Source: Mesorhabditis belari (Eukaryota; Nematoda; Chromadorea; Rhabditida; Rhabditidae). Taken from it: a DNA stretch of 64,000 nucleotides. The notes under the pieces are model-generated. The model did no database searches, was not told the DNA's origin, and saw only the letters and a program-made list of their open reading frames with translations. The stretch is taken from assembly GCA_958450365.1 (NCBI GenBank), contig CAUEEP010000875.1, positions 372,001-436,000 on the forward strand, in the 5' to 3' direction. Positions 1-64,000 of this stretch are shown one piece after another (within the stretch, counting starts at the first letter, position 1; each line of letters opens with the position of its first letter). A program made the translations under genes and the position numbers.

Positions 1-25
1 GATCTAATACAGTTCCAATACGATT

Positions 26-216
26 TCAATTTCAATTTCAAATCCAATTCAATTTCAAATCCAATTCAATTTCAAATCCAATTCAATTTCAAATCCAATT
101 CAATTTCAAATCCAATTCAATTTCAAATCCAATTCAATTTCAAATCCAATTCAATTTCAAATCCAATTCAATTTCAAATCCAATTCAATTTCAAATCCAA
201 TTTAATTTTAAATCAA
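26..216. repeat. 17-bp minisatellite
   Basis: About ten head-to-tail copies of a 17-bp unit (AATTCAATTTCAAATCC) run to the window edge region. The sequence just before it (GATCTAATACAGTTCCAATA) is related to the diverged repeats near 31900-32030. It is non-coding. Confidence 0.9.
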
Positions 217-337
217 TTTTTCTTCGACTCACTTGTACGGGATTTTTATAAACGACAAAGCCGTAAGCCAACGGGAAATCGGCTTCCTCTTTTGATAATG
301 GAGTAACGCCGAAATGGAAACGAGAATGAAGAGCTGA

Positions 338-414
338 GCATCTGAAATCAATCTGAAATCAATCTGAATTCAATCTGAAATCAATCTGAATTCAATCTGA
401 AATCAATCTGAAAT
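338..414. repeat. Short tandem repeat, 11/22-bp unit
   Basis: Alternating CAATCTGAAAT and CAATCTGAATT units are repeated about seven times. No coding potential is seen. Confidence 0.8.
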
Positions 415-467
415 GGTTTCCTGGATTGCGAATCGATTTTTTTCTATTCATTTTATTGAGCTAACTA

Positions 468-1262
468 TTGGATTGATGAATTGAAAACTGCCGGATTTTA
501 AACTAAAATTTATTGAACATAAAACCATCAACCCATTCCATCAATCAATCAATAGTTTCCATTATTATTGACGACTTCTGCCCATTTTACAGGCAATTTG
601 CTGATTCCTCTTTCGTGGTAGGGTTTTGGTTTGTGTGTGAGACAAGAGTGAGACTCAAAAATGGAGGACTGGAGATGTCGAGATGTCCCAGTTTGAGCAT
701 TTGAGCACTTTCTTCGAAAGAAACCCATTTTGGTGTCAATGGAAAAGTTGTAGAGAATCAAAAATTAGGCTTATAGCCAAATTTCCAAAAAGATACACTT
801 AGTAGTTTCGCTTAAAATGCAAGTTTTGTTGCAAGTTTTGTGAAAATTCGTAAATTTGGCATTTCTTGAAAACCAGTTTTTGAATCGCTCTGAAAATTTG
901 GATATAAGCCTAATTTTTGATTCTCTACAACTTTTCCATTGATACCAAAATGGGTTTCTTTTGAAGAAAGTGCTCAAACTGGGAGTCCTTCTCCAGTCAG
1001 TTTTGCAACATGAGGGCGCGCGTTGTCGTGGATGAGAACGATCTTTGACTTGGAGGGCCTATTCTTCTTCAAGGATTCATTCACCTTTCCCAACTGTTCA
1101 CTGTATTTGATTGCATTAACGGTCGTCTTGCTATCCAGCAACTCTCAGTACACCACTCCCTCCATATCCCAGAAAACGCAGAGCATAAACTTCTTCTGGT
1201 GCAAATCGGGCTTAGGGTCACTTTCGGGCTTTGACCAAATCTGGATGGGATTCCCCGTTTAG
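468..1262 (-). mobile_element. Decayed mariner-family transposon, one end present
   Basis: It starts at a TA dinucleotide with the terminal sequence TTGGATTGATGAATTGAAAA, also found at 6615, 35399 and (inverted) 48770. Read on the minus strand, it encodes broken pieces of a mariner transposase. A C-terminal piece near 550-620 reads GISKLPVKWAEVVNNNGNY, which matches the family's usual ending. A catalytic-region piece at about 1010-1240 is colinear with the HDNAR-containing piece at 6975-7211. A secondary inverted repeat at about 705-985 interrupts it. The second terminus was not found. It is non-functional: several frameshifts and stops are present. Confidence 0.75.
705..985. repeat. Inverted repeat inside the mariner relic
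   Basis: The left arm (about 705-780) and right arm (about 897-985) are near-perfect reverse complements around CCCATTTTGGTGTCAATGGA. A related single arm occurs at about 35440-35520. It is a foldback insertion or a local inverted duplication within the mariner sequence. Confidence 0.7.
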
Positions 1263-1539
1263 CAACACTTGTTTATATCCGAACAAATAATATAAACTCA
1301 CTTGTCGTCAGCTTCGTACAATTGTCGTTCATGGTATTGGTGATCGTAGATCTAAAATTGAGCACTTGTTTCTCTGAATATTAAAGCTATACTTGGTCTT
1401 TAGCTCTTTGAAAATCATTATAGCTTTAAATAGCTTTAAATTTAAAGCTTTTTGAGGAAACTATTGCTAGGGAAAGGCACCAGGTCAAGGACTTTTAGCA
1501 CGAAAGCCACAAGCTGATTCTATAATCAGCCAGCTGATT

Positions 1540-2178
1540 ATAGAATCAGCTAGATATCTACATACAAATAAACTATTATTTAACGTCTCTTTATAGATCT
1601 CTTTTACTATGTAAAAATGCGATTGATCTCTCAAAAATGCAAGAATTTCTAAGAGCTTTAGCTTCTAACCAGAGAAAGCTTATAAAGATAAAGCTTATAA
1701 AGATAAAGCGTATAAAGATAAAGCTTATAAAGACTCTGAAAATCGACCTAAACTTTGATTCCAGATATCTCGCGTTACAGAGCTCCTTCGAAAAAAGTAA
1801 AAGCATATTCAGAATCAGCATAGCCGACTCTATAAAGCTTTGTGACTCTAGTGCTAAAAAGTCACCTAGAGAAAGGCACCAGGTTTTCTCGAAGCTTTCG
1901 AAGAAGCTTTGCAACGTGAGATATCTGGCATCGAACAGCGAAATCGAACCGGGCCAAAAGAAACTTTGAACCATTTTGGCTGCAAGCCCCTCTTGCTTTA
2001 TCTTTATAACCTTTGTCTTTATAACCTTTATCTTTATAAGCTTTCTCTAATTAGAAGCTAAAGCTCTTAGACACTCTTGCATTTTTGAGAGATCAATCGC
2101 AGTTTTACATAGTAAAAGAAATCTTTAAAGAGACGTTAAATAATAGTTTATTTGTATCTAGATATCTATTTAATTGTA
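1540..2178. mobile_element. Foldback/TIR element with long inverted arms
   Basis: The left arm (about 1545-1700) and right arm (about 2015-2175) are reverse complements. They share ATAAACTATTATTTAACGTC and the segment around TGCGATTGATCTCTCAAAAA. The middle contains short tandem runs (AAAGATAAAGCTTAT). A 110-codon open frame across the core looks like a by-product of the repeat and matches no protein I know. It is probably a non-autonomous element. Confidence 0.7.
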
Positions 2179-2437
2179 AATAAAGAAAGACTACAAGATG
2201 CCATAAAAGATGTCAAGATCCACTCAAAAACTCTCACTCACCCAATTCTTGTAAAAACTCGTTGCTTTTTCATCATTTTTCAAAATTTCACCACAATCCA
2301 AATCGATTCGATCAAGAAGGTTTAGAGAATTTTTCTCGAATTCCTTCTTTTTCAAGCATTGAGGTGAATCGAAATGTGACCTAGAAGATTCAGATTTCTC
2401 GAATAGCTGAGTTGATGCCTATTTTAAGCAACAACTA

Positions 2438-3393
2438 CACTCTGTCAAAAAATTATAGACGCCCCCTGTTTTTTGCTAGTTTAGAGCCTGATATAAGTGC
2501 TAGTCCAGTGAAAAGGATTTTTTAGTTTCTTTAATGTAAAAAAACAACCCATGCAAAATTTCAAGTCATTTCACTCATCCAAAGTACTTTATCGTACAAA
2601 AAACGTTTTATCAGCTGTCAAAAAATTATAGACGCACTTTTATTTGACGATTTATTCTATCGATAATTGTTAGTTTTTCTCATTTTTTTTGCTTATTAGT
2701 TATGTTTATAAATGTTTTTACATTTTCAGGTATGCCACTTGGAAAACAACTGGATGTGGTGGAAAAAACGCGTATCGATGTGCTCCACACGCTTGGTCAC
2801 TCAAACAAGGACATTGCTCGTCGCATCGGACGTTCTGAGAAGTGTATTCACACGTATCTCAAGACCAGAGTGACTCCTAAGAAGAAAGAAACACGGGGCC
2901 GGAAGAAAAAGTTGACCGATCAAGACGAACGCGCAATTACGAGACGTCTTTCCAACACGACGACATCACTCGAAGAGGTTCACAAGGAGATGAAGCTTCC
3001 GGTCACTCGCCAAACTGTGCACAACGTTGTCAAACGATCTACAATACTCAAATACAAACTCATGAAGCAAGCTCCACGACTTACAAAGGACCATAAAGCC
3101 GCCCGTATCGATTTCGCTCAAAAGAACCAGAAGAGCAAATGGGAAGGAGTTGGTTTACTAGTATTTCTTATATATTATAAATCGTCAAATAAAAGCGCGT
3201 CTATAATTTTTTGACAGCTGATAAAACGTTTTTTGTACGATAAAATATTTTGGATGAGTGAAATGACTTGAAATTTTGCATGGGTTGTTTTTTACATTAA
3301 AGAAACTAAAAAATCCTTTTCACTGGACTAGCACTTATATCCGGCTCTAAACTAGCAAAAAACAGGGGGCGTCTATAATTTTTTGACAGACTG
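2438..3393 (+). mobile_element. Tc1-like transposon, internally deleted
   Basis: Both termini are present. The inverted repeats begin CAGTCTGTCAAAAAATTATA on the right, with one substitution in the left copy. The target duplication TA is present on each side (2436-2437 and 3394-3395). The inverted repeats continue inward for roughly 190 bp. The 956-bp element is shorter than a complete Tc1-family element because the catalytic half of the transposase is missing. Confidence 0.9.
2732..3214 (+). pseudogene. Truncated Tc1-like transposase (DNA-binding half)
   Basis: The reading frame encodes a Tc1/Tc3-type bipartite helix-turn-helix region. The first HTH is around DVLHTLGHSNKDIARRIGRS, then a GRKKK hook, then a second HTH around SLEEVHKEMKLPVTRQTVHN. 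The family's homology stops at KSKWEGV, and the frame then runs into the 3' inverted repeat. No DDE/DDD catalytic domain remains, so it cannot transpose alone. I prefer the methionine of MPLGKQLD at 2732 over the upstream 2702 ATG, because an intron-like TTTTCAG lies between them. Such remnants can act as binding competitors, but that is speculation here. Confidence 0.85.
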
Positions 3394-3395
3394 TA

Positions 3396-5400
3396 TTATG
3401 TTGGCAAGTTATAAACCATCGTTTTTTACCGATTACCTATTCATTAACCCATTAAAAACTTGCCTAAAGGCTGGTCACTCAAAAAGTAATCAAAACACTT
3501 CAACTGAAGAAATCTCTTATTTTTACCTAAAGCCCACTGATTTTTTCGTCAAAATTCGAGATTTGTCAAGATTTTTTTGAAAATAGTCAATTTTATGAAA
3601 AAAGTCATTTTTAATTCACATTTTCAGTAACATTTTCACATTTTCAAAGGATTTTCATCAAAGACTCACATCATTTCATAGTAATATCCCCGAAAGCACA
3701 GCCACATCAAGAGCAATGCGATTACTATGCAAATTTTCCTCTTAACCCTCGTCATCCACTTCGGAAATGGCTGAAAAAGTTTTATAAACAGAAATATTGT
3801 TGAAAATGTTTTAATTTGAAATGCTAGTCTAGAATTTAATGCATATTTAGTAGTCAAGAAGGTTTTTTTTTTCATTGATTCGATTAGAATCTCTTTTCGA
3901 TGTTTAAAAACGATTTCAAGGCTTAGATAACTTACAAAAAGTGATCTAGACTTTAAAATAAAGAACACATTTAAGAATAAAGTTGGAAATAATTGATAGA
4001 ATAAAATTCTAGAATAAAAAAATAACTTGCAACCTTTTTTCGAGAAAATTCTGAGTTGGCGCTTTAAATTGTGGTAAAACTACCGTACTCCTCATAAAAA
4101 AGACAGCAAAAAGACACGAAATTTCATTTTTTTATTTTTCTCCATTTCATTTTATTCTTTTTTCGTTTTTCTGATGTGTTTACGTTTGTTTTTGCAGGAA
4201 AAAAAGAGGAAAAGATTAGGTACGTTTTTAACATCATTTCATTTGGTAGAAGCTTTGTTTATAGAGTTTTTTAGATCCACTTGCTTCTCAACGATCTACT
4301 TTATAAACTTGATGCCAACGAATGCTAAGTTAAGTGCTTTTTATCATTTTCTATAGCAGAAGCTTTGTTTATAGAGTTTTTTAGACCTACTTGCTTCCCA
4401 CTTGCTTCCCACCGATCTACTTTATGAACTTGATGCCAACGAATGCTAAGTTAAGTGCTTTTTTACAATTTCTATAGCAGAAGCTTTGTTTATAGAGTTT
4501 TTTAGACCTACTTGCTTCCCACTTGCTTCCCAACGATCTACTTTATGAACTTGATGCCAACGAATGCTAAGCTAAGTGCTTTTTAACATTTTCTATAGCG
4601 GAAGCTTTGTTTTTGTGACTTTTTAATCGCACTATCTTTTGTACTTGCAAATTAGAAGGGGTACGATAGTTTTACCACGCTTTAAAGTGTCAACCCAGGA
4701 TTTTTTCGGAAAAAGGTCGCAAATAAATAATTTTTAGCATATTCTCTATTTTTTTTTCATTGATTCGATCAGAATCTCTTTTCGAAGTTTAAAAACGATT
4801 TCAAGGCTTAGATAACTTACAAAAAGTGATCTAGACTTTAAAATAAAGAACATATTTAAGAATATAGTTGGAAATAATTGATAGAATAAAAATAACTTGC
4901 AACCTTTTTCCGACAAAATTCTGGGTTGGCGCTTTAAAGTGTGGTAAAGCTACCGTTTAACAGCATTTCATGTGGTAGAAGCTTTGTTTATAGAGTTTTT
5001 TTAGACCTACTTGCTTCGCAACGATCTGCTTTATGAAATTGATACCAACGGATGCTAAGCTAAGTGCTTTTTATCATTTTCTATAGCGGAAGCTTTGTTT
5101 TTGTGACTTTTTAATCGCACTATCTTTTATACTTGCAAATTAGAAAGGATATAGTAGTTTTCTTCCCAGATTTTTTCATAAACGACTATATTTCAAAAAA
5201 TCTGACAAATCTCGAATTTTGACGAAAAAATCAGAGTGGGCTTTAGGTAAAAAATAAGAGATTTCTTCAGCTGGAGTGTTTTGATCACTTTTTGAGTGAC
5301 CAACCTTTAGACAAGTTTTTAATGGGTTAATGAATAGGTAATCGGTTTCATTCAAAACCAAATCAAGTACTTAAAACAGAAAATTTGCGATTAAAGGAAA
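3396..5400. mobile_element. Large inverted-repeat composite with internal tandem units
   Basis: The left arm (about 3410-3600) and right arm (about 5165-5350, inverted) are about 90% identical. Both contain CCTATTCATTAACCCATTAA and AAATCTCTTATTTTTTACCT. A third related segment lies at about 27950-28070. Inside, a unit of about 120 bp (with AGAAGCTTTGTTTATAGAGT and GATGCCAACGAATGCTAAG) repeats three times at 4245-4620 and once near 4975-5110. A segment around GGCGCTTTAAAGTGTGGTAA recurs in both orientations. No coding sequence is seen. Confidence 0.65.
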
Positions 5401-6235
5401 TTTTATCTAATGCTTTAACTTCTTATAACTTTAATGGGCTAATGAATAGGTAATGGGTTTCATTCAAAACTTAAAATTAAGTACTTAAAATAGAGAATTT
5501 GTTGGAAGAAGGGATATGGTAGTTTTACCACGCTTTAAAGCGCCAACCCAGGATTTTCTCGGAAAAAGGTCGCAAATAAATAATACTGTTTTTAGTGTAT
5601 TCTCTATAGAAATGTACTTTGTGCTTAAATCTATAAACGGACTCTTTCTGGTGCACTCAATTCTATTTTTAACGATTTAGCAAGAGGAAATGCTCGGAAA
5701 GGGTGAGTTTAAAGTTTAAAGAGTTTAAAGCAAAAATCAAAGCAAAAGTACACTTTAAGGAGAAATTTTAAAATTTATCTAAAGAAATTTGTCAATTAGG
5801 AAATCTGTAAAAGAAAACTCACTTTTCTAGTTTTTCTGGACATTTTACGACAATATTATAAAAGTTTTAAGACAATATTTAAATCATAAAAGCTTAAAAG
5901 TTTAAAGTTAAAGTTTGAAGTTTAAAGTTTAAAGTTGAGTTAAAATTAAGTTAAAATTAAAAGATCTAAAGCCTCAAAACTTTCCAAAACTTTCTTCTCA
6001 TTTTCTACAAAAGTTTCCCATCTTGATTGAACTAGTTATCTTTTTTTGGAGAAAAGAATGATTCATTTCTCTCTCTCAAAAGCCTCAAAAAGGAATCTTT
6101 TGACGAAAAATCAAAAAAAAGAAAGAAAAACTCTCGAACTACCATAGAGACAATTCGTTAGATACGGATTTTTAGAAGAAAAATTGCCTTTAATTATTGG
6201 AAATGTTCTAAAGTTCGAAATTCGAAATGTTCTAA
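5400..6235. other. AT-rich non-coding stretch
   Basis: No gene is recognisable. At 5620-5720 there is a diverged copy of the TACTTTGTGC palindromic family. From about 5885 to 5965 there are short TTTAAAGTTTAAAG runs. Confidence 0.5.
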
Positions 6236-6390
6236 AGTGTACTTTGTGCTCATAAAAGCACCACTTCTAGTCCACTGAATTCTCCATTTTTCTCGAGACA
6301 TTAAGGCTCTAATCAAGAAAAATTGGGGATTCAGTGCGCGAGGAAGGGTGAGTTTATGAGTGAGCAGTACGCAAAGCACAAGATTGTCAT
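6226..6390. mobile_element. Palindromic MITE, TACTTTGTGC family
   Basis: The element begins GTACTTTGTGCTCATAAAAG and ends with the inverted equivalent, an AGTACGCAAAGCAC-like end. Its arms meet around TCCACTGAATTC and its inverted counterpart. The same plan recurs at 10345-10515, 18478-18610, 18908-19023, 22756-22885 and 39165-39270. There is no reading frame. Mobility is inferred from repetition. Confidence 0.6.
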
Positions 6391-6614
6391 GGTGCAATTG
6401 ATCATGACAATCTCGTGGCCAAAGTACACCATATAAAGCAGAAAGTCATATTTTCTGCAGTTGTTTTATAGATAAAATAAATTTGAAAGCCATGTGGATT
6501 TCATGGATGGAAATCTCCATACAAAGGGATCATTTTGATTGAATTCCTATTCAATTTTTTGTGAAACCTCATGAAAGAGCCGTTTTTTATTTTTAAAAAA
6601 ATACGTCTTTTATA

Positions 6615-7298
6615 TTGGATTGGTGAATTGAAAACTGCCGGACTTTGAACCAAAATTTATTGAACATAATTGAATTATTGAATGATTGAACATAAAACCA
6701 TCAATTCATTCCAAATGATTTCCATTATTATTGACGAATTCTGCCCATTTTACAGGCAATTTGCGGAGTAGGATTTTGGTCCTCTTTCCTAGTAGGATTT
6801 TGGTTTTGAATCGAAAAACTTTCAAAGCCAATTTTTGACTGCTTCTTCCGAATCGAAGTGTTCTCCCGCGCAAGCTCATTACTCATGATCCGGAATAAAT
6901 AGTAATCAAAAGATTCGGACTGTATGGGGAATGCGCCAAAAGCTCCCAAACAAAGCTATTTATTTTAGAGCTAGTCAGTTTTGCAACATGCAACGCGCGT
7001 TGTCGTGGATGGGAACGATCTTTGACTTGGAGGGCCTATTCTTCTTCAGGGATTCATTCACCTTTCCCAACTGTTCACTGTATTTGATTGCATTAACGGT
7101 CGTCTTGCTATCCAGCAACTCCCAGTATCCCAGAAACCCAGAGTACTCCTTCCATATCTCAGAAAACGCAGAGCATAAACTTCTTCTGGTGCAAATCGGG
7201 CTTAGGGTCACTTTCGGGTTTCTAACCCCCTTTCAGCTGGTTCAATGCTGTTGTTTTTTATCTGCGAAATAGCTCGCAGTTTTCAATTCACCAATCCA
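6615..7298 (-). mobile_element. Decayed mariner transposon with both ends
   Basis: Termini TTGGATTGGTGAATTGAAAA and its reverse complement are both visible, so this is a complete but internally deleted copy of about 684 bp. On the minus strand it keeps parts of a mariner transposase. One part reads WELLDSKTTVNAIKYSEQLG, followed by the family's HDNAR motif (about 6975-7211). Another reads ESFDYYLFRIMSNELAREN, resembling the downstream DYHLF block (about 6800-6920). Stops and shifts make it a pseudogene. Confidence 0.85.
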
Positions 7299-7479
7299 AT
7301 GGATAAAATATCTATTTTATATTTTATCTATAAAACTTTAAAAATTCAAGATTTAAACTACAGTCGACTCTCTCTATAACAGAACTTTATATAGCGTAAT
7401 TATTTATTTTTTGTTTCATGCTAGGATTCTTGTTTTAAGTTGCCTTAACGATTTTTTGTTTCTAATTATAATTTTTAAA

Positions 7480-7856
7480 ACCCGGACTTTCAAATATGGA
7501 CAAAAAGAAAATGAGGACGGAAATGAGCAAATGAGGATTCTTTTTATGATTTCAAACTCGAGCATTCAGCAAAAAATACAGCCGAAAACATCAATCGTGC
7601 GTTTAGACAAGGCACTGTATCGGTTCGCACTGTGCAAGCTTGGTTCAAGCGATTCCATGAAGGAGATGAGGATCTTGAAGGATAAGAAGAGCCGCGACCG
7701 CCCGCGACTACTTGACAATGAGGATTTGAAGCGTTTTTTCAAAGCTGCTCAATGGACTACGGTGTTGGAGCTTGCTAAACACTTCGATGTTGGAGTTATG
7801 ACAGTTAGCGATCATTTAAAAGATATTGGCAAAGTAAAGAAGCTCGAGAAATGAAT
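7480..7856 (+). pseudogene. Mariner transposase N-terminal half (frameshifted)
   Basis: Translation gives the paired HTH region of a SETMAR-type mariner transposase. FKLEHSAKNTAENINRAF is followed by GTVSVRTVQAWFKRFHEG. After a one-base frame change near 7680, the second HTH ends in DHLKDIGKVKKLEK, matching the family's HLKxIGKVKKLDKW. A stop near 7534 and the frameshift near 7680 show decay. The catalytic domain does not follow. It sits inside an element whose ends look pogo-like, so it is either a nested fragment or a chimaera. Confidence 0.8.
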
Positions 7857-7864
7857 TCTACCAG

Positions 7865-8264
7865 ATGGATGAAGCGGATGAAGTGGATGATAATTCTGAT
7901 GAAACAATTCAAAGTCAAGGAGATCTTTTAGTCGCGGCAGGACGATTTGACGAGGCCTACAATTTCTCGGATTTTATAGATGTTGATGAGGATGAGGACT
8001 GGAATATTTTTCACTCAGCACACCACCAAAAGAAGTTGAAGAAAGCGAAGTTGAAGAAAGTTGAAGAAAGCGACGATGACGACAACTTTGAACCTTCAAT
8101 TATTACCATACAAGTTGCTGGCAAAGCTGTTGGAATTTTTAGAGCAAAACGGCACCTCTAAAGCTATGGAGTTTGCGGAGAAAATGAAAGAATGTTTTGA
8201 CGTTTCGCCTTCACCATTCTCAACAAAGCAAGATAACGAATTTTTGCAATTTTTTAAAGTTTAG
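7865..8264 (+). pseudogene. Acidic, pogo/Tigger-like transposase tail (degraded)
   Basis: Two overlapping frames together give an aspartate/glutamate-rich stretch (DEADEVDDNSDE, then EESDDDDNFEP). A helical segment follows (LLAKLLEFLEQNG), then a short tail QDNEFLQFFKV. The order of acidic linker, small helical pair and aromatic tail resembles the C-terminus of jerky/Tigger-type transposases. A frame change near 8100 splits it. Family assignment is inference from pattern only. Confidence 0.45.
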
Positions 8265-8338
8265 TTTAATTTAGTTTAACAAAATTGGTACAATTGCATT
8301 GTTTTTATTATGAATTTATTATAAATAAATAAAGCATT

Positions 8339-8613
8339 TACCGTAAATACTGTAATTGAACCCCACCGTCCTCGTACAGTCGCGTAGTCGCCAAAGTTTT
8401 TTAGTATTTTATTGTTTTTCAAAGCGTCCGTACTTTCAAAAAATGCGTCTTTGGTATCAAAAAAATAGCCCTGAGATCTCAGGGCTATTTTTTGATACCT
8501 AAACGTACATTATAGCATAAACCAGTGTCGAGAAAAACTCGTTCAAAGCTAGACTACGCAACACTCCGCACCGTCATTACTGGGGATGGGGTCCAATTAC
8601 AGTATTAACGGTA
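8339..8613. mobile_element. Palindromic MITE, ACCGTAAATACTGTAAT family
   Basis: The termini are ACCGTAAATACTGTAATTGA and its inverted equivalent. The centre is an inverted pair around GGTATCAAAAAAATAGCCCT. Related copies are at 8988-9262, 36414-36683 and 38030-38497, with a partial copy at 38690-38810. It has no coding capacity. Confidence 0.85.
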
Positions 8614-8987
8614 AGTATCTTAGGATCAAAGCACCTCTGGTAGGAAACTCGGCAGTTTAACATCAAGAAATTTGAGCTCAAAGTTAGATTATCAAAAGGG
8701 GCGGGGCCAGAAAGACCTTTTATACACGCTCCGCCCCTTTTGCCATTGCCAAAACTTTAACTTCAAATATCTTGGTGTTGGGCTGTTCAATTGAAATAAT
8801 TTTTGTACCAATCGATAGAGAAAGACTTGGCCAATCTAATGATTACAAGAATATTGCAATTCGGCTGCTTAACACAAAGAAATTTGAGCTCAAAGTTAGA
8901 TTGCTAATGGGAAAACAGGGCGAGGTCAATTTTTAGCGATTTTGAGATATTTATATCAGATATTTTGAGAAATATCGTATATAAACG

Positions 8988-9262
8988 TACCGTAAATACT
9001 GTAATAGTACCCCATCGCCCTCGTACAGTCACGTAGTCGCAAAAGTTTTTTACTATTTCATTGTTTTTCAAAGCGCCCGTACTTTCAAAAAATGCGTCTT
9101 TGGTATCAAAAAGTAGCCCTGAATCTCAGGGCTATTTTTTGATACCTAAACGTACATTATAGCATAAACCAGTGTCGAGAAAAACTTGTTCAAAGCTAGA
9201 CTACGCAACACTCCGCACCGTCATTACTGGGGATGGGGTCCAATTACAGTATTTACAGTATT
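8988..9262. mobile_element. Palindromic MITE, ACCGTAAATACTGTAAT family (second copy)
   Basis: Nearly identical in plan and sequence to the copy 650 bp upstream and in the same orientation. Both lie inside the pogo-like element, so they inserted after it or were duplicated with it. Confidence 0.85.
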
Positions 9263-9479
9263 TAATGGAGGAATATAAAGGAAAGCTTTATATAACGGAA
9301 AAGCCTTTCATTTAAGCCTTTCATTTACAACCTTTCATTCCATTACAGAGAGAAACGACTGTAATTTTGTCTCTCTTTTTTTGCTTGCTTACCATTGCAT
9401 TCCCAGTCGAGCATTTGATTGTCGTTTTAACAATGCAGAAATTCGACATAATATAGAATTGGATTTTATTTCACAACTA

Positions 9480-10100
9480 ATACCGTATTCTCTCTAATAG
9501 TAGTGCACTCTTTAATAGTATTGCGGTCCGAGAGGGGGTTGAAAAAATAGTAGTGCACCCTGGAAAATTTGAATTTCTGGTGCTTCTTTTTCATCTAAAC
9601 CTTTTTGACTTTATGTTTATGTGACATTCTAAAGCTATTCAAGCAAGCAAAAGTGAGGCTTGAATAGCTTTAGCTTTGGCTTTAGCTTTAGCTTTAGCTT
9701 TAGCTTTGGCTTTAGCTTTAGCTTTAGCTTTGGCTTTAGCTTTAGCTTTGGCTTTAGCTTTGGCTTTAGCTTTAGCTTTAGCTTTTTATTCATTTATTAA
9801 CTATTCTTCACATGAAAAAGTTAGCAAAAAATCTAAAATTGTTGTGCAAAGTGCAAAAACATCTTTTTGTTGTTTGTCAAGACACAAATGGTCAACTCGC
9901 CGGCCCACAACTGTATGTCAAAAGGAGCCAAAGGAGTTCGTGAAAGCATTGCAAGAATTTTTGGAACAAATGTTATATCTGTCTTACTTTGGTAAATGAT
10001 AAAACTCTTTAATAGTACTGCACTCTCTAATAGTATTGCGGTCCACGGGAGGGGGGTTGAAAAAATAGTAGTGCGCACTACTATTAGAGAGAATACGATA
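9480..10100. mobile_element. TIR element, CTCTAATAGTAGTGCAC family, large variant
   Basis: The left end reads ACCGTATTCTCTCTAATAGT, with an inverted partner at about 10072-10097. Internal near-copies of the terminus occur at 9505-9560 and 10010-10070. The interior contains a (GCTTTA)n run and about 200 bp of unrecognised sequence (9790-10000). This may be a longer relative of the small MITEs at 12038, 13832, 14199 and 49817. Confidence 0.6.
9668..9785. repeat. (GCTTTA)n hexanucleotide microsatellite
   Basis: About nineteen hexamers alternate GCTTTA and GCTTTG. The Ala-Leu open frame across it is a repeat artefact. Confidence 0.95.
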
Positions 10101-10344
10101 ATTATCCAAATAGGGATTTAATTTACATAAATAGAAATCGATTGAAATAGTTTTTTAGTTAGATTTTCTGAAAAATCACTATTTTTTAAACAAAAAAAAG
10201 CATTACAAAGGAGACAAAGATCTCACTTTTTCTTTGATAAAAGAGAAAGAGCAAAGAATTCATTCTTTGAATGAATTTTTAAGCACTACTCAAAAGCGGT
10301 GAGGTTTCGCTAAGAATTAACAAAAGAAGTAAAGTAAAAATTGT

Positions 10345-10517
10345 TCTGTCAAGCGTACTTTGAGCTAATCTTGTAGCTAATGGTAACGCATTCATCTGGC
10401 GCACTGAATTCTTTAGTTTTCTCATTTCTCAATGACAAAATCGCAAAAAAGAGAAGAATTGAGCGCCAGAAGAGTGCGCTAGAAAAGTGCGTTTACAAGT
10501 TAGCACAAAGTAAACCA
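10345..10517. mobile_element. Palindromic MITE, TACTTTGTGC family
   Basis: The left end GTACTTTGAGCTAATCTTGT pairs with the right end around TTACAAGTTAGCACAAAGTA. The arms contain TCTGGCGCACTGAATTCTTT and its complement. Confidence 0.65.
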
Positions 10518-10564
10518 CAGCCAACGCAGTGATGCTTATAATGTGCTAACAAATCTTGAGATAA

Positions 10565-10975
10565 CTAAGTCCTGTACAAAGCTTACGAAGCTTACAAAGT
10601 CCTGTACAAAGCTTACAAAGCTTACAAAGTCCTGTACAAAGCTTATAAAGTCCTGTACAAAGCTTACAAAGTCCTGTACAAAGCTTATAAAGTCCTGTAC
10701 AAAGCTTACAAAGCCCTGTACAAAGCTTACAAAGCTTACAAAGTCCTGTACAAAGCTTATAAAGCCCTGTACAAAGCTTATAAAGTCCTGTACAAAGCTT
10801 ACAAAGCTTACAAAGCTTACAAAGCTTACAAAGCTTACAAAGCTTACAAAGCTTACAAAGCTTACAAAGCTTACAAAGCTTACAAAGCTTACAAAGCTTA
10901 CAAAGCTTACAAAGCTTACAAAGTCCTGTACAAAGCTTACAAGGCTTATAAAGCCCTGTACAAAGCTTAAAAAGT
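10565..10975. repeat. AAGCTTAC / TCCTGTAC minisatellite
   Basis: A 9-bp unit (AAAGCTTAC) alternates with a 12-bp insert (AAAGTCCTGTAC), and a pure run of the 9-mer lies at about 10795-10920. Because 9 and 12 are multiples of three, open frames persist on both strands (Thr-Lys-Leu and Ser-Phe-Val repeats). These are not genes. Confidence 0.95.
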
Positions 10976-10999
10976 TACAGCTACAGTTACTATAGTTTT

Positions 11000-11550
11000 G
11001 TAAAAGTTTCATAGGCTTAATTTATTAGATTTTATATAGATGAAAGCGAATTCACTCACTCCATAATCATCAGTGATCTCTTTTGGCACATAAACATGCA
11101 TTTTTAAGCTGCTCGGCTGAGTGTTCATCATCATTTTTCTCTTTCTCGTTTCACTCAAACATTTCGGCTTTTCTGAAATATTCTGAAATTTTAATAGAAT
11201 TGATTCTATTTAATAGAATATTCACAATTCTATTTAATAGAATAGAATTGTGAGAAAGTTCTGAGTTTTAAAAAATACAGAGAAGGGAAAGATCGCAAGA
11301 GGGGAAAGATCGCAAGATTAAGGGAAAGATCACAAGAATTCAACCCAAAAATCTAGGCATAATGACGACGAAAGTGGCGAGCCGCTCGCCTTTACTAATT
11401 CGAAAAGGAAAGCTTAGATACCGAAAGCTTTCTGGTGGTTTGCCAGAAAGCCAGCGATTATGCAGTCATAAAAAGAGCGTGAAAAGAATCAGGGATTTTT
11501 CGAGTGCAACTTTGATTTAATTGATTTAAACTTTTGGAAAAGCAGGAGAC
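11000..11550. other. Non-coding interval
   Basis: No gene is recognised. A short perfect hairpin of TTCTATTTAATAGAA type occurs near 11205-11250. Confidence 0.4.
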
Positions 11551-11559
11551 TTTAAAAAT

Positions 11560-11900
11560 TGATTTTAAGCTTTGCTTTTAAACTTTGCTTTTAAACTTTG
11601 CTTTTAAGCTTTGCTTTTAAGCTTTGCTTCTAAGCTTTGCTTTTAAAGCTTTCCATTAAGCTTTCCAATTAAGCTTGCCTTTCAAGCTTTCCATTTAAGC
11701 TTTCCTTTCAAGCTTTTCATTTAAGATTTCCATTTAATCTTTCCATTTAAGTCCATTTAAGCTTTGCATTAAAGCTTTCCATTTCAGCTTTCCATTAAAG
11801 CTTTCCATTAAGCTTTCCTTTCAAGCTTTCCATTTAAGCTTTTCATTCAAGCTTTGCATTTAAGCTTTCCTTTCAAGCTTTTCATTTAAGCTTTGCATTA
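11560..11900. repeat. AAGCTTTCCATTT-type degenerate minisatellite
   Basis: About twenty-five imperfect 13-14-bp units mix CTTTGCTTTTAAG and CTTTCCATTTAAG types. The array borders a partial CTCTAATAGTAGTGCAC-family element (about 11901-11985). Confidence 0.85.
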
Positions 11901-12037
11901 ACCGGCCCCACATCGATAGGTTCTGATAAGCTGTTCTCGAGATTACGAGGAATTTAGGCAAAGCTCAGGATGCACGCGTCTAGACGTCGATTACTGTACG
12001 TAAAACTTTCTTTAGTTTTGTACTAAGCCTTGTAGCA

Positions 12038-12250
12038 TAACGGATTCTCTCTAATAGTTGTGCACCCAAGCGAGCCGAGATTTACGGCTTCCAAAGTTTC
12101 CCCAGAAGCTCAATACTCAAATCCCCCACAAGATCTCATCATCAGCTACATTTTCCGACCCAACATCGATAGGTTCTGATAAGCGCTTCTCGAGATTACG
12201 AGGGATTTAGGCGACGCTCAGGGTGCACTACTATTAGAGAGAATAAGGTA
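12038..12250. mobile_element. MITE, CTCTAATAGTAGTGCAC family
   Basis: It starts ACGGATTCTCTCTAATAGTT and ends with the inverted ACTACTATTAGAGAGAATAA. It is 213 bp, with a conserved interior around CATCGATAGGTTCTGATAAG. Copies are at 13832-14045, 14199-14465 (inverted) and 49817-50037 (inverted), with fragments at 11901, 41150 and 49465. Confidence 0.85.
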
Positions 12251-12990
12251 AAAGCTTTTCATTTAAGCCTTCCAATTAAGCTTTCCATTTAAACAAACCG
12301 CTGATTTCTCGAATCTCAAAACTCTTCTCGATGATCAAAACTCAAACAAAACCTTGAAATTCAAAAAAAGAACTACAATTGTTTTACAATTAAAAAATAG
12401 AAAAAGAATTGTTTTTTTTAAACTTAATTCAAACAAAAAGTGTAATAAAAGAAAAAGTTTCTGTTTGATTTTTTATTGAAACTCTGTAGTCTTCCAGTCA
12501 GCTAGTTCAATTTCAAATTGTAACCAAAACAAATTTTCCATTTAGGGAATAGAATTGCAAGTGTAAACATTAAACGTTTCTCAAGTTCCTCTAAAAAAAA
12601 TCGTTTTTTTTTTTTAAAGGAAACCTATGTTAGTAAACGGAAAAAATAAAAAAAAAATGAAAAAATGAAAAAATAAAAAAATGAAAAAATGAAAAAATAA
12701 AAAAATGAAAAAAAATAATCCGATAAAAAGTTAGAAATGAGAGAAATGGAAAATGAATTTTAAAACTCGAATACCGTAGGTTTGATTGAAAGAAACGGTT
12801 CAAATCGCATCATTGGATCATCCGTTTTGAACACTCGGCTTCTTGTTAATGAAAAACTTTCAAAATAAAGCTTTTCAACAAACTTTTAAAAGCCATTTGC
12901 AAGAGAAATTATTGGGTTATCTAAGTCGTGTTTTATTTGTTAGTTATTGAATTAGAAAATGAGTTTGAGCTGAATTTGAAAGACTCAACT
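12250..12990. other. AT-rich non-coding interval
   Basis: No gene is seen. A run of GAAAAAATGAAAAAATAAAA-type repeats lies at about 12640-12715. Confidence 0.5.
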
Positions 12991-13000
12991 GAATCGATAC

Positions 13001-13592
13001 CATATTTTCTGTAATAGTAATAACTATTTTTTTCAACCCCCCTCCAGCCTGCACTACTATTACAGACTGCACCACTATTAGGTTGTCCAATAAGTAATGC
13101 GTGTTACTTATTTCGATGTTACTCATCGAAACCAGCTTCATTCTATTATGACGGACTTCACTCTTTGCTCGGACGATGGAGAAATGTTGTTGATTGTTGT
13201 GGAGAATATATCGATTAATAAAGTTCTCTTTTGTTAATTTTGTGATATTTTGAAAATCGTGTCAAAACACGCATTACTTATTGGACAACCTAATATTACA
13301 GACTGCACTACTATTACAGACTGCACTACTATTACAGACTGAACTACTCTATTACAGACTGCACTACTATTACAGACTGCACTACTATTACAGACTGCAC
13401 TACTATTACAGACTTACAGACTGCACTACTATTACAGACTGCACTACTATTACAGACTGAACTACTATTACAGACTGAACTACTATTACAGACTGCACTA
13501 CTATTACAGACTGCACTACTATTACAGACTGCACTACTATTACAGACTGAACTACTTTACAGACTGCACTACTATTACAGAAAAAACGGTAT
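13001..13592. repeat. 18-bp array built from a MITE terminus
   Basis: At least fourteen copies of a unit of about 18 bp (ACTACTATTACAGACTGC) lie between termini ACCATATTTTCTGTAATAGT and ATTACAGAAAAAACGGTATT. The unit looks like the terminal repeat of the MITE family expanded in tandem. A separate mariner-type MITE (13080-13292) sits inside. Confidence 0.85.
13080..13292. mobile_element. Mariner-type MITE nested in the array
   Basis: Inverted termini GGTTGTCCAATAAGTAATGC and its exact reverse complement are flanked by TA on both sides. It is 213 bp with no transposase. The termini resemble those of mariner elements, so a mariner transposase probably moved it. Confidence 0.9.
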
Positions 13593-13831
13593 TTCTTTTT
13601 AAAAATTCATTAGAATATTCAAAAAATATCTAGAATTATTTTTAAATATTCTGTTTTTTTTGGAGAAAATTCTTTTTTATATTCATTTTTCTCTACGGAA
13701 ACAATGAAAAAAAGAATAATTTAAAAATGAGGGAAATCCTCTCAAATTACAGCTCATTTTTTTGAGCGTTTTCTTTTGAGCAAATATTACTTTGTTGTAT
13801 CAGAAATTTAATCAGAATCAGTTTTTTTTAA

Positions 13832-14045
13832 ATATCGTATTTTCTCTAATAGTAGTGCACCCAGTCGAGTTGATGACTATTTACGGCTTCCAGTTTTCCC
13901 AAAAGCTCAACACTCAAATCCCCCACAAGATCTCATCGTCAGCTACATTTTCCGCCCACACATCGATAGGTTCTCATAAGGTTCTCGAGATTTCGAGGAA
14001 TTTAGGAGACGCTCAGGGTGCACTACTATTAGAGAGAATAAGGTA
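13832..14045. mobile_element. MITE, CTCTAATAGTAGTGCAC family
   Basis: A full-length copy in the same orientation as 12038-12250. A TAAGTAAGTAAG run follows directly at about 14055-14075. Confidence 0.85.
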
Positions 14046-14198
14046 ATTAATTTAAGTAGTAAGTAAGTAAGTAAATAAAGAGTTTAAGTATAAAAGTGTA
14101 TGTTAAGTTCTTTAAACTGAATACTTTTGATTTTAATAGTGTGCTTTTATAGCAGACTAAGCTAACGAATCACTTGCTACATTTTAGCAAACAGCTTT

Positions 14199-14465
14199 TA
14201 CCGTATTTCCTCTAGTAGTAGTGCACCCAAGCGAGCCGAGTTGATGACTATTTTCGCTAATAGTAGTGGATCCTGAGCGTCGCCTAAATTCCTTGTAATC
14301 TCGAGAACCGCTTATCAGAACCTATCGATGTGGGGTCGGAAAATGTAGCTGACGATGAGATCTTGACGACGATTCGAGTGTTGAGGTTCTGGGAAAACTT
14401 TGGAAGCCGTAAATAGTCACCAACTCGGCTCGCTTGGGTGCACTACTATTAGAGAAAATGCGGTA
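14199..14465. mobile_element. MITE, CTCTAATAGTAGTGCAC family, inverted copy
   Basis: Termini TACCGTATTTCCTCTAGTAG and the inverted ACTACTATTAGAGAAAATGC enclose the family core in opposite orientation to the two preceding copies. The left end carries a partial second terminus, suggesting nesting. Confidence 0.8.
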
Positions 14466-14877
14466 TACATTTAAATCCTTCTTTTCTTTCGATTCGATTT
14501 CTTTTCGTGTTATTTGTATGAATTCGTGTATTAATCTTAAATCTAGCGCACTTTATTTCAAGTCCTGAATAAAGTATCCGCTCGGGATAAGATGTGTCTC
14601 TATCCCTTGGTTCAGGCAGAAGGGTTATTAAAGCACAGAAGGGTTTACATACAGAAAAGTTGAGGGGGAAATGTTTAGAAATGTTTAGAAATGTTTAGAA
14701 ATACCTATCTTTTGGCTAGCTTATGGCTGGGGAAATCGTGGAAAGATTTTGGAGGAAAAGGATGATTCAGAGGGAACATTGTTCGATAGATTTCAAAGAG
14801 AAATAAACTTTATCGGAAGAAGTTCCGAACAGTATCTATATTATTCTATTTCATATTCTATTTGATATTCTATTTCT

Positions 14878-14975
14878 TATTCTATTTCTTATTCTTCTTC
14901 TTCTTCTTCTTACTCTTCTTCTTCTTCTTCTTCTTCTTCTTCTTCTTCTCTCTTCTTCTTCTTCTTCTTACTCTT

Positions 14976-15008
<33 letters not shown>

Positions 15009-15085
15009 CTTCTTCTTCTTCTTCTTCTTCTTCTTCTTCTTCTTCTTCTTCTTCTTCTTCTTCTTCTCTTCTTCTTCTTCTTTTT
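14878..15085. repeat. (TTC)n microsatellite
   Basis: About 65 trinucleotides, interrupted only by a few TTACTC or CTC variants. The Leu/Phe-rich and Arg/Lys-rich open frames here are repeat artefacts. Confidence 0.97.
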
Positions 15086-15149
15086 CATATTCTATTTCCT
15101 ATTCTTCATTTTCCCCCATCACCAAATCGTTTCCACAAGAAAATGAGGA

Positions 15150-15900
15150 ATTCATTGCACTAGAAAGCTTCGATTTACAAAAAGTAAGCATAAAGAACTC
15201 TAAAATTAACTGTCTTTATCAGTTAATTTTAGATTTAGAATTTTAAAATGATGATAAAGAATCAAGATTGTTAAAAATTTAGAAAATAAAGTTTAAAAAA
15301 AGAAATTTATAAAGGAAATTAGGAGGAAAAAGGAGGAAAATTTTTGTTTCAAATGGCATCTGTTTTCATGTAAAAGTTTGGAAAAGAATCAAAAGGATAA
15401 AAAGAAAAAAAAATGATCTCAAAGCTGTAAATGATTGAAATGATTGAATTATCCGTTAAAAAAGGGGTGTTTTCTTTGAAGAAACGAGCAAAAAAGAGAT
15501 GTCACTTTGATTTTCATCGCCATATCAGCGATTTTCTCAATTTCAAATGCTAAAAGTATCACGATTTTGGCACGTAATGCATTCGAATTTTTCCTATAAT
15601 CTAGTTGCCTTAATTTGTGTGCCTTTAGGTGACTAATTTAGCGTAATATTGTAATATTGTCGTAATATTTATCGTTATAGCAAGCGGATTTGAAACCCGA
15701 GCAAGCCAATTAGTAAATCGACGTTACAGTAACCCTATCTTAACGCTAGAATTGCTGTAAACGGTTTTTTGCTTTAGTTTCTTGGGCTTTACATAAACTA
15801 GACTAAACCTAGAAAAGATTTGAGCTGGGTAAGGTAAATTGGCTACGGTAAATTGGCCACTCTTTACTAGGGAATCCTTTCAACTAACCGGATTTTAAAA
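15150..15900. other. Non-coding interval
   Basis: No recognisable gene. An inverted pair near 15200-15240 (AAAATTAACTG and CAGTTAATTTT) could form a small hairpin. Confidence 0.4.
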
Positions 15901-15965
15901 CCGAGCAAACCACGACCTAAAGTATAAGATGCAGCCACGCCAGGCAGAACGACAAAAGCAGAACG

Positions 15966-16086
15966 TTTCTGTTGAACGTTCTGTTGAATGTTCTGTTGAA
16001 TGTTCTGTTGAATGTTCTGTTGAATGTTCTGTTGAACGTTCTGTTGAATGTTCTGTTGAATGTTCTGTTGAATGTTCTGTTGAACG
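15966..16086. repeat. 12-bp minisatellite (GTTCTGTTGAAT)
   Basis: Ten units alternate GTTCTGTTGAAT and GTTCTGTTGAAC. The resulting Ser-Val-Glu-Cys and Ser-Thr-Glu-His frames are artefacts of a unit divisible by three. Confidence 0.95.
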
Positions 16087-16196
16087 GCTAATCAAATTGG
16101 TTTTTTTAGCCCGGGATAGCCAGTTAAATGTCATCAAAGCAATAAAATTGAATGTCTAACAGCAGTCGGAAAAAACCTTCGACCTTCGACAAAAGC

Positions 16197-16203
16197 AAAA
16201 AAA
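16197..16203 (-). terminator. RNA polymerase III terminator of tRNA-Ser
   Basis: A run of seven T on the minus strand lies six bases beyond the tRNA 3' end, the usual Pol III stop. Confidence 0.85.
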
Positions 16204-16208
16204 CTTTC

Positions 16209-16290
16209 CGAGCAGGATGAGATTCGAACTCACGCGGGGAGACCCCATTTGATTAGCAGTCAAACGCCTTAACCACTCGGCCACCTGCTC
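16209..16290 (-). tRNA. tRNA-Ser(GCT)
   Basis: On the minus strand the 82-nt sequence starts GAGCAGGTGGCCGAGTGGTT and folds as a standard long-variable-arm serine tRNA. The 7-bp acceptor GAGCAGG/CCTGCTC is perfect, and the discriminator is G. The anticodon loop is CTGCTAA, giving anticodon GCT. The variable arm GGGGTCTCCCC is paired, and the T arm carries GAGTTCGAATCTC. Box A and box B fit the RNA polymerase III consensus. It closely resembles animal tRNA-Ser(GCT). There is no intron and no encoded CCA. This is the only fully convincing tRNA gene in the window. Confidence 0.97.
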
Positions 16291-16414
16291 ACAAAAACAC
16301 GGCTCTTCTAAAAGCTTAAAAAAGCTTAACCAAAAAAACAATCAAACAATTCAAGGAATCAGCAAACCGCGATCTCATCTATAAGAGGAGCTCCACGCGG
16401 CAAGCCATCGTGTG

Positions 16415-16497
16415 CAGCGGTGGCCTAGAGGATAGTGTGCTGGGCTGGGAAGCCGTATTCCCCTTTTTCCTCGCGGGTTCAATCCCCCTTGTTGCCA
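16415..16497 (+). pseudogene. tRNA-like sequence, Pro(GGG)-like, doubtful
   Basis: GCAGCGG can pair with TTGTTGC as an acceptor stem, with wobbles. GTGGCCTAGAGGATAG resembles box A and CGGGTTCAATCC resembles box B. The anticodon stem around CTGGGAA is poorly paired and the variable region is odd. It is probably a degraded or divergent tRNA. Confidence 0.35.
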
Positions 16498-17019
16498 AAC
16501 TTCTTGTTTTTTTTCTCTCGCAAATACAGAGATCTCCAGAATTACGGGGACTAAAGAACTTGAAGATTTAAAGACGAGCTGACATTAAAATGGCACCAAA
16601 ACAGCAAAAATTTCTTTTTAAGACAATAATTTAACTTAAAAATTGACTTTTTTCCAAAAAAATCTCCCTTGGCGGTAACACAGGTCTGGAGGCGTTTTGG
16701 GGAAGAAAAATGGAGATGTCCCAAGCTTTCTAGAGAGCTTTCTTCAGAGAATCGACTGTTGGATGGGGCTTCGAGCATCCTTTTGCTTCCATAACACTAT
16801 TTAGAGAAGACGATTAAGCAAAACTCGTACTTTTCACGTTTTCTTACTTTTAAAACGACTTTTGGATGTAAATTTGGAAACGCGAATGGAGATCGCAGCG
16901 AAAATGCGAAATATTAAGGACAGATTGTAGCTGGGGTCAAAGTCAGTCAAGGCTAAAGTCAAGCCAAGGTTTTGAGCCATTTGCCAACTCTGGACCCAAA
17001 TTGCGAACGTGAAAATGTT

Positions 17020-17160
17020 AAGCTGGATTCTTGAAGCTGAATTCTTGAAGCTGGATTCTTGAAGCTGGATTCTTAAAGCCGGATTCCCAAAGCTGAATTC
17101 TTGAAGCTGAATTCCTGAAGCTCAATTCTTGAAGCTGGATTCCTAAAGCTGAATTCCTAA
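17020..17160. repeat. 14-bp minisatellite (AAGCTGGATTCTTG)
   Basis: About ten imperfect copies. A shorter purine-rich GA run lies at 17258-17280. Confidence 0.85.
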
Positions 17161-17399
17161 GCCTAAACATCAATCTTTAGCCAAAAAGCATTCAAAAAGC
17201 CAAATCAAAATATTGAATTTATTTGAAAGCTTTTAGAGAAAATAGAATTGGTCAAAAGAGAGAGAGAGAGAGAGAGAGATAAAGAAAAGAGAGAAAGAGA
17301 TAGTTTATTAAAATGAGAACGAAAAGGGGAATGGATTTGTTGAGAAATGGACACAATTCTCTTGTTGGTAAAGGGAGGAAATGTGAACAGAAATGTGAA

Positions 17400-17780
17400 C
17401 AGAAGGGGTCAATCCGAGGAGTGAATGGGGAGAAAGGGGGGACAAACTGGGGCTAAACTGGGGCTAAAACTGGAGCTAAACTGGGGGCTAAACTGGGTCT
17501 TTTTTGGGGGGTTTTTTTCAGCTTTCCTTTACGCTAATCATGGTGCAGAATTGGCTCAAAATTGCTCAAAAGCCTCCTAGTTTAGTCTCCATCAAAGTGT
17601 GCTAATGGAGTGTGCTAACGGAGACATTTCATTGGAAAAGAAAAGTTCGGGGAGTCGTTGGAGTCGAAGGAAAGATGGAAGAGCTTTAGGAAGTTGGGAG
17701 AGCTTTAGGAAGCTGGAAGAGCTCTAGGAAGCTGGAAGAGCTTTAGGAAGTTGGAAGAGCTCGTTTTCGTTCCAAAATTG
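17400..17780. repeat. Two short tandem runs
   Basis: ACTGGGGCTAA units lie at 17448-17490. GAGCTTTAGGAAGTTGGAA units lie at about 17686-17760. Sequence to 18235 has no recognised gene. Confidence 0.7.
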
Positions 17781-18284
17781 AGCTAATTGAATGAAAAGTG
17801 GTTGGATTACGGTAGGCTTTAGTGCTCTTTAGAAAGTACATTAAAAAAAGTACATTTCCTAAAGGGAAAACGTTTCCTTGAAAGTCTCATTTCCAAAATT
17901 ATTGAAATTTTTCCCAAAAATTGAGTGCCATCTCAAATTCAGTGCATTTTTGCACACTTGAGTTCACAAAATGTTTTTTCTCTTCAACACTCAACGATTA
18001 TGTCCTTGAGATTTGAATCTTTTTCAATGTATTCAAAAATGTTCAAGTTATTAGAATGGCAAGTTATTGAAATGGCAAATCGAATTGTTGGGGAAATTTC
18101 GGTGGCAATTACGAATTGGTCAGTTTTTTTTGAAGAGCTCATATTATTAGAACCTTTAAAAGCTACTCTACTTGAATTTCCACCTACCTCAATTCAATGA
18201 GCTTTCTGTACTCCACCCCAACTTTACATAGTATCCTTCGTGTGCCACATTGCAAGCGTCTACAACTCCTTGTGGCTTGCTCAT

Positions 18285-18476
18285 TGTGATGTACTTTGTA
18301 CTTTGTGCACTGTGTACTTTGTGCACTGTGTACTTTGTGCACTGTGTACTTTGTACTTTGTGTACTGTGTACTGTGTACTTTGTACTTTATGTACTGTGT
18401 ACTTTCTACTCTGTGTACTGTGTACTTTGTACTTTGTGTACTGTGTACTTTCTACTCTGTGTACTGTGTACTCCCT
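18285..18476. repeat. TACTTTGTGCACTG minisatellite
   Basis: About twenty units of GTACTTTGTGCACT / GTACTGTGT type. The unit equals the terminal motif of the adjacent palindromic TACTTTGTGC element family, so the array may have grown from an element end. Cys-Val-Leu frames across it are artefacts. Confidence 0.9.
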
Positions 18477-18477
18477 C

Positions 18478-18610
18478 ATAAACGCACCCTTTCCGGCGCA
18501 CTGGTTTCCTCATTTTTCTCGCAAAATCAAATCATTGTTTGCAAGAAAAACGAAGAATTCAGTGCGTCAGAGGGGGTGCGTTTGCGTTGCTTTCGAGCAC
18601 AAAGTGCCTC
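18478..18610. mobile_element. Palindromic MITE, TACTTTGTGC family
   Basis: It reads AAACGCACCCTTTCCGGCGC at left and its complement around GTGCGTCAGAGGGGGTGCGT at right, ending in GAGCACAAAGTG. It directly abuts the minisatellite made of its own terminal motif. Confidence 0.65.
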
Positions 18611-18907
18611 ACTTGACACCTCTTTTTCTCACACCACCTATTATTTATTCCTCATCAAAGAAAAAGAGATAAATACTTTTTACAACTGAATACTTTATCA
18701 ATACAGGCACAAATTAGTCCTAATGACCGCAATAAAGCTAAATGTATTTGAAAGGAAAGCAAATCTATGAAATTTTCAAAAAAATCGGGTCGATCACACG
18801 GTTATTTCAGCAAGAAAACACGTAAAAAAAGCATGGAAATGGAAAAAGTGAATTGAGAAAAAATGAACAAATAAATTAGCATACAAAATGAAATATTTAT
18901 AACCCTT

Positions 18908-19023
18908 TACATGTACTTTGTTCCCCAGGTAAACGAGCTTTTTCTGGTGCACGCTAGGCCAGAAAAAAGGGAGAATTCAGTGCACCAGAAAGGGCGCTTT
19001 TACGAGCGAGTACAAAGTACATT
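18908..19023. mobile_element. Palindromic MITE, TACTTTGTGC family
   Basis: Ends ATGTACTTTGTTCCCC and GAGTACAAAGTACATT are inverted. The arms pair through TTTTCTGGTGCACGC and GTGCACCAGAAAGGGC. It lies just downstream of the dehydrogenase gene. Confidence 0.7.
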
Positions 19024-19078
19024 GGCAAACAGGTAAATTCGTAGATAAAGGTAATCTAAAAGTTCAACGACGATAGCT

Positions 19079-22000
19079 CTAATGGATAGGCGAATGAGGG
19101 ATAAACTCGAGGATTTTCCCCTTCAGCGCTCGTCCCGTGCCGACATCGACGGAAAGCTGAAATAGTTAAATCAAATTTCGATACAGCTTTTATCACTTCT
19201 TAACAAAATTGAGTCAAAAGAAGAAAACTTCTTAAAATAAAATAAAACTAAACATCTTTAAAGTTACAGTAAACTGATATCATCGTTAAAGCCGATCTAA
19301 AGCGACCAAAGTGCTTTTAGGGGAATCTAAATGCGAAACGTTATGGAAAATGGCTTGGATGAGTACCATTATCCAAATTGCTCTTTTATTTTGCATTCAT
19401 TATTAGTCTAATTTACCGTATCATTGGCTTGTACAGTATCATTGAGCCAAGCGAACGCGATCGGGCACTGCAAACGGACCGAGTAAGCGCCGGAGGTGAT
19501 TTGACCGACACGCTGAAATTAGATCGTTTTCGGAATACCGGAATAATCAAACAGAACTCTAAAATTCTCTGGTAGAGGTAAAGGCAGATAAAGATAGAAA
19601 ATAGAGCTTACTTGAATCATTCAATTCCATGAAAATCAAGAGCCAAGCAATCGATCTCTTTTGAGCAAGTTGGCTTTGATTTTCACAGGAATGACTAGTC
19701 CAAACAAGCGCTATCTGGTATCATTTGAAAGCCTGACACGTGCTTGTTACAATGACATAAATAGTTATGAATAATATTATCTCTGTACAAAGTTCTGAGC
19801 CTTCAAAGCTTGACTACTCATTCAAATGCTAACAACAAACCTCTTCGCATCCCGATTTTCTCACCACTTCCATACCGGACGGGATCGAGTGGGTCTAAAA
19901 AAAATTGTTTGAGTTGTAAAATTAAATGCAAATAGCATCAGTCCATCGAGAAACAAATTTCGAAAGGGGTAAAAGCGATAAAATTGGTTTAAAAAGCTCA
20001 TGCTTCCCTTGCGGATTGAGCACAGCGTTTATATTCGACTTACAATTAGATTTTCCACTTTTCTACTCACCTCAAATGGTAGATTTGTATCAAAAGTGAT
20101 CAGTGAGAGACGTCGATGGAATTTCTGCTTGGACAACTCGATGGCGGCCGCTTTTCCGATGAACTCTTTTTTATCGAAGTTGACGAGATTTCCGATGCCG
20201 CATTCGAAAGGATTCGTGTCAAGGGTGAGTTCTCGGCCCCAAATTTTGTACCTAGAAATTGGAAAATGCGACTTTATTCACCCAGTTTCTAAAAGGCACC
20301 TAGTTTTCTCTTTGAAAACTACCGTAATCTAGCCGCCAATTTTTCATTCGATCAGCCCAATTTTGGTATCATTCGATGAGGGAATCACAATACAAAATGA
20401 TACAAAAATTTTGGCTGATCGAATGGAAACCGGCGGCCAGATTACGGTAGTTTGCCTGAAATATATGTCTTTTAGAGCTCTAGATACTTTTTAGAACAAT
20501 ACATATTAGACTTTTAACGAACACATCTGTCGCTCCTTTTTACCGTTGGCAATTTAAGGTTTTTCTCAGCATGAACCCTTCGATTTTGACTATTTCGACT
20601 ATTATTCGATGCAGAATCAAATTGCGCGTCGAATGATACCAAAACGAACTCAAAATATAATGTCCACGCAAAGTTATGAGGCAAAAGGTTAAGTCCCGCC
20701 CATAATGAACGGGGCTTAGGTTTTTAGCCAACAACTTTGCGTGGATATTATATTTTGAGTTGATTTTGGTATCATTCGACGCGCAATTTCCTTCTGCATC
20801 AAATGATAGTCAAAATCGAAGGCTGGATGCTGAGAAAAACCTTAAATTGCCAACGGTAAAAAGGAGCGACAGATGTTTTCGTTACAAGTCTAGTACATAT
20901 AAATTTGTTATCCAAAAATTGTCTAACCCGTGCTCAAGACGAAGCATGTTCATCGTAGCTTGACCAAAGTTGTGCACGCCGAATTGAAGATGCCCGGCGC
21001 TCCAAATTGCCTAAAATTCTTAGGTTTATCGGGGTACTTTGTGCTCCCGCCATGCACGAGAAAGGGTGCATTTACATTGAGCACAAAGTGCAGCCAAAGA
21101 ACAAAGGAGACACGTAAACGCCAGCGTTTTGGCACACCAAGCCAGCTATAGATTCGGTTTAATTACCCAAGTGCTTAGAAACATCATATTTTGAGGCAAA
21201 AAAAGAACGTCATCTTCCTCTTTTTTTCAAAAACCATTGAAAAAAAAGAAAAAGAGTGTGTTTAGAAATTCGAGCGCAAAATACGCTTCAAAGAGATTCG
21301 AGATTACGGTAAGCCGATTAGATTTTAGAAATCGACACTCACATCATAAAGTCGAATGCTGTCGGCTCTGTTATGGAAGAGCTCATAGCTGAGTTGACCG
21401 GTAGAGGTGGAAGTGCGGGCGGCGATCTAAAGAAACGCGTTTAACGAAACGAATAACAAGTTAACAAGTTAACAAAAATAACACTAGAAATAATCTAAAT
21501 CTAAATACCTATAAATAAATAAATAAATACCGTATTTACTCGAATAGAAGACGACCGGTCTTCTATTTTTTTTTCAATCACCCCCTAGACCCCGTCTTCT
21601 ATTCGAGACGGTCTTATAGTCGAGGCCGGTCTTCTATTCGAGTAAATACGGTAAATCAAAAATAATCTAAAGAATTCTTAAAGATTTCTTAAGATCAAAA
21701 CCAACCACAGGCACCGTTCCGAGTCGAATCAATCTGGTGGAGCGAACGGGGAAACCGCTCTCTGAGAGGTCACTTTTCGTCAACTCTTGAAGGATCTGGA
21801 ATGTAAAAAAATATAAAATTATATAGTATTGAATTCTACAGTAAATTTTTAAGCTTACTAGATAATTTTTAATTTTAAAAAACCCCACCTGTCGACTGTT
21901 CGGTCCAACAAGCGCCAAACTTGCCAAATAGTGCGAGATGAGGTTCACCTAGAAAATCAACAATTTAGACTCCTTTTCTAGCAATCTTTAGATAAAAGCT

Positions 22001-25000
22001 ATAAAGCTATAGATGCAAATCGTTTTCTAAAGCCATATAACTAACCTCAACGTCGAGATTTTTCTCGGTAGCGGCTCGCTTTAACCAGTAGAGATCGCGA
22101 GACTCGCGCTCGGGCTCGGTCACCAAAATGAAAGCCGATCTAAAAAAATCATTGCAATTCTTGGAAATCGAGAGTACTCAGTAAAATTATCTGATCAAAA
22201 TAGGCTGTTATCAAAACTTGTTATCAAATCCAACTCACCGATAGCTGTCATGATGGAAAATCTTAAGTGGCGACAGAAGTCGGCCCTGTCGCGTCAGCAT
22301 CAAACCGGAGCCAATCTTGCCGAAAGTTGGGGTCTAAAATGGATTTAGTGCATCAAAGAGGGTGTGCTTGCAAAGAGGACAAAGTACGCGACGTTTCACT
22401 CACCGGTCCAGCGATCACATAGTCCATGAGTTGCATCGCGTCTTTCCCCTTCACCTCGATTTTCCCCTTCCACGAGAGATCGATGATACCGCATTTGTTC
22501 GTCACCTGGAATGAAAGGCTCACTTGTATGAAAGGCTCACTTGTAAAACAGGGATTCCTTAACCAGCTTGCAAGCCAGGTCAGAAAAAAACAACGAAAAA
22601 AATGTCTTTATCGTGGATTTCTTAATTTCCTTCCCAATCTCACCATTTCATATTCACGACACAGTGTTGGCAGGGTGCTCTTTGCATCGCAAAACTCCGG
22701 CTCGACATTGTCCTCCAATTTCGAGTATTGAGTCACCTAAAAGATAAGAATTAGATATTCTTTGTGCACAAATCTGGAAAAGTACCCTTCCTTGCGCACG
22801 GAATTCTTCATTTTCTCACAACACTGTGGGAAGAATTCATTGCGCCAGAAAGTCTGCGTTTACAGATTAGCTCAAAGTACAGCGCAAAAACAAGTCTATT
22901 TTTCTCTAAACTCACATTGAAATGCTGTGTCACTTCCCATCCATTTCTGTACGTGAAGAAAGCTCCATCTTTCTTCAATCGTCCATATACTCCGGATACT
23001 CTCTGTGTCGGTCTTCCAGCCATTCGATTCGTGTACGACCAATTGTAGTACATCGAGTAAGTCTCACGGGATTTTTCCGCGATAAAACTAAAGTCTTGAT
23101 GTTTGATTGATATGCTTATGTGTAAGCTTTTAGAACTGGTTGAAAACTCTTCGTTGAGAAAAGCTACAATAGTTGGCTGATATATGACAAAAGCATTATA
23201 TAATACTTGTTTTTTTTACCTCTTCGTAGCCCAATCATCGAAACGTGACGCATCGGTGTCAAAAAGTTCCGATGGCGGTTCTCCATCAACCATCCAATCC
23301 GATAAGTATTTGCCAACACCTGAAAGAAAATTCTTTGACTTTGCACCAGAAAGGGTGTGTCTACCCAAGCACAAAATACCCTTGAAAACATTGCTCACCT
23401 CCAGCCGACGAAACACCATCGAGGAAACCCGTCGAGAGCCAGTAGTTTCGCTTGTAAGGTCCAACCTGAATTGACTAGGATTTTCTAGATCATAAGATTT
23501 ATGTAAATAGTAAAAAAAATTTCAATTTTCAATGCATCTATAAAATATCAAATATCTGACCAGTGGATATCCATCAGGAGCCATGCTGAAAACAGCGGCT
23601 CTTGGTTCCAAATCTGCGCCTCGAATCGACGGGATCAACTCTTGCGCTCGTTTCCACGCCACATCCAGACGCGAGAAGTCCGGTTTAATCAGCTTTGAGC
23701 CTTCTATAGATATTGGATATAAAATTGGCTATAGTTAAGCATAGGTTTGCTCATTCTTGGCTAGCTTGTGCAAAGGATCGGAGTCAGCCTTGAACCGGAT
23801 TTACTGCAGAAGCTTGTGGCCCCGGTCTAAGCCTCTAGGTTTGAATGGATTTCCCGATATTTGACTAAAATATCAGATCAGATATAGACTATATTTCCAG
23901 ACTAGACTAGGCTAATTTCCATAGATTAGCTGACTAAAACTTAGCACCCACCTTTCGGCACTCCACCCTCGAGCCAATCCTTTCTGAACACCACCTTGCT
24001 CATCGGCTCGAAACCGCCGAAAATATACTTGCCCTAAAATTGATGTCTGTTAAGCTACAATATCTACTATATATAAAAGGGGAGTGTTTGTTCGTCTGTT
24101 CGTCTGTCTGTCTGTACGTTCTTGGCTCTCCGTGGGCCGATTTACATGATTTTTAGTTTTTTAGGCTTAGAATTCTATATAATTGTGCATCTCATGTTCG
24201 TTTTCTTAAAAAGCAAAAGTCACGACACAGCATAGTCGAACCCTGGTCGTGTGGGCCGTATACAAACGCGCTCCTGACTGCGCCACGGCGATATGCGTCA
24301 CCCCCAAAACCTCCAGCCAGAAAAAACCACCGTTAAGCGGATTTTTCGGCTGGTGACTAGATAAATGTGCAGTCAAGAACACTGAAATTCTTTATTTAAG
24401 CTCAATATTTCAGCCTCATCGACTGTAAAGCTAGTATACTGTAAAGGAAAGTGTTATGGTAATTTTAAGTTTCTAAAACGGCTGCGGTAACGGCTACGGT
24501 AAGGCTTACGGTACTTTTAAGGCTACAGTAGCTTTACATAATGCATTATAGTAAGTCAAATCCAACTCACATCGGCCGTTTTCCTCAAATAAAAAGTACT
24601 ATCGTGATCGATGAGCGCTGGGAGATCAGCTGGTGGAGCTTCTTTGGGCTAAAATTTTTGGATAGCTTCAGATAGCAGATATAGAATCAAGAACATGTAC
24701 TGTAAAGCTATTCATTTTCTGTCTGATTGTCAATTGGTGTTGAAAGAAAAAACGAGATTTGACCACTTCAACGGCTACTTTTTCAGGATTTCTTGCTAAC
24801 GATGGCAGAATTTTTCAAGTTCTACCTTTTGGTCCAAAAATCTGTGAAAAGTAGCCGTTGAAGTGGTCAAATCTCGCTTTTCCGCTCTACACCTTTTTAC
24901 AATCACACAGAAAATGAATAGCTTTAATGTACTGTAACATAGACAACAAGTCACTTTCTGCGAACAGCCTTTGTTTGCTTAAATGCAAATTCCTTTGTCT

Positions 25001-28000
25001 CCACGTTTTGCAACGAGTGGCTCATTGCCCATGTTTTGGACAACAATGTACTGTTAATTAGTAGAAACACTCTCTAACTTATTCATCCGATATATTTTAA
25101 CAGTCCATTATTAACATTTTACAGGGTGACAACAAAATAATCCGTCCTAATAGTCCGTTCTAGGCTCATATTTTTTTTTGTGTAGATCAAAACGATTAAT
25201 TTCTTTTTTTAAACGAAAATTCACATCATTTTCTGTATATGTCCAAGATTTCATGACCATAGGATTGATAGATGATTTTTTATGAGCGCTCAAAAATAAC
25301 TGGTCAAAAAACTAACGAGCCGCAATTCAAATTTGAAATTTTTGAAAAAAAACCCACAAAATCATTTTTTCTTTGCAGTTTTTTTTCTAAAAGCCAAGTT
25401 TTTGTTATGTTTAAGTAGATTCAGTTCAAAAAAGATATTATCAATGCGTTAATATTTTCTATAAGATAAAGGAACCCCTAAATTTGAGTTGCGGCTCGTT
25501 ATTTTTCGACCAGCATATTTTTTTGCATTATTTTTTGAGCATTTTTTTGCATTCTTGACCAGCCATTTTTGAGCGTACATAAAAAATTATCTATCAATGC
25601 TATGGCCATGAAATCTTGAAGATATACAGAAAATGATATGAATTTTCGTTTAAAAAAAGAAATTAATCGTTTTGATCTACAAAAAACAGAAATATGAGCC
25701 TAGCAAAAAAAGGGTGGGTTATTTCTCGTCACTCTGTATTAACAATCCAAATATTGGATATCTATCAAAAGCCTAATTACCGTAATCACAGCATATTGAT
25801 GCTCGGCGATGACGAGCGGCAACTCGAAACCCTTCGTTCCTTTGTAGTGAGAGAGTTTGGCGATGTCGTTCGCCCAGATGCCCCCTAAAGTACAATTTGG
25901 TATTTAAGCAATGCTATTTGGTATTTAAGCAATTTAAGCAGTCTCTAAAAAGTGCGCTTCAAATAAAGCTACCGTAAACACCTGAGAAAGAAGTCTCTTT
26001 TTGAACTACCAGTCACTTTTCTAAAAAGCGCTCAGTTATCGTACTCATTCGAGTGCCTTCACAAAGATAAAATAAAAATTCAGATGCATTTAATGATTTA
26101 AAAAGAATTACGGTAACTTTTTAGAGAGCGTTAGTCGTATATTGTAATGAATTTCTCAAATTTACTCACCAGCGTTGACGAGATTCTTTGTGCGGATGCT
26201 CGTTCCGTCTTTCAGCCCGATTAGCCATTCCTTTTTCGTCTGAAAATTGAATATATTGCAATAAAAACTGGCTATAATTTGTTAAAATTTTCACAACCAC
26301 TTACCATATCATAATCAATGAATTCCGGATCGACTTCGTGCAGAATTTTTCCTCCCCGGTCGACGGTGCCTAGAAAGTTCATCGGTTTGACGGCTTTAAA
26401 AGTTCAAGAGCAGTTGAAAATGTGGTTTTTACTCAAAAATACGCTCTACATTTAAAAATAGTCTATTTAGACAAATTTTCTGTATCTAAATAGAGCTAAC
26501 CCTTGATGAAAGCGCGATTCAATCCCCGGGCATTCACATAACCGTCGTTGCTCGTGTAAAGACCACCGTAGAGCTGAAACGATCAAAAGTTAACAAGTAC
26601 ACTATATCAGAATTTGCATAATGTAACTAAAATTTGTATATATTCTTATCTTTTACAAACCTTTGACTTATCGATAATTCCAGCTTTCGCCAGCACTTCT
26701 TCGGGCGATTTCAACAGGTCCGTCTTGCACGCGTCACCTTCCTGAAATGAAAAAGATAAAGTAGCTACATTATTATAGATATCTTAAAGTTATCTAGATA
26801 TCTTATTATAAGCAAACCTTAAAATAATCCCTGGCCACATATCGCTTGAACTCGTCCAGTCGAGTTTTGTTCGTCGCCAATCGGATCGTGCCAACGCGCT
26901 CGAAATGCACTGGCTGTAAAAGAAATTCTGCTTAAGCGTTTTCAAAAATGCGCCCCACATAATCTGCCATTTTTCATTCGATCAATTCAATTTTGGTATC
27001 ATTCGATAAGGGAAACACAAAACTCAGTCAATAATAACAAAATTGGATTAATCAAATGGAAACTGGCGGGCAGATTATAGTAATCTTCGAAAATAGATGC
27101 CTTTTGGAATTGATCAATTGATCGGGTTGATCAAGAGGAGACAAGTTTTTCAAGATCACTTCTACAAATTAGACTCACCTCTCCAGTTTCTTTCTCGAGA
27201 TCCTTGTAGAGTTCAACTGAATAGGCCAAAATCGGCTTGTAACGATGAGCGGGGTGAGAGGCGGAGACCTAAAGAAAAGGAATTTTTGTATAGAAAACTT
27301 ACTCTTAACTGGCAAGTATATTTTTTTAGAACATACAGGAGCTATGCACAATAAAATTCTAGAGCTTGTAAGCCATGTCATTTCAGAGTTCGACCAGAAG
27401 CCAGGGGTTAGGCGAAAACTCTTTTTGGATCAGAAATCTTCTGGACAGTGTACAGCTGGACCTGGATCCAGATCTGCTTATGCTAATAGGTTGACAAGAA
27501 AGTTTTTGCACAGATTTAAACTGGGATTTCTTAAAAACGAATCACCAATCACCAATCACGAACCACCAATTCAAGAACACTTTATTCTATTATTTACAAG
27601 TCGACTCCAAGAAATTACTCGTAAAAGATTTCCTTTAAAATTTCAGATTTTTGAAAAAGCATTGTTTTCCAGCTGAAATTCAGCTCACTTTTGAATCAGA
27701 AAAACGATTCCAAATGAGCATTACAAATGAGGTAAATTTAAAATAAATGAGCAATACGCTTTATAATCTCTATTTTTAGCCAAAATTTTTTTACAGAGAA
27801 GCTGTATTTCTATCATTTTTTAGTGTTATCCTCTTGGCACTGAGTGTTTGCTAAAATAGGTGATTCTGAAAAGTTAAAGCATTAGATAAAATCTGCCTTA
27901 ACCAAAAATTTCCTCTACTTTAAGTACTTGATTTTAAGTTTTGAATGGAACCCATTACCTATTCATTAACCCATTAAAAACTTGTCTAAAGGTTGGTCAC

Positions 28001-29777
28001 TCAAAAAGTAACTCACTCAATTCACTTCAACTAAAGAAATCTCTTATTTTTTACCTCAAGCCCACTATGATTTTATTATCATAGTGGGCTTCAGGCAAAA
28101 AATATTAGATTAAAATAAATCTAATATTAGATTGAGTACTATGTGTTGGTATTTTATTATCATAGTTGGCTTCAGTAATATAGTAAAGTATAGCAATTGA
28201 AATATAGTAAAGTCTCTCAAAAAATTTGGGAAGAATGTATGGCTTGGCTTTTGAGAAATCATCGTGCAAACTTTTTCTACGAACTTTCTTGCCAACCTAA
28301 TAAAATTAAAATAATAAATAATAAAATAAACCTAATATTAGGTTGAGTACTATGTGTTGGTATGACATTTCCATTTTTCTCTGTTAAAACAATTAAAGGC
28401 CTAATTTAGTTACGATTTTCATCAAATAAAAGTTGTTCATTGTCTCATTTTACATCTTTTTGAACAAATTTGAATGCATTTTGAGAAATATTTGAGCAGA
28501 AATTCGTGTTTTCCGAAAATTCGTTAAATGGCCAAAAAAATCAAAACGGCTTGTCAAATTAAGCTGAAATTTTGGTTATAATCGTAACTTTTTATGCTCT
28601 TTCTTTTGTCTTATGACACCAAAATAGGTTTCTTTGGCTAAAAGTGCTCAAATCGTATCATTAGACCTTTTTCTGCTTTTGATCCCTCAACGTTTTGCAT
28701 TCTGAAAAAAAAACCACAAAACGGAAGCATTTCCAAATGCGTTTAAAGCCACTTTTAGAAGATCAATAGAGCTTTTAAATGGTAAAAACTGTAAGTTAAT
28801 TAAAGCACTAGTTGTTTCTAAAAAGAGCAAAGAGTAAGCCATATCAACACAAGCGTACTATGTGTTGATCTGGCAAAGAGTAAGCCATATCTACACAAGC
28901 GTACTATGCATTGATCTGGCAAAGGGTAAGCCATATCAACACAAGCGTACTATGTATTGATCTGGCAAAGAGTAAGCCATATCAACACATAGTACTCAAC
29001 CTAATAGTATGCAGTATGTACAGCTAGTATGCAAACGACTTACAAGTCCGGGCGAGTGAAAACTGGTGGCGGCTGGGGTGCCGGCGGCTCCTTTGTCAAG
29101 AAGAAGAACATCCTAAAATAATATTTTTAAAAATGACAGCTTTGCGAGACAAATCTATGCAAAAGAATAGAATTGTTAAAGAAAAACCAACCTTGATTCC
29201 CCTTTTCGTGAGATGATAGGTGAGCGACGAGCCGGCCACCCCGCTGCCCATCACCACCGCAAAATGGTGTTGCACCGAGGAGTTGCATCTAAAAGACATT
29301 TGAAATTTTGTCCATTTTCAGCTATAAGACAATTAGGGCTTAGATTCAATAGCTTTTTCCACAGACAATCTTTTTTCACAGACACATAGAATTTAAATCT
29401 GTTCTCAGCGTTAAATTCTACGTGCAATTCTGCGTCTAATAGTACTATTCTATCGCAGTATGCAAAAATGTAAGCTGTAAGCTGACAAGTTCCGGAGAAA
29501 TTCTTTCAGGAAAAGATTAACTTAACGAAATTAGATAGAACTAGCACTATTAGGCACAGAATTGCACGTCGACTTTGAATCTAAAATTAGATTAACTAAT
29601 ACTATTAAGCGCAGAATTGCACGTCGAATTTGAATCTAAAATCAGATTGGAAAAATATTGTCTGAGGAAAAAGTTATGATAGTTCAAAGTGGTATACCTT
29701 CTCGTTAAGTGCATCGATGTTCGGGGGGAGTTGAGAATTCCCCCTTTCGATATCAATGACGCCAGGTGTTGAACCAT
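19079..29777 (-). CDS. Mitochondrial dimethylglycine/sarcosine dehydrogenase-family FAD oxidoreductase
   Basis: A 28-exon minus-strand model gives about 860 aa with every junction in phase, the usual size for DMGDH/SARDH. Exon 1 (29698-29777) encodes MVQHLASLISKGGILNSPRT, a likely mitochondrial presequence. Exon 2 (29192-29288) has the FAD-binding GSGVAGSS fold. Exons 3 and 4 (29044-29112, 27179-27268) give SFHSPGLVSASHPAHRYKP, typical of the family. Further exons run down to 20928-21010 (LRLEHG), 20071-20251 (YKIWGRELTLDTNPFECGIG), 19435-19512 (ITSGAYSVRLQ) and the terminal exon 19079-19156. These form the C-terminal GcvT/aminomethyltransferase half that normally binds tetrahydrofolate. Enzymes of this family oxidatively demethylate dimethylglycine or sarcosine in mitochondria. 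I cannot tell DMGDH, SARDH and PDPR apart without alignment. TTACAG at about 29786 could be a cis- or trans-splice acceptor. Confidence 0.88.
20328..20455. mobile_element. Palindromic MITE in dehydrogenase intron
   Basis: Arms CTACCGTAATCTAGCCGCCA and its near-complement at about 20430-20452 enclose a second inverted pair around TTTTGGTATCATTCGAT. A diverged copy lies at 26955-27085. Confidence 0.8.
20527..20878. mobile_element. 350-bp near-perfect palindrome in dehydrogenase intron
   Basis: The left arm begins TCTGTCGCTCCTTTTTACCG and the right arm ends with its reverse complement. Pairing continues through AATTTAAGGTTTTTCTCAGC and CGCGTCGAATGATACCAAAA. It lies in the same intron as the preceding palindrome, between exons at 20251 and 20928. 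Confidence 0.85.
21022..21120. mobile_element. Fragment of TACTTTGTGC-family element
   Basis: GTACTTTGTGCTCCCGCCAT at left and GAGCACAAAGTGCAGCC at right flank a shortened core. It is in the intron just upstream of exon 20928-21010. Confidence 0.55.
21528..21653. mobile_element. Palindromic MITE, ACTCGAATAGAAGAC family
   Basis: Termini TACCGTATTTACTCGAATAG and the exact inverted copy, 126 bp in total. It shares its ends with the long hairpin at 59177-59463, so the two belong to one family. It lies in a dehydrogenase intron. Confidence 0.9.
22756..22885. mobile_element. Palindromic MITE, TACTTTGTGC family, intronic
   Basis: TTCTTTGTGCACAAATCTGG at left and AGCTCAAAGTACAGC at right. The arms pair around GCGCACGGAATTCTTC and GAAGAATTCATTGCGC. 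It lies between exons 22644-22736 and 22916-23087. Confidence 0.65.
24063..24360 (+). mobile_element. Short non-autonomous Helitron
   Basis: It begins TCTACTATATATAAAAGGGG, the classic 5' TC-plus-CTATATATA start of nematode Helitrons, followed by (GTCTGTCT)-type repeats. It ends with a hairpin (about 24312-24352, CCAGCC...GGCTGG arms) and then TGACTAG, matching the hairpin-plus-CTRR 3' terminus. The base before is A as expected; the base after is A rather than the usual T. It has no Rep/helicase. It lies inside a dehydrogenase intron. Confidence 0.8.
24225..24295 (-). pseudogene. tRNA-like segment inside the Helitron
   Basis: On the minus strand GTGGCGCAGTCAGGAGCGC fits Pol III box A and GGGTTCGACTATG nearly fits box B, about 33 nt apart. 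Stem pairing is incomplete, so it is a captured or degraded tRNA-like sequence rather than a functional tRNA. Confidence 0.5.
24708..24926. mobile_element. Imperfect TIR element in dehydrogenase intron
   Basis: AGCTATTCATTTTCTGTCTG at left pairs with CACAGAAAATGAATAGCT at right. The inner arms GAGATTTGACCACTTCAACG are perfectly inverted. 219 bp, no coding. Confidence 0.8.
25122..25741. mobile_element. TIR element with long arms in dehydrogenase intron
   Basis: Outer ends ACAGGGTGACAACAAAATAA and, inverted, ACAGAGTGACGAGAAATAAC. The arms pair for about 200 bp through AAACGATTAATTTCTTTTTT and CAAGATTTCATG. A solo arm is at about 41720-41870. There is no transposase. Confidence 0.8.
26955..27085. 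mobile_element. Diverged palindromic MITE copy
   Basis: Related to 20328-20455: ATAATCTGCCATTTTTCATT and an inverted GGCAGATTATAGT end, with the same CAATTTTGGTATCATTCGAT core. Intronic. Confidence 0.7.
27280..29040. other. Largest dehydrogenase intron: mixed repeats
   Basis: The stretch between exons 3 and 4. It contains a relative of the 3410-3600 arm (27950-28070), segments repeated around AATATTAGATTGAGTACTAT (28110 and 28330), and a tandem block at 28830-29010. A 143-codon frame at 27245-27676 overlaps exon 4 in another frame and looks spurious. Confidence 0.6.
28830..29010. repeat. Tandem repeat of about 60 bp
   Basis: Three to four copies of a unit containing AGTAAGCCATATCAACACAA and GTACTATGTGTTGATCTGGC. 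Each unit is itself partly palindromic (ATCAACAC / GTGTTGAT). Confidence 0.85.
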
Positions 29778-29779
29778 TC

Positions 29780-30355
29780 GAGATCTGTAATGAAAAGCAA
29801 ATCAAAACAAATGAAAAAATCAAGGGAGAGATCAAAAATCGTTTCTGGAAAAATCCGAAAATCGAAAAATCCTAGAGAAGCAAGTCTTCGGGCGGTCTAT
29901 TTCCAACAAAAATAACTCAATAGCGAGATATTTTGAGTCAAGAAAACAGAGATCTGGGAAGTGGAAAAGAATTGTTTATTTATTTTGTGACCCAAGAAAG
30001 AGGGACAAGACGGAAAACGTTAAAAACAAGACGGATCTACCTTATTTCCAAAAGGAAAACAAATCGTTTTCACAAAAGTTCCTACTTTAATTTTGTCATC
30101 AATCAATTGAAACTTTGAAATAGGTAAAACTATTGGTCAAACGTTAGACAATAACAAAATGAGCAACATTTCGAACACCAAACAACAACAATGCCAAAGA
30201 GCCGAGGGCGGCCGGTTTGCGAGGGTTAGAAAAATGAGGTAAGATAAACAAACGGCCCTAGGGCCGCAATCATTCAGCTAATATCAGGGGCAAGGCCTAG
30301 AGTGACAGTGACCAGGCCCTTCCAGAGTACGGCCCCCAGTGTCCCCCTTGCCATT
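29780..30355. other. 5' flank of the dehydrogenase gene
   Basis: No second gene is recognisable here and no clear core promoter motif can be called. A short open frame at 29933-30118 has no recognisable domain. Confidence 0.4.
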
Positions 30356-30545
30356 GTCAATCTACGGTATTTTATCATTTTCTTGCTATCTACTGGATCA
30401 ATTTTTATGATTTTTGTACCATTCGATGCGTAATTTAGTTCTCCATCGAATCATATAAAAATCATAAAAATTGATCGAGTAGATATCGAGAAAATGGGAA
30501 AACACCGTAGATTGCCAATGGCAAGGGGGACACTAGGGGGACACT
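30345..30545. mobile_element. Palindromic element
   Basis: GTCCCCCTTGCCATTGTCAA at left pairs with TTGCCAATGGCAAGGGGGAC at right. The inner arms ACTGGATCAATTTTTATGAT also pair. About 190 bp. Confidence 0.85.
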
Positions 30546-30574
30546 GGGGGAGGGTCGGTACTCTGAAAGTATAC

Positions 30575-30810
30575 TAGAGTATTCCTTGCGAGTAATTACT
30601 CGAGTAAAATCTGCATGAGTAATTTTTACTCGGTCGAATCGACATTTTTTGTCTAATAACTACGAGTAATCCTCTTTACACGTCGAGTAAATTGAATATC
30701 TTTACTTTTGAAGGGAATTTGCCACCAAATCAGTTAAACGGCTGAATATCTTTAAAAGGAGTCGTATATAACTCGGCGCTCAAGATTTTTGCGTCAGTTT
30801 TTCCATTCGT
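30575..30810. repeat. Dispersed repeat, GAGTAATTACTCGAGTAA type
   Basis: It shares two blocks with 63285-63545: GAGTAA-rich sequence, then GGGAATTTGCCACCAAATCA and GCGGCTGAGTATCTTTAAAA-like text. Function unknown. Confidence 0.75.
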
Positions 30811-30892
30811 CCTTTTTCCATTTACGACATTGTTGTGTTTGTTTTGGTTATTTATATTGCACGTTTTGGTTATTTTTCTTACTTTTCTAATA

Positions 30893-31318
30893 ATTTGGGG
30901 GTGGGACAAATGCGACCTTTTTTTTGCGCACCTGGACATTTGCGCACCTTTTTTTTGCTGGAAAAGGCCTTAGGCAAGGCCGTAGAGCTTCGAAAATATT
31001 TCGAAAATACTTCCATATAAGGGAATCGTATGCGTAGATTCCGAATTTCGACAAATCAGACCTCGCTGACACGTCAAATTTGGGCTAAAGGGCAAAAACT
31101 GCGGAAAAGCGTTAAGTTGCGTAGTTTTTGCCTTTTAGTCCAAATTTGACGTGTCAGCGAAATCTGATTTGTCGAAATTCGGAACCTACGCATACGATTC
31201 CCTTCTATGAAAACTTTTTTGAAGCTCTACGACCTTTCCTAAGGCCTTTTCTAGCAAAAAAAAAGGTGCGCAAATGTCCAGGTGCGCAGAAAAAAGGTCG
31301 CATTTGTCCCACTCCCAA
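30893..31318. mobile_element. 426-bp hairpin element
   Basis: Outer arms GTGGGACAAATGCGACCTTT and CGCATTTGTCCCAC. Arms of about 190 bp pair through GGGAATCGTATGCGTAGATT and CTGACACGTCAAATTTGG around a centre near 31108. There are small mismatches only. Confidence 0.9.
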
Positions 31319-31319
31319 T

Positions 31320-32750
31320 AATTTTGATGGTTTTTCTTTAAAGTTAGCATACAGGTACGTGTCTGCGGCGACATCAAAGGAAATCGGCAACAACTTTGGG
31401 TTGGGGGCACTTTTTTTTCTTCAAAACCACTTTTTCTTTCCGTTTCTTTCTTTTTCAGAAAAATCAATGGCTTTTTTTCTGATTTGGGTCCCCCGGAAAA
31501 CCATTTTGCGCTGAATCGGTACTTTAATTTGGTTGACATTTCAATTTCGATTGTACTCTCCATTTCCTAGAGAGTACAATCCATTTCCTAGAGAGTACAA
31601 TCCATTTCCTAGAGAGGCACTTTTTTCTTCAAAACCACTTTTCCTGGGGTACTTTTATGCGTAGATTCCGAAAAACACAACGAGAGCTTCGGAAAAGGCG
31701 TTTTAAGCCGAGTTTCGAGGCTTCAAGGTGCGCGCTCATACAGTGTGATGAGAGGAGTGCACATAGGGAAAAGGTCTAAAAATAGTCTCTCAAAACATTA
31801 TTTTGAAGCCAAAAACACTTCTTCTGGCATAATTTAGCCTACTGATTACATTTCTGATCAAATTGAAGCAAAATAAAAAAGTTTCCAAATTTCGACCATG
31901 GTTCCAATACGGTTCCTATTTTGATCTAATACTTCCAATACGTTCCAATACGGTTCCTATTTTGATCTAATACCTCCAATACGGTCCAATACGGTTCCTA
32001 TTTTGATCTAATACTGTTCCAATACGGTTTCACATGAGTCAAAATCTCAAAAATATTTTTTCGATTTTTTTTTGCCTCTACCAGTCAATTTAAGTTGGAA
32101 AATCATTATTTAATGGTTGGAAATGGTTTGGGCTCTAGTTTTGAACTTGAAAAGTGCCCCAATATTCGGGCGCGCACTTTGAAGCGCTATAGAAGCTTAC
32201 ACTATAGAAGCGCGCACTTTGAAGGCTCAAAACTCGGATTAAAACGCGTTTTCCCTTTAGAACCAAGCCTGACTCAGAAAAATCCGTTTTGAAACATCTT
32301 TGAACCATCTCTGAACCAAATTTTCGTGCCTGAATGGTCAGAAAAGGTCAGAAAATTCTGATGCAAGTTCAATCAACAATCAAATATTTAAAATTGAGCA
32401 ATTTTTGAGAATAGGAGGTCAAATTGAAAGAATAGGAAGAGAATTGGGAAAAGATTGGAGAAAGAAGCTGTTTACTTGCATTGACCCACGAGAAAACGAG
32501 AAAACACCCATCCTTTCAGCTGAGGCAAAAAAAGCGGGGACAACAAGCAGCAAGAGAAGAAAAGAAATGTCATAAAATGCGATCAGAAAAAGAAAATCGC
32601 ATTGTTGTTCGAGAAAAAAGTGGTCTTTTAATTCAAAAATTCGTGTCTAGCACTTCACAGTCATGATCTTGATGAGCAATTGTGGGAAATGAGGATAATT
32701 GTTCATTTGATTCTCGAGTTTTCATTTGATTCAATTCTCGAGTTCAATTT
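31320..32750. other. Non-coding interval with diverged repeats
   Basis: CATTTCCTAGAGAGTACAAT repeats three times at 31560-31610. GTTCCAATACGGTTCCTATT-type repeats at 31895-32030 match the start of the window. No gene is recognised. Confidence 0.5.
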
Positions 32751-32885
32751 CTGATTCAATTTGATTTCAATTTGATTTCAATTTGATTTCAATTTGATTT
32801 CAATTTGTTTTCAATTTGATTTCAATTTGTTTTCAATTTGATTTCAATTTGATTTCAATTTAATTTCAATCTAACTTCAATCTAA
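32750..32885. repeat. (ATTTGATTTCA)n minisatellite
   Basis: About eleven copies of an 11-bp unit with occasional G-to-T changes. Confidence 0.9.
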
Positions 32886-33039
32886 CAAAATTAAGTTCTG
32901 TTTCATTTTTGGGAACATTTTTAGAAATTTTAGACTTAATCCAGTGTCTCTGTTTGGCACACAATTCTGTAAAAGTACTGGTGCACTCTTCACATGGAAA
33001 ATAAAGGATTCAGTGCACCAGAGAGGGTGTGTTTGTACA

Positions 33040-33140
33040 GAAAGAATCCCAACAAAGAATACCAACAAAAAATACCAACAAAGAATAGCGACAAAGAATC
33101 CCAAGAACGAATCCCAACAAACAATCCCAACAAAGAACAA
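33040..33140. repeat. CCAACAAAGAAT minisatellite
   Basis: About seven imperfect 12-13-bp units next to a partial TACTTTGTGC-family core (32970-33035). Sequence to 34190 has no recognised gene. Confidence 0.8.
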
Positions 33141-34179
33141 ATCTTTTTAAACTTAAACTCAACAAAAGAATAGTCATAAATCTAATTCCTTTTAATAAGT
33201 GATAAATCATAATCAAGCCTTTACGCTTTTTAGATTGAGTGAAATTGTTTTGACTCGCCATTTCTCAAGTTTTTCGGCAGTCGAATTGACTTCTGATAAG
33301 AAAAAATGGGAGGGGGGAGAGTCAAATCTCGAGATCAAGAAAGAAAACTCATTGTGGTAGCCAAATTCCTCAATTTACAGCTTATAATGTATACAAATTA
33401 CTGCAATTTAATGTTTTAAAGCTTTAAAGGCTTGACTATGATTTATCACTTATTAAAAGCAATTAGATTTAAAGTTTTAAAGCTTTAAATTGTAGCTATT
33501 GCTTTTCATTACCGTACAGGTTTTAATTTGGATAAAAATCATTCAAAAAAAACTATTTGCTAACTATTAATCATTCAAAATCATTCAAAATCATTCAAAA
33601 AACTATTTGCTAATGTAGTGATGTGAGATTTGAATATCATTTTGAATTGGAAAGGTTTTTAAGGCAAAATTTGAAAACGAAACGAATAGATTTGTTAAAA
33701 TCGATCTTTTACATCAAATAGAGACGCTAAAGAACAAAAATTGCCAAAAAAACAAAATTTACTGTTATTTAAAGTTTTAAACCCTTTGAATAGCAATAAT
33801 TTAAATATATTATGCAAATTTCGATACAATTATAGCTTTAGAACGCCAGAAGAAGGGGTTTATCGGTGAGAATTATGTGTGCAAAAGTTTTGGATGAAAA
33901 AAAATCGAATAGGCGAACGATGAATAAACAACAAAGTCCAAATAAGGGCGATACAGAGAAATGGAGAAACGAAGCCATACAAATGACGCTCGGACAATAA
34001 ACTCGCACAGTATCTCGCCCCAAACGCGAAACAAAGAGCTTTTTTCGGCTATCGACAATGCACAGAATGGCCGAAAATCAAATTTAAGCCAAAAAAAAAT
34101 ATTCTAAATTTGCTTTAGCTTTATTATAACTTTAAATTGAAATTTAAACTTGATTATAATTCTTTTTGTATGGCTGTGT

Positions 34180-34600
34180 ATGACTAGCTGTTTTGGGCGA
34201 GTCGGGCTGAAGCTTCCATGGCCAAGTCGGCAGCGCACTTGTCTACAACTCACACGACCCGGGTTCGACTCCCCCTAGTGCCATTAAGTTTTTGACTTTT
34301 TCAATTTTTCAATATACACCGTCGCCGTGTATGGCTAGCTGTTTTTGGCGACTCGGCTAGATGCTTCCATGGCCAAGTCGGCAGTGCGCTAGGCTACAAG
34401 CCAGACGATCCGGGTTCGACTCCCACTAGTGTCATTAAGTTTTGACTTTTTCAATTTTTGAATGAACACTGTCGCCATGTATGGCTAGCTGTTTTGGGCG
34501 AATCGGCCAGATGCTTCCATGGCCAAGTCGGCAGTGCGCTAGGCCACAAGCCAGACGATCCGGGTTCGACCCCCGTAGTACCCCTACGCCCTCAATTTTC
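34180..34600 (+). repeat. Three tandem tRNA-like units (SINE-like)
   Basis: A unit of about 155 bp is repeated at about 34165, 34325 and 34480. Each carries box A (CCATGGCCAAGTCGGCAG) and box B (CGGGTTCGACTCC), followed by a T-rich tail CTTTTTCAATTTTT. Acceptor stems do not pair, so these are not functional tRNAs. The structure fits a tRNA-derived SINE or an amplified tRNA pseudogene with an intact internal promoter. Confidence 0.75.
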
Positions 34601-34754
34601 TAATCTTTTTTGATTTTAAATCAAAACTATATTAAACCAGCTGCAACCAAGGAGAAATTGTCCATTGTAGTATCGAAAAATTCCCACTTATAACACTAGT
34701 TCGTTTATTTTAAATTGAAGGCTTATGAAAGAATCCTGGTCTTTCAACGGATCG

Positions 34755-35040
34755 TCACACTTTAAAGGCCTATAACTTTGTCTAGAAATCATATTTTGGC
34801 TAACTTTTTCTATCATTAAAAAGAGGAGATTTCAGCCTTTCAAATGATACCAAAAAAGCTTGAATGGATTTTTCATTCCCATACAAACAGCCCTCGAATC
34901 CTCGTCACTTTGAAAGCCGATAACTTTGTCTAGGGATCATATTTTTGCTAACTTTTTCTATCATTGTAAAGAGGACATTTCAGGCTTTCAAATGATACCA
35001 AATAGAGCTTGAATGGATTTTTCATTCAAAGAATTCAGTG
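34755..35040. repeat. Direct repeat of about 150 bp, two copies
   Basis: Both copies contain GCTAACTTTTTCTATCATT and CTTTCAAATGATACCAAA and end in TTGAATGGATTTTTCATTC. The second runs into a partial TACTTTGTGC-family core (AAGAATTCAGTGC). Confidence 0.8.
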
Positions 35041-35398
35041 CATTAGAAAGGTGCGCTTGTGCGCACATTGCTGATTGCTGATTTTCTTTTGCTTTCACTT
35101 TATTTCATGTTCTAAAAAGGTTTTTTGATTAAGCAATCTATAAATTTATCTTTTTCATCATTTCCTACTTCATTCTTTCAATTTCTCAAGCTTTACTTTT
35201 GAATTTGAACCGTTTTTGAATAGTTCAAGCCAAAAAAAATTGAAATCTAATCAAAAATCTCTTTTTTATTATCAAAACAACTTTTTCAGCTTATAACTTT
35301 TCAGAGAAAGAGAGAGAGAAGATTTGGAATTGATGGTGCTTGAATAGAAAGGACAAAGCGCAGGACTAGGATTATGGTTTGTTCAAAAGTTCAAAAAT

Positions 35399-35640
35399 AT
35401 TGGGTTGGTGAATTGAAAACTGCGGGCGATTGTCAGTTTGAGGACTTTCTTCAAAAGAAACCCATTTTGGTGTCAATGGAAAAGTTGTAGAGAATCAAAA
35501 ATCAAGCTTATATCCAAATTTTCAGAACGATTCCAAAACTCGTTTTCAAGAAATGCCAAATTTACGAATTTTCACAAATGAAATGGCGGAAAAGGAGGGG
35601 GAGGGGGGGGGGGGGGTTACGGTATCTGTCTGTCTTTCTG
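35399..35640. mobile_element. Mariner terminus fragment
   Basis: TTGGGTTGGTGAATTGAAAA followed by sequence shared with 705-900 (CCCATTTTGGTGTCAATGGA). It ends near a poly-G run at about 35605-35616. The rest of the element is missing. Confidence 0.7.
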
Positions 35641-35729
35641 TCTGCCTTACTGTAAGGGCATTTTTTCAGCCGTATTTTGACCAATATTTCATTTTGCACC
35701 CTGATTAACCCCCTCGTTCTCCACCCCAT

Positions 35730-35995
35730 TTTAAGATATTTTTATGTGTAATATATCAAAAGATAGCCCTTAATTTCTTCTATCTTTTGGTCTACTACAC
35801 ATAAAAATCTCTCTCAAAATTGAGCTGAGAACGAGGTGTCTAAAGTTGACCCTCATCCTCGACCCCTCGACCAACTTTAAACCCCTCGTTCTCAACCCCA
35901 TTTTGAGATATTTTTATGTGTAATATACCAAAAGATAGAAGAAATTAAGGGCTATCCTTTGGTATATTTTTGAGTCTCACACTTGTCTCACAAAC
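35730..35995. repeat. Hairpin unit H1
   Basis: Inverted arms around TTTTTATGTGTAATATACCA and TGGTATATTACACATAAAAA enclose CTCATCCTCGACCCCTCGAC. A second copy lies at 37101-37379, between exon copies 2 and 3. Confidence 0.75.
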
Positions 35996-36135
35996 AAACC
36001 AAAGTCCTACGAAGAAAGAGGAAGCAGTTTTCAATTGACCAACTTCAATTCAATTCAATTCAATTCACCAATAGCTCTAAAACCAAAAAGCGATATCTCA
36101 ATTATCGTAAATTCCCAAAAAACAAATGATTCCAG

Positions 36136-36236
36136 GCGGCTCTTGGCTTTCACATCGTTGTCACCTTGATCGTGGTCTGCATTCTCTCAAAATGTTCCAC
36201 TCGTTTTTCCCTCGTCAAAGCCTACATCGTGCGTGG
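36136..36236 (+). pseudogene. Extra copy 1 of TMEM161 first exon
   Basis: 101 bp with AG before and GTGAGTG after, encoding ALGFHIVVTLIVVCILSK then CSTRFSLVKAYIVRG. It is open and splice-competent. It differs from the downstream copy (37513-37613) by two third-position changes, both synonymous. It is identical to the inverted copy at 36861-36961. It could serve as an alternative first exon or be a non-functional duplicate. Confidence 0.75.
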
Positions 36237-36413
36237 GTGAGTGAAGGAGAAATCTTGGTTAATACAATATTGTGAATACAATACAAAGACAAAACGACAA
36301 ATCCCTTTTCTACGTTTTCATATTTCAATTTTCAATCTTCAAAAAAGGTTAAAGATCAGAAATTAAGCCGATAATTAAGCCTAAAAGCCTATAATTAAAG
36401 CCGATAATTAACC

Positions 36414-36683
36414 TACCGTAAATACTGTAATAGTACCCCACCCCCATAATGACGGTGCGGAGCGTTGCGTAGTCTAGCTTTGAACGTGTTTTTCTCGACA
36501 CTGGTTTAAGCTACAATGCGGGTTTAGGTATCAAAAAAATAGCCCTGAATTTCAGCTATTTTTTGATACCTAAACCCGCATTGTAGCTTAAACCAGTGTC
36601 GAGAAAAACACGTTCAAAGCTAGACTACGCAACGCTCCGCACCGTCATTATGGGGGTGGGGTACTATTACAGTATTTACGGTA
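36414..36683. mobile_element. Palindromic MITE at the inversion junction
   Basis: A 270-bp, almost perfect hairpin with ends TACCGTAAATACTGTAATAG and centre near 36548. It lies exactly between exon copies 1 and 2. The flanking sequences (36280-36413 and 36684-36815) are themselves reverse complements, so it forms the axis of a larger inverted duplication. Confidence 0.9.
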
Positions 36684-36860
36684 GGTTAATTATCGGCTTT
36701 AATTATAGGCTTTTAGGCTTAATTATCGGCTTAATTTCTGATCTTTAACCTTTTTTGAAGATTGAAAATTGAAATATGAAAACGTAGAAAAGGGATTTGT
36801 CGTTTTGTCTTTGTATTGTATTCACAATATTGTATTAACCAAGATTTCTCCTTCACTCAC

Positions 36861-36961
36861 CCACGCACGATGTAGGCTTTGACGAGGGAAAAACGAGTGG
36901 AACATTTTGAGAGAATGCAGACCACGATCAAGGTGACAACGATGTGAAAGCCAAGAGCCGC
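36861..36961 (-). pseudogene. Extra copy 2 of TMEM161 first exon, inverted
   Basis: The exact reverse complement of 36136-36236, including flanking splice sites. In this orientation it cannot join the downstream TMEM161 exons. Antisense pairing with the other copies is possible. Confidence 0.8.
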
Positions 36962-37100
36962 CTGGAATCATTTGTTTTTTGGGAATTTACGATAATTGAG
37001 ATATCGCTTTTTGGTTTTAGAGCTATTGGTGAATTGAATTGAATTGAATTGAAGTTGGTCAATTGAAAACTGCTTCCTCTTTCTTCGTAGGACTTTGGTT

Positions 37101-37379
37101 TGTTTGTGAGACAAGTGTGAGACTCAAAAATATACCAAAGGATAGCCCTTAATTTCTTCTATCTTTTGGTATATTACACATAAAAATATCTTAAAATGGG
37201 GCTGAGAACGAGGCGTCGAAAGTTGACCCTCATCCTCGACCCCTCGACCAACTTTAAACCCCTCGTTCTCAACCCCATTTTGAGATATTTTTATGTGTAA
37301 TATACCAAAAGATAGAAGAAATTAAGGGCTATCCTTTGGTATATTTTTGAGTCTCACACTTGTCTCACAAACAAACCAA
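37101..37379. repeat. Hairpin unit H1, second copy
   Basis: Same plan as 35730-35995. It marks the second orientation switch (minus to plus) of the exon triplication. Confidence 0.75.
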
Positions 37380-37512
37380 AGTCCTACGAAGAAAGAGGAA
37401 GCAGTTTCAAGCAGTTTCAACTTCAATTCAATTCAATTCAATTCACCAATAGCTCTAAAACCCAAAAGCAATATCTCAATTATCGTAAATTCCCAAAAAC
37501 AAACGATTCCAG

Positions 37513-40500
37513 GCGGCTCTTGGCTTTCACATCGTTGTCACGTTGATCGTGGTGTGCATTCTCTCAAAATGTTCCACTCGTTTTTCCCTCGTCAAAGCCT
37601 ACATCGTGCGTGGGTGAGTGAAGGGAAATCTTGATTTGTTTGTGGTCTCGATACAGCCAATGATGACCATCCAACATGGCCAAAACACTCAAACCATTCA
37701 AAGTAAAAAAAAAAAGCAAAAATGAGGGTCAAACCCCCGGACCTCGAACGCTGAGGAGAAAATCCCACCTCAAATCCCCGCAATACCTTTTTTTTGCTTA
37801 CTCATTTTCGTGTTTTCAATCAATAATAGATAAAGGTAGTGCTTGAAATTTGTGAATTTTTAAAATTTAAATTCTTTTGTAAATTTGTGAATACAATACA
37901 AAGACAAAACGATAAATCCCTTTTTTACGTTTTCATATTTCAATTTTCAATCTTCAAAACAAGGTTAAAGATTAGAAATTAAGCCTATAATTAAGCCTAA
38001 AAGCCTATAACTAAAGCCGATAATTAACCCACCGTAAATACTGTAATTGAACCCCACCCCACCCCACCCCCTCGTACAGTCGCGTAGTCACAAAAGTTTT
38101 TTAGTATTTCATTGTTTTTCAAAGCACCCGTACTTTCCGCCCGTACTTTCAAAAAATGCGTCTTTGGTATCAAAAAATAGCCCTGAATCTCAGCTATTTT
38201 TTGATACCTAAACGAGCGTTGTAGCATAAACCAGTGTCGAGAAAACCTTGTAAAACCAGGCAAGCTTCGAAGTCTCTTTGCGGTGGGGAGCGTTGCGTAG
38301 CCTAGCTTTGGACGAGTTTTTCTCGACACTGGCTTATGCTACAATGCTCGTTTAGGTATCAAAAAATAGCCCTGAATCTCAGCTATTTTTTGATATCTAA
38401 ACGAGCGTTGTAGCATAAACCAGTGTCGAGAAAAACGCGTTTAAAGCTAGACTACGCAATACTCCGGCCGTCATTATGGGGGGTGTACTATTACAGTTTT
38501 TATGCTATTTCAAATGTTATTATAGATTAAAAAGATCAATTTACATATAAATTGTAAAATCAGAAAAGCTTCGAAGTCTCTTTGCGCTTTGCCTTGCAAT
38601 TTTTTTGCGCCAATCATTTACGCAACTAGGTCTTTTGCGCAACTCGCCATAACTTTCTTCTAAGTCGGTCAATCTTTATGATTTTTATGTCATTTTATAG
38701 CCCTCAATCTCAGCTATTTTTTGATATCTAAACGAGCATTGTAGCATAAACCAGTGTCGAGAAAAACTCGTTCAAAGCTAGACTACGCAACGCTCCGCAC
38801 CGTCATTAGGTCTTTTGCGCAACTTCGCATAACTTTCTTCTAAGTCGGCCAATCTTTATGATTTTTATGTCATTTTATAGAGCTCAATAAGTGTAACAAA
38901 ATGACGCAAAAATCATAAAGATTGATCGACTTAAAAGAAAGTTATGGCGAATTGCGCAAATGGAAAGCCCAGTTTCGGACTGTTCTAGGCATTTCCTGTA
39001 TTGATTTCTGTTAATTAGACAACTTTTTAGATTATATCGTTTCGTTGCACCGAGTAACGATGAGTTGCGAGCGCTGATGCCCGGCAAAAAGGAAACAAAA
39101 CCAAGGCAACGTCGGAAACAGAGGTGGGAGCTGGAAAAGAAAGTCGAGTTGTAAAATTTGTAAACACAATGAATCTGGTGCACTTGTTTCTTTGCCAAGG
39201 CACAAAATCGCTCGAAGAAAAGGGGGAAATTTCGTGTACTAGATGAGGAGCAATTTTCGAGCCCAAAGTACTAGCCTAGACTCTCATATCTTTCCTATAT
39301 TGATATAGAAGATGATAAGAGCCATCTCACGACGGTACAGCAGCTCAACGTTGGTTTAGAATGCCTTCTACCCAGCCAAACGTTTGTGTGTTTCCATAAA
39401 AAAAATTTTGAAAGCGGGAGGAGTCGAACCGATCCCTTCAATCTGGCTGCTGTCTAAGAGACTGGCGCGCTAACCACTCGGCCAAGCCCTCCTGATGGTG
39501 GCCTTCTACCCAACGTTTGTGTGTTTCCATAAAAAAAATTTTCAAAATGTGATTTCTAAAAAATCTCGAAACCCGGCCAAGAGTCCAACCCGAGCCCATC
39601 AATCTGGATCCTGCATTAGAGACCAGCGCGCTAACCACTCGGCCATGCCGTCCTGTTGGTCGCCTTTGAGGCGAGCGAGGTAATAACTGCTTGCACCGCA
39701 AAAAGGGTAGGGGTAAGGCCTCGATTTTAACTTCGAATTTTAGAAAAAACGGCTGAGCCAAATAAAAAGTGACAAAAGAAAAAAGTGTTGGATTTCTGGA
39801 GTTTCTGGAGTTGAGGTGTCAGATCCACCGAATCTTGGTGTAGTTTCTGGAGTTGAGGATCCACCAAATTTTGAAAGCGGGAAAGAACTCTGGCAGGGTT
39901 CTTTCCCGGTTTTTATGGAAATGCACAAACGTTGGACTGGGTACTTCTACCTGGTGATAGGTGATAAACCAACGTTGAGCCTGATAAGCTTAAGAAGCCT
40001 GATAAGCCTGAGAAGCCTGATAAGCCTGAGAAGCCTGAGAAGCCTGAGAAGCCTGATAAGCCTGATAAGCCTGGTAAGCCTGAGAAGCCTGAGAAGTACC
40101 GCCGTGAGGTGGCTCTGGCTTAATGGCTTAACACCTTCTTTATCAATATTATCAATAACGAAGATTTTATTTTATCTATTTATTGGGTTGGGGAGAATGA
40201 CTCGGCGCCGAAAATCAAAGAAATTTCTAAAACTTATAGCAGACTTTGTCAAATGATATGCGTTTGATATCCGTAGAAGGGTAACTAATTCTCTACAAAA
40301 TAATATTTAAAAGAGAACTCAAACAGCGCCTCAACTCAACAAAGGATCATTTTTTCACAAAATCGATAAACTGTCATCTAGAGTAAACGGTTGGAGGGAT
40401 CTTCCTGAAAATTTGGTAACTTATGTAATTGAGTGTGCTCTATCTTTTTTATATAAACACCAAAGGAGGTTTATGTGGAAGAAACTGTTCAAGCAATGAG

Positions 40501-43500
40501 TCGGACTTTTTGTCATTTTGATTAGCTGTGTTTGGGAATCCATAAAATCCCAAACAAGAAAAGCTTTGTGGAATCTCTCAAAAGCCATTTTGTAAAGAAA
40601 TAGTGGACCATTTTGATGAAACAAAACGTGTATTTAAAGAAGGTTTTATGGGTGCAAAAAGTTTCTTTAAATTTCGGCGCCGACTCATTCTCCCCAACCC
40701 AATAGATCTTATATTGAAACTTTTGATCGATAAAATCGATAAAATCGAAATTCTATTTGAATTTGAAATTCGAAATTCTATTTCTAGAGAAGAAGAGGAG
40801 ACCGAGGGCTTCAATATTCCGAAAAATTTGCCTCTTCAGTTGAAGATGGCGCCAGTGGAAGAGGTTGAGCTGCAGAATTTCGCTTTCTATTCAAGCGTCT
40901 TCTGGCTTTCACTCTACACACCGCTTGCTTGTTTTGTTTATATGATTAGCGAGGTTTGTGAGAAAAAAAACTGATGCCTGTAACAGGAAAATTAAATGAA
41001 CACAGGAAAAGAGCAGGTATAGGCTTAGGAAAATTTCTGGGTACCCAGAAATCGTCCATTCTTTTTTCCAGACTTTTATCCTTGTTTTTTGTCAATCAAA
41101 ATGATTCATTTCTTTTTTTAGACAAAAATATATATAATTTACTGTATGTACCGTTCTCTCTAATAGTAGTGGACTCTGCTGAGCCGAGTTGATGACTATT
41201 TGATGGCTTTCAAGCTTGCAAAAGCTTGCAAAAGCTTGCAGAAGCTTGCAGAAGCTTGCAGACGCCATCTCCAACACCCCGACAACCCAACTCAACTACT
41301 CCAACGTATTAGAGGGGAGTCCCTGTGAAATGACCGACCTGTACTGCAGTTGCATAGACCCGGAAGATATGTATCTTTATTTATAGTACCTTTAGGTAAT
41401 ACAATAAGGTGAATAGATTACAAATGAGTGTAAGGGGAAGGGGGGACTCCAAATGAGAGTCTCACTTGTCCTCCTTGACAATCCCATTGCCTAGGAGGAC
41501 AAGTGCCTAGGACAAGGACCGTCCCTTCTCGGCAATAAAAGGGATAAGCACAGGGGAGAACACATTTGCATAAGAATAGACAAATCATTCAATAATAACA
41601 ATAATAACAATATAACAATAGTAACTAAAATATCAGTTTGGCTGACAGCTTTCAATTGAACTTTTTTTTTACTTTTTTTTTGACTAACAATTTTTCAACT
41701 TACAAAAAAAAAATTTCTATTAATTTTATGGTGATGAAAACTTGAAGATATACAGAAAATGATGTGAATTTTTGTTTAGAGTAAGAAATGAATGACATTG
41801 ATTGACAAAAACAACAGAAAGATGAGGCTAGAACCGGGAGGACTTTTTCTTGCTAGAAACTTGGCAAATTTTTTTTGGACAATTTTTATCGTTTAATTTT
41901 GTAGATCTGGAAATTCGTTTACCCGGAGAGTCAGGACACAAATGTTTCCGTTTTTTGGCTAATCATTGGAGCCGCCTTCACTTTACAGGTACAGTACTGG
42001 ACAATGAAATATGATATCTGAAAGATCATCATTCAAAAACGATCGTCACTTTCGCGCGTCTGTAACTCCATTGTCTTTGAGTTTAAACTATTAGTGTTAT
42101 ACATTTTCTGAAAGCTCTTTTCAAGGGCTACACAATGGTAATATTAATATTTAGAAATACGGTAAAGACAAAGAAAAAATCGTCGATTCAATCCTCGCTG
42201 AATTCTCTCGATTTGGCTTTCGGTGCAATTGAGCTCAATTTTTCTATAGTAGCTAGTTTAAAAGCTAGCTAGCTAGCTAGCTTTAGAGCTTAAAAAGTAG
42301 ACAGTAATAAGTTAAAAAGTAATTTGGAGAAGGCAGTTGGACAAGGCTGAGAACCAAAAAAATCCGAGTCCGGATCCGAACTCGCCATCTCTCGCTTATC
42401 AAGCGAAAACTCTACCAATTCCTAGCTATCTTTTGGACATAGATAGCTAGAAAGGGCAGAGTCTTATGCCTTATTCCCTTTCCAATCCATTTTTTCATTT
42501 CTTTCAATCGGAAATTAGCAATTGCAATTGCAATTGTTGGCTTAAAATGTTGATAACTTTTGACAGAATGCTCCGTATCAAAAACGGAAACCAGATTCGG
42601 AATCAGCGTGAAATTCTGGATCGAATGGTTTGGATCTTGATCTTGATCTTGATTTAAAAGCTCACCTTTTAAGCCTTTATACGAACAAGAAAAGTTTATG
42701 CACTTTTCTTGTTAATCGAAAAGGAAAAAAACGATTAGATTAGCTATTAGCGAGTGCGAAAAATGCGAAAAATGCGAAAAACGATTGAAAAAGCTAAGAT
42801 TAGCTAAGATAACAATATTCTAGATTCTTGCTCAACTGACTGCTTTCTATTGGACAGCTGATGATGAACGGGGTCTTCTCCTTTCATTCGGCGCTTTATA
42901 CTTTCTCGGATCGGTGATGGTCGCCTTGTGGGCTGATCGCATTCTTGACATAAATCTGCTGAAAGGTTATTAGAGTTATTGTCTATTGATCTAGAGTTTT
43001 TAAAGGCTATAATCTCTAGTCTCTAGTCTCTAGTCTATAGTCTATAGTCTATAGTCTATAGTCTATAGTCTCTAGTCTATAGTCTATAGTCTATAGTCTC
43101 TAGTCTATAGTCTCTAGTCTATAGTCTCTAGTCTAAAGTCTATAGCCTCTAGTCTAAGGTCTATAGTCTACAGTCTCTAGCCTCTAGTCTATAGTCTATA
43201 GCCTCTAGTCTAGTCTCTAGTCTATAGCCTCTAGTCTATAGCCTCTAGTCCATAGCCTCTAGTCCATCATCTATAGTCCATCGTCTTTAAAACTAAACTC
43301 ATTCTATTCAAAATCGTTTAGCCTACGATCATTTCACCGCACAAGCACAGGCGGCTATTTCTCAAGAGAATTCGGGGTCGCCGATTGAAGTGATCAACAA
43401 GAATCCGCTTCTGTTGTATTTGTCATTAGCTGTAGGTTTTTCATTGTAGACGTGTAGACATGTAGGTCGATAATTTCGGGAATTCTATCGTAATCTTTCT

Positions 43501-46500
43501 CTAAATCAATAATCAATAAATAGAAGGTCGATAATTCGAAATTCTATCGTAATCCTTCCCTAGAAAATCAATAATTAGAAATTCTACCGTAATCTTTCCC
43601 CTAAAAAGATCGACAATCTGAAAATTCTTCCCTAACTTTTCCCCTCAAACTTTCTTCAACTGAAATCTTTCTCTCATTCTCTGAAGAATCAAATAATACA
43701 TTTTAAATTGGCTTTAAAATCAAATACGGTTACGGTAGTTTACGATAGAAAGATTACGGTAGAAAGACTACGGTAGAAAGATTAGGTAGAAAGATTACCG
43801 TAGACGGTAGAAAGACTACGGTAGAAAGATTACAGTAGCAAGATAGGTAGAAAGATTACGGTAGAAAGATTACAGTAGAAAGATTACGGTAGCAAGACTA
43901 CAGTAGCAAGACTACGGTAGAAAGACTACGGTAGTTCTCTAAGTCTGGCACATTTTAGAGAAAGACCCCTAGTAACAATAAAAGCTGAAATTCGGCTCAA
44001 ATCTAGACCCTTTTCTCTCTCCTCTCCACGATGCTCGTCTTCCCGAATTTCCGCTACGCCACAATGTACTCTCGAGCGCTGATCGTGGCCGATCCACTCA
44101 ACAAGTTCGTGCTCAAAAACTCAACAAGTTCAAATCACAAATCAGCTAATCAGCTTTTTCAGATTCCTCTTGCACCTTTCCTTTTTGATGCCCTCATTGT
44201 GTTTATTGTTATTTTTGAAGCCAATAAAGTTCTACCTCGTCGACGGTCCGAGGCAATTGTGAGTTGTGAAAAAGATCTTGAGAGCTCTTGCAAACTGAAA
44301 TCCATTTAAACTTGAAATCCAAATTTCTCAGACTCACCGAACCTCAACTCGAAATCCTCCGCGTTTACGTGACAATCGGATCACTATTGTGCAGGTGATA
44401 GACAAGAATTCCAGTAATTAGTTGAATTATGGTAGCTAACAGCGAAAGCTAGCTGTGATTACGGTAGCATTCGAAAGTACGGTAGAAAGTACGGTAGAAA
44501 GTACGGTAGAAAGTACGGTTATCGAGGATTACGGTAGCATTGGGTTATGGCAACAGACACGACGGTGCTAGAGTGTATTTTAAAAAGCATCACGCAAGAG
44601 TAACGCCGTGTTTACCATAATCCAAAGGCTTTATTCAAGCCAGAGCGAAAAAGCAAAGTGGGTTAGGTAGCTGGAAAGATTACAAAGAGTTACAAAGATT
44701 ACGGTAGTTGAGAAGATTATGTAGTTTACATATGGAGGACTACAGGAGGCCTACAGTAGGCTTACGGCTCTGGGCCTACACTAGGCTTACGGCTCTGGGC
44801 CACAGTAAGCTTACGGCTCTGGGCCTAGAGTAGGCTTACGGTAGCTCTCAGATACTGTATCCGGTAGATTACAGTAGTTCAGAGATTACGGTAGCTCTCA
44901 GATACTGTATCTAGTGTATTACAGTAGTTCAGAGCTTACAGTAGCTCTCAGCTACAGTATCTAGTGGATTACAGTAGTTTACAGCTTACAGTAGCTCTCA
45001 GATACCGCCTTTGGTGAATTATAGTAGTTTGAAGGTTACAGTAGCTCTGAGATCTCGTATCTAGTGGATTACGGTAGCTATTAGATACAGTATCTAGTTG
45101 TTTACAGTACTTTGAAGGTTACGGTATTCCTTTTCAGACTTCATCAATTCCTTTTCAGACTCCTCCTCCGGCGTGCTCATCTCCAATCGTTTCTCGATCT
45201 CAGCTACGATAAATTATATCAGCTGCAACGCGAGAGCGGTCACGTGAGAAACGTTCATCTACAGAGTATGGTAAGGTTTCCAAACAAGAATCAAATGAAA
45301 TCAATCTTCTAGATCTATCGATACTATTCCTATCTCTGCGCGGCAGTTGTCCAATATTTGACGCCTGCTTTGCTCTCATTCTTCTTCGCATTGTTGCTTA
45401 AAACGACAGGTTTGCGAGAAAGCTTTTAGTGCAGTTCAGTGCAATTCTTTCGCAACTTTTCGGTTGGGAAAGGATTGCTTTGCATATAGCTGATGAACAC
45501 TACGAAAATGACCAAATGACACTCCAGACATCAGAAAAGATATTTACTATTTGTTCGCGTTACTTCTTCTCACTTTTTAAATCAAATTTTTAATATTTAT
45601 CTATCACAGAGAACGGAGACTCCTTTGACTTAACGGGGATTTATAGTCCGTTTCTGTTAGGAGTTCCGACGATCCTGATAGTGTATTGGTTAACGTCTAC
45701 ATCCGTTTTCACTTATATTCTCGGGGGATCGACTTTTTCGACTGATTTCCGTCGCTTTCCGTCGCTTTCGTCAAATCTCAAAACGAAAAGGAGGCTACGG
45801 GACTCGAACCCGTGTCCTTCGGGGTACTGGTCATCCAGGCACCATGAGGCCTGATCACAGAGAACGGAGACTCCTGTGACTTAACGGGGATTTATAAGCG
45901 CTTTTTCCGAAGGGTTTCCGATGACCCTGGTGGTGTATTGGTTAACGTCTACATCGTTTTCACGTATATGGGTTATGGGGTTCGACTTTTTCGACTGCTT
46001 TCCGTGAAATCTCAAAACGAAAAGGAGACTACGGGACTCGAACCCGTGTCCCCTGGGGTACTAGTCATACGGACACTACCAATACACCATAAGGGCCTAT
46101 CACAGGGAGTGGAGACTCCTTTGACTTAACGGGGATTTATAGTCCTTTTCTGTTAGGGGTTCCGAGGACCCTAGTGGTGTATTGGTAGTGTCTGGATGAC
46201 TAGTACCCCGAGGGATGCGGGTTCGAGTCCCGTAGCCTCCTTTTCGTTTTGAGATTTGACGAAAAGCAGTGGAAAAAGTTGAACCCCCGTGAGTATACGT
46301 GTATTGGTGTATTGGTTAACGTCTACATCCGTTTTCACGTATACTCACCGGAGTTCGACTTTTTCGACTGGTTTCCGTCGCTTTCATCAAATCTCAAAAC
46401 GAAAAGAAGGCTACGGGACTCGAACCCGCATCCTAGTCATCCAGACAGTCATCCAGGGGTACTAGCCATCCAGACACTACCAATACACCATGAGGGCCGT

Positions 46501-46739
46501 TGCTCGCCCGCCATACGAGCCTGTTAAATAGAAAACCACCAGGTGAGCTCTCATGGTTGGGTACTCGAAGCGAAACTCTCGTCGAAGATTCCGCAGATGT
46601 GCCGCGTCTCTCGCTTCGTCTCCTCTTCGACAAATCCGTTTGTAAGGCTTGTTGGTCTCTGGCTTTAGTCATCACTACCGGTATCAATTTCTCGATTTCC
46701 CTCATCGGCCTCATTTACAACTCGTATTCCGGCTTATAG
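37513..46739 (+). CDS. TMEM161-family multi-pass membrane protein
   Basis: Exons follow human TMEM161A/B order. 37513-37613 gives ALGFHIVVTLIVV, matching the family N-terminus. 39031-39123 gives APSNDELRALMPGKKETK. 40788-40953 gives FNIPKNLPLQLKMAPVEEVE and a membrane segment. Then come 41905-41988, 42824-42965, 43322-43431, about 44010-44248 (LFSLLSTMLVFPNFRYATM, IPLAPFLFDALIVF), 44331-44394 (LTEPQLEILRVYV), 45159-45270 (RRAHLQSFLDLSYDKLYQLQ) and 45313-45409. The last exon ends at 46739 with LVITTGINFSISLIGLIY. Most junctions are in phase. The donor before the LTEPQ exon and the exon(s) between 45409 and the last are unresolved. The start codon must lie in an upstream exon, because AG directly precedes GCG at 37513. 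The role is poorly understood; vertebrate TMEM161B is linked to heart rhythm and brain development. Confidence 0.82.
38030..38497. mobile_element. Composite of ACCGTAAATACTGTAAT-family MITEs
   Basis: Contains at least three copies of the family's inverted core (GGTATCAAAAAATAGCCCTG) and of GCATAAACCAGTGTCGAGAA in both orientations. It looks like nested or rearranged copies within a TMEM161 intron. A further fragment is at 38690-38810. Confidence 0.75.
38600..38965. repeat. Direct and inverted repeat, CTTTCTTCTAAGTCGG type
   Basis: TTTTGCGCAACTCGCCATAA... occurs at 38630 and again near 38812, and inverted at 38905-38960. It lies between the MITE composite and TMEM161 exon 2. Confidence 0.7.
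39410..39660 (-). repeat. Two tRNA-like units with long variable arms
   Basis: On the minus strand both contain TTGGCCGAGTGGTTAGCGC or ATGGCCGAGTGGTTAGCGC (box A), then a Leu/Ser-type long variable region with CAGATTGA, then a box B (GGTTCGACTCC in the unit near 39420, mutated GGTTGGACTC in the other). Predicted loop triplets are CTT and CTA, with imperfect stems. Each follows a shared sequence, ACGTTTGTGTGTTTCCATAA. They resemble nematode long-V-arm tRNAs or a SINE made from one. Confidence 0.6.
39965..40105. repeat. 9-bp minisatellite (AAGCCTGAG/AAGCCTGAT)
   Basis: About fourteen units. The open frame across it (Ser-Leu-Arg repeats) is an artefact. Confidence 0.9.
40178..40710. mobile_element. 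TIR element immediately upstream of TMEM161 exon 3
   Basis: ATTGGGTTGGGGAGAATGAC at left and its inverted equivalent at 40690-40706 pair through the sequence around CGGCGCCGAAA. The interior has a remnant that may encode transposase-like NGWRDLPENLV, but it is too short to assign. It ends about 80 bp before the exon at 40788. Confidence 0.65.
41150..41330. mobile_element. Partial CTCTAATAGTAGTGCAC-family element
   Basis: ACCGTTCTCTCTAATAGTAG followed by GAGCCGAGTTGATGACTATT, then AAGCTTGCAA repeats. In a TMEM161 intron. Confidence 0.65.
41690..41875. repeat. Solo arm of the 25122-25741 element
   Basis: Shares GATATACAGAAAATGAT and ATGAAAACTTG-like blocks with the right arm of the intronic TIR element. 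The opposite arm is absent. Confidence 0.6.
42366..42442 (-). pseudogene. tRNA-like sequence, Ile(GAT)-like
   Basis: On the minus strand a five-pair anticodon stem TTCGC/GCGAG encloses TTGATAA, giving anticodon GAT. TAGGAATTGGTAGAG can act as a D arm. The T arm is distorted and the acceptor stem does not pair. GAT is unusual for a eukaryotic nuclear tRNA-Ile. Probably a pseudogene inside a TMEM161 intron. Confidence 0.4.
43010..43295. repeat. (AGTCTATAGTCTCT)n minisatellite
   Basis: About forty 6-7-bp units of AGTCTAT / AGTCTCT / AGCCTCT in a TMEM161 intron. Confidence 0.9.
43735..43940. repeat. (GATTACGGTAGAAA)n minisatellite
   Basis: About fourteen 14-bp units. The same GTAGAAAGTACG theme reappears at 44480-44520. 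Confidence 0.9.
44730..45125. repeat. Tandem repeat of about 60 bp (TACGGTAGCTCTCAGATAC)
   Basis: Six to seven diverged units containing GTAGCTCTCAGATACTGTAT and GATTACAGTAGTTCAGAG. They are preceded by a GGCTTACGGCTCTGGGCCTA repeat at 44750-44835. Confidence 0.85.
45604..46498. repeat. Tandem array mixing an exon-like segment and tRNA-like repeats
   Basis: A unit of about 245-250 bp begins at 45604, 45854 and 46098 with CACAGAGAACGGAGACTCCT (slightly changed in unit 3). The first 60 bp could be TMEM161 coding sequence (AG then ENGDSFDLTGIYSP), continuing the phase left at 45409. Each unit then has a tRNA-like segment: inverted at about 45790-45860, 46022-46100 and 46405-46498, and direct at 46173-46243. 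The tRNA-like part carries box A (GTGGTGTATTGGTAG) and a perfect T arm around GGGTTCGAGTCCC, but the acceptor stem fails to pair. Confidence 0.7.
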
Positions 46740-47230
46740 CTTTAACTTTTAACAACAAAAAAACTCTTTTTAGAAACTTTTTCTCGTTGTTAACTAGTGT
46801 TGTTTTTAGATTTTCGCTTCTTTTTCTTGAGTATTATCGAATTTTTGCTCAAATTCCTTCACAAAACGTTTTCCAGGTGCTCAAAATGGAATAAATTTTT
46901 TGAAAAAAACATTCTTGTGTGTCAAAAACGATATCGGAAAGCTTTACATGAAAAAATGAAAAACGATTTTAAAGCTTATCTAAAGCTCTATTTAAAGTTT
47001 ATCTAAAGCTCTATCTAAAGCTTAGCTTATCTAAAGCTCTATCTAAAGCTCTATCTAAAGCTTATCTAAAGCTCCTCTTGGAGAGTTGCTTTCTAAAAGT
47101 TGTACCTTAATAAAGTTACCGTAATCTACCATAAAAGCTACCGTAAAACCAAGAGGCTGAGTTCATTTAAAAAAACAGACAGTTTACGGTAGATAGATTA
47201 CCATCGATTTTATTATCTAGAACCAAAGCA

Positions 47231-50200
47231 ATGACAATCGGTGAGTGTCTGATGTACGGGTTGGACTTCGAGGCTCAATCGCTTGTCCCGGTGGTGGCCG
47301 ACGAGGAAAATGTTCGCTTTTTGGTTGGAACGCGCAACATCAAGATGGACAATCAGGTAGAAGAAAAAGAAGGGTTGACAAACGACAAAAGTAGCTCACG
47401 GGACTCGAACCCCAATCCCTCGGCGTGCTAGCTGGTCCGGAGACTACCAATACACCATGGAGACCGTTGATCGCTGCCCTTACGAGCCAGTTTTGTCTGA
47501 GCCCAAGCAACGCAACCCAACGAAAACCCAAACTAAGAAGCAGCTTACGGGACTCGAACCCCGATCCCTCGGCGTGCTAGCTCGTCCGGAGACTACCAAT
47601 ACACCATGGAGACCATTGACCGCTTCCTTTACGAACCAGTTTTCTCTGAGCAGAAGCAACGCAACCCAACGAAAGCCCAAACTAAAAAGTAGCTTCCGGG
47701 ACTCCAACCCCGATCCTTCTCCCTGTTAGCACGTCCGGCGACTACCAATACACCCTGGAAACCGTTTGTCGCTTCCCTTACGAGCCAGTTTTCTCTGAGG
47801 AGAAGCTGATTGTTCAATCTTTTTATCATTCTCAGAATTCCTCAGCTTTTCTAAATCGTTTCCAACACCTGATCCACTTTTGTCGATCTTCAGATCAGCC
47901 TATTGACAGTGAAAAGTGATGATGGAGTGATCAGTGCCCAGTCCTACACACATCCAATCGGTGAGATCTCCGCGTTAGCCGCCAGCCCGAAAGATGCTCA
48001 CATTTTTGCCACAGCTTCATCAGACAGTAAGTGATTAAAGTTTTTCATCGTGAAAATAAATCGGATGACAAAGTATCCGACTAGCTTTCGCATGAAAAAT
48101 GCTAGTTTCTCTAAGCAATTCTGGCGTTTCCTTTCTGGCGTCGATTTCCTCAATTTTTAGCAACGCAAAGGAGAAAATCAAGGGTCGAGATGCGCTAGAA
48201 AGGATACGTTTGGGGATTCAGGCTTAAGCTCAGGCTCAGGCTTAAGCTTAGGCTTAAGCGCAGGCTCAGCCTTAACCTCAGGCTTAAGCTCAGCCTATGC
48301 CTTTGCAAAGTTCTATGCAATTGAAAAGCTTTCCAGACCGTATCCACCCCGCAAAGCACAGCCTCAACATATATCGTTTCGATCACGACCACCAATCACT
48401 CGACGAGCTCTCCACATGCTCTTTCGAGACACCAATTCAAGGGTGATTTTTAGAGTTTATATATGATAAAGAGTGGGGAAATTATCGCCTAGTTTCGGCT
48501 AAAAGAATGACTAAAATAATCGGTTTGAAGCGGAGAACGCACAAGCCATTTAAACTTTAAAAAGTAAAACAAGAACTCAGCCGCTGGACTCAAATCCGGC
48601 GGCCGCCTTTTTTGCTCTTCACCCCGATTGGCCCTGCGCCGATTCTATGCCTGAAAAAACCGCCTTTCAAGCCTGTAAAATGGGCAGAAGTCGTCATTAA
48701 TAATGGCAATTATTTGGAATGAATTGATGGTTTTGTGTTCAATAAATTTTAGTTCAAAGTCCCGCAGTTTTCAATTCACCAACCCAATATCTTAATTCGA
48801 GTGTGCTCTCCTCTACCTGAATAACGCGTTTTCTAAAACGCGAAACTACGATCGATAATGTTTTGGTTTTTTTGGGTTTGGTGTTGTGGGGGGGGGGTTT
48901 GCCAACGGTACTTTTCTTAAATAGATGCATTTTAGAAAACGCCTTAGTCGAGAGGAGCACACTCTAATCTTAATATAACGAAAAATGAATATCTAGATTA
49001 GAATGGAGCGCGCAAAGCGACGAGCTCGCCTGTTTCTCGGCCAACACACTCTACACCCTTTCGGCAGTCGATCGATCAATTACCGTAAGCTGATCGATCA
49101 GCTGATCATCAGCTAGTCATCAGCTAGTCGATCAGCTGATCAGCTAATCGATTAAACTGTCTTCGAGTTGATCGATCAACGGAAATTCGATCAATAAAAG
49201 TCTATGTAAACTAAGAAAAGATTCAGAAAAACTCGACACTTCAACAAAACGGTCGAATCCGTTCGTTGCGCTTCGATCCGCACTCGAATGGTCGAACAAT
49301 TGGACTTTGTGTGGAAAAGGATGTGCTCGGCGTGGAGACACGATCAAAAACGTAAGCATTGAAAAAATCGAGATCTAAAATCGAGATCTAAAAACGAAAT
49401 CTAAAATCAAAATGTCTAAACAATAAGATTTCAAAAGGCTAGGCTACTATTGTCTTTTAAATTACCGTATTCTCTCTAATAATAGTTCATCCTGAGCGTC
49501 GCCTAAATTCCCCTTATCGCTTATCGCTTATCAAAACCGCTTATCAGAACCTATCGATGTGGGGTCGGAAAATGTAGCTGACGATGAGATCTTGACGATG
49601 ATTAGAGGGTTGAGCTTCTGGGGAAACTTAGAAACTATAAAATGGGCATCAACTCGACGGGGTGCATTCGGGAAAAGCCGGTACATGAAAAACACACTTT
49701 TAAATGGCGCACTGAACCCTCCAGGCGCACCGAATGAATTCTAGAGTCATGCAGAAGGAGAAATCTTGGCCTAGGCCTTTTCCTAAGCTTTTCTTTCTCA
49801 TTTCCTACTGATAAAATACCGTATTTTCTCCGATAGTAGTGCGCCCAGAGCGTCGCCTAAATTCCTCGTAATCTCGAGAACCGCTTATCAGAACCTATCA
49901 ATGTGGGGTCGAAAAATGTAGCTGACGATGAGATCTAGTGGGGGATTTGAGTGTTGAGCTTCTGGGAAAGCTTGGAAGCCGTCAAATAGTCATCAACTCG
50001 GCTCGCTTGGGTGCACTACTATTAGAGAAAATACGGTACACAAAAATCTTTTACATCAATTTTGTCATTAGTTTTTCAAAAGTTTTTTTTAAACTTTAAA
50101 ATTTCTAAGCAAAGAAAGAAGAAAGAAAGAAAGAAAGAAAAAAGAAAGAAAGAAAGAAAGAAAGAAAAAAGAAAGAACTAAAATTTCGAAGAGAACTCTA

Positions 50201-51811
50201 AAACTGTTGAAGCTTCGAAATCTTTTAGAACGACTTTTCATCTCCCCGAAACGCACATGTTCCGCGCGCTCACCCTCGATTTCAATCCAAATTTGCCGAA
50301 TTGTCTAGCAACAGGTTTTTCTTTATTTTAAAGGCTTTTCTATTAAAATCAAAGCATTTTAAAGACTAAAAACTGTAGCTTATTGAGAAAAGTCGATTAA
50401 AATCCATAGACACAATCAAAAAAAGAAAAAAAACGCGAGCTTTGAAAGCTCATTTGAAAATCTTGGACGTAAAATGTTGTCTTTCGTTGTGGCAGTTCTG
50501 GTAATGGCAATTAAATTCATGATTTCTTAAAAACCAGCAATTTCATTTCATTTGTAATTTCTAGTGAATAATCTACAATTATATGCTAACTAGTAGCGAA
50601 AATTTGGGGACGATTCGTTGGTTGAAACGAGAAAGAACGACTCTTCAGTATTAGAGAAAATTCCCATATTTCTACTTTAAAAAAAATCAATCAAGATCAA
50701 TCAAAAGATCTAATTTGTTTTAACTTGTATCCAGTGATGTTAGTTCGACATTCTAGATCTTTTTTTCATTAGTGTTTCACCATTTCGCCAAGCGAGCCGA
50801 CCAAAGCGAAACAAACAGCGAAACAATCAACGCTAGAGGCTAAAGCTCCCGCTTCAACAAAGCAATCGTCAAATCGTCAAATTTTTGCTACTAGTTTAGC
50901 ACTTGTAGCTTATTCACGTATAGATCTACGTATAGATCTACGTATAAATCTACTTATCGCTTAGTCAGTAGAGATTTCAGATGAAACTCTACACTAGTTT
51001 TTAAGAAATCACAAATTTAAGAAGCGCAAGAGATAGGGAACCAAATTTAAGGAGATAGGGAACCAAATTTAAAGAGAAAGGTACTCTTGTAGATAGAGTA
51101 CGAAATCGAATGAATGAAGGGAAGATTGAGAAATGAGAGGGGAATGGGTGGCTATTTCAAGGACGACGATAATACATTAATATTCTAGGCGGTGACGACG
51201 GAGTGATCCGCATTTGGGACACCCGACAGCCGAAAACGCCGATCCACTGTGTGAAAGCGCACTCGCATTGGATCACGATGGTTTGCCAAATCATTGAATC
51301 ATTGAATCATTTACATTTCCCCCCTCATCCTAACCTTTTCTCCAATTTTTATCCAATCGTTCGGAATCCGAAAATTTCATAAAAGTTTCAGCTCCGATAT
51401 CACCCGGATCACGATCAACTTCTCCTTTCTGGTTCTTCAGACTCTTGTGTGATCCTCACATGTGCCCAGAGTGTCTCTTCAGAAGTGAAACTAACAAAAA
51501 CAGAGGATGAAGATGGTATTTTGAAACAATAAGTCATGTAGAGGCCCATTTCTAGAAGTGACAGAGCAATTGCCGGATGGGGAACTCGATCGAATCATCG
51601 AACACGAGGACACCGTTTGCGCCGTGCAATGGTCGACTGCGGTGAGCATAATTATTTGCATAATTTTTGCAGAATGTACTGGTTTTTTCAAAAAATCAGC
51701 AAATCTCAAAAACTTCAGGAACCGTGGACCTACGCCTCGCTGAGTTTCGATGGAAGAGTGGTGGTGAGCCGAGTGAGTCGGCAACACAAATACACCCTCA
51801 TGCAACTATAG
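47231..51811 (+). CDS. eipr-1: EIPR1/TSSC1-family WD40 protein
   Basis: Ten exons, all in phase, give 352 aa (human EIPR1 is 387 aa): 47231-47356, 47894-48026, 48337-48442, 48997-49084, 49227-49351, 50229-50314, 51189-51280, 51392-51515, 51556-51641, 51719-51811. The N-terminus MTIGECLMYGLDFEAQSLVP and NVRFLVGTRNIKMDNQ align with the start of human EIPR1. WD repeats include GDDGVIRIWDTRQP, HSHWITMLRYHPDHDQLLLS and the C-terminal EHEDTVCAVQWSTAEPWTYA, then ASLSFDGRVVVSRV. The family binds the EARP and GARP tethering complexes and supports endosomal recycling and dense-core vesicle biogenesis. Intron 1 holds tRNA-like repeats and intron 3 a mariner end. It converges with the chitin synthase gene 331 bp downstream. 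Confidence 0.93.
47390..47765 (-). repeat. Three tandem tRNA-like units in eipr-1 intron 1
   Basis: Units of about 150 bp at 47391, 47542 and 47692. On the minus strand each reads CCATGGTGTATTGGTAGTCT (box A; CCAGGGTG start in unit 3) and a box B region GGGGTTCGAGTCCCG (mutated in unit 3), then a tail with AACGCAACCCAACGAAA. One extra G distorts the T stem. They are tRNA-derived repeats, not functional tRNAs, and distinct from the 45604 family though related in box A. Confidence 0.75.
48225..48300. repeat. (GCTCAGGCTTAA)n short repeat
   Basis: About nine 6-bp-based units just upstream of eipr-1 exon 3. Intronic. Confidence 0.8.
48640..48790 (+). mobile_element. Mariner 3' end in eipr-1 intron 3
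   Basis: Encodes the last transposase residues PVKWAEVVINNGNYLE and a stop, then runs into GCAGTTTTCAATTCACCAAC and CCAATAT, the inverted mariner terminus used elsewhere in the window. The 5' part is lost. Confidence 0.85.
49086..49160. repeat. Short GATCAGCT palindromic cluster
   Basis: Overlapping TGATCGATCA, GATCAGCTGATC and CAGCTAGTC motifs follow the exon 4 donor. No function can be assigned. Confidence 0.6.
49464..49740. mobile_element. Partial CTCTAATAGTAGTGCAC-family element
   Basis: ACCGTATTCTCTCTAATAAT at left, then GAGCGTCGCCTAAATTCC and ATCGATGTGGGGTCGGAAAA. The right terminus is replaced by a TACTTTGTGC-type core (AATGGCGCACTGAA). Intron 5 of eipr-1. Confidence 0.65.
49817..50037. 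mobile_element. MITE, CTCTAATAGTAGTGCAC family, inverted full copy
   Basis: TACCGTATTTTCTCCGATAG to CACTACTATTAGAGAAAATA, 221 bp, the same orientation as 14199-14465. Intron 5 of eipr-1. Confidence 0.85.
50108..50180. repeat. (GAAA)n microsatellite
   Basis: About sixteen GAAA units, with two longer A runs. Confidence 0.9.
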
Positions 51812-52142
51812 CTTTAAAAGTTACCGTAACATTTCCTTTCTTGTATTCTTGCATACCATTTTTCATTCTACTATCCAATCATTCCAAAATCAGTACAAAT
51901 AAAACAGCATCTTTCCAGCCATTCCAAACTAAAGCTGTGATCAAACTTTTTGCCACATTACCTTTGTCGTTGAATCCGCTTCACCACCACTATGTTTTTG
52001 TGATGTTTATTGTTTATCTACTCACAAGCGTTGATTACAAGACAATGAATTAAAACTCGAAACATGCACATAGAATCACAAATTGAGCAATAGTTTAATT
52101 AGAATCAAAAATTAGTACAAATTAAAGTGCTTACTTAGGTAC

Positions 52143-55100
52143 TTAGTTTAATCCATGATTACGTATAGCAGTGGCTAAGCGAGTTCTTTGCAATCGATGT
52201 AACACCGCTTCTCGATCAGCACCGATATCCCGAGTGTATCCGGAACCTCCGTGACTGCGCCAATAGTATGATGTATCCAAAAGCGAACGAGCTAAAGGAT
52301 TTTATAAAATGAAAAACACCACGGAAATTATACCCGCTTCCAATATTTGATCGTCATCTTCTCTTTTCGTTGCAGCAGTAGTCACAAAGTCGCCCATAGC
52401 TTTGATCTCTTGAAACGCGCCGACCATTGTGTTCAAACGATGAAGGATTAAACCTTAAAAATTTCGTAGATAAAAATGTGGGGAAAACTCAACATACCTA
52501 CTGTTTGAACTAACAATATCCCAAAGAGTGCAAAGATAATCGAAAGTCCAAGCATTTCCACTTTTAACGGCACTTTTTGCTTGGTCCATTCTTGAGCTGT
52601 AGAATTCCAGCGGAACTGTTTAAAATCCTCTGAAAATAAAATGGATTTTCTTTTGTGAGTAAACCATACCATGAGGCATCCATGAAAAGGCGAGAACATC
52701 CTTGTGATTTTGTGTCAAGTAAATTGCCAAGACCATCAGCGCGTTAAGCAGAATCAGCGAGAAAGCCACATTGTTCCGTAAATCCTTTAAACCTTTAGCA
52801 TAGGCAAGATTTTGCTCGGGTGATGTTTGAATGGGCTAAAACATTCAAGAACTTTTTCAAGAACTGTATCAAACCTTCAAATAAGTGTCTATTAACTGAT
52901 CCCAAAACTGTTGCTCACTGGGCTTCAGCCTTCCTTTCTCACAGACCTAAACGGAAAATAAGTAAACATAATCAATTAACAAACTGACTTGTAAATATTC
53001 TGCGTCCATCCATAGATCTTTTTGTGATGTGCGTACCACCATTTCCGATCCATCGCTAAGCTCTCCCTGATCCAGATCTGATTAGTTCAAGGAGTTCGTG
53101 CTTCACTTACGTCACTTGAAACTTCCTCATCTTCCCATGGTTTCTCGGCTAACTCGTTTTCTCGAATTTGAGAGTCATTGAATGAATTTGGCCTCTGAAC
53201 AGCAATCTTGACTTCTTCCAGTTGCCGCTCAAGTTCCTCTATTCGCTTGTCGCCGGCTTTCTCTTTCCTTCGAAGAATAGTTCCAGTGGCACCGTTCCAG
53301 GCCTTTTTCAACTTTGTTTCAAGTTTCGATTCCTTTTTCGTTTCCTAAACCTAGTATACAACGTATAACTAAGGCAACTGACCTGACCAGTCGCCTTAGC
53401 CACAGCTTCTCGTGTTCCCCAGTTGATCACGTTCAAATTGATGAGCGAATAAAAAGAAAGGATCACATAAGTTGCAGGTATCATCAGGAAGAAAATCTAA
53501 AAGTTAGTGTTTAAAATGTATGAAGCCACTCTTACAATTCCATAAATGATGTTCGTGAACTCTCGTGGATGCAGACAAGCCGCAAATAAGAAGATGAATA
53601 TCATTCCAACGACGAACATCGAGGTCGGAGAAAACATGGCTAAATTTTCATGATTTTAATAAGAATGGTTTTCGCTCACTTTCCAAGACAATTTGGCTGC
53701 AAGTGGCAACAACAACTGCCAGCATGACGAACGCATAACCAATTGAAAGGACTTTTGCCACAAACAGTTGGATATTGCTCTCCATCGCAAAGCAGGTAAA
53801 TATGAAGAATCCAACTGGTACCGTGTTGTAGACGATAATTCGATCCATATTTACGTGAAAAGCCGCAACCTAAAATATAAGTTCGTAATTTCGTAATCAA
53901 CATTCTAACCTGAGCATATAGAAGCATGGAAAATATAATTGCAGGTCCCAACATCGAAAAGCCAATCACACAAAATTGATACAAAATATAAATCCTTGAA
54001 ATGCAGGCGTTGTTCGCACAAGCACGCTAAAGAAAATTGTTTTAAAGTGAACTCGAATTCCAACTCGATAATCCGCAAGAAGATCAATCGTATTGGCTAC
54101 AGATGATGGTGTCCATCTCCTCCTTTGGTTGAAGAATTCCTCAAAACCTTCTGGAGCGTAGGTCTCAGCATCAGATGCGGCCGCATATTCAATACGGTAT
54201 CCCTAAATATTAAGAACTTCAACGCTAAAAGATGTGCCTACTTGTTTCAACAGCAGTGTCGAAAGCCAACGATCCTCGCCTTGATCATATTGGACAAAGT
54301 GTCTTGGCTCCACAGCGGTTGTAGTATATTTGTGCATAACTAAAAGAAAGCTTATGACGTGCCATTTTTTTTGAAGCTTACTATTATCATCCATCAAAGC
54401 AGCCGCACGAAACAGGGAGAAACATCCTGGTGCACAGAGAACGCAACCAAAAACGTGTTCCGCGGCTTTCTAAATTGAAAAAAAGTAAGAACAAATTAGG
54501 ATTGAAATACCTGGAACCAATGCGCAATTGAATATTCAAACTTTTGGTACCAAACCATCATTCCTCTTCCAATCGGGTGAATTCTTCCACACGCACATCC
54601 AATATCCGACTTATTATGCATCAAGTTTAGAAGTCTAAGGATATCATTTAAAGTTAAAACCATATGATTACCGTAGGAATGCCTCTGGTTCAAATTTGGA
54701 ATCTCCATCAATGGCCAAAATATAAGTGTTCTCCGCAATCAGTTGCTTATCCTCGATCGACCTAAACAAAGCTGCAATGAGCTTCGACACAAATTTAGCT
54801 CACATATGTGACTCCATGATACGATGTCCAAGCAAGTAATACATGTACATAACCTTAATTTATTTATTCAAAAAATCCAAACAGAAATCTAACCTGACTC
54901 CAGCGTTTCTTGTGTCTAATGAGTTTCTTATCCTTCAAATGAATAAAAAGTAGAGTTCCAGCTGGCAATCGGACAACGAGTCGTCCACCGTATGCCGTTC
55001 CAATAAGCACTTTCGTCGGATCATTGCTGCTTGCATCCTCTTTGCCACTAAAATGATAAATTATAAATGGGTCCTGCTTATAAAACTTACTCAATCATCG

Positions 55101-57336
55101 AATTCAAAAGAGTAAAGAAAGTGCGGAAATATTCATTTGGTGCGCGTCCAAGTTCAGGCTGATCTTCCCAAGCGTCGTCAAAGAAGATGTGTGCTATAAC
55201 AAAGCAGTAATTATAAAAAAATTAACAATCAAACCTTCAAGACGGAATTTAGGAGTTTCATTAGCATTTCCTGCAAAGTGACGCGTTTTTCTCGTTGATA
55301 AATGAGCGCACTCCTCGTCCAACTTCAAAATGCTTCCGAACATTTGCTTCATTTCGTTCTCAGTTTCGTGCCACATTGTTGCGCAGATGTAGACATTTGC
55401 AGTCCTAAATAATTTGAATTAGCTTAAAAGTGTGCTCCAAACCGATCCCCCTCGGAACCCATAGATTGTTTACCACTGTGTTCATCAAGTATCGAGTCGA
55501 AATCGAGCTTCAGTAACTTCGATTCCTAAATTTACAATTAGAGTAAAACTTTTAAAAAAGCCAACATCACGACTGATTGCAAACTCAAACACCAGAAGAC
55601 TTTGTTCGATGCAAAAAGGATTCATAACCACCGGAGTTGCACGAATACTAAAAAAAATATAGAAACAAAATGTTATTTGCAACTAACATTTCGTCGTGTT
55701 TATCAAAGTTGGGCTGACTCGCAAACTGATATCCCTTGTACATTGAGATCAGCAACCACATCAGAGCCAAGTAAATGTCGTTGAAAGGTATTGGAGCTGC
55801 AATCCACTGGGAGCATCGGAAGGTGAGTCCGACCCTGTAAAACAAATAAACCAATTTAAAAGTCACAAAACGAACGCTGCAACTTTGCTAGCAATCCAAC
55901 AGTCTGGCGAAATATGACAATGTATCACGAGTGCCGTAAGCAGAAGTGGAGAGGTGAGGAAGATTGGATGAAAGCCCGACAAGACACGAAGCTCCAATCC
56001 AGCTAGCAGGCGAGAAGATATCCGTAAAATGATATGAAGCACACATAAACAAAGCGCGACTATGAGTAGAGGCCTAAATTTAAAACATAAAATCATTATC
56101 CTAATTTATCAAATACCAATGTTTCTCGGTGGATCTCCAATGGAACAACACGCCGGTCATTCCTTTCATCGTCACCTTCCCATTAGCAGCAGTCACTACA
56201 AAAACCGTTAGCGTAATAAAGATGCGGATAGTCGAAGTCAACAATCGAGTAGGCGCGTTCATTTTTCGAATACCATACTTCATCTAAATTGGAATTTGTA
56301 TTGATTGAAAAAGAGTTAATACCTGATGAAGATGATGAAAGAATGTTCCCGCATGGCCCACTCCAACCCACGATTCCCAAAATCCAAGTGATGCAAGCAT
56401 TATCGCCAACGGCAAAATAATGTATCGCTAAACAGAAGTTTAACAACCAACGATAAGTCGATATTTTTTCCTTACATCAAATTGAGTATCGAGCACGGTC
56501 CATAAATAACATCCAGCCGTCAACACAAGGAAGACGATAAATGAGGGAAAAGTGGCCAAAGTCATTCCAAATCGTTTCATTAACGAATGCTCGTCTTTCA
56601 TGGTACGTGACACGTCCATAAGCAGTTTTTGAGCCTAATTATAAAAAATAGAGAAAAGTACAAATTCTTTTACAATTGGGATAATCGGTAGACACGAAGT
56701 GATTAATAACGCCCTCAGCATGTCCAATTGCGGAAAAACATGGAAGAACATCAATAAGAAACCCATGGTACGGCACGTCTCAAGAAATATCACCTAAACA
56801 CGATTGGCTTTTCAAATCGTCGTTCAATCACTAACCGGGATATTAATTCCACCTTGACCCCTTCCAATTGTAGTTAAACGATAAAAGCATTGTACTATTG
56901 AAACCACATCAGGAACTATGTGTACCAACAAAAGTGAAATGTGTACACCGGCATGTAGGTTATCATCGCGATTCACTAAACAAGAGTTTCATTAAAAGAC
57001 ATAAATGAAAAGTGCACCTGCTCGTGGGCATTCCTTGCTAAACTTTGTCTCCAATGGACTGTGCGAAGGTTTACTCAAGTTGGTCGCCAAGAAAATGATG
57101 ATTCCCTTTGAAATAGCCGCTCCAAATAACATGATTGAGTGAAGAGCGACGAAAATGGAGAATTTGGCGAGTTGTAGGGCTGTGATCATCCATGGTGCAA
57201 ACGGTGGCGTGTAGACGGCCGACCGCTTTTGTGACCGAAACGCATCCCACTGCGCAGCATTCCCATCAACCATTCGGTTTCCCTTTCTTGCGACGACTCC
57301 TTGAGAACAAAATAACAAGATCAAAAATATTCTCAC
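52143..57336 (-). CDS. Chitin synthase (family 2 glycosyltransferase, multi-pass)
   Basis: Transfers GlcNAc from UDP-GlcNAc to growing chitin at the plasma membrane. The first exon (from 57336) begins [20 protein letters not shown]; a second in-frame Met (MVDGNAAQ, 57273) is an alternative start. N-terminal membrane segments follow (57300-55600). The catalytic block spans about 55400-54060: [13 protein letters not shown], then [49 protein letters not shown] and [11 protein letters not shown]. The hallmark motifs QGEDRW (about 54285) and QRRRWTPST (about 54115) are present, with [16 protein letters not shown] between them. Five or so membrane spans follow, then [15 protein letters not shown], a charged coiled coil ([14 protein letters not shown], about 53225), two more spans and a cytoplasmic tail ending RNHGLN. 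All family motifs are intact. I cannot say whether it is the chs-1 (eggshell) or chs-2 (pharynx) type. Confidence 0.95.
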
Positions 57337-57583
57337 GAATCAACATTCAAAGAAATCGACGGTTGTCTGACCAAAAAGTAGAAACTTTAAATCGTATTAA
57401 ACTTTATATTTTGATGAATGACACAAAACTCACAATCTACAGAAAGCAAAATAAACTGCTACACAAAGGTTAAATTAAAATGCACACGTTTTAGCAAAAT
57501 TCACAATTATTAAAAGCAAAATGAAAGTTAATATGCAACATATACATCGAAGAATACTTCGTGCAAGAAATGAGGATAATGCA

Positions 57584-58995
57584 TCATGCATCACACGAAT
57601 TTGGAAATTTCTTTGATAGGACTGAGTAGAACTCGCTGAACGAGAGAATCGGATCGTAAGCCATTGTGACGGGGTTGAGGTCTTCTGGTTCGGCGTCGAC
57701 TTCAAATTCGAACATTTGGCCCTCGTCGGCAAATTCCACCACATGTTCAGCCTGTACCAGTTGGTCGACCGTTATGTACTAAAGAAAATCGTCTTCGCAG
57801 CTCCGTAAAAATTGAAACCTGATGGCGTGCTTGTGTAGATTTGGTTTTGATGACCGTCTTGTCGAGATAGCTGATCACTACGTACAATCTTGAATTTCTT
57901 GGTGTAGTGAGATGGAAGTTGACCAAGTAGTCGCCCCGTATCTTCTTCAATGTTGCTTCATTTTTGACGAACGATGCAATATGGCCCTGCGCTTTCATCT
58001 AAATTTAAAGCTAAAAGAGAATATGAAAAAAACGTTACCAATTTGCGAGGGTTTTTTGCGTCGCGGTATGAACCATACACGCATCCTCCCGTTACCCTAA
58101 TTCCATGTTCGCGTATCGCCATTAGATCTTTGAGGAAGGTGCCCATATTGGTGTACACATCTCGCGTCTCGAGCCTGAAAAGCGATCGGCTGATGGCTTG
58201 CACGTCAGGCTTTATCAGCATGTCCTAAAACAAAATCATTATAATTTTTTAAATGCGTTTTTCACCCGAATAAACTCAATCAATTTGTTGTCTTGCAGCG
58301 TCTTCAGCCAAATATGGCAATTTCTAGGGCGATCTAAAAAACCGCTTAGAATAAAACCTCACAAGAATCTTTACCTGCGAGATGTTCGATCATGTGTTGG
58401 ATAGACGTGTTGAGTACCGTTTGATCAATCTAAAAAGCACTGTACAGCTTTTAGGTAAGCAATAAAACCTTGTTCGTTACGTCCACCCGAACGACAATCG
58501 ACTTGATCTTGGAGGCGTTCGAGTAGTCGCCACTTTCCACCATATAAACGAAAAGCTCTTCATCGTCGTCGGGGATTGTCTAAAGATAAAATTTTAATTG
58601 TTTATCACATTATTTACATCAAGAATTTAGTTGCTTCCTTTGGGCACAAGAAAATAAAACTCAATGCGCTTCATTTTTTTTTTTCTTGGACACTTGCAGA
58701 CTGTGTTGCGTAGTATACCCTACATTAATCGCGCAAATGCCAAATGTATACCCTTTAGGAAAATTGGTCCAAATGGATCTAAACTTGTACACACTAAATG
58801 TAAAACTACCTTTTGAAATGGGACGTCGGTGTGATTCGTTAGGATGATGCTGCTTTTGAGATTTTCGATTGAGTCGTTTAGTGTCTTGATAATCGTGGTT
58901 TCCTTATTCGATGAATTGTCCCTGGGAATTTCGAGTGAATCATTGAAAACAAATGGCGTCGCTCTTAGCTCATCTTTTTCTTCCAGCTCCGGCAT
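57584..58995 (-). CDS. Unrecognised protein, about 330 aa
   Basis: Seven or so exons on the minus strand. The first (MPELEEKDELRATPFVFNDS, from 58995) is preceded at 59009 by TTTTAG, a possible trans-splice acceptor. Others encode DDDEELFVYMVESGDYSNAS (about 58475-58580), NCHIWLKTLQDNKLIEFIR (about 58266-58330), HGIRVTGGCVYGSYRD (58040-58225) and LVNFHLTTPRNSRLYVVISY (57820-57998). The last (57584-57778) is acidic and ends KKFPNSCDA. There is no signal peptide or membrane segment and no catalytic motif that I recognise. It starts 667 bp after the upstream gene and stops 248 bp before the chitin synthase start. Confidence 0.6.
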
Positions 58996-59176
58996 CTGCG
59001 TCTTGCCCTAAAATAAAACATTAGACAAAAGATCGAATCAAGAAAGAAAACGTGTAATAAACACAAGAAATTCAATTTCCGAATGACAGGAAGTGCGCGA
59101 AAGAAGAAATGAAAGATTCTATCAATTTTCCCGACAAAATCTCTTTGAAAAACACCTTTTCAGCTTAATCACTGAA

Positions 59177-59463
59177 TACCGTATTTCTTCGAATAGAAGA
59201 CCGGGTAAAGAGTATCATAGCGTACTCCTGCGTAGCAGCCCTTTTTAAAATTTCTTTTCTGCATAAAAGCTTTCAATCAAGTGCTATAGAGCTGGAAAAT
59301 GGCTCAAAAGTCTGTTAGCTCATGTGGTATTTTTGAGTCATTCTCCAGCCCTATAGCACTTCATTGAAAGCTTTTATGCAGAAAAGAAATTTTAAAAAGG
59401 GCTGTTACGCAGGAGTACGCTATGATACTCTTTACCCGGTCTTCTATTCGAAGAAATACGGTA
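59177..59463. mobile_element. 287-bp near-perfect hairpin, ACTCGAATAGAAGAC family
   Basis: Ends TACCGTATTTCTTCGAATAG and its reverse complement. The arms of about 130 bp pair almost perfectly through GGGTAAAGAGTATCATAGCG and TGCATAAAAGCTTTCAATCA. It lies between two co-oriented genes. High arm identity suggests a recent insertion. Confidence 0.92.
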
Positions 59464-59607
59464 TCTCTTAATTTTCTGGCGACAAAAACTTGGCTCTCTA
59501 ACAGTTCCGTTTCCGTGTTCTTTCAAAAAGCTAAACCTCGGAGTTCGACATATTTAAAGTTTGTTTGTGCTTCAGCATAATAGTCTTGTGAACATCTTTA
59601 TCGCTTT

Positions 59608-59613
59608 ATTGTC
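59608..59613 (-). promoter_or_regulatory. Poly(A) signal AATAAA
   Basis: AATAAA on the minus strand about 50 nt beyond the stop of the 59662-61712 gene. Confidence 0.5.
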
Positions 59614-59661
59614 ACCACAAATCACAGAAATTTCATGCAAGCACAATACGAGAAATAAAAG

Positions 59662-61712
59662 TTAAACGAGATATTGTTTTTCTTCTTGTCCGTTATTTCT
59701 CTTTTGATCTTTCTCGGCTCCACTTCTTGTCGATGCGCTCATCGACTAAAAAATAAGTTTGTAACCGTATATAAAAGTTTGTTTTTAATCATTCTAGTTC
59801 TAATAAAAGATGTAAAAGGCAAATTAGAAACCGTACGACAGCTTGAGGTTTTGCACTCGGGGCAGCATCCTGAGCGGCGGCCGAACTCATCGTGTGATTC
59901 TCAAGTTCTTTTGCCATTTGTAGAGCCCGTTGATATTCGTTTGCATAGTGCTGAATAGAAAAATTTGGTAAAGACCGACCGATTCAAACTAACAAATAAT
60001 GATCTAAAAGCAAACCACATCACGTTGAACGTTGAACGACGAATGACCGATATTGTGTTCCTCGGTGCCTTCTCCAAAAGTGACTCTCTTTTCGGTTGGT
60101 TGTGTGGGGCCTGGTGTTGGTGGATCAGGCTGAAATTATATATTTATTGGTTAGCTTAAATAGCAAACTTTCTCAGAAGTCTCTATTTTAAGATAAAAAA
60201 CTTACAATAAATAGATGTCCATGTGTGCGATCCCTTGGTTTATAGGTTTCGAGGACGTTTGTCTCATCGAAATAGGCACGGCGAACACGTGTCAACCCAC
60301 GCGAATGAACCCAGGTCCACTAAAAGTTCGAAATTTAGCTTTTTTTATTAAAAACAGTAGCTAAACAGCTAAACAATCACATGTCAGTCAAATTTTGCTT
60401 AAAGTAGAGCTTGTAGATTAGGTACTTTATGCTCTACTGCTTTAAAAACTTTAGATTTACCTCATACATGTATCCACCAAGAACGAGAATGGCGAGTTGC
60501 AAAAGAAGCGCGAAACCAGGTAAATGAACAGAGACCGCTGTTTGACACATCAACACCCCAAAGCTAACTGCGCACACCATCAGCACACACACCGTGAAAC
60601 GAGTACTGAAATTAAAAAATTAACACAAAAGTGAAGATTTCAATGATAGCACAAGTAAATACAGTCAAACCTCGATAACAAACAGATATTTCCGTATCTC
60701 GACGAGTAAAATTAGTATAATTTTAGCCTCGATAACAAACATTACGCCTTTCCACACTTCACTAAGTAGCTGAATTCTAAAATGCGCCCCAAAGCGCAGC
60801 TATTCAGTCTGTAGCCGAGTACCTTTTAGAAGTGAATGTAAAAAAAAGAATTAGTTTTTCACCCATTTTGATAATTTGCACTTCTTTCTGAATTGTAATA
60901 CGCGAAGTTTCAGTATTTTTATTCCAGTTTTATTTCTATTTATTGTCTAGCCTCTTTGTGCAACTTGTTTGATTGAATTTGATTGAATGTTTTGTGTTCT
61001 GTATTGGTATCAGCAAAAGTTGTGCAAAGAAGCTACCCTTGTTTATTGCATTAATAATAAAAACAATCTTAATTGTGTAATTGAAAACATTGTTAGTACC
61101 AAAGAGCACCGTTTTCTACATTTTTTACTGTTTTTAGAGCATTTCTTAGGATTATTAAGGCAAAACCCCAATCACAAAAAACCTCGATAACAAAAAGGTT
61201 TTTGAAAATCCTTTTAGTTTTTTTGTTATCGAGGTTTTACTGTATATTGGATAGTTGAATTGAAATCATTTGAAGCAAATGCTTTATAATTTTCAAGAAA
61301 GAAACCAACTCTCGTGAGGTCGATTTGTGAAGAGCTTTCGTCATCGACTGAGATGGGGTCGTTGTTCGCATTGTTTTCAGCTCTAAAAGAAAAGAAACTT
61401 TAAATGTTACTAGAGATTTAGCACCTAAGTATTCTAAGATACCTAAGATAGGTATCTAAGTAAATAGTTGTAAATAGCTCTAAGTAAATCACTGGGGTCG
61501 TGGTTTGCATTGTTTTCAGCTCTAAAAGAAAAGAAACTTTAAATGTTACTAGAAATTTAGCACCTAAGTATCCTAAGATACCTAAGATAGGTACTACGGC
61601 AAGTAAATAGCTGTAAGTAAATAGCTGTAACTAAATCACTACTTTAAAATCGCAAAAACAACGTACCAGTTGATGGTCCCTGGGTAGAGTTCTGTGTGGA
61701 GACAATCGACAT
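59662..61712 (-). CDS. Two-pass membrane protein with PP1 RVxF-type motif (inhibitor-2-like?)
   Basis: Seven exons, all in phase, give 229 aa: 61667-61712 (start ATG), 61310-61382, 60461-60605, 60206-60319, 60016-60129, 59837-59950, 59662-59745. A Ser/Thr-rich N-terminus is followed by two hydrophobic spans (TRFTVCVLMVCAVSFGVLM, then FALLLQLAILVLGGYMYE). The cytosolic part has YFDETNVLETYKPRDRTHG and PDPPTP, which resemble the FDEMNILATYHPADKDYG...PSTP block of protein phosphatase inhibitor-2. It continues with KRVTFG, a perfect PP1-docking RVxF, and HYANEYQRALQMAKELE, recalling inhibitor-2's HYNE..NIKLARQL. A membrane anchor is not usual for inhibitor-2, so the assignment is tentative. Membrane topology and gene structure are firm. 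Confidence 0.6.
60661..61246. mobile_element. pogo/Tigger-like MITE in an intron
   Basis: Ends CAGTCAAACCTCGATAACAA and, inverted, CAGTAAAACCTCGATAACAA with flanking TA. About 586 bp, AT-rich, with no transposase. It fills most of the intron between exons 60605 and 61310. Confidence 0.85.
61360..61590. repeat. Direct duplication covering an exon boundary
   Basis: The segment with GCATTGTTTTCAGCTCTAAA and CACCTAAGTATTCTAAGATA occurs at 61367-61475 and again at 61497-61590. The copy therefore includes the first bases and splice acceptor of exon 61310-61382. Confidence 0.85.
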
Positions 61713-62428
61713 TGACAGTGCTGATATCTAAAAAAATCCCTTATAGATCATGTTATTGCAAAAATTTTATGCTAAAAATCTAAAAATCGAGATATTTACA
61801 AACAAAAATTTCATATTTCAACAAAAATTACATATTTCAACAAAAATTAAAAGCTCAATTTCTTTTAAAACACTTTAACAATCTCAAAATTCATAAAACT
61901 ATGAACAAATCAATAAATAGATTTTAAAAAATCAATAAAACTTTAAAAACAGACCTTCTCAAGAAGCGTAGAAAAAAAATGAGGAAATATTAGACTCATT
62001 TCTTTTTAAATAAGCCAATTAAACTCGTATAAGTGCTAATTTTTCCTTGATTCATGTTAATTTTACATTAATATGCAATTTTGTAATTAAATTTTTTAAA
62101 ACCTTACAAATGTGATGAGATTTTGTTATCAAAACTAGATTTTCGTAGATTACAAGGGTTTTCTCGAAAAGTCATTACTTTTCAATGGTACTTGAAGAGA
62201 GAAGGATGTATTTAGATCAAAACCCCTCACCAACCTCACCATTTGCTCTTTCCCCCAGCAATTTTAAAGCTTTTCCTATTTATGCCTGCTAAAATAATAT
62301 GTAAGTTTTTATTTATTGCCTTAAAACGCATAAAAGTTCACAAGATTAATATCATCATTGAGCTAATCATCAAAATGAAGCTTAAAGTTTGAACTTTGAA
62401 ATCTTTTCTAAAACATGTCCCTTTCTTT

Positions 62429-62566
62429 AAACTATCGTCATCTTATCTCTATTTTTATCCAATCTATTCACTTTTAGCTGATTCTGTAAGGGTTTACAAA
62501 AGATATCGAAAGATATAAAAAGTGAATAGATTGGATAAAAATAGAGATGAGATGACGATAGTTTTG
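62429..62566. repeat. Inverted repeat
   Basis: AACTATCGTCATCTTATCTC at left and GAGATGAGATGACGATAGTT at right, pairing through TTTTTATCCAATCTATTCAC. Loop of about 50 bp. ACAGATCTGTACCGGAAAGG-type short repeats follow to 62715. Confidence 0.85.
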
Positions 62567-62968
62567 GTTCCTTTTCTCTACAGATTTTTTCTTTTTTCCT
62601 TTTCTCTACTACAGATCTGTAGAGAAAAGGAATCAAGTCTGTACCGGAAAGGAACCAAATCTGTACCAGAAAGGAGCCAAATCTTTAGAGAAATGGAACC
62701 AAATCTGTAGAGAAAAGAAAAGAAAGGGAGATGTTTTAGAAAAAGTTGTTTATTGCTTTGTTTTGAGAAGAGGAAACTCTGCAGTAACCCTTACTGTCGA
62801 GTATCTTGTCTCTACAGTAATCCTTACTTAATTTGTCATTTCTAAATCATGTTCCAATTACTATAATCAAGGCTAAAAGGTGCTTTTGATTGAATACTAG
62901 CAAAAAAAAAGTTTCGAGCGATTTTTCGAGTCTTTTACAGTTACAGTGTGCAGTTACCCGAAGAATTG

Positions 62969-62974
62969 TTTATT
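62969..62974 (-). promoter_or_regulatory. Poly(A) signal AATAAA
   Basis: AATAAA on the minus strand, 29 nt after the TGA at 63003. It supports a transcript end here. Confidence 0.45.
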
Positions 62975-63002
62975 CAAAACGACACTAAAACAAATTACAT
63001 TT

Positions 63003-63092
63003 TCAAAAAAATGAAATTTGTCCTGGCATCCCTTGTTTCCTTGCCTTGACGATCATTTCTTTACCCGGAGTTGACAAATACGCTCCTGGCAT
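63003..63092 (-). CDS. Probable last exon of an upstream minus-strand gene
   Basis: TTTTAG at 63093 is followed by a 90-nt frame encoding MPGAYLSTPGKEMIVKARKQ and ending GMPGQISFF before TGA. A poly(A) signal lies 29 nt downstream (62969-62974). No earlier exon could be found before the window edge and no family is recognised, so frame and reality are uncertain. Confidence 0.35.
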   Translation of the reverse strand: MPGAYLSTPGKEMIVKARKQGMPGQISFF

Positions 63093-63284
63093 CTAAAAAA
63101 AATAAATTAGTACCAGTAAACAAGAAGCGAACGAAAATAATCAAAAAATTTTTTAAGTGTTAAAAGACTTTTGCACATGACTGTAACACCTAGGTTTAAA
63201 AGTTCAAAGTTCAAAAGTTTTCAATTCAAAACCAAATTTTAGAGTCTAAGAGTACAAAAACGTAGAGTGTGTTGCTCGCGAGTA

Positions 63285-63545
63285 AGTAATTAGTGAGTAA
63301 TCGAGTAAATTTGCATCAGTAATGTTTTACTCGAGTAATTGTCGAGTAATGCGTTTTCTAAAAAGTGCGCCTGCGCGAAAAAAAAAATAAAAGCAATTTT
63401 TGCGCAGGTTTTTCAAAAAAAAAAAAATCAATTTTTACATTGGAAGGGAATTTCCCACCAAATCAGTTAAGCGGCTGAGTATCTTTAAAAAGTGTCTTAT
63501 ATAATGCGGGGCTCGTCATTTTTGCGTCATTTTTTTTGCAATAAT
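63285..63545. repeat. Second copy of the GAGTAATTACTCGAGTAA dispersed repeat
   Basis: Shares GAGTAA-rich text, ACCAAATCAGTTAA and GGCTGAGTATCTTTAAAA with 30575-30810, in the same order. The interior differs (TGCGCAGG / CCTGCGC inverted pair). Confidence 0.75.
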
Positions 63546-63724
63546 TTTTGCTAAAAGTAGGGGTAATTTTTTCGCAATTGTGCGTTTTAAAAAACGCATT
63601 TCTCGCGAGGAACACACTCTAGCAGCGTGTAGAGTCCACTCTACAAAAATGAGAGCTTGAGATCAAGATTTAAGCAGTCAATCTAAAAGAGATGACTGTA
63701 CATGGCTCATCTTTGCTGCAAATT

Positions 63725-63960
63725 TGTTTTTTTTTGTTTTATATTTTTATTTTTCTGGTTTTTGTTTGTTTTTGCTTGTTTTTGGTTATTTTTGTTTGTT
63801 TTTTGTTTGTTTTGTTTGTTTTTGCTTGTTTTTGGTTATTTTTGGTTATTTTTGTTTGTTTTTGTTTGTTTTTTGCTTGTTTTTGTTTGTTTTTTTGTTT
63901 GTTTTTTGTTTGTTTTTGTTTTTTTTGGTTATTTATTTTTGTTTCTTTTATTTTATTTGG
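63725..63960. repeat. T-rich (TTTTTGTTTGT)n minisatellite
   Basis: About twenty imperfect units. Phe-Val-Cys and Lys-Gln-Thr frames here are artefacts. Confidence 0.9.
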
Positions 63961-64000
63961 CATATTATTATTTATTTTGTAACCAATCAATCCGTTTGTG

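Follow-up and report, generated by a model that had tools for sequence, protein, structure and literature searches.

The inverted triplications compared here were described in human disease and cancer and in yeast that was mutant or under selection. In rad27 yeast and in cancer, SIT rearrangements have a DUP/INV/DUP order, a sub-kilobase size and a short spacer, and errors of replication are blamed for them; they average 148/160/148 bp with 6-bp junctions (PMC13334657). They are attributed to faulty Okazaki fragment processing (FEN1/Rad27), were counted as 0 events in each of three wild-type yeast samples (Table 1 of that report), and the events behind their second switch were left open by the authors (PMC13334657). 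The DUP-TRP/INV-DUP rearrangements of human PLP1, which are disease alleles, have an inverted middle copy and junctions within inverted repeats, and homology- or homeology-driven template switching was proposed for them (PMC4352052). At yeast SUL1, ODIRA yields an inverted triplication with interrupted inverted repeats at its junctions and possibly a 2:1 mix of homologues, its short repeats and origin belonging to a much larger amplicon (PMC4689423, PMC10766183). ODIRA is defined by an origin inside the segment and by short interrupted repeats, 2-14 bp in the study concerned (PMC10766183). Template-switch mutations that create or perfect hairpins in RNA stems and short repeats also involve reverse-complement copies and homogenisation of arms (PMC8794818, PMC8604942), while the gene palindromes of springtails are only a distant parallel (PMC5490193).

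The case described here lies within the TMEM161 gene of the nematode Mesorhabditis belari, in a stretch of 64,000 nucleotides (the window; positions 372,001 to 436,000 of contig CAUEEP010000875.1). It is a known kind of rearrangement in a natural, finely mapped form. As in the DUP-TRP/INV-DUP type, there are three copies with the middle one inverted and junctions within inverted repeats; as in SIT, the DUP/INV/DUP units are small (~0.65 kb), with spacers of 20 and 23 nt. The human PLP1 segments are reportedly far larger than this unit. The TMEM161 triplication differs from SIT in its ~650-bp units, its presence in an animal assembly and its turns in the arms of dispersed hairpins, from the PLP1 alleles in having both turns in hairpin elements and a unit made of one exon plus intron flanks, and from the template-switch mutations in its 633-nt arms and its third, forward copy. 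The literature search returned no match joining an inverted triplication with a nematode, and among the matches listed, judged by title and start of the abstract, no case was comparable, which does not prove absence.

The original prediction of a TMEM161 exon present three times in +/-/+ orientation holds in the assembly sequence, with these coordinates:

36136-36236, + strand: 101-nt first copy of the TMEM161 exon, phase 0 to 2, with both splice sites (AG/GT) preserved
36861-36961, - strand: inverted second copy of the TMEM161 exon, antisense relative to the gene
37513-37613, + strand: TMEM161 exon copy 3, nearest to the exon at 39031-39123
39031-39123, + strand: next TMEM161 exon, a prediction based on homology and splice sites; its phase fits that of the 101-nt exon
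40788-40953, 41905-41988, 42824-42965 and 43322-43431, + strand: further predicted TMEM161 exons, within 40788-43431

Reading frame and splice sites are intact in all three copies, and copy 3 differs from the others at 2 of 101 sites, both third-position and synonymous, also as predicted. The joined exons including copy 3 score 220.8 bits against the TMEM161 family (PF10268; Pfam cut-off 27). The assembly carries a single TMEM161 locus, and a genome search with the exon segment (29/29 candidates scored) gave no match beyond its three copies. A protein search gave six matches, among them Nippostrongylus (two), Haemonchus and Cylicostephanus; the best match, at 54%, lies outside those four. Three of the five relatives fetched start with MAILGFH and the 101-nt exon begins AALGFH with an in-frame stop just upstream, so the start ATG should end an upstream exon. 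Between 34000 and 37600 only the weak candidate at 35333 combines an ATG with a following GT and purine, and a scan of 20000-36135 requiring a good donor left one candidate, at 24456. The triplication is probably nearly neutral for selection, since the peptide encoded by exon copy 1 is also that of copy 3, and a transcript with the two joined would lose the frame (101 nt).

The surroundings of the exon are triplicated with it. The elements that build the three units are:

35695-36023, + strand: natural H1 hairpin repeat preceding copy 1, with left arm, loop, right arm and flank; it belongs to a dispersed family
35906-36538, + strand: copy 1 arm of the palindrome, 633 nt, exact inverted match to 36559-37191
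36414-36683, unstranded: MITE at switch 1, with 125-nt arms that are now perfectly complementary
36539-36558, unstranded: 20-nt loop of the palindrome and centre of switch 1, inside the MITE
36559-37191, - strand: copy 2, inverted, identical to copy 1 across 633 nt
37129-37407, + strand: H1 at switch 2, with a chimeric left arm (outer part inverted right arm, inner part natural left arm)
37639-37877, + strand: insertion found in copy 3 only, ~240 bp, partly dispersed repeat, with edges that depend on the alignment
38023-38510, + strand: MITE region of copy 3, with natural left half and loop followed by a second, imperfect palindrome at 38287-38465 (86%)

Switch 1 had been assigned to a 270-bp palindromic MITE at 36414-36683. 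The location stands, but the extent does not, as the exact 633-nt arms run ~500 nt past the element. A match of this length by chance is excluded. It is the longest exact inverted arm in all sequence scanned: the maximum is 59 nt in the rest of the window (arms ≤5 kb apart), 304 nt in ten 10-kb stretches elsewhere (arms ≤3 kb apart) and 162 nt in 41 loci, some of them overlapping, that surround sequence resembling H1 or the insertion. That the MITE normally has such a palindrome was considered and is rejected for 36414-36683, given those long arms and the relatives, none of which has the full palindrome. The relatives at 8330-8620 and 8975-9270 of the window are self-complementary over only ~50 nt at the loop and their two halves differ. 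The inverted ends of L064 measure 37 nt, the composites L065 and L066 contain inverted matches of at most 51 columns, and L067 matches just one half plus the loop. A hairpin of the MITE type may well predate the event, to judge from the imperfect palindromic derivative in copy 3. As both H1 and the MITE have dispersed relatives, hairpin-forming repeats were plausibly present at the two sites beforehand.

Switch 2, predicted to sit on an H1 hairpin, is indeed inside an H1 copy, with the turn placed within an arm and not in the loop. Alignment with the H1 of copy 1 and six relatives (L007-L012) shows that inverted right-arm sequence extends as far as 37200, interrupted by a single private mismatch (37192), and that natural left-arm sequence is present from 37202. 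The loop is in natural orientation. Natural H1 arms are 64 nt long and match at 92%, and the closest relatives (L007 and L008) match 35695-36023 at 92%. Such a chimeric left arm is the expected outcome of a strand switch between homologous inverted arms. The locus, where one turn can be placed within an arm to a precision of a few bases, shows what a second switch can use. Few diagnostic sites fix the H1 switch point, and both H1 copies carry private changes. H1-like units elsewhere often form clusters of inverted units, so their abundance may account in part for the presence of hairpins at the turns.

The rearrangement is probably, with some reservation, a small inverted triplication that arose when replication switched templates between the arms of two hairpin repeats already present in TMEM161. 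Copying would have crossed the exon in the forward direction, reversed in the MITE hairpin, passed back over the exon into the H1 right arm, and then jumped to the homologous left arm to go forward again. Replication as the cause and the direction of copying are what we infer. The original prediction had offered template switching at hairpins or ODIRA; the former is the best explanation, and strict ODIRA is not supported, the repeats being too long and the segment too small. In strict ODIRA, two closed forks would give a hairpin-capped linear molecule and then an inverted dimer circle, which integrates, possibly into the other homologue. This course of events would account for the inverted triplication and for interrupted inverted repeats at both junctions, whose arms lie within ~100 bp of each other (20 nt in the MITE loop; in H1, 23 nt at junction 2 and 91 nt in copy 1). 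Integration of one homologue's dimer into the other also predicts two like copies and a different one (PMC4689423). It is nevertheless very improbable, because the arms here are ~64-125 nt against published repeats of 2-14 bp (PMC10766183) and the segment is ~0.65 kb against published amplicons with a median of 16.5 kb and an origin (PMC4689423).

Template switching in one event does not by itself explain copy 3. None of 539 three-letter alignment columns differs between copies 1 and 2, against 29 of 539 between copies 1 and 3, of which 14 remain after removal of 15 columns beside gaps or at the alignment end. Relative to both others, copy 3 has these 14 isolated substitutions, small indels, the ~240-bp insertion and a different MITE. 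Three equally old copies drifting since one event is a rejected reading, as 14/14 isolated substitutions single out copy 3; at equal rates this is expected with probability (1/3)^14, ~2e-7 (1.5e-14 for all 29 columns). Drift alone after a single event is likewise at odds with the divergence, and any single-event model needs an extra step because copy 3 differs from copies 1 and 2. Judged on sequence, copies 1 and 2 are best read as made, or made alike again, recently. The difference most likely reflects later homogenisation of copies 1 and 2, which are arms of the same palindrome, a template for copy 3 in a second allele, or a fold-back that is younger than a neighbouring duplicate. A rival history has two steps: an old direct duplication of H1, exon and MITE gave copies 1 and 3, and copy 1 then folded back at the MITE in recent time and ran into the H1 of copy 3. 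Divergence of copies 1 and 3 but not of copies 1 and 2 fits this history, as does the natural inner left arm, loop and right arm kept by H1 at junction 2. We regard it as unlikely, since it needs an earlier duplication of which no separate trace was found, and copies 1 and 3 show no difference over the 182 nt at 35849-36030 that adjoin the H1 loop.

An artefact of library or assembly, in which one haplotype formed a fold-back chimera and was joined at H1 to the second haplotype, would likewise give 0 differences in 633 bp between copies 1 and 2 and a copy 3 that differs like another allele. The flanks at 35600-35704 and 38961-39100 have no second copy in the window, which is compatible with this origin, and amplified libraries produce artificial palindromes in long reads (PMC6218980). 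Such an artefact would however require two inverted switches plus a return to the right place. The window is gap-free, and the contigs examined reach 9.26 Mb, which is taken to mean long reads; if so, the 2.3-kb structure should be spanned. This origin is judged improbable. Further evidence against it comes from two other fold-backs involving single-copy DNA, both in one 10-kb stretch (L059) of 100 kb sampled elsewhere:

L059:4036-5291: fold-back involving single-copy DNA
L059:6911-7344: fold-back involving single-copy DNA, with a third, + strand fragment at 7508-7561

They carry differences (13 mismatches and 6 gap columns in L059a, 1 mismatch and 8 gap columns in L059b), so fresh chimerism does not explain every fold-back in this assembly.

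Nine palindromes, a subset of the inverted repeats listed, were classified by whole-genome search. Six are repeat families:

L055:7765-7970, L055:6475-6615, L057:1300-1660, L063:1960-2280, window 59176-59320 and window 2429-2655: repeat-family palindromes

The other three involve single-copy DNA, namely the TMEM161 palindrome, L059:4040-4590 (only in its outer 336 nt, the inner part being repeated; 40/43 candidates scored) and L059:6905-7125 (1/1 candidates scored). The view of palindromes here as mostly transposons holds for six of the nine classified.

With two more fold-backs involving single-copy DNA in 100 kb, the fold-back process may be recurrent in this genome. If they are as frequent as this small sample hints, the genome offers a natural series of events of different ages. 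A rather doubtful extension is that replication in this nematode lineage repeatedly turns at hairpin repeats, and that single-copy DNA, including exons, undergoes fold-back duplication and inverted triplication often enough to shape gene structure; the antisense TMEM161 exon could pair with either sense exon in the pre-mRNA and decide which is spliced. The sense-antisense-sense exon cassette lends itself to testing how such transcripts are handled by nematode cells, and its RNA hairpin has a predicted energy of -1237 kcal/mol.

The exon triplication at the TMEM161 locus is real in the assembly. TMEM161 (PF10268) has a single locus in the 207.6 Mb, 714-contig assembly, located on the + strand of the window, which has no gaps. 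Its predicted exons, when joined, score 220.8 bits against the Pfam model (cut-off 27), and the best of the six relatives found is 54% identical. The four named relatives belong to Nippostrongylus, Haemonchus and Cylicostephanus, which are parasitic nematodes. Long short-period tandem arrays are found inside TMEM161 introns (43007-43286, 43740-43934 and 44748-45109). The triplicated exon, 101 nt long, begins in phase 0 and ends in phase 2; 39031-39123 and then 40788-40953 follow it in frame. Its presence at three sites in +/-/+ order, with all splice sites kept, was correctly foreseen in the original prediction:

36136-36236, + strand: TMEM161 exon copy 1, acceptor and donor intact
36861-36961, - strand: TMEM161 exon copy 2, acceptor and donor intact
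37513-37613, + strand: TMEM161 exon copy 3, acceptor and donor intact
35906-36538 versus 36559-37191: palindrome of copies 1 and 2, exact reverse complements of 633 nt, 20-nt loop
37067-37225 versus 37249-37407: second palindrome, linking copy 2 to copy 3, 97% identity, 23-nt spacer

The 633-nt arm is the longest exact inverted arm found in the window, ten other 10-kb stretches and 41 loci fetched from the assembly. Beyond the three copies the exon segment has no assembly match among the candidates, all 29 of which were scored.

Copies 1 and 2 do not differ at any of the 539 columns lettered in all three copies (95% upper bound 0.47%), while each differs from copy 3 at 29. Setting aside the 15 columns that adjoin gaps or the alignment end leaves 14 isolated substitutions, including the two exon differences of copy 3, which are both synonymous as had been proposed. 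If three equal copies had diverged by drift only, the probability that all 14 changes set copy 3 apart would be ~2e-7; the joining of copies 1 and 2, or their homogenisation, is thus later than the split of copy 3 from them. Copy 3 also has ~240 bp of its own (37639-37877), in part a dispersed repeat, and it is identical to copy 1 over 182 nt, from 35849 in the loop of the hairpin repeat H1 to 36030. At 37400-37419 it carries twice in tandem a 10-nt unit found once, near-identical, in copies 1 and 2; this adjoins a cluster of changes.

Zero mismatches between copies 1 and 2 together with a diverged third copy is also the signature expected of the chief rival, a misassembly combining a fold-back chimera with a haplotype switch. 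That explanation is unlikely: the triplication is short, and the fetched loci lie on contigs of up to 9.26 Mb. The triplication is probably real in the animal. Three accounts fit the divergence. Copies 1 and 2 may have been homogenised within the palindrome, a process described for inverted-repeat arms in yeast (PMC8604942). Copy 3 may derive from a second allele, the 2:1 pattern that PMC4689423 names for origin-dependent inverted-repeat amplification (ODIRA). An older direct duplicate followed by a younger fold-back also fits.

The two orientation switches lie where they had been placed, on a palindromic MITE and in H1. Switch 1 is the loop of the MITE (36414-36683), which is perfectly symmetric; the full palindrome is absent from its relatives at 8330-8620 and 8975-9270 and at four other loci of the assembly (L064-L067). 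At the same intron position copy 3 has a natural left half of the MITE and, after it, a second palindrome that is imperfect and of right-half type. The interval 38023-38960, downstream of the copy 3 exon, holds composite hairpin elements: a left half of natural MITE form, a palindrome of the right half and more inverted units. Their arrangement hints that fold-back has happened repeatedly in the intron.

Switch 2 is located in H1, a dispersed family; an H1-exon-MITE query has at least 151 matches, with 40 of 2,995 candidates scored. In an alignment of both H1 copies and six relatives, the left arm of the junction-2 copy corresponds up to 37200 to the inverted right arm (ATGGGG, where copy 1 and the six relatives have ATTGAG), save for one private mismatch at 37192. 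From 37202 it matches the natural left arm (GCTGAG, then GAGGCGTC), and the loop has its natural orientation. Only a handful of diagnostic sites define this switch point, and private changes are present in both H1 copies. Such a chimeric arm would arise if a strand first copied backward through the right arm of H1 and switched from there to the left arm, its homologue.

Of the two causes originally suggested, template switching at hairpin arms during replication is preferred; it accounts for both turns and for the chimeric H1 arm. ODIRA is a relative rather than a fit: its published junctions use repeats of 2-14 bp and its amplicons contain an origin (PMC10766183, PMC4689423). In size and order the nearest cases are the small inverted triplications seen in rad27 yeast and in cancers (PMC13334657), and human PLP1 DUP-TRP/INV-DUP alleles have junctions inside inverted repeats, as here (PMC4352052). 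The triplication is a finely mapped variant of an already known rearrangement class.

Exon copies 1 and 3 give identical 33-residue translations. Their joint use would shift the frame, so by reading frame a full-length product could use only one of them. For the transcript of 35850-37345 the predicted fold is a single long hairpin (-1236.7 kcal/mol). Such a structure could mask exon copy 1, leaving copy 3, or could be a substrate for editing or small-RNA pathways.

The larger promise of the triplication is that fold-backs may be frequent in the Mesorhabditis belari genome. Ten 10-kb stretches were taken from seven large contigs, each at a round coordinate, and one (L059) holds two further fold-backs involving single-copy DNA, a lead that gives no rate as both come from one stretch:

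L059 4036-4662 versus 4671-5291: 627-column arms, 13 mismatches, 6 gap columns, 8-nt spacer
L059 6911-7113 versus 7134-7344: single-copy, one mismatch, eight gap columns, 20-nt spacer

The first palindrome (4036-5291) carries a tRNA-Asn gene per arm, and its outer 336 nt are confined to its two arms. The second is followed 163 nt downstream by a third, identical 54-nt forward fragment (7508-7561), giving again a +/-/+ order. Six more inverted repeats among those classified belong to repeat families.

Elsewhere in the window, two tandem arrays (34177-34574 and 47379-47806) repeat every 150 and 149 bp, respectively, and have a tRNA-like consensus. ARAGORN and Rfam find a single tRNA in the window, at 16208-16291.
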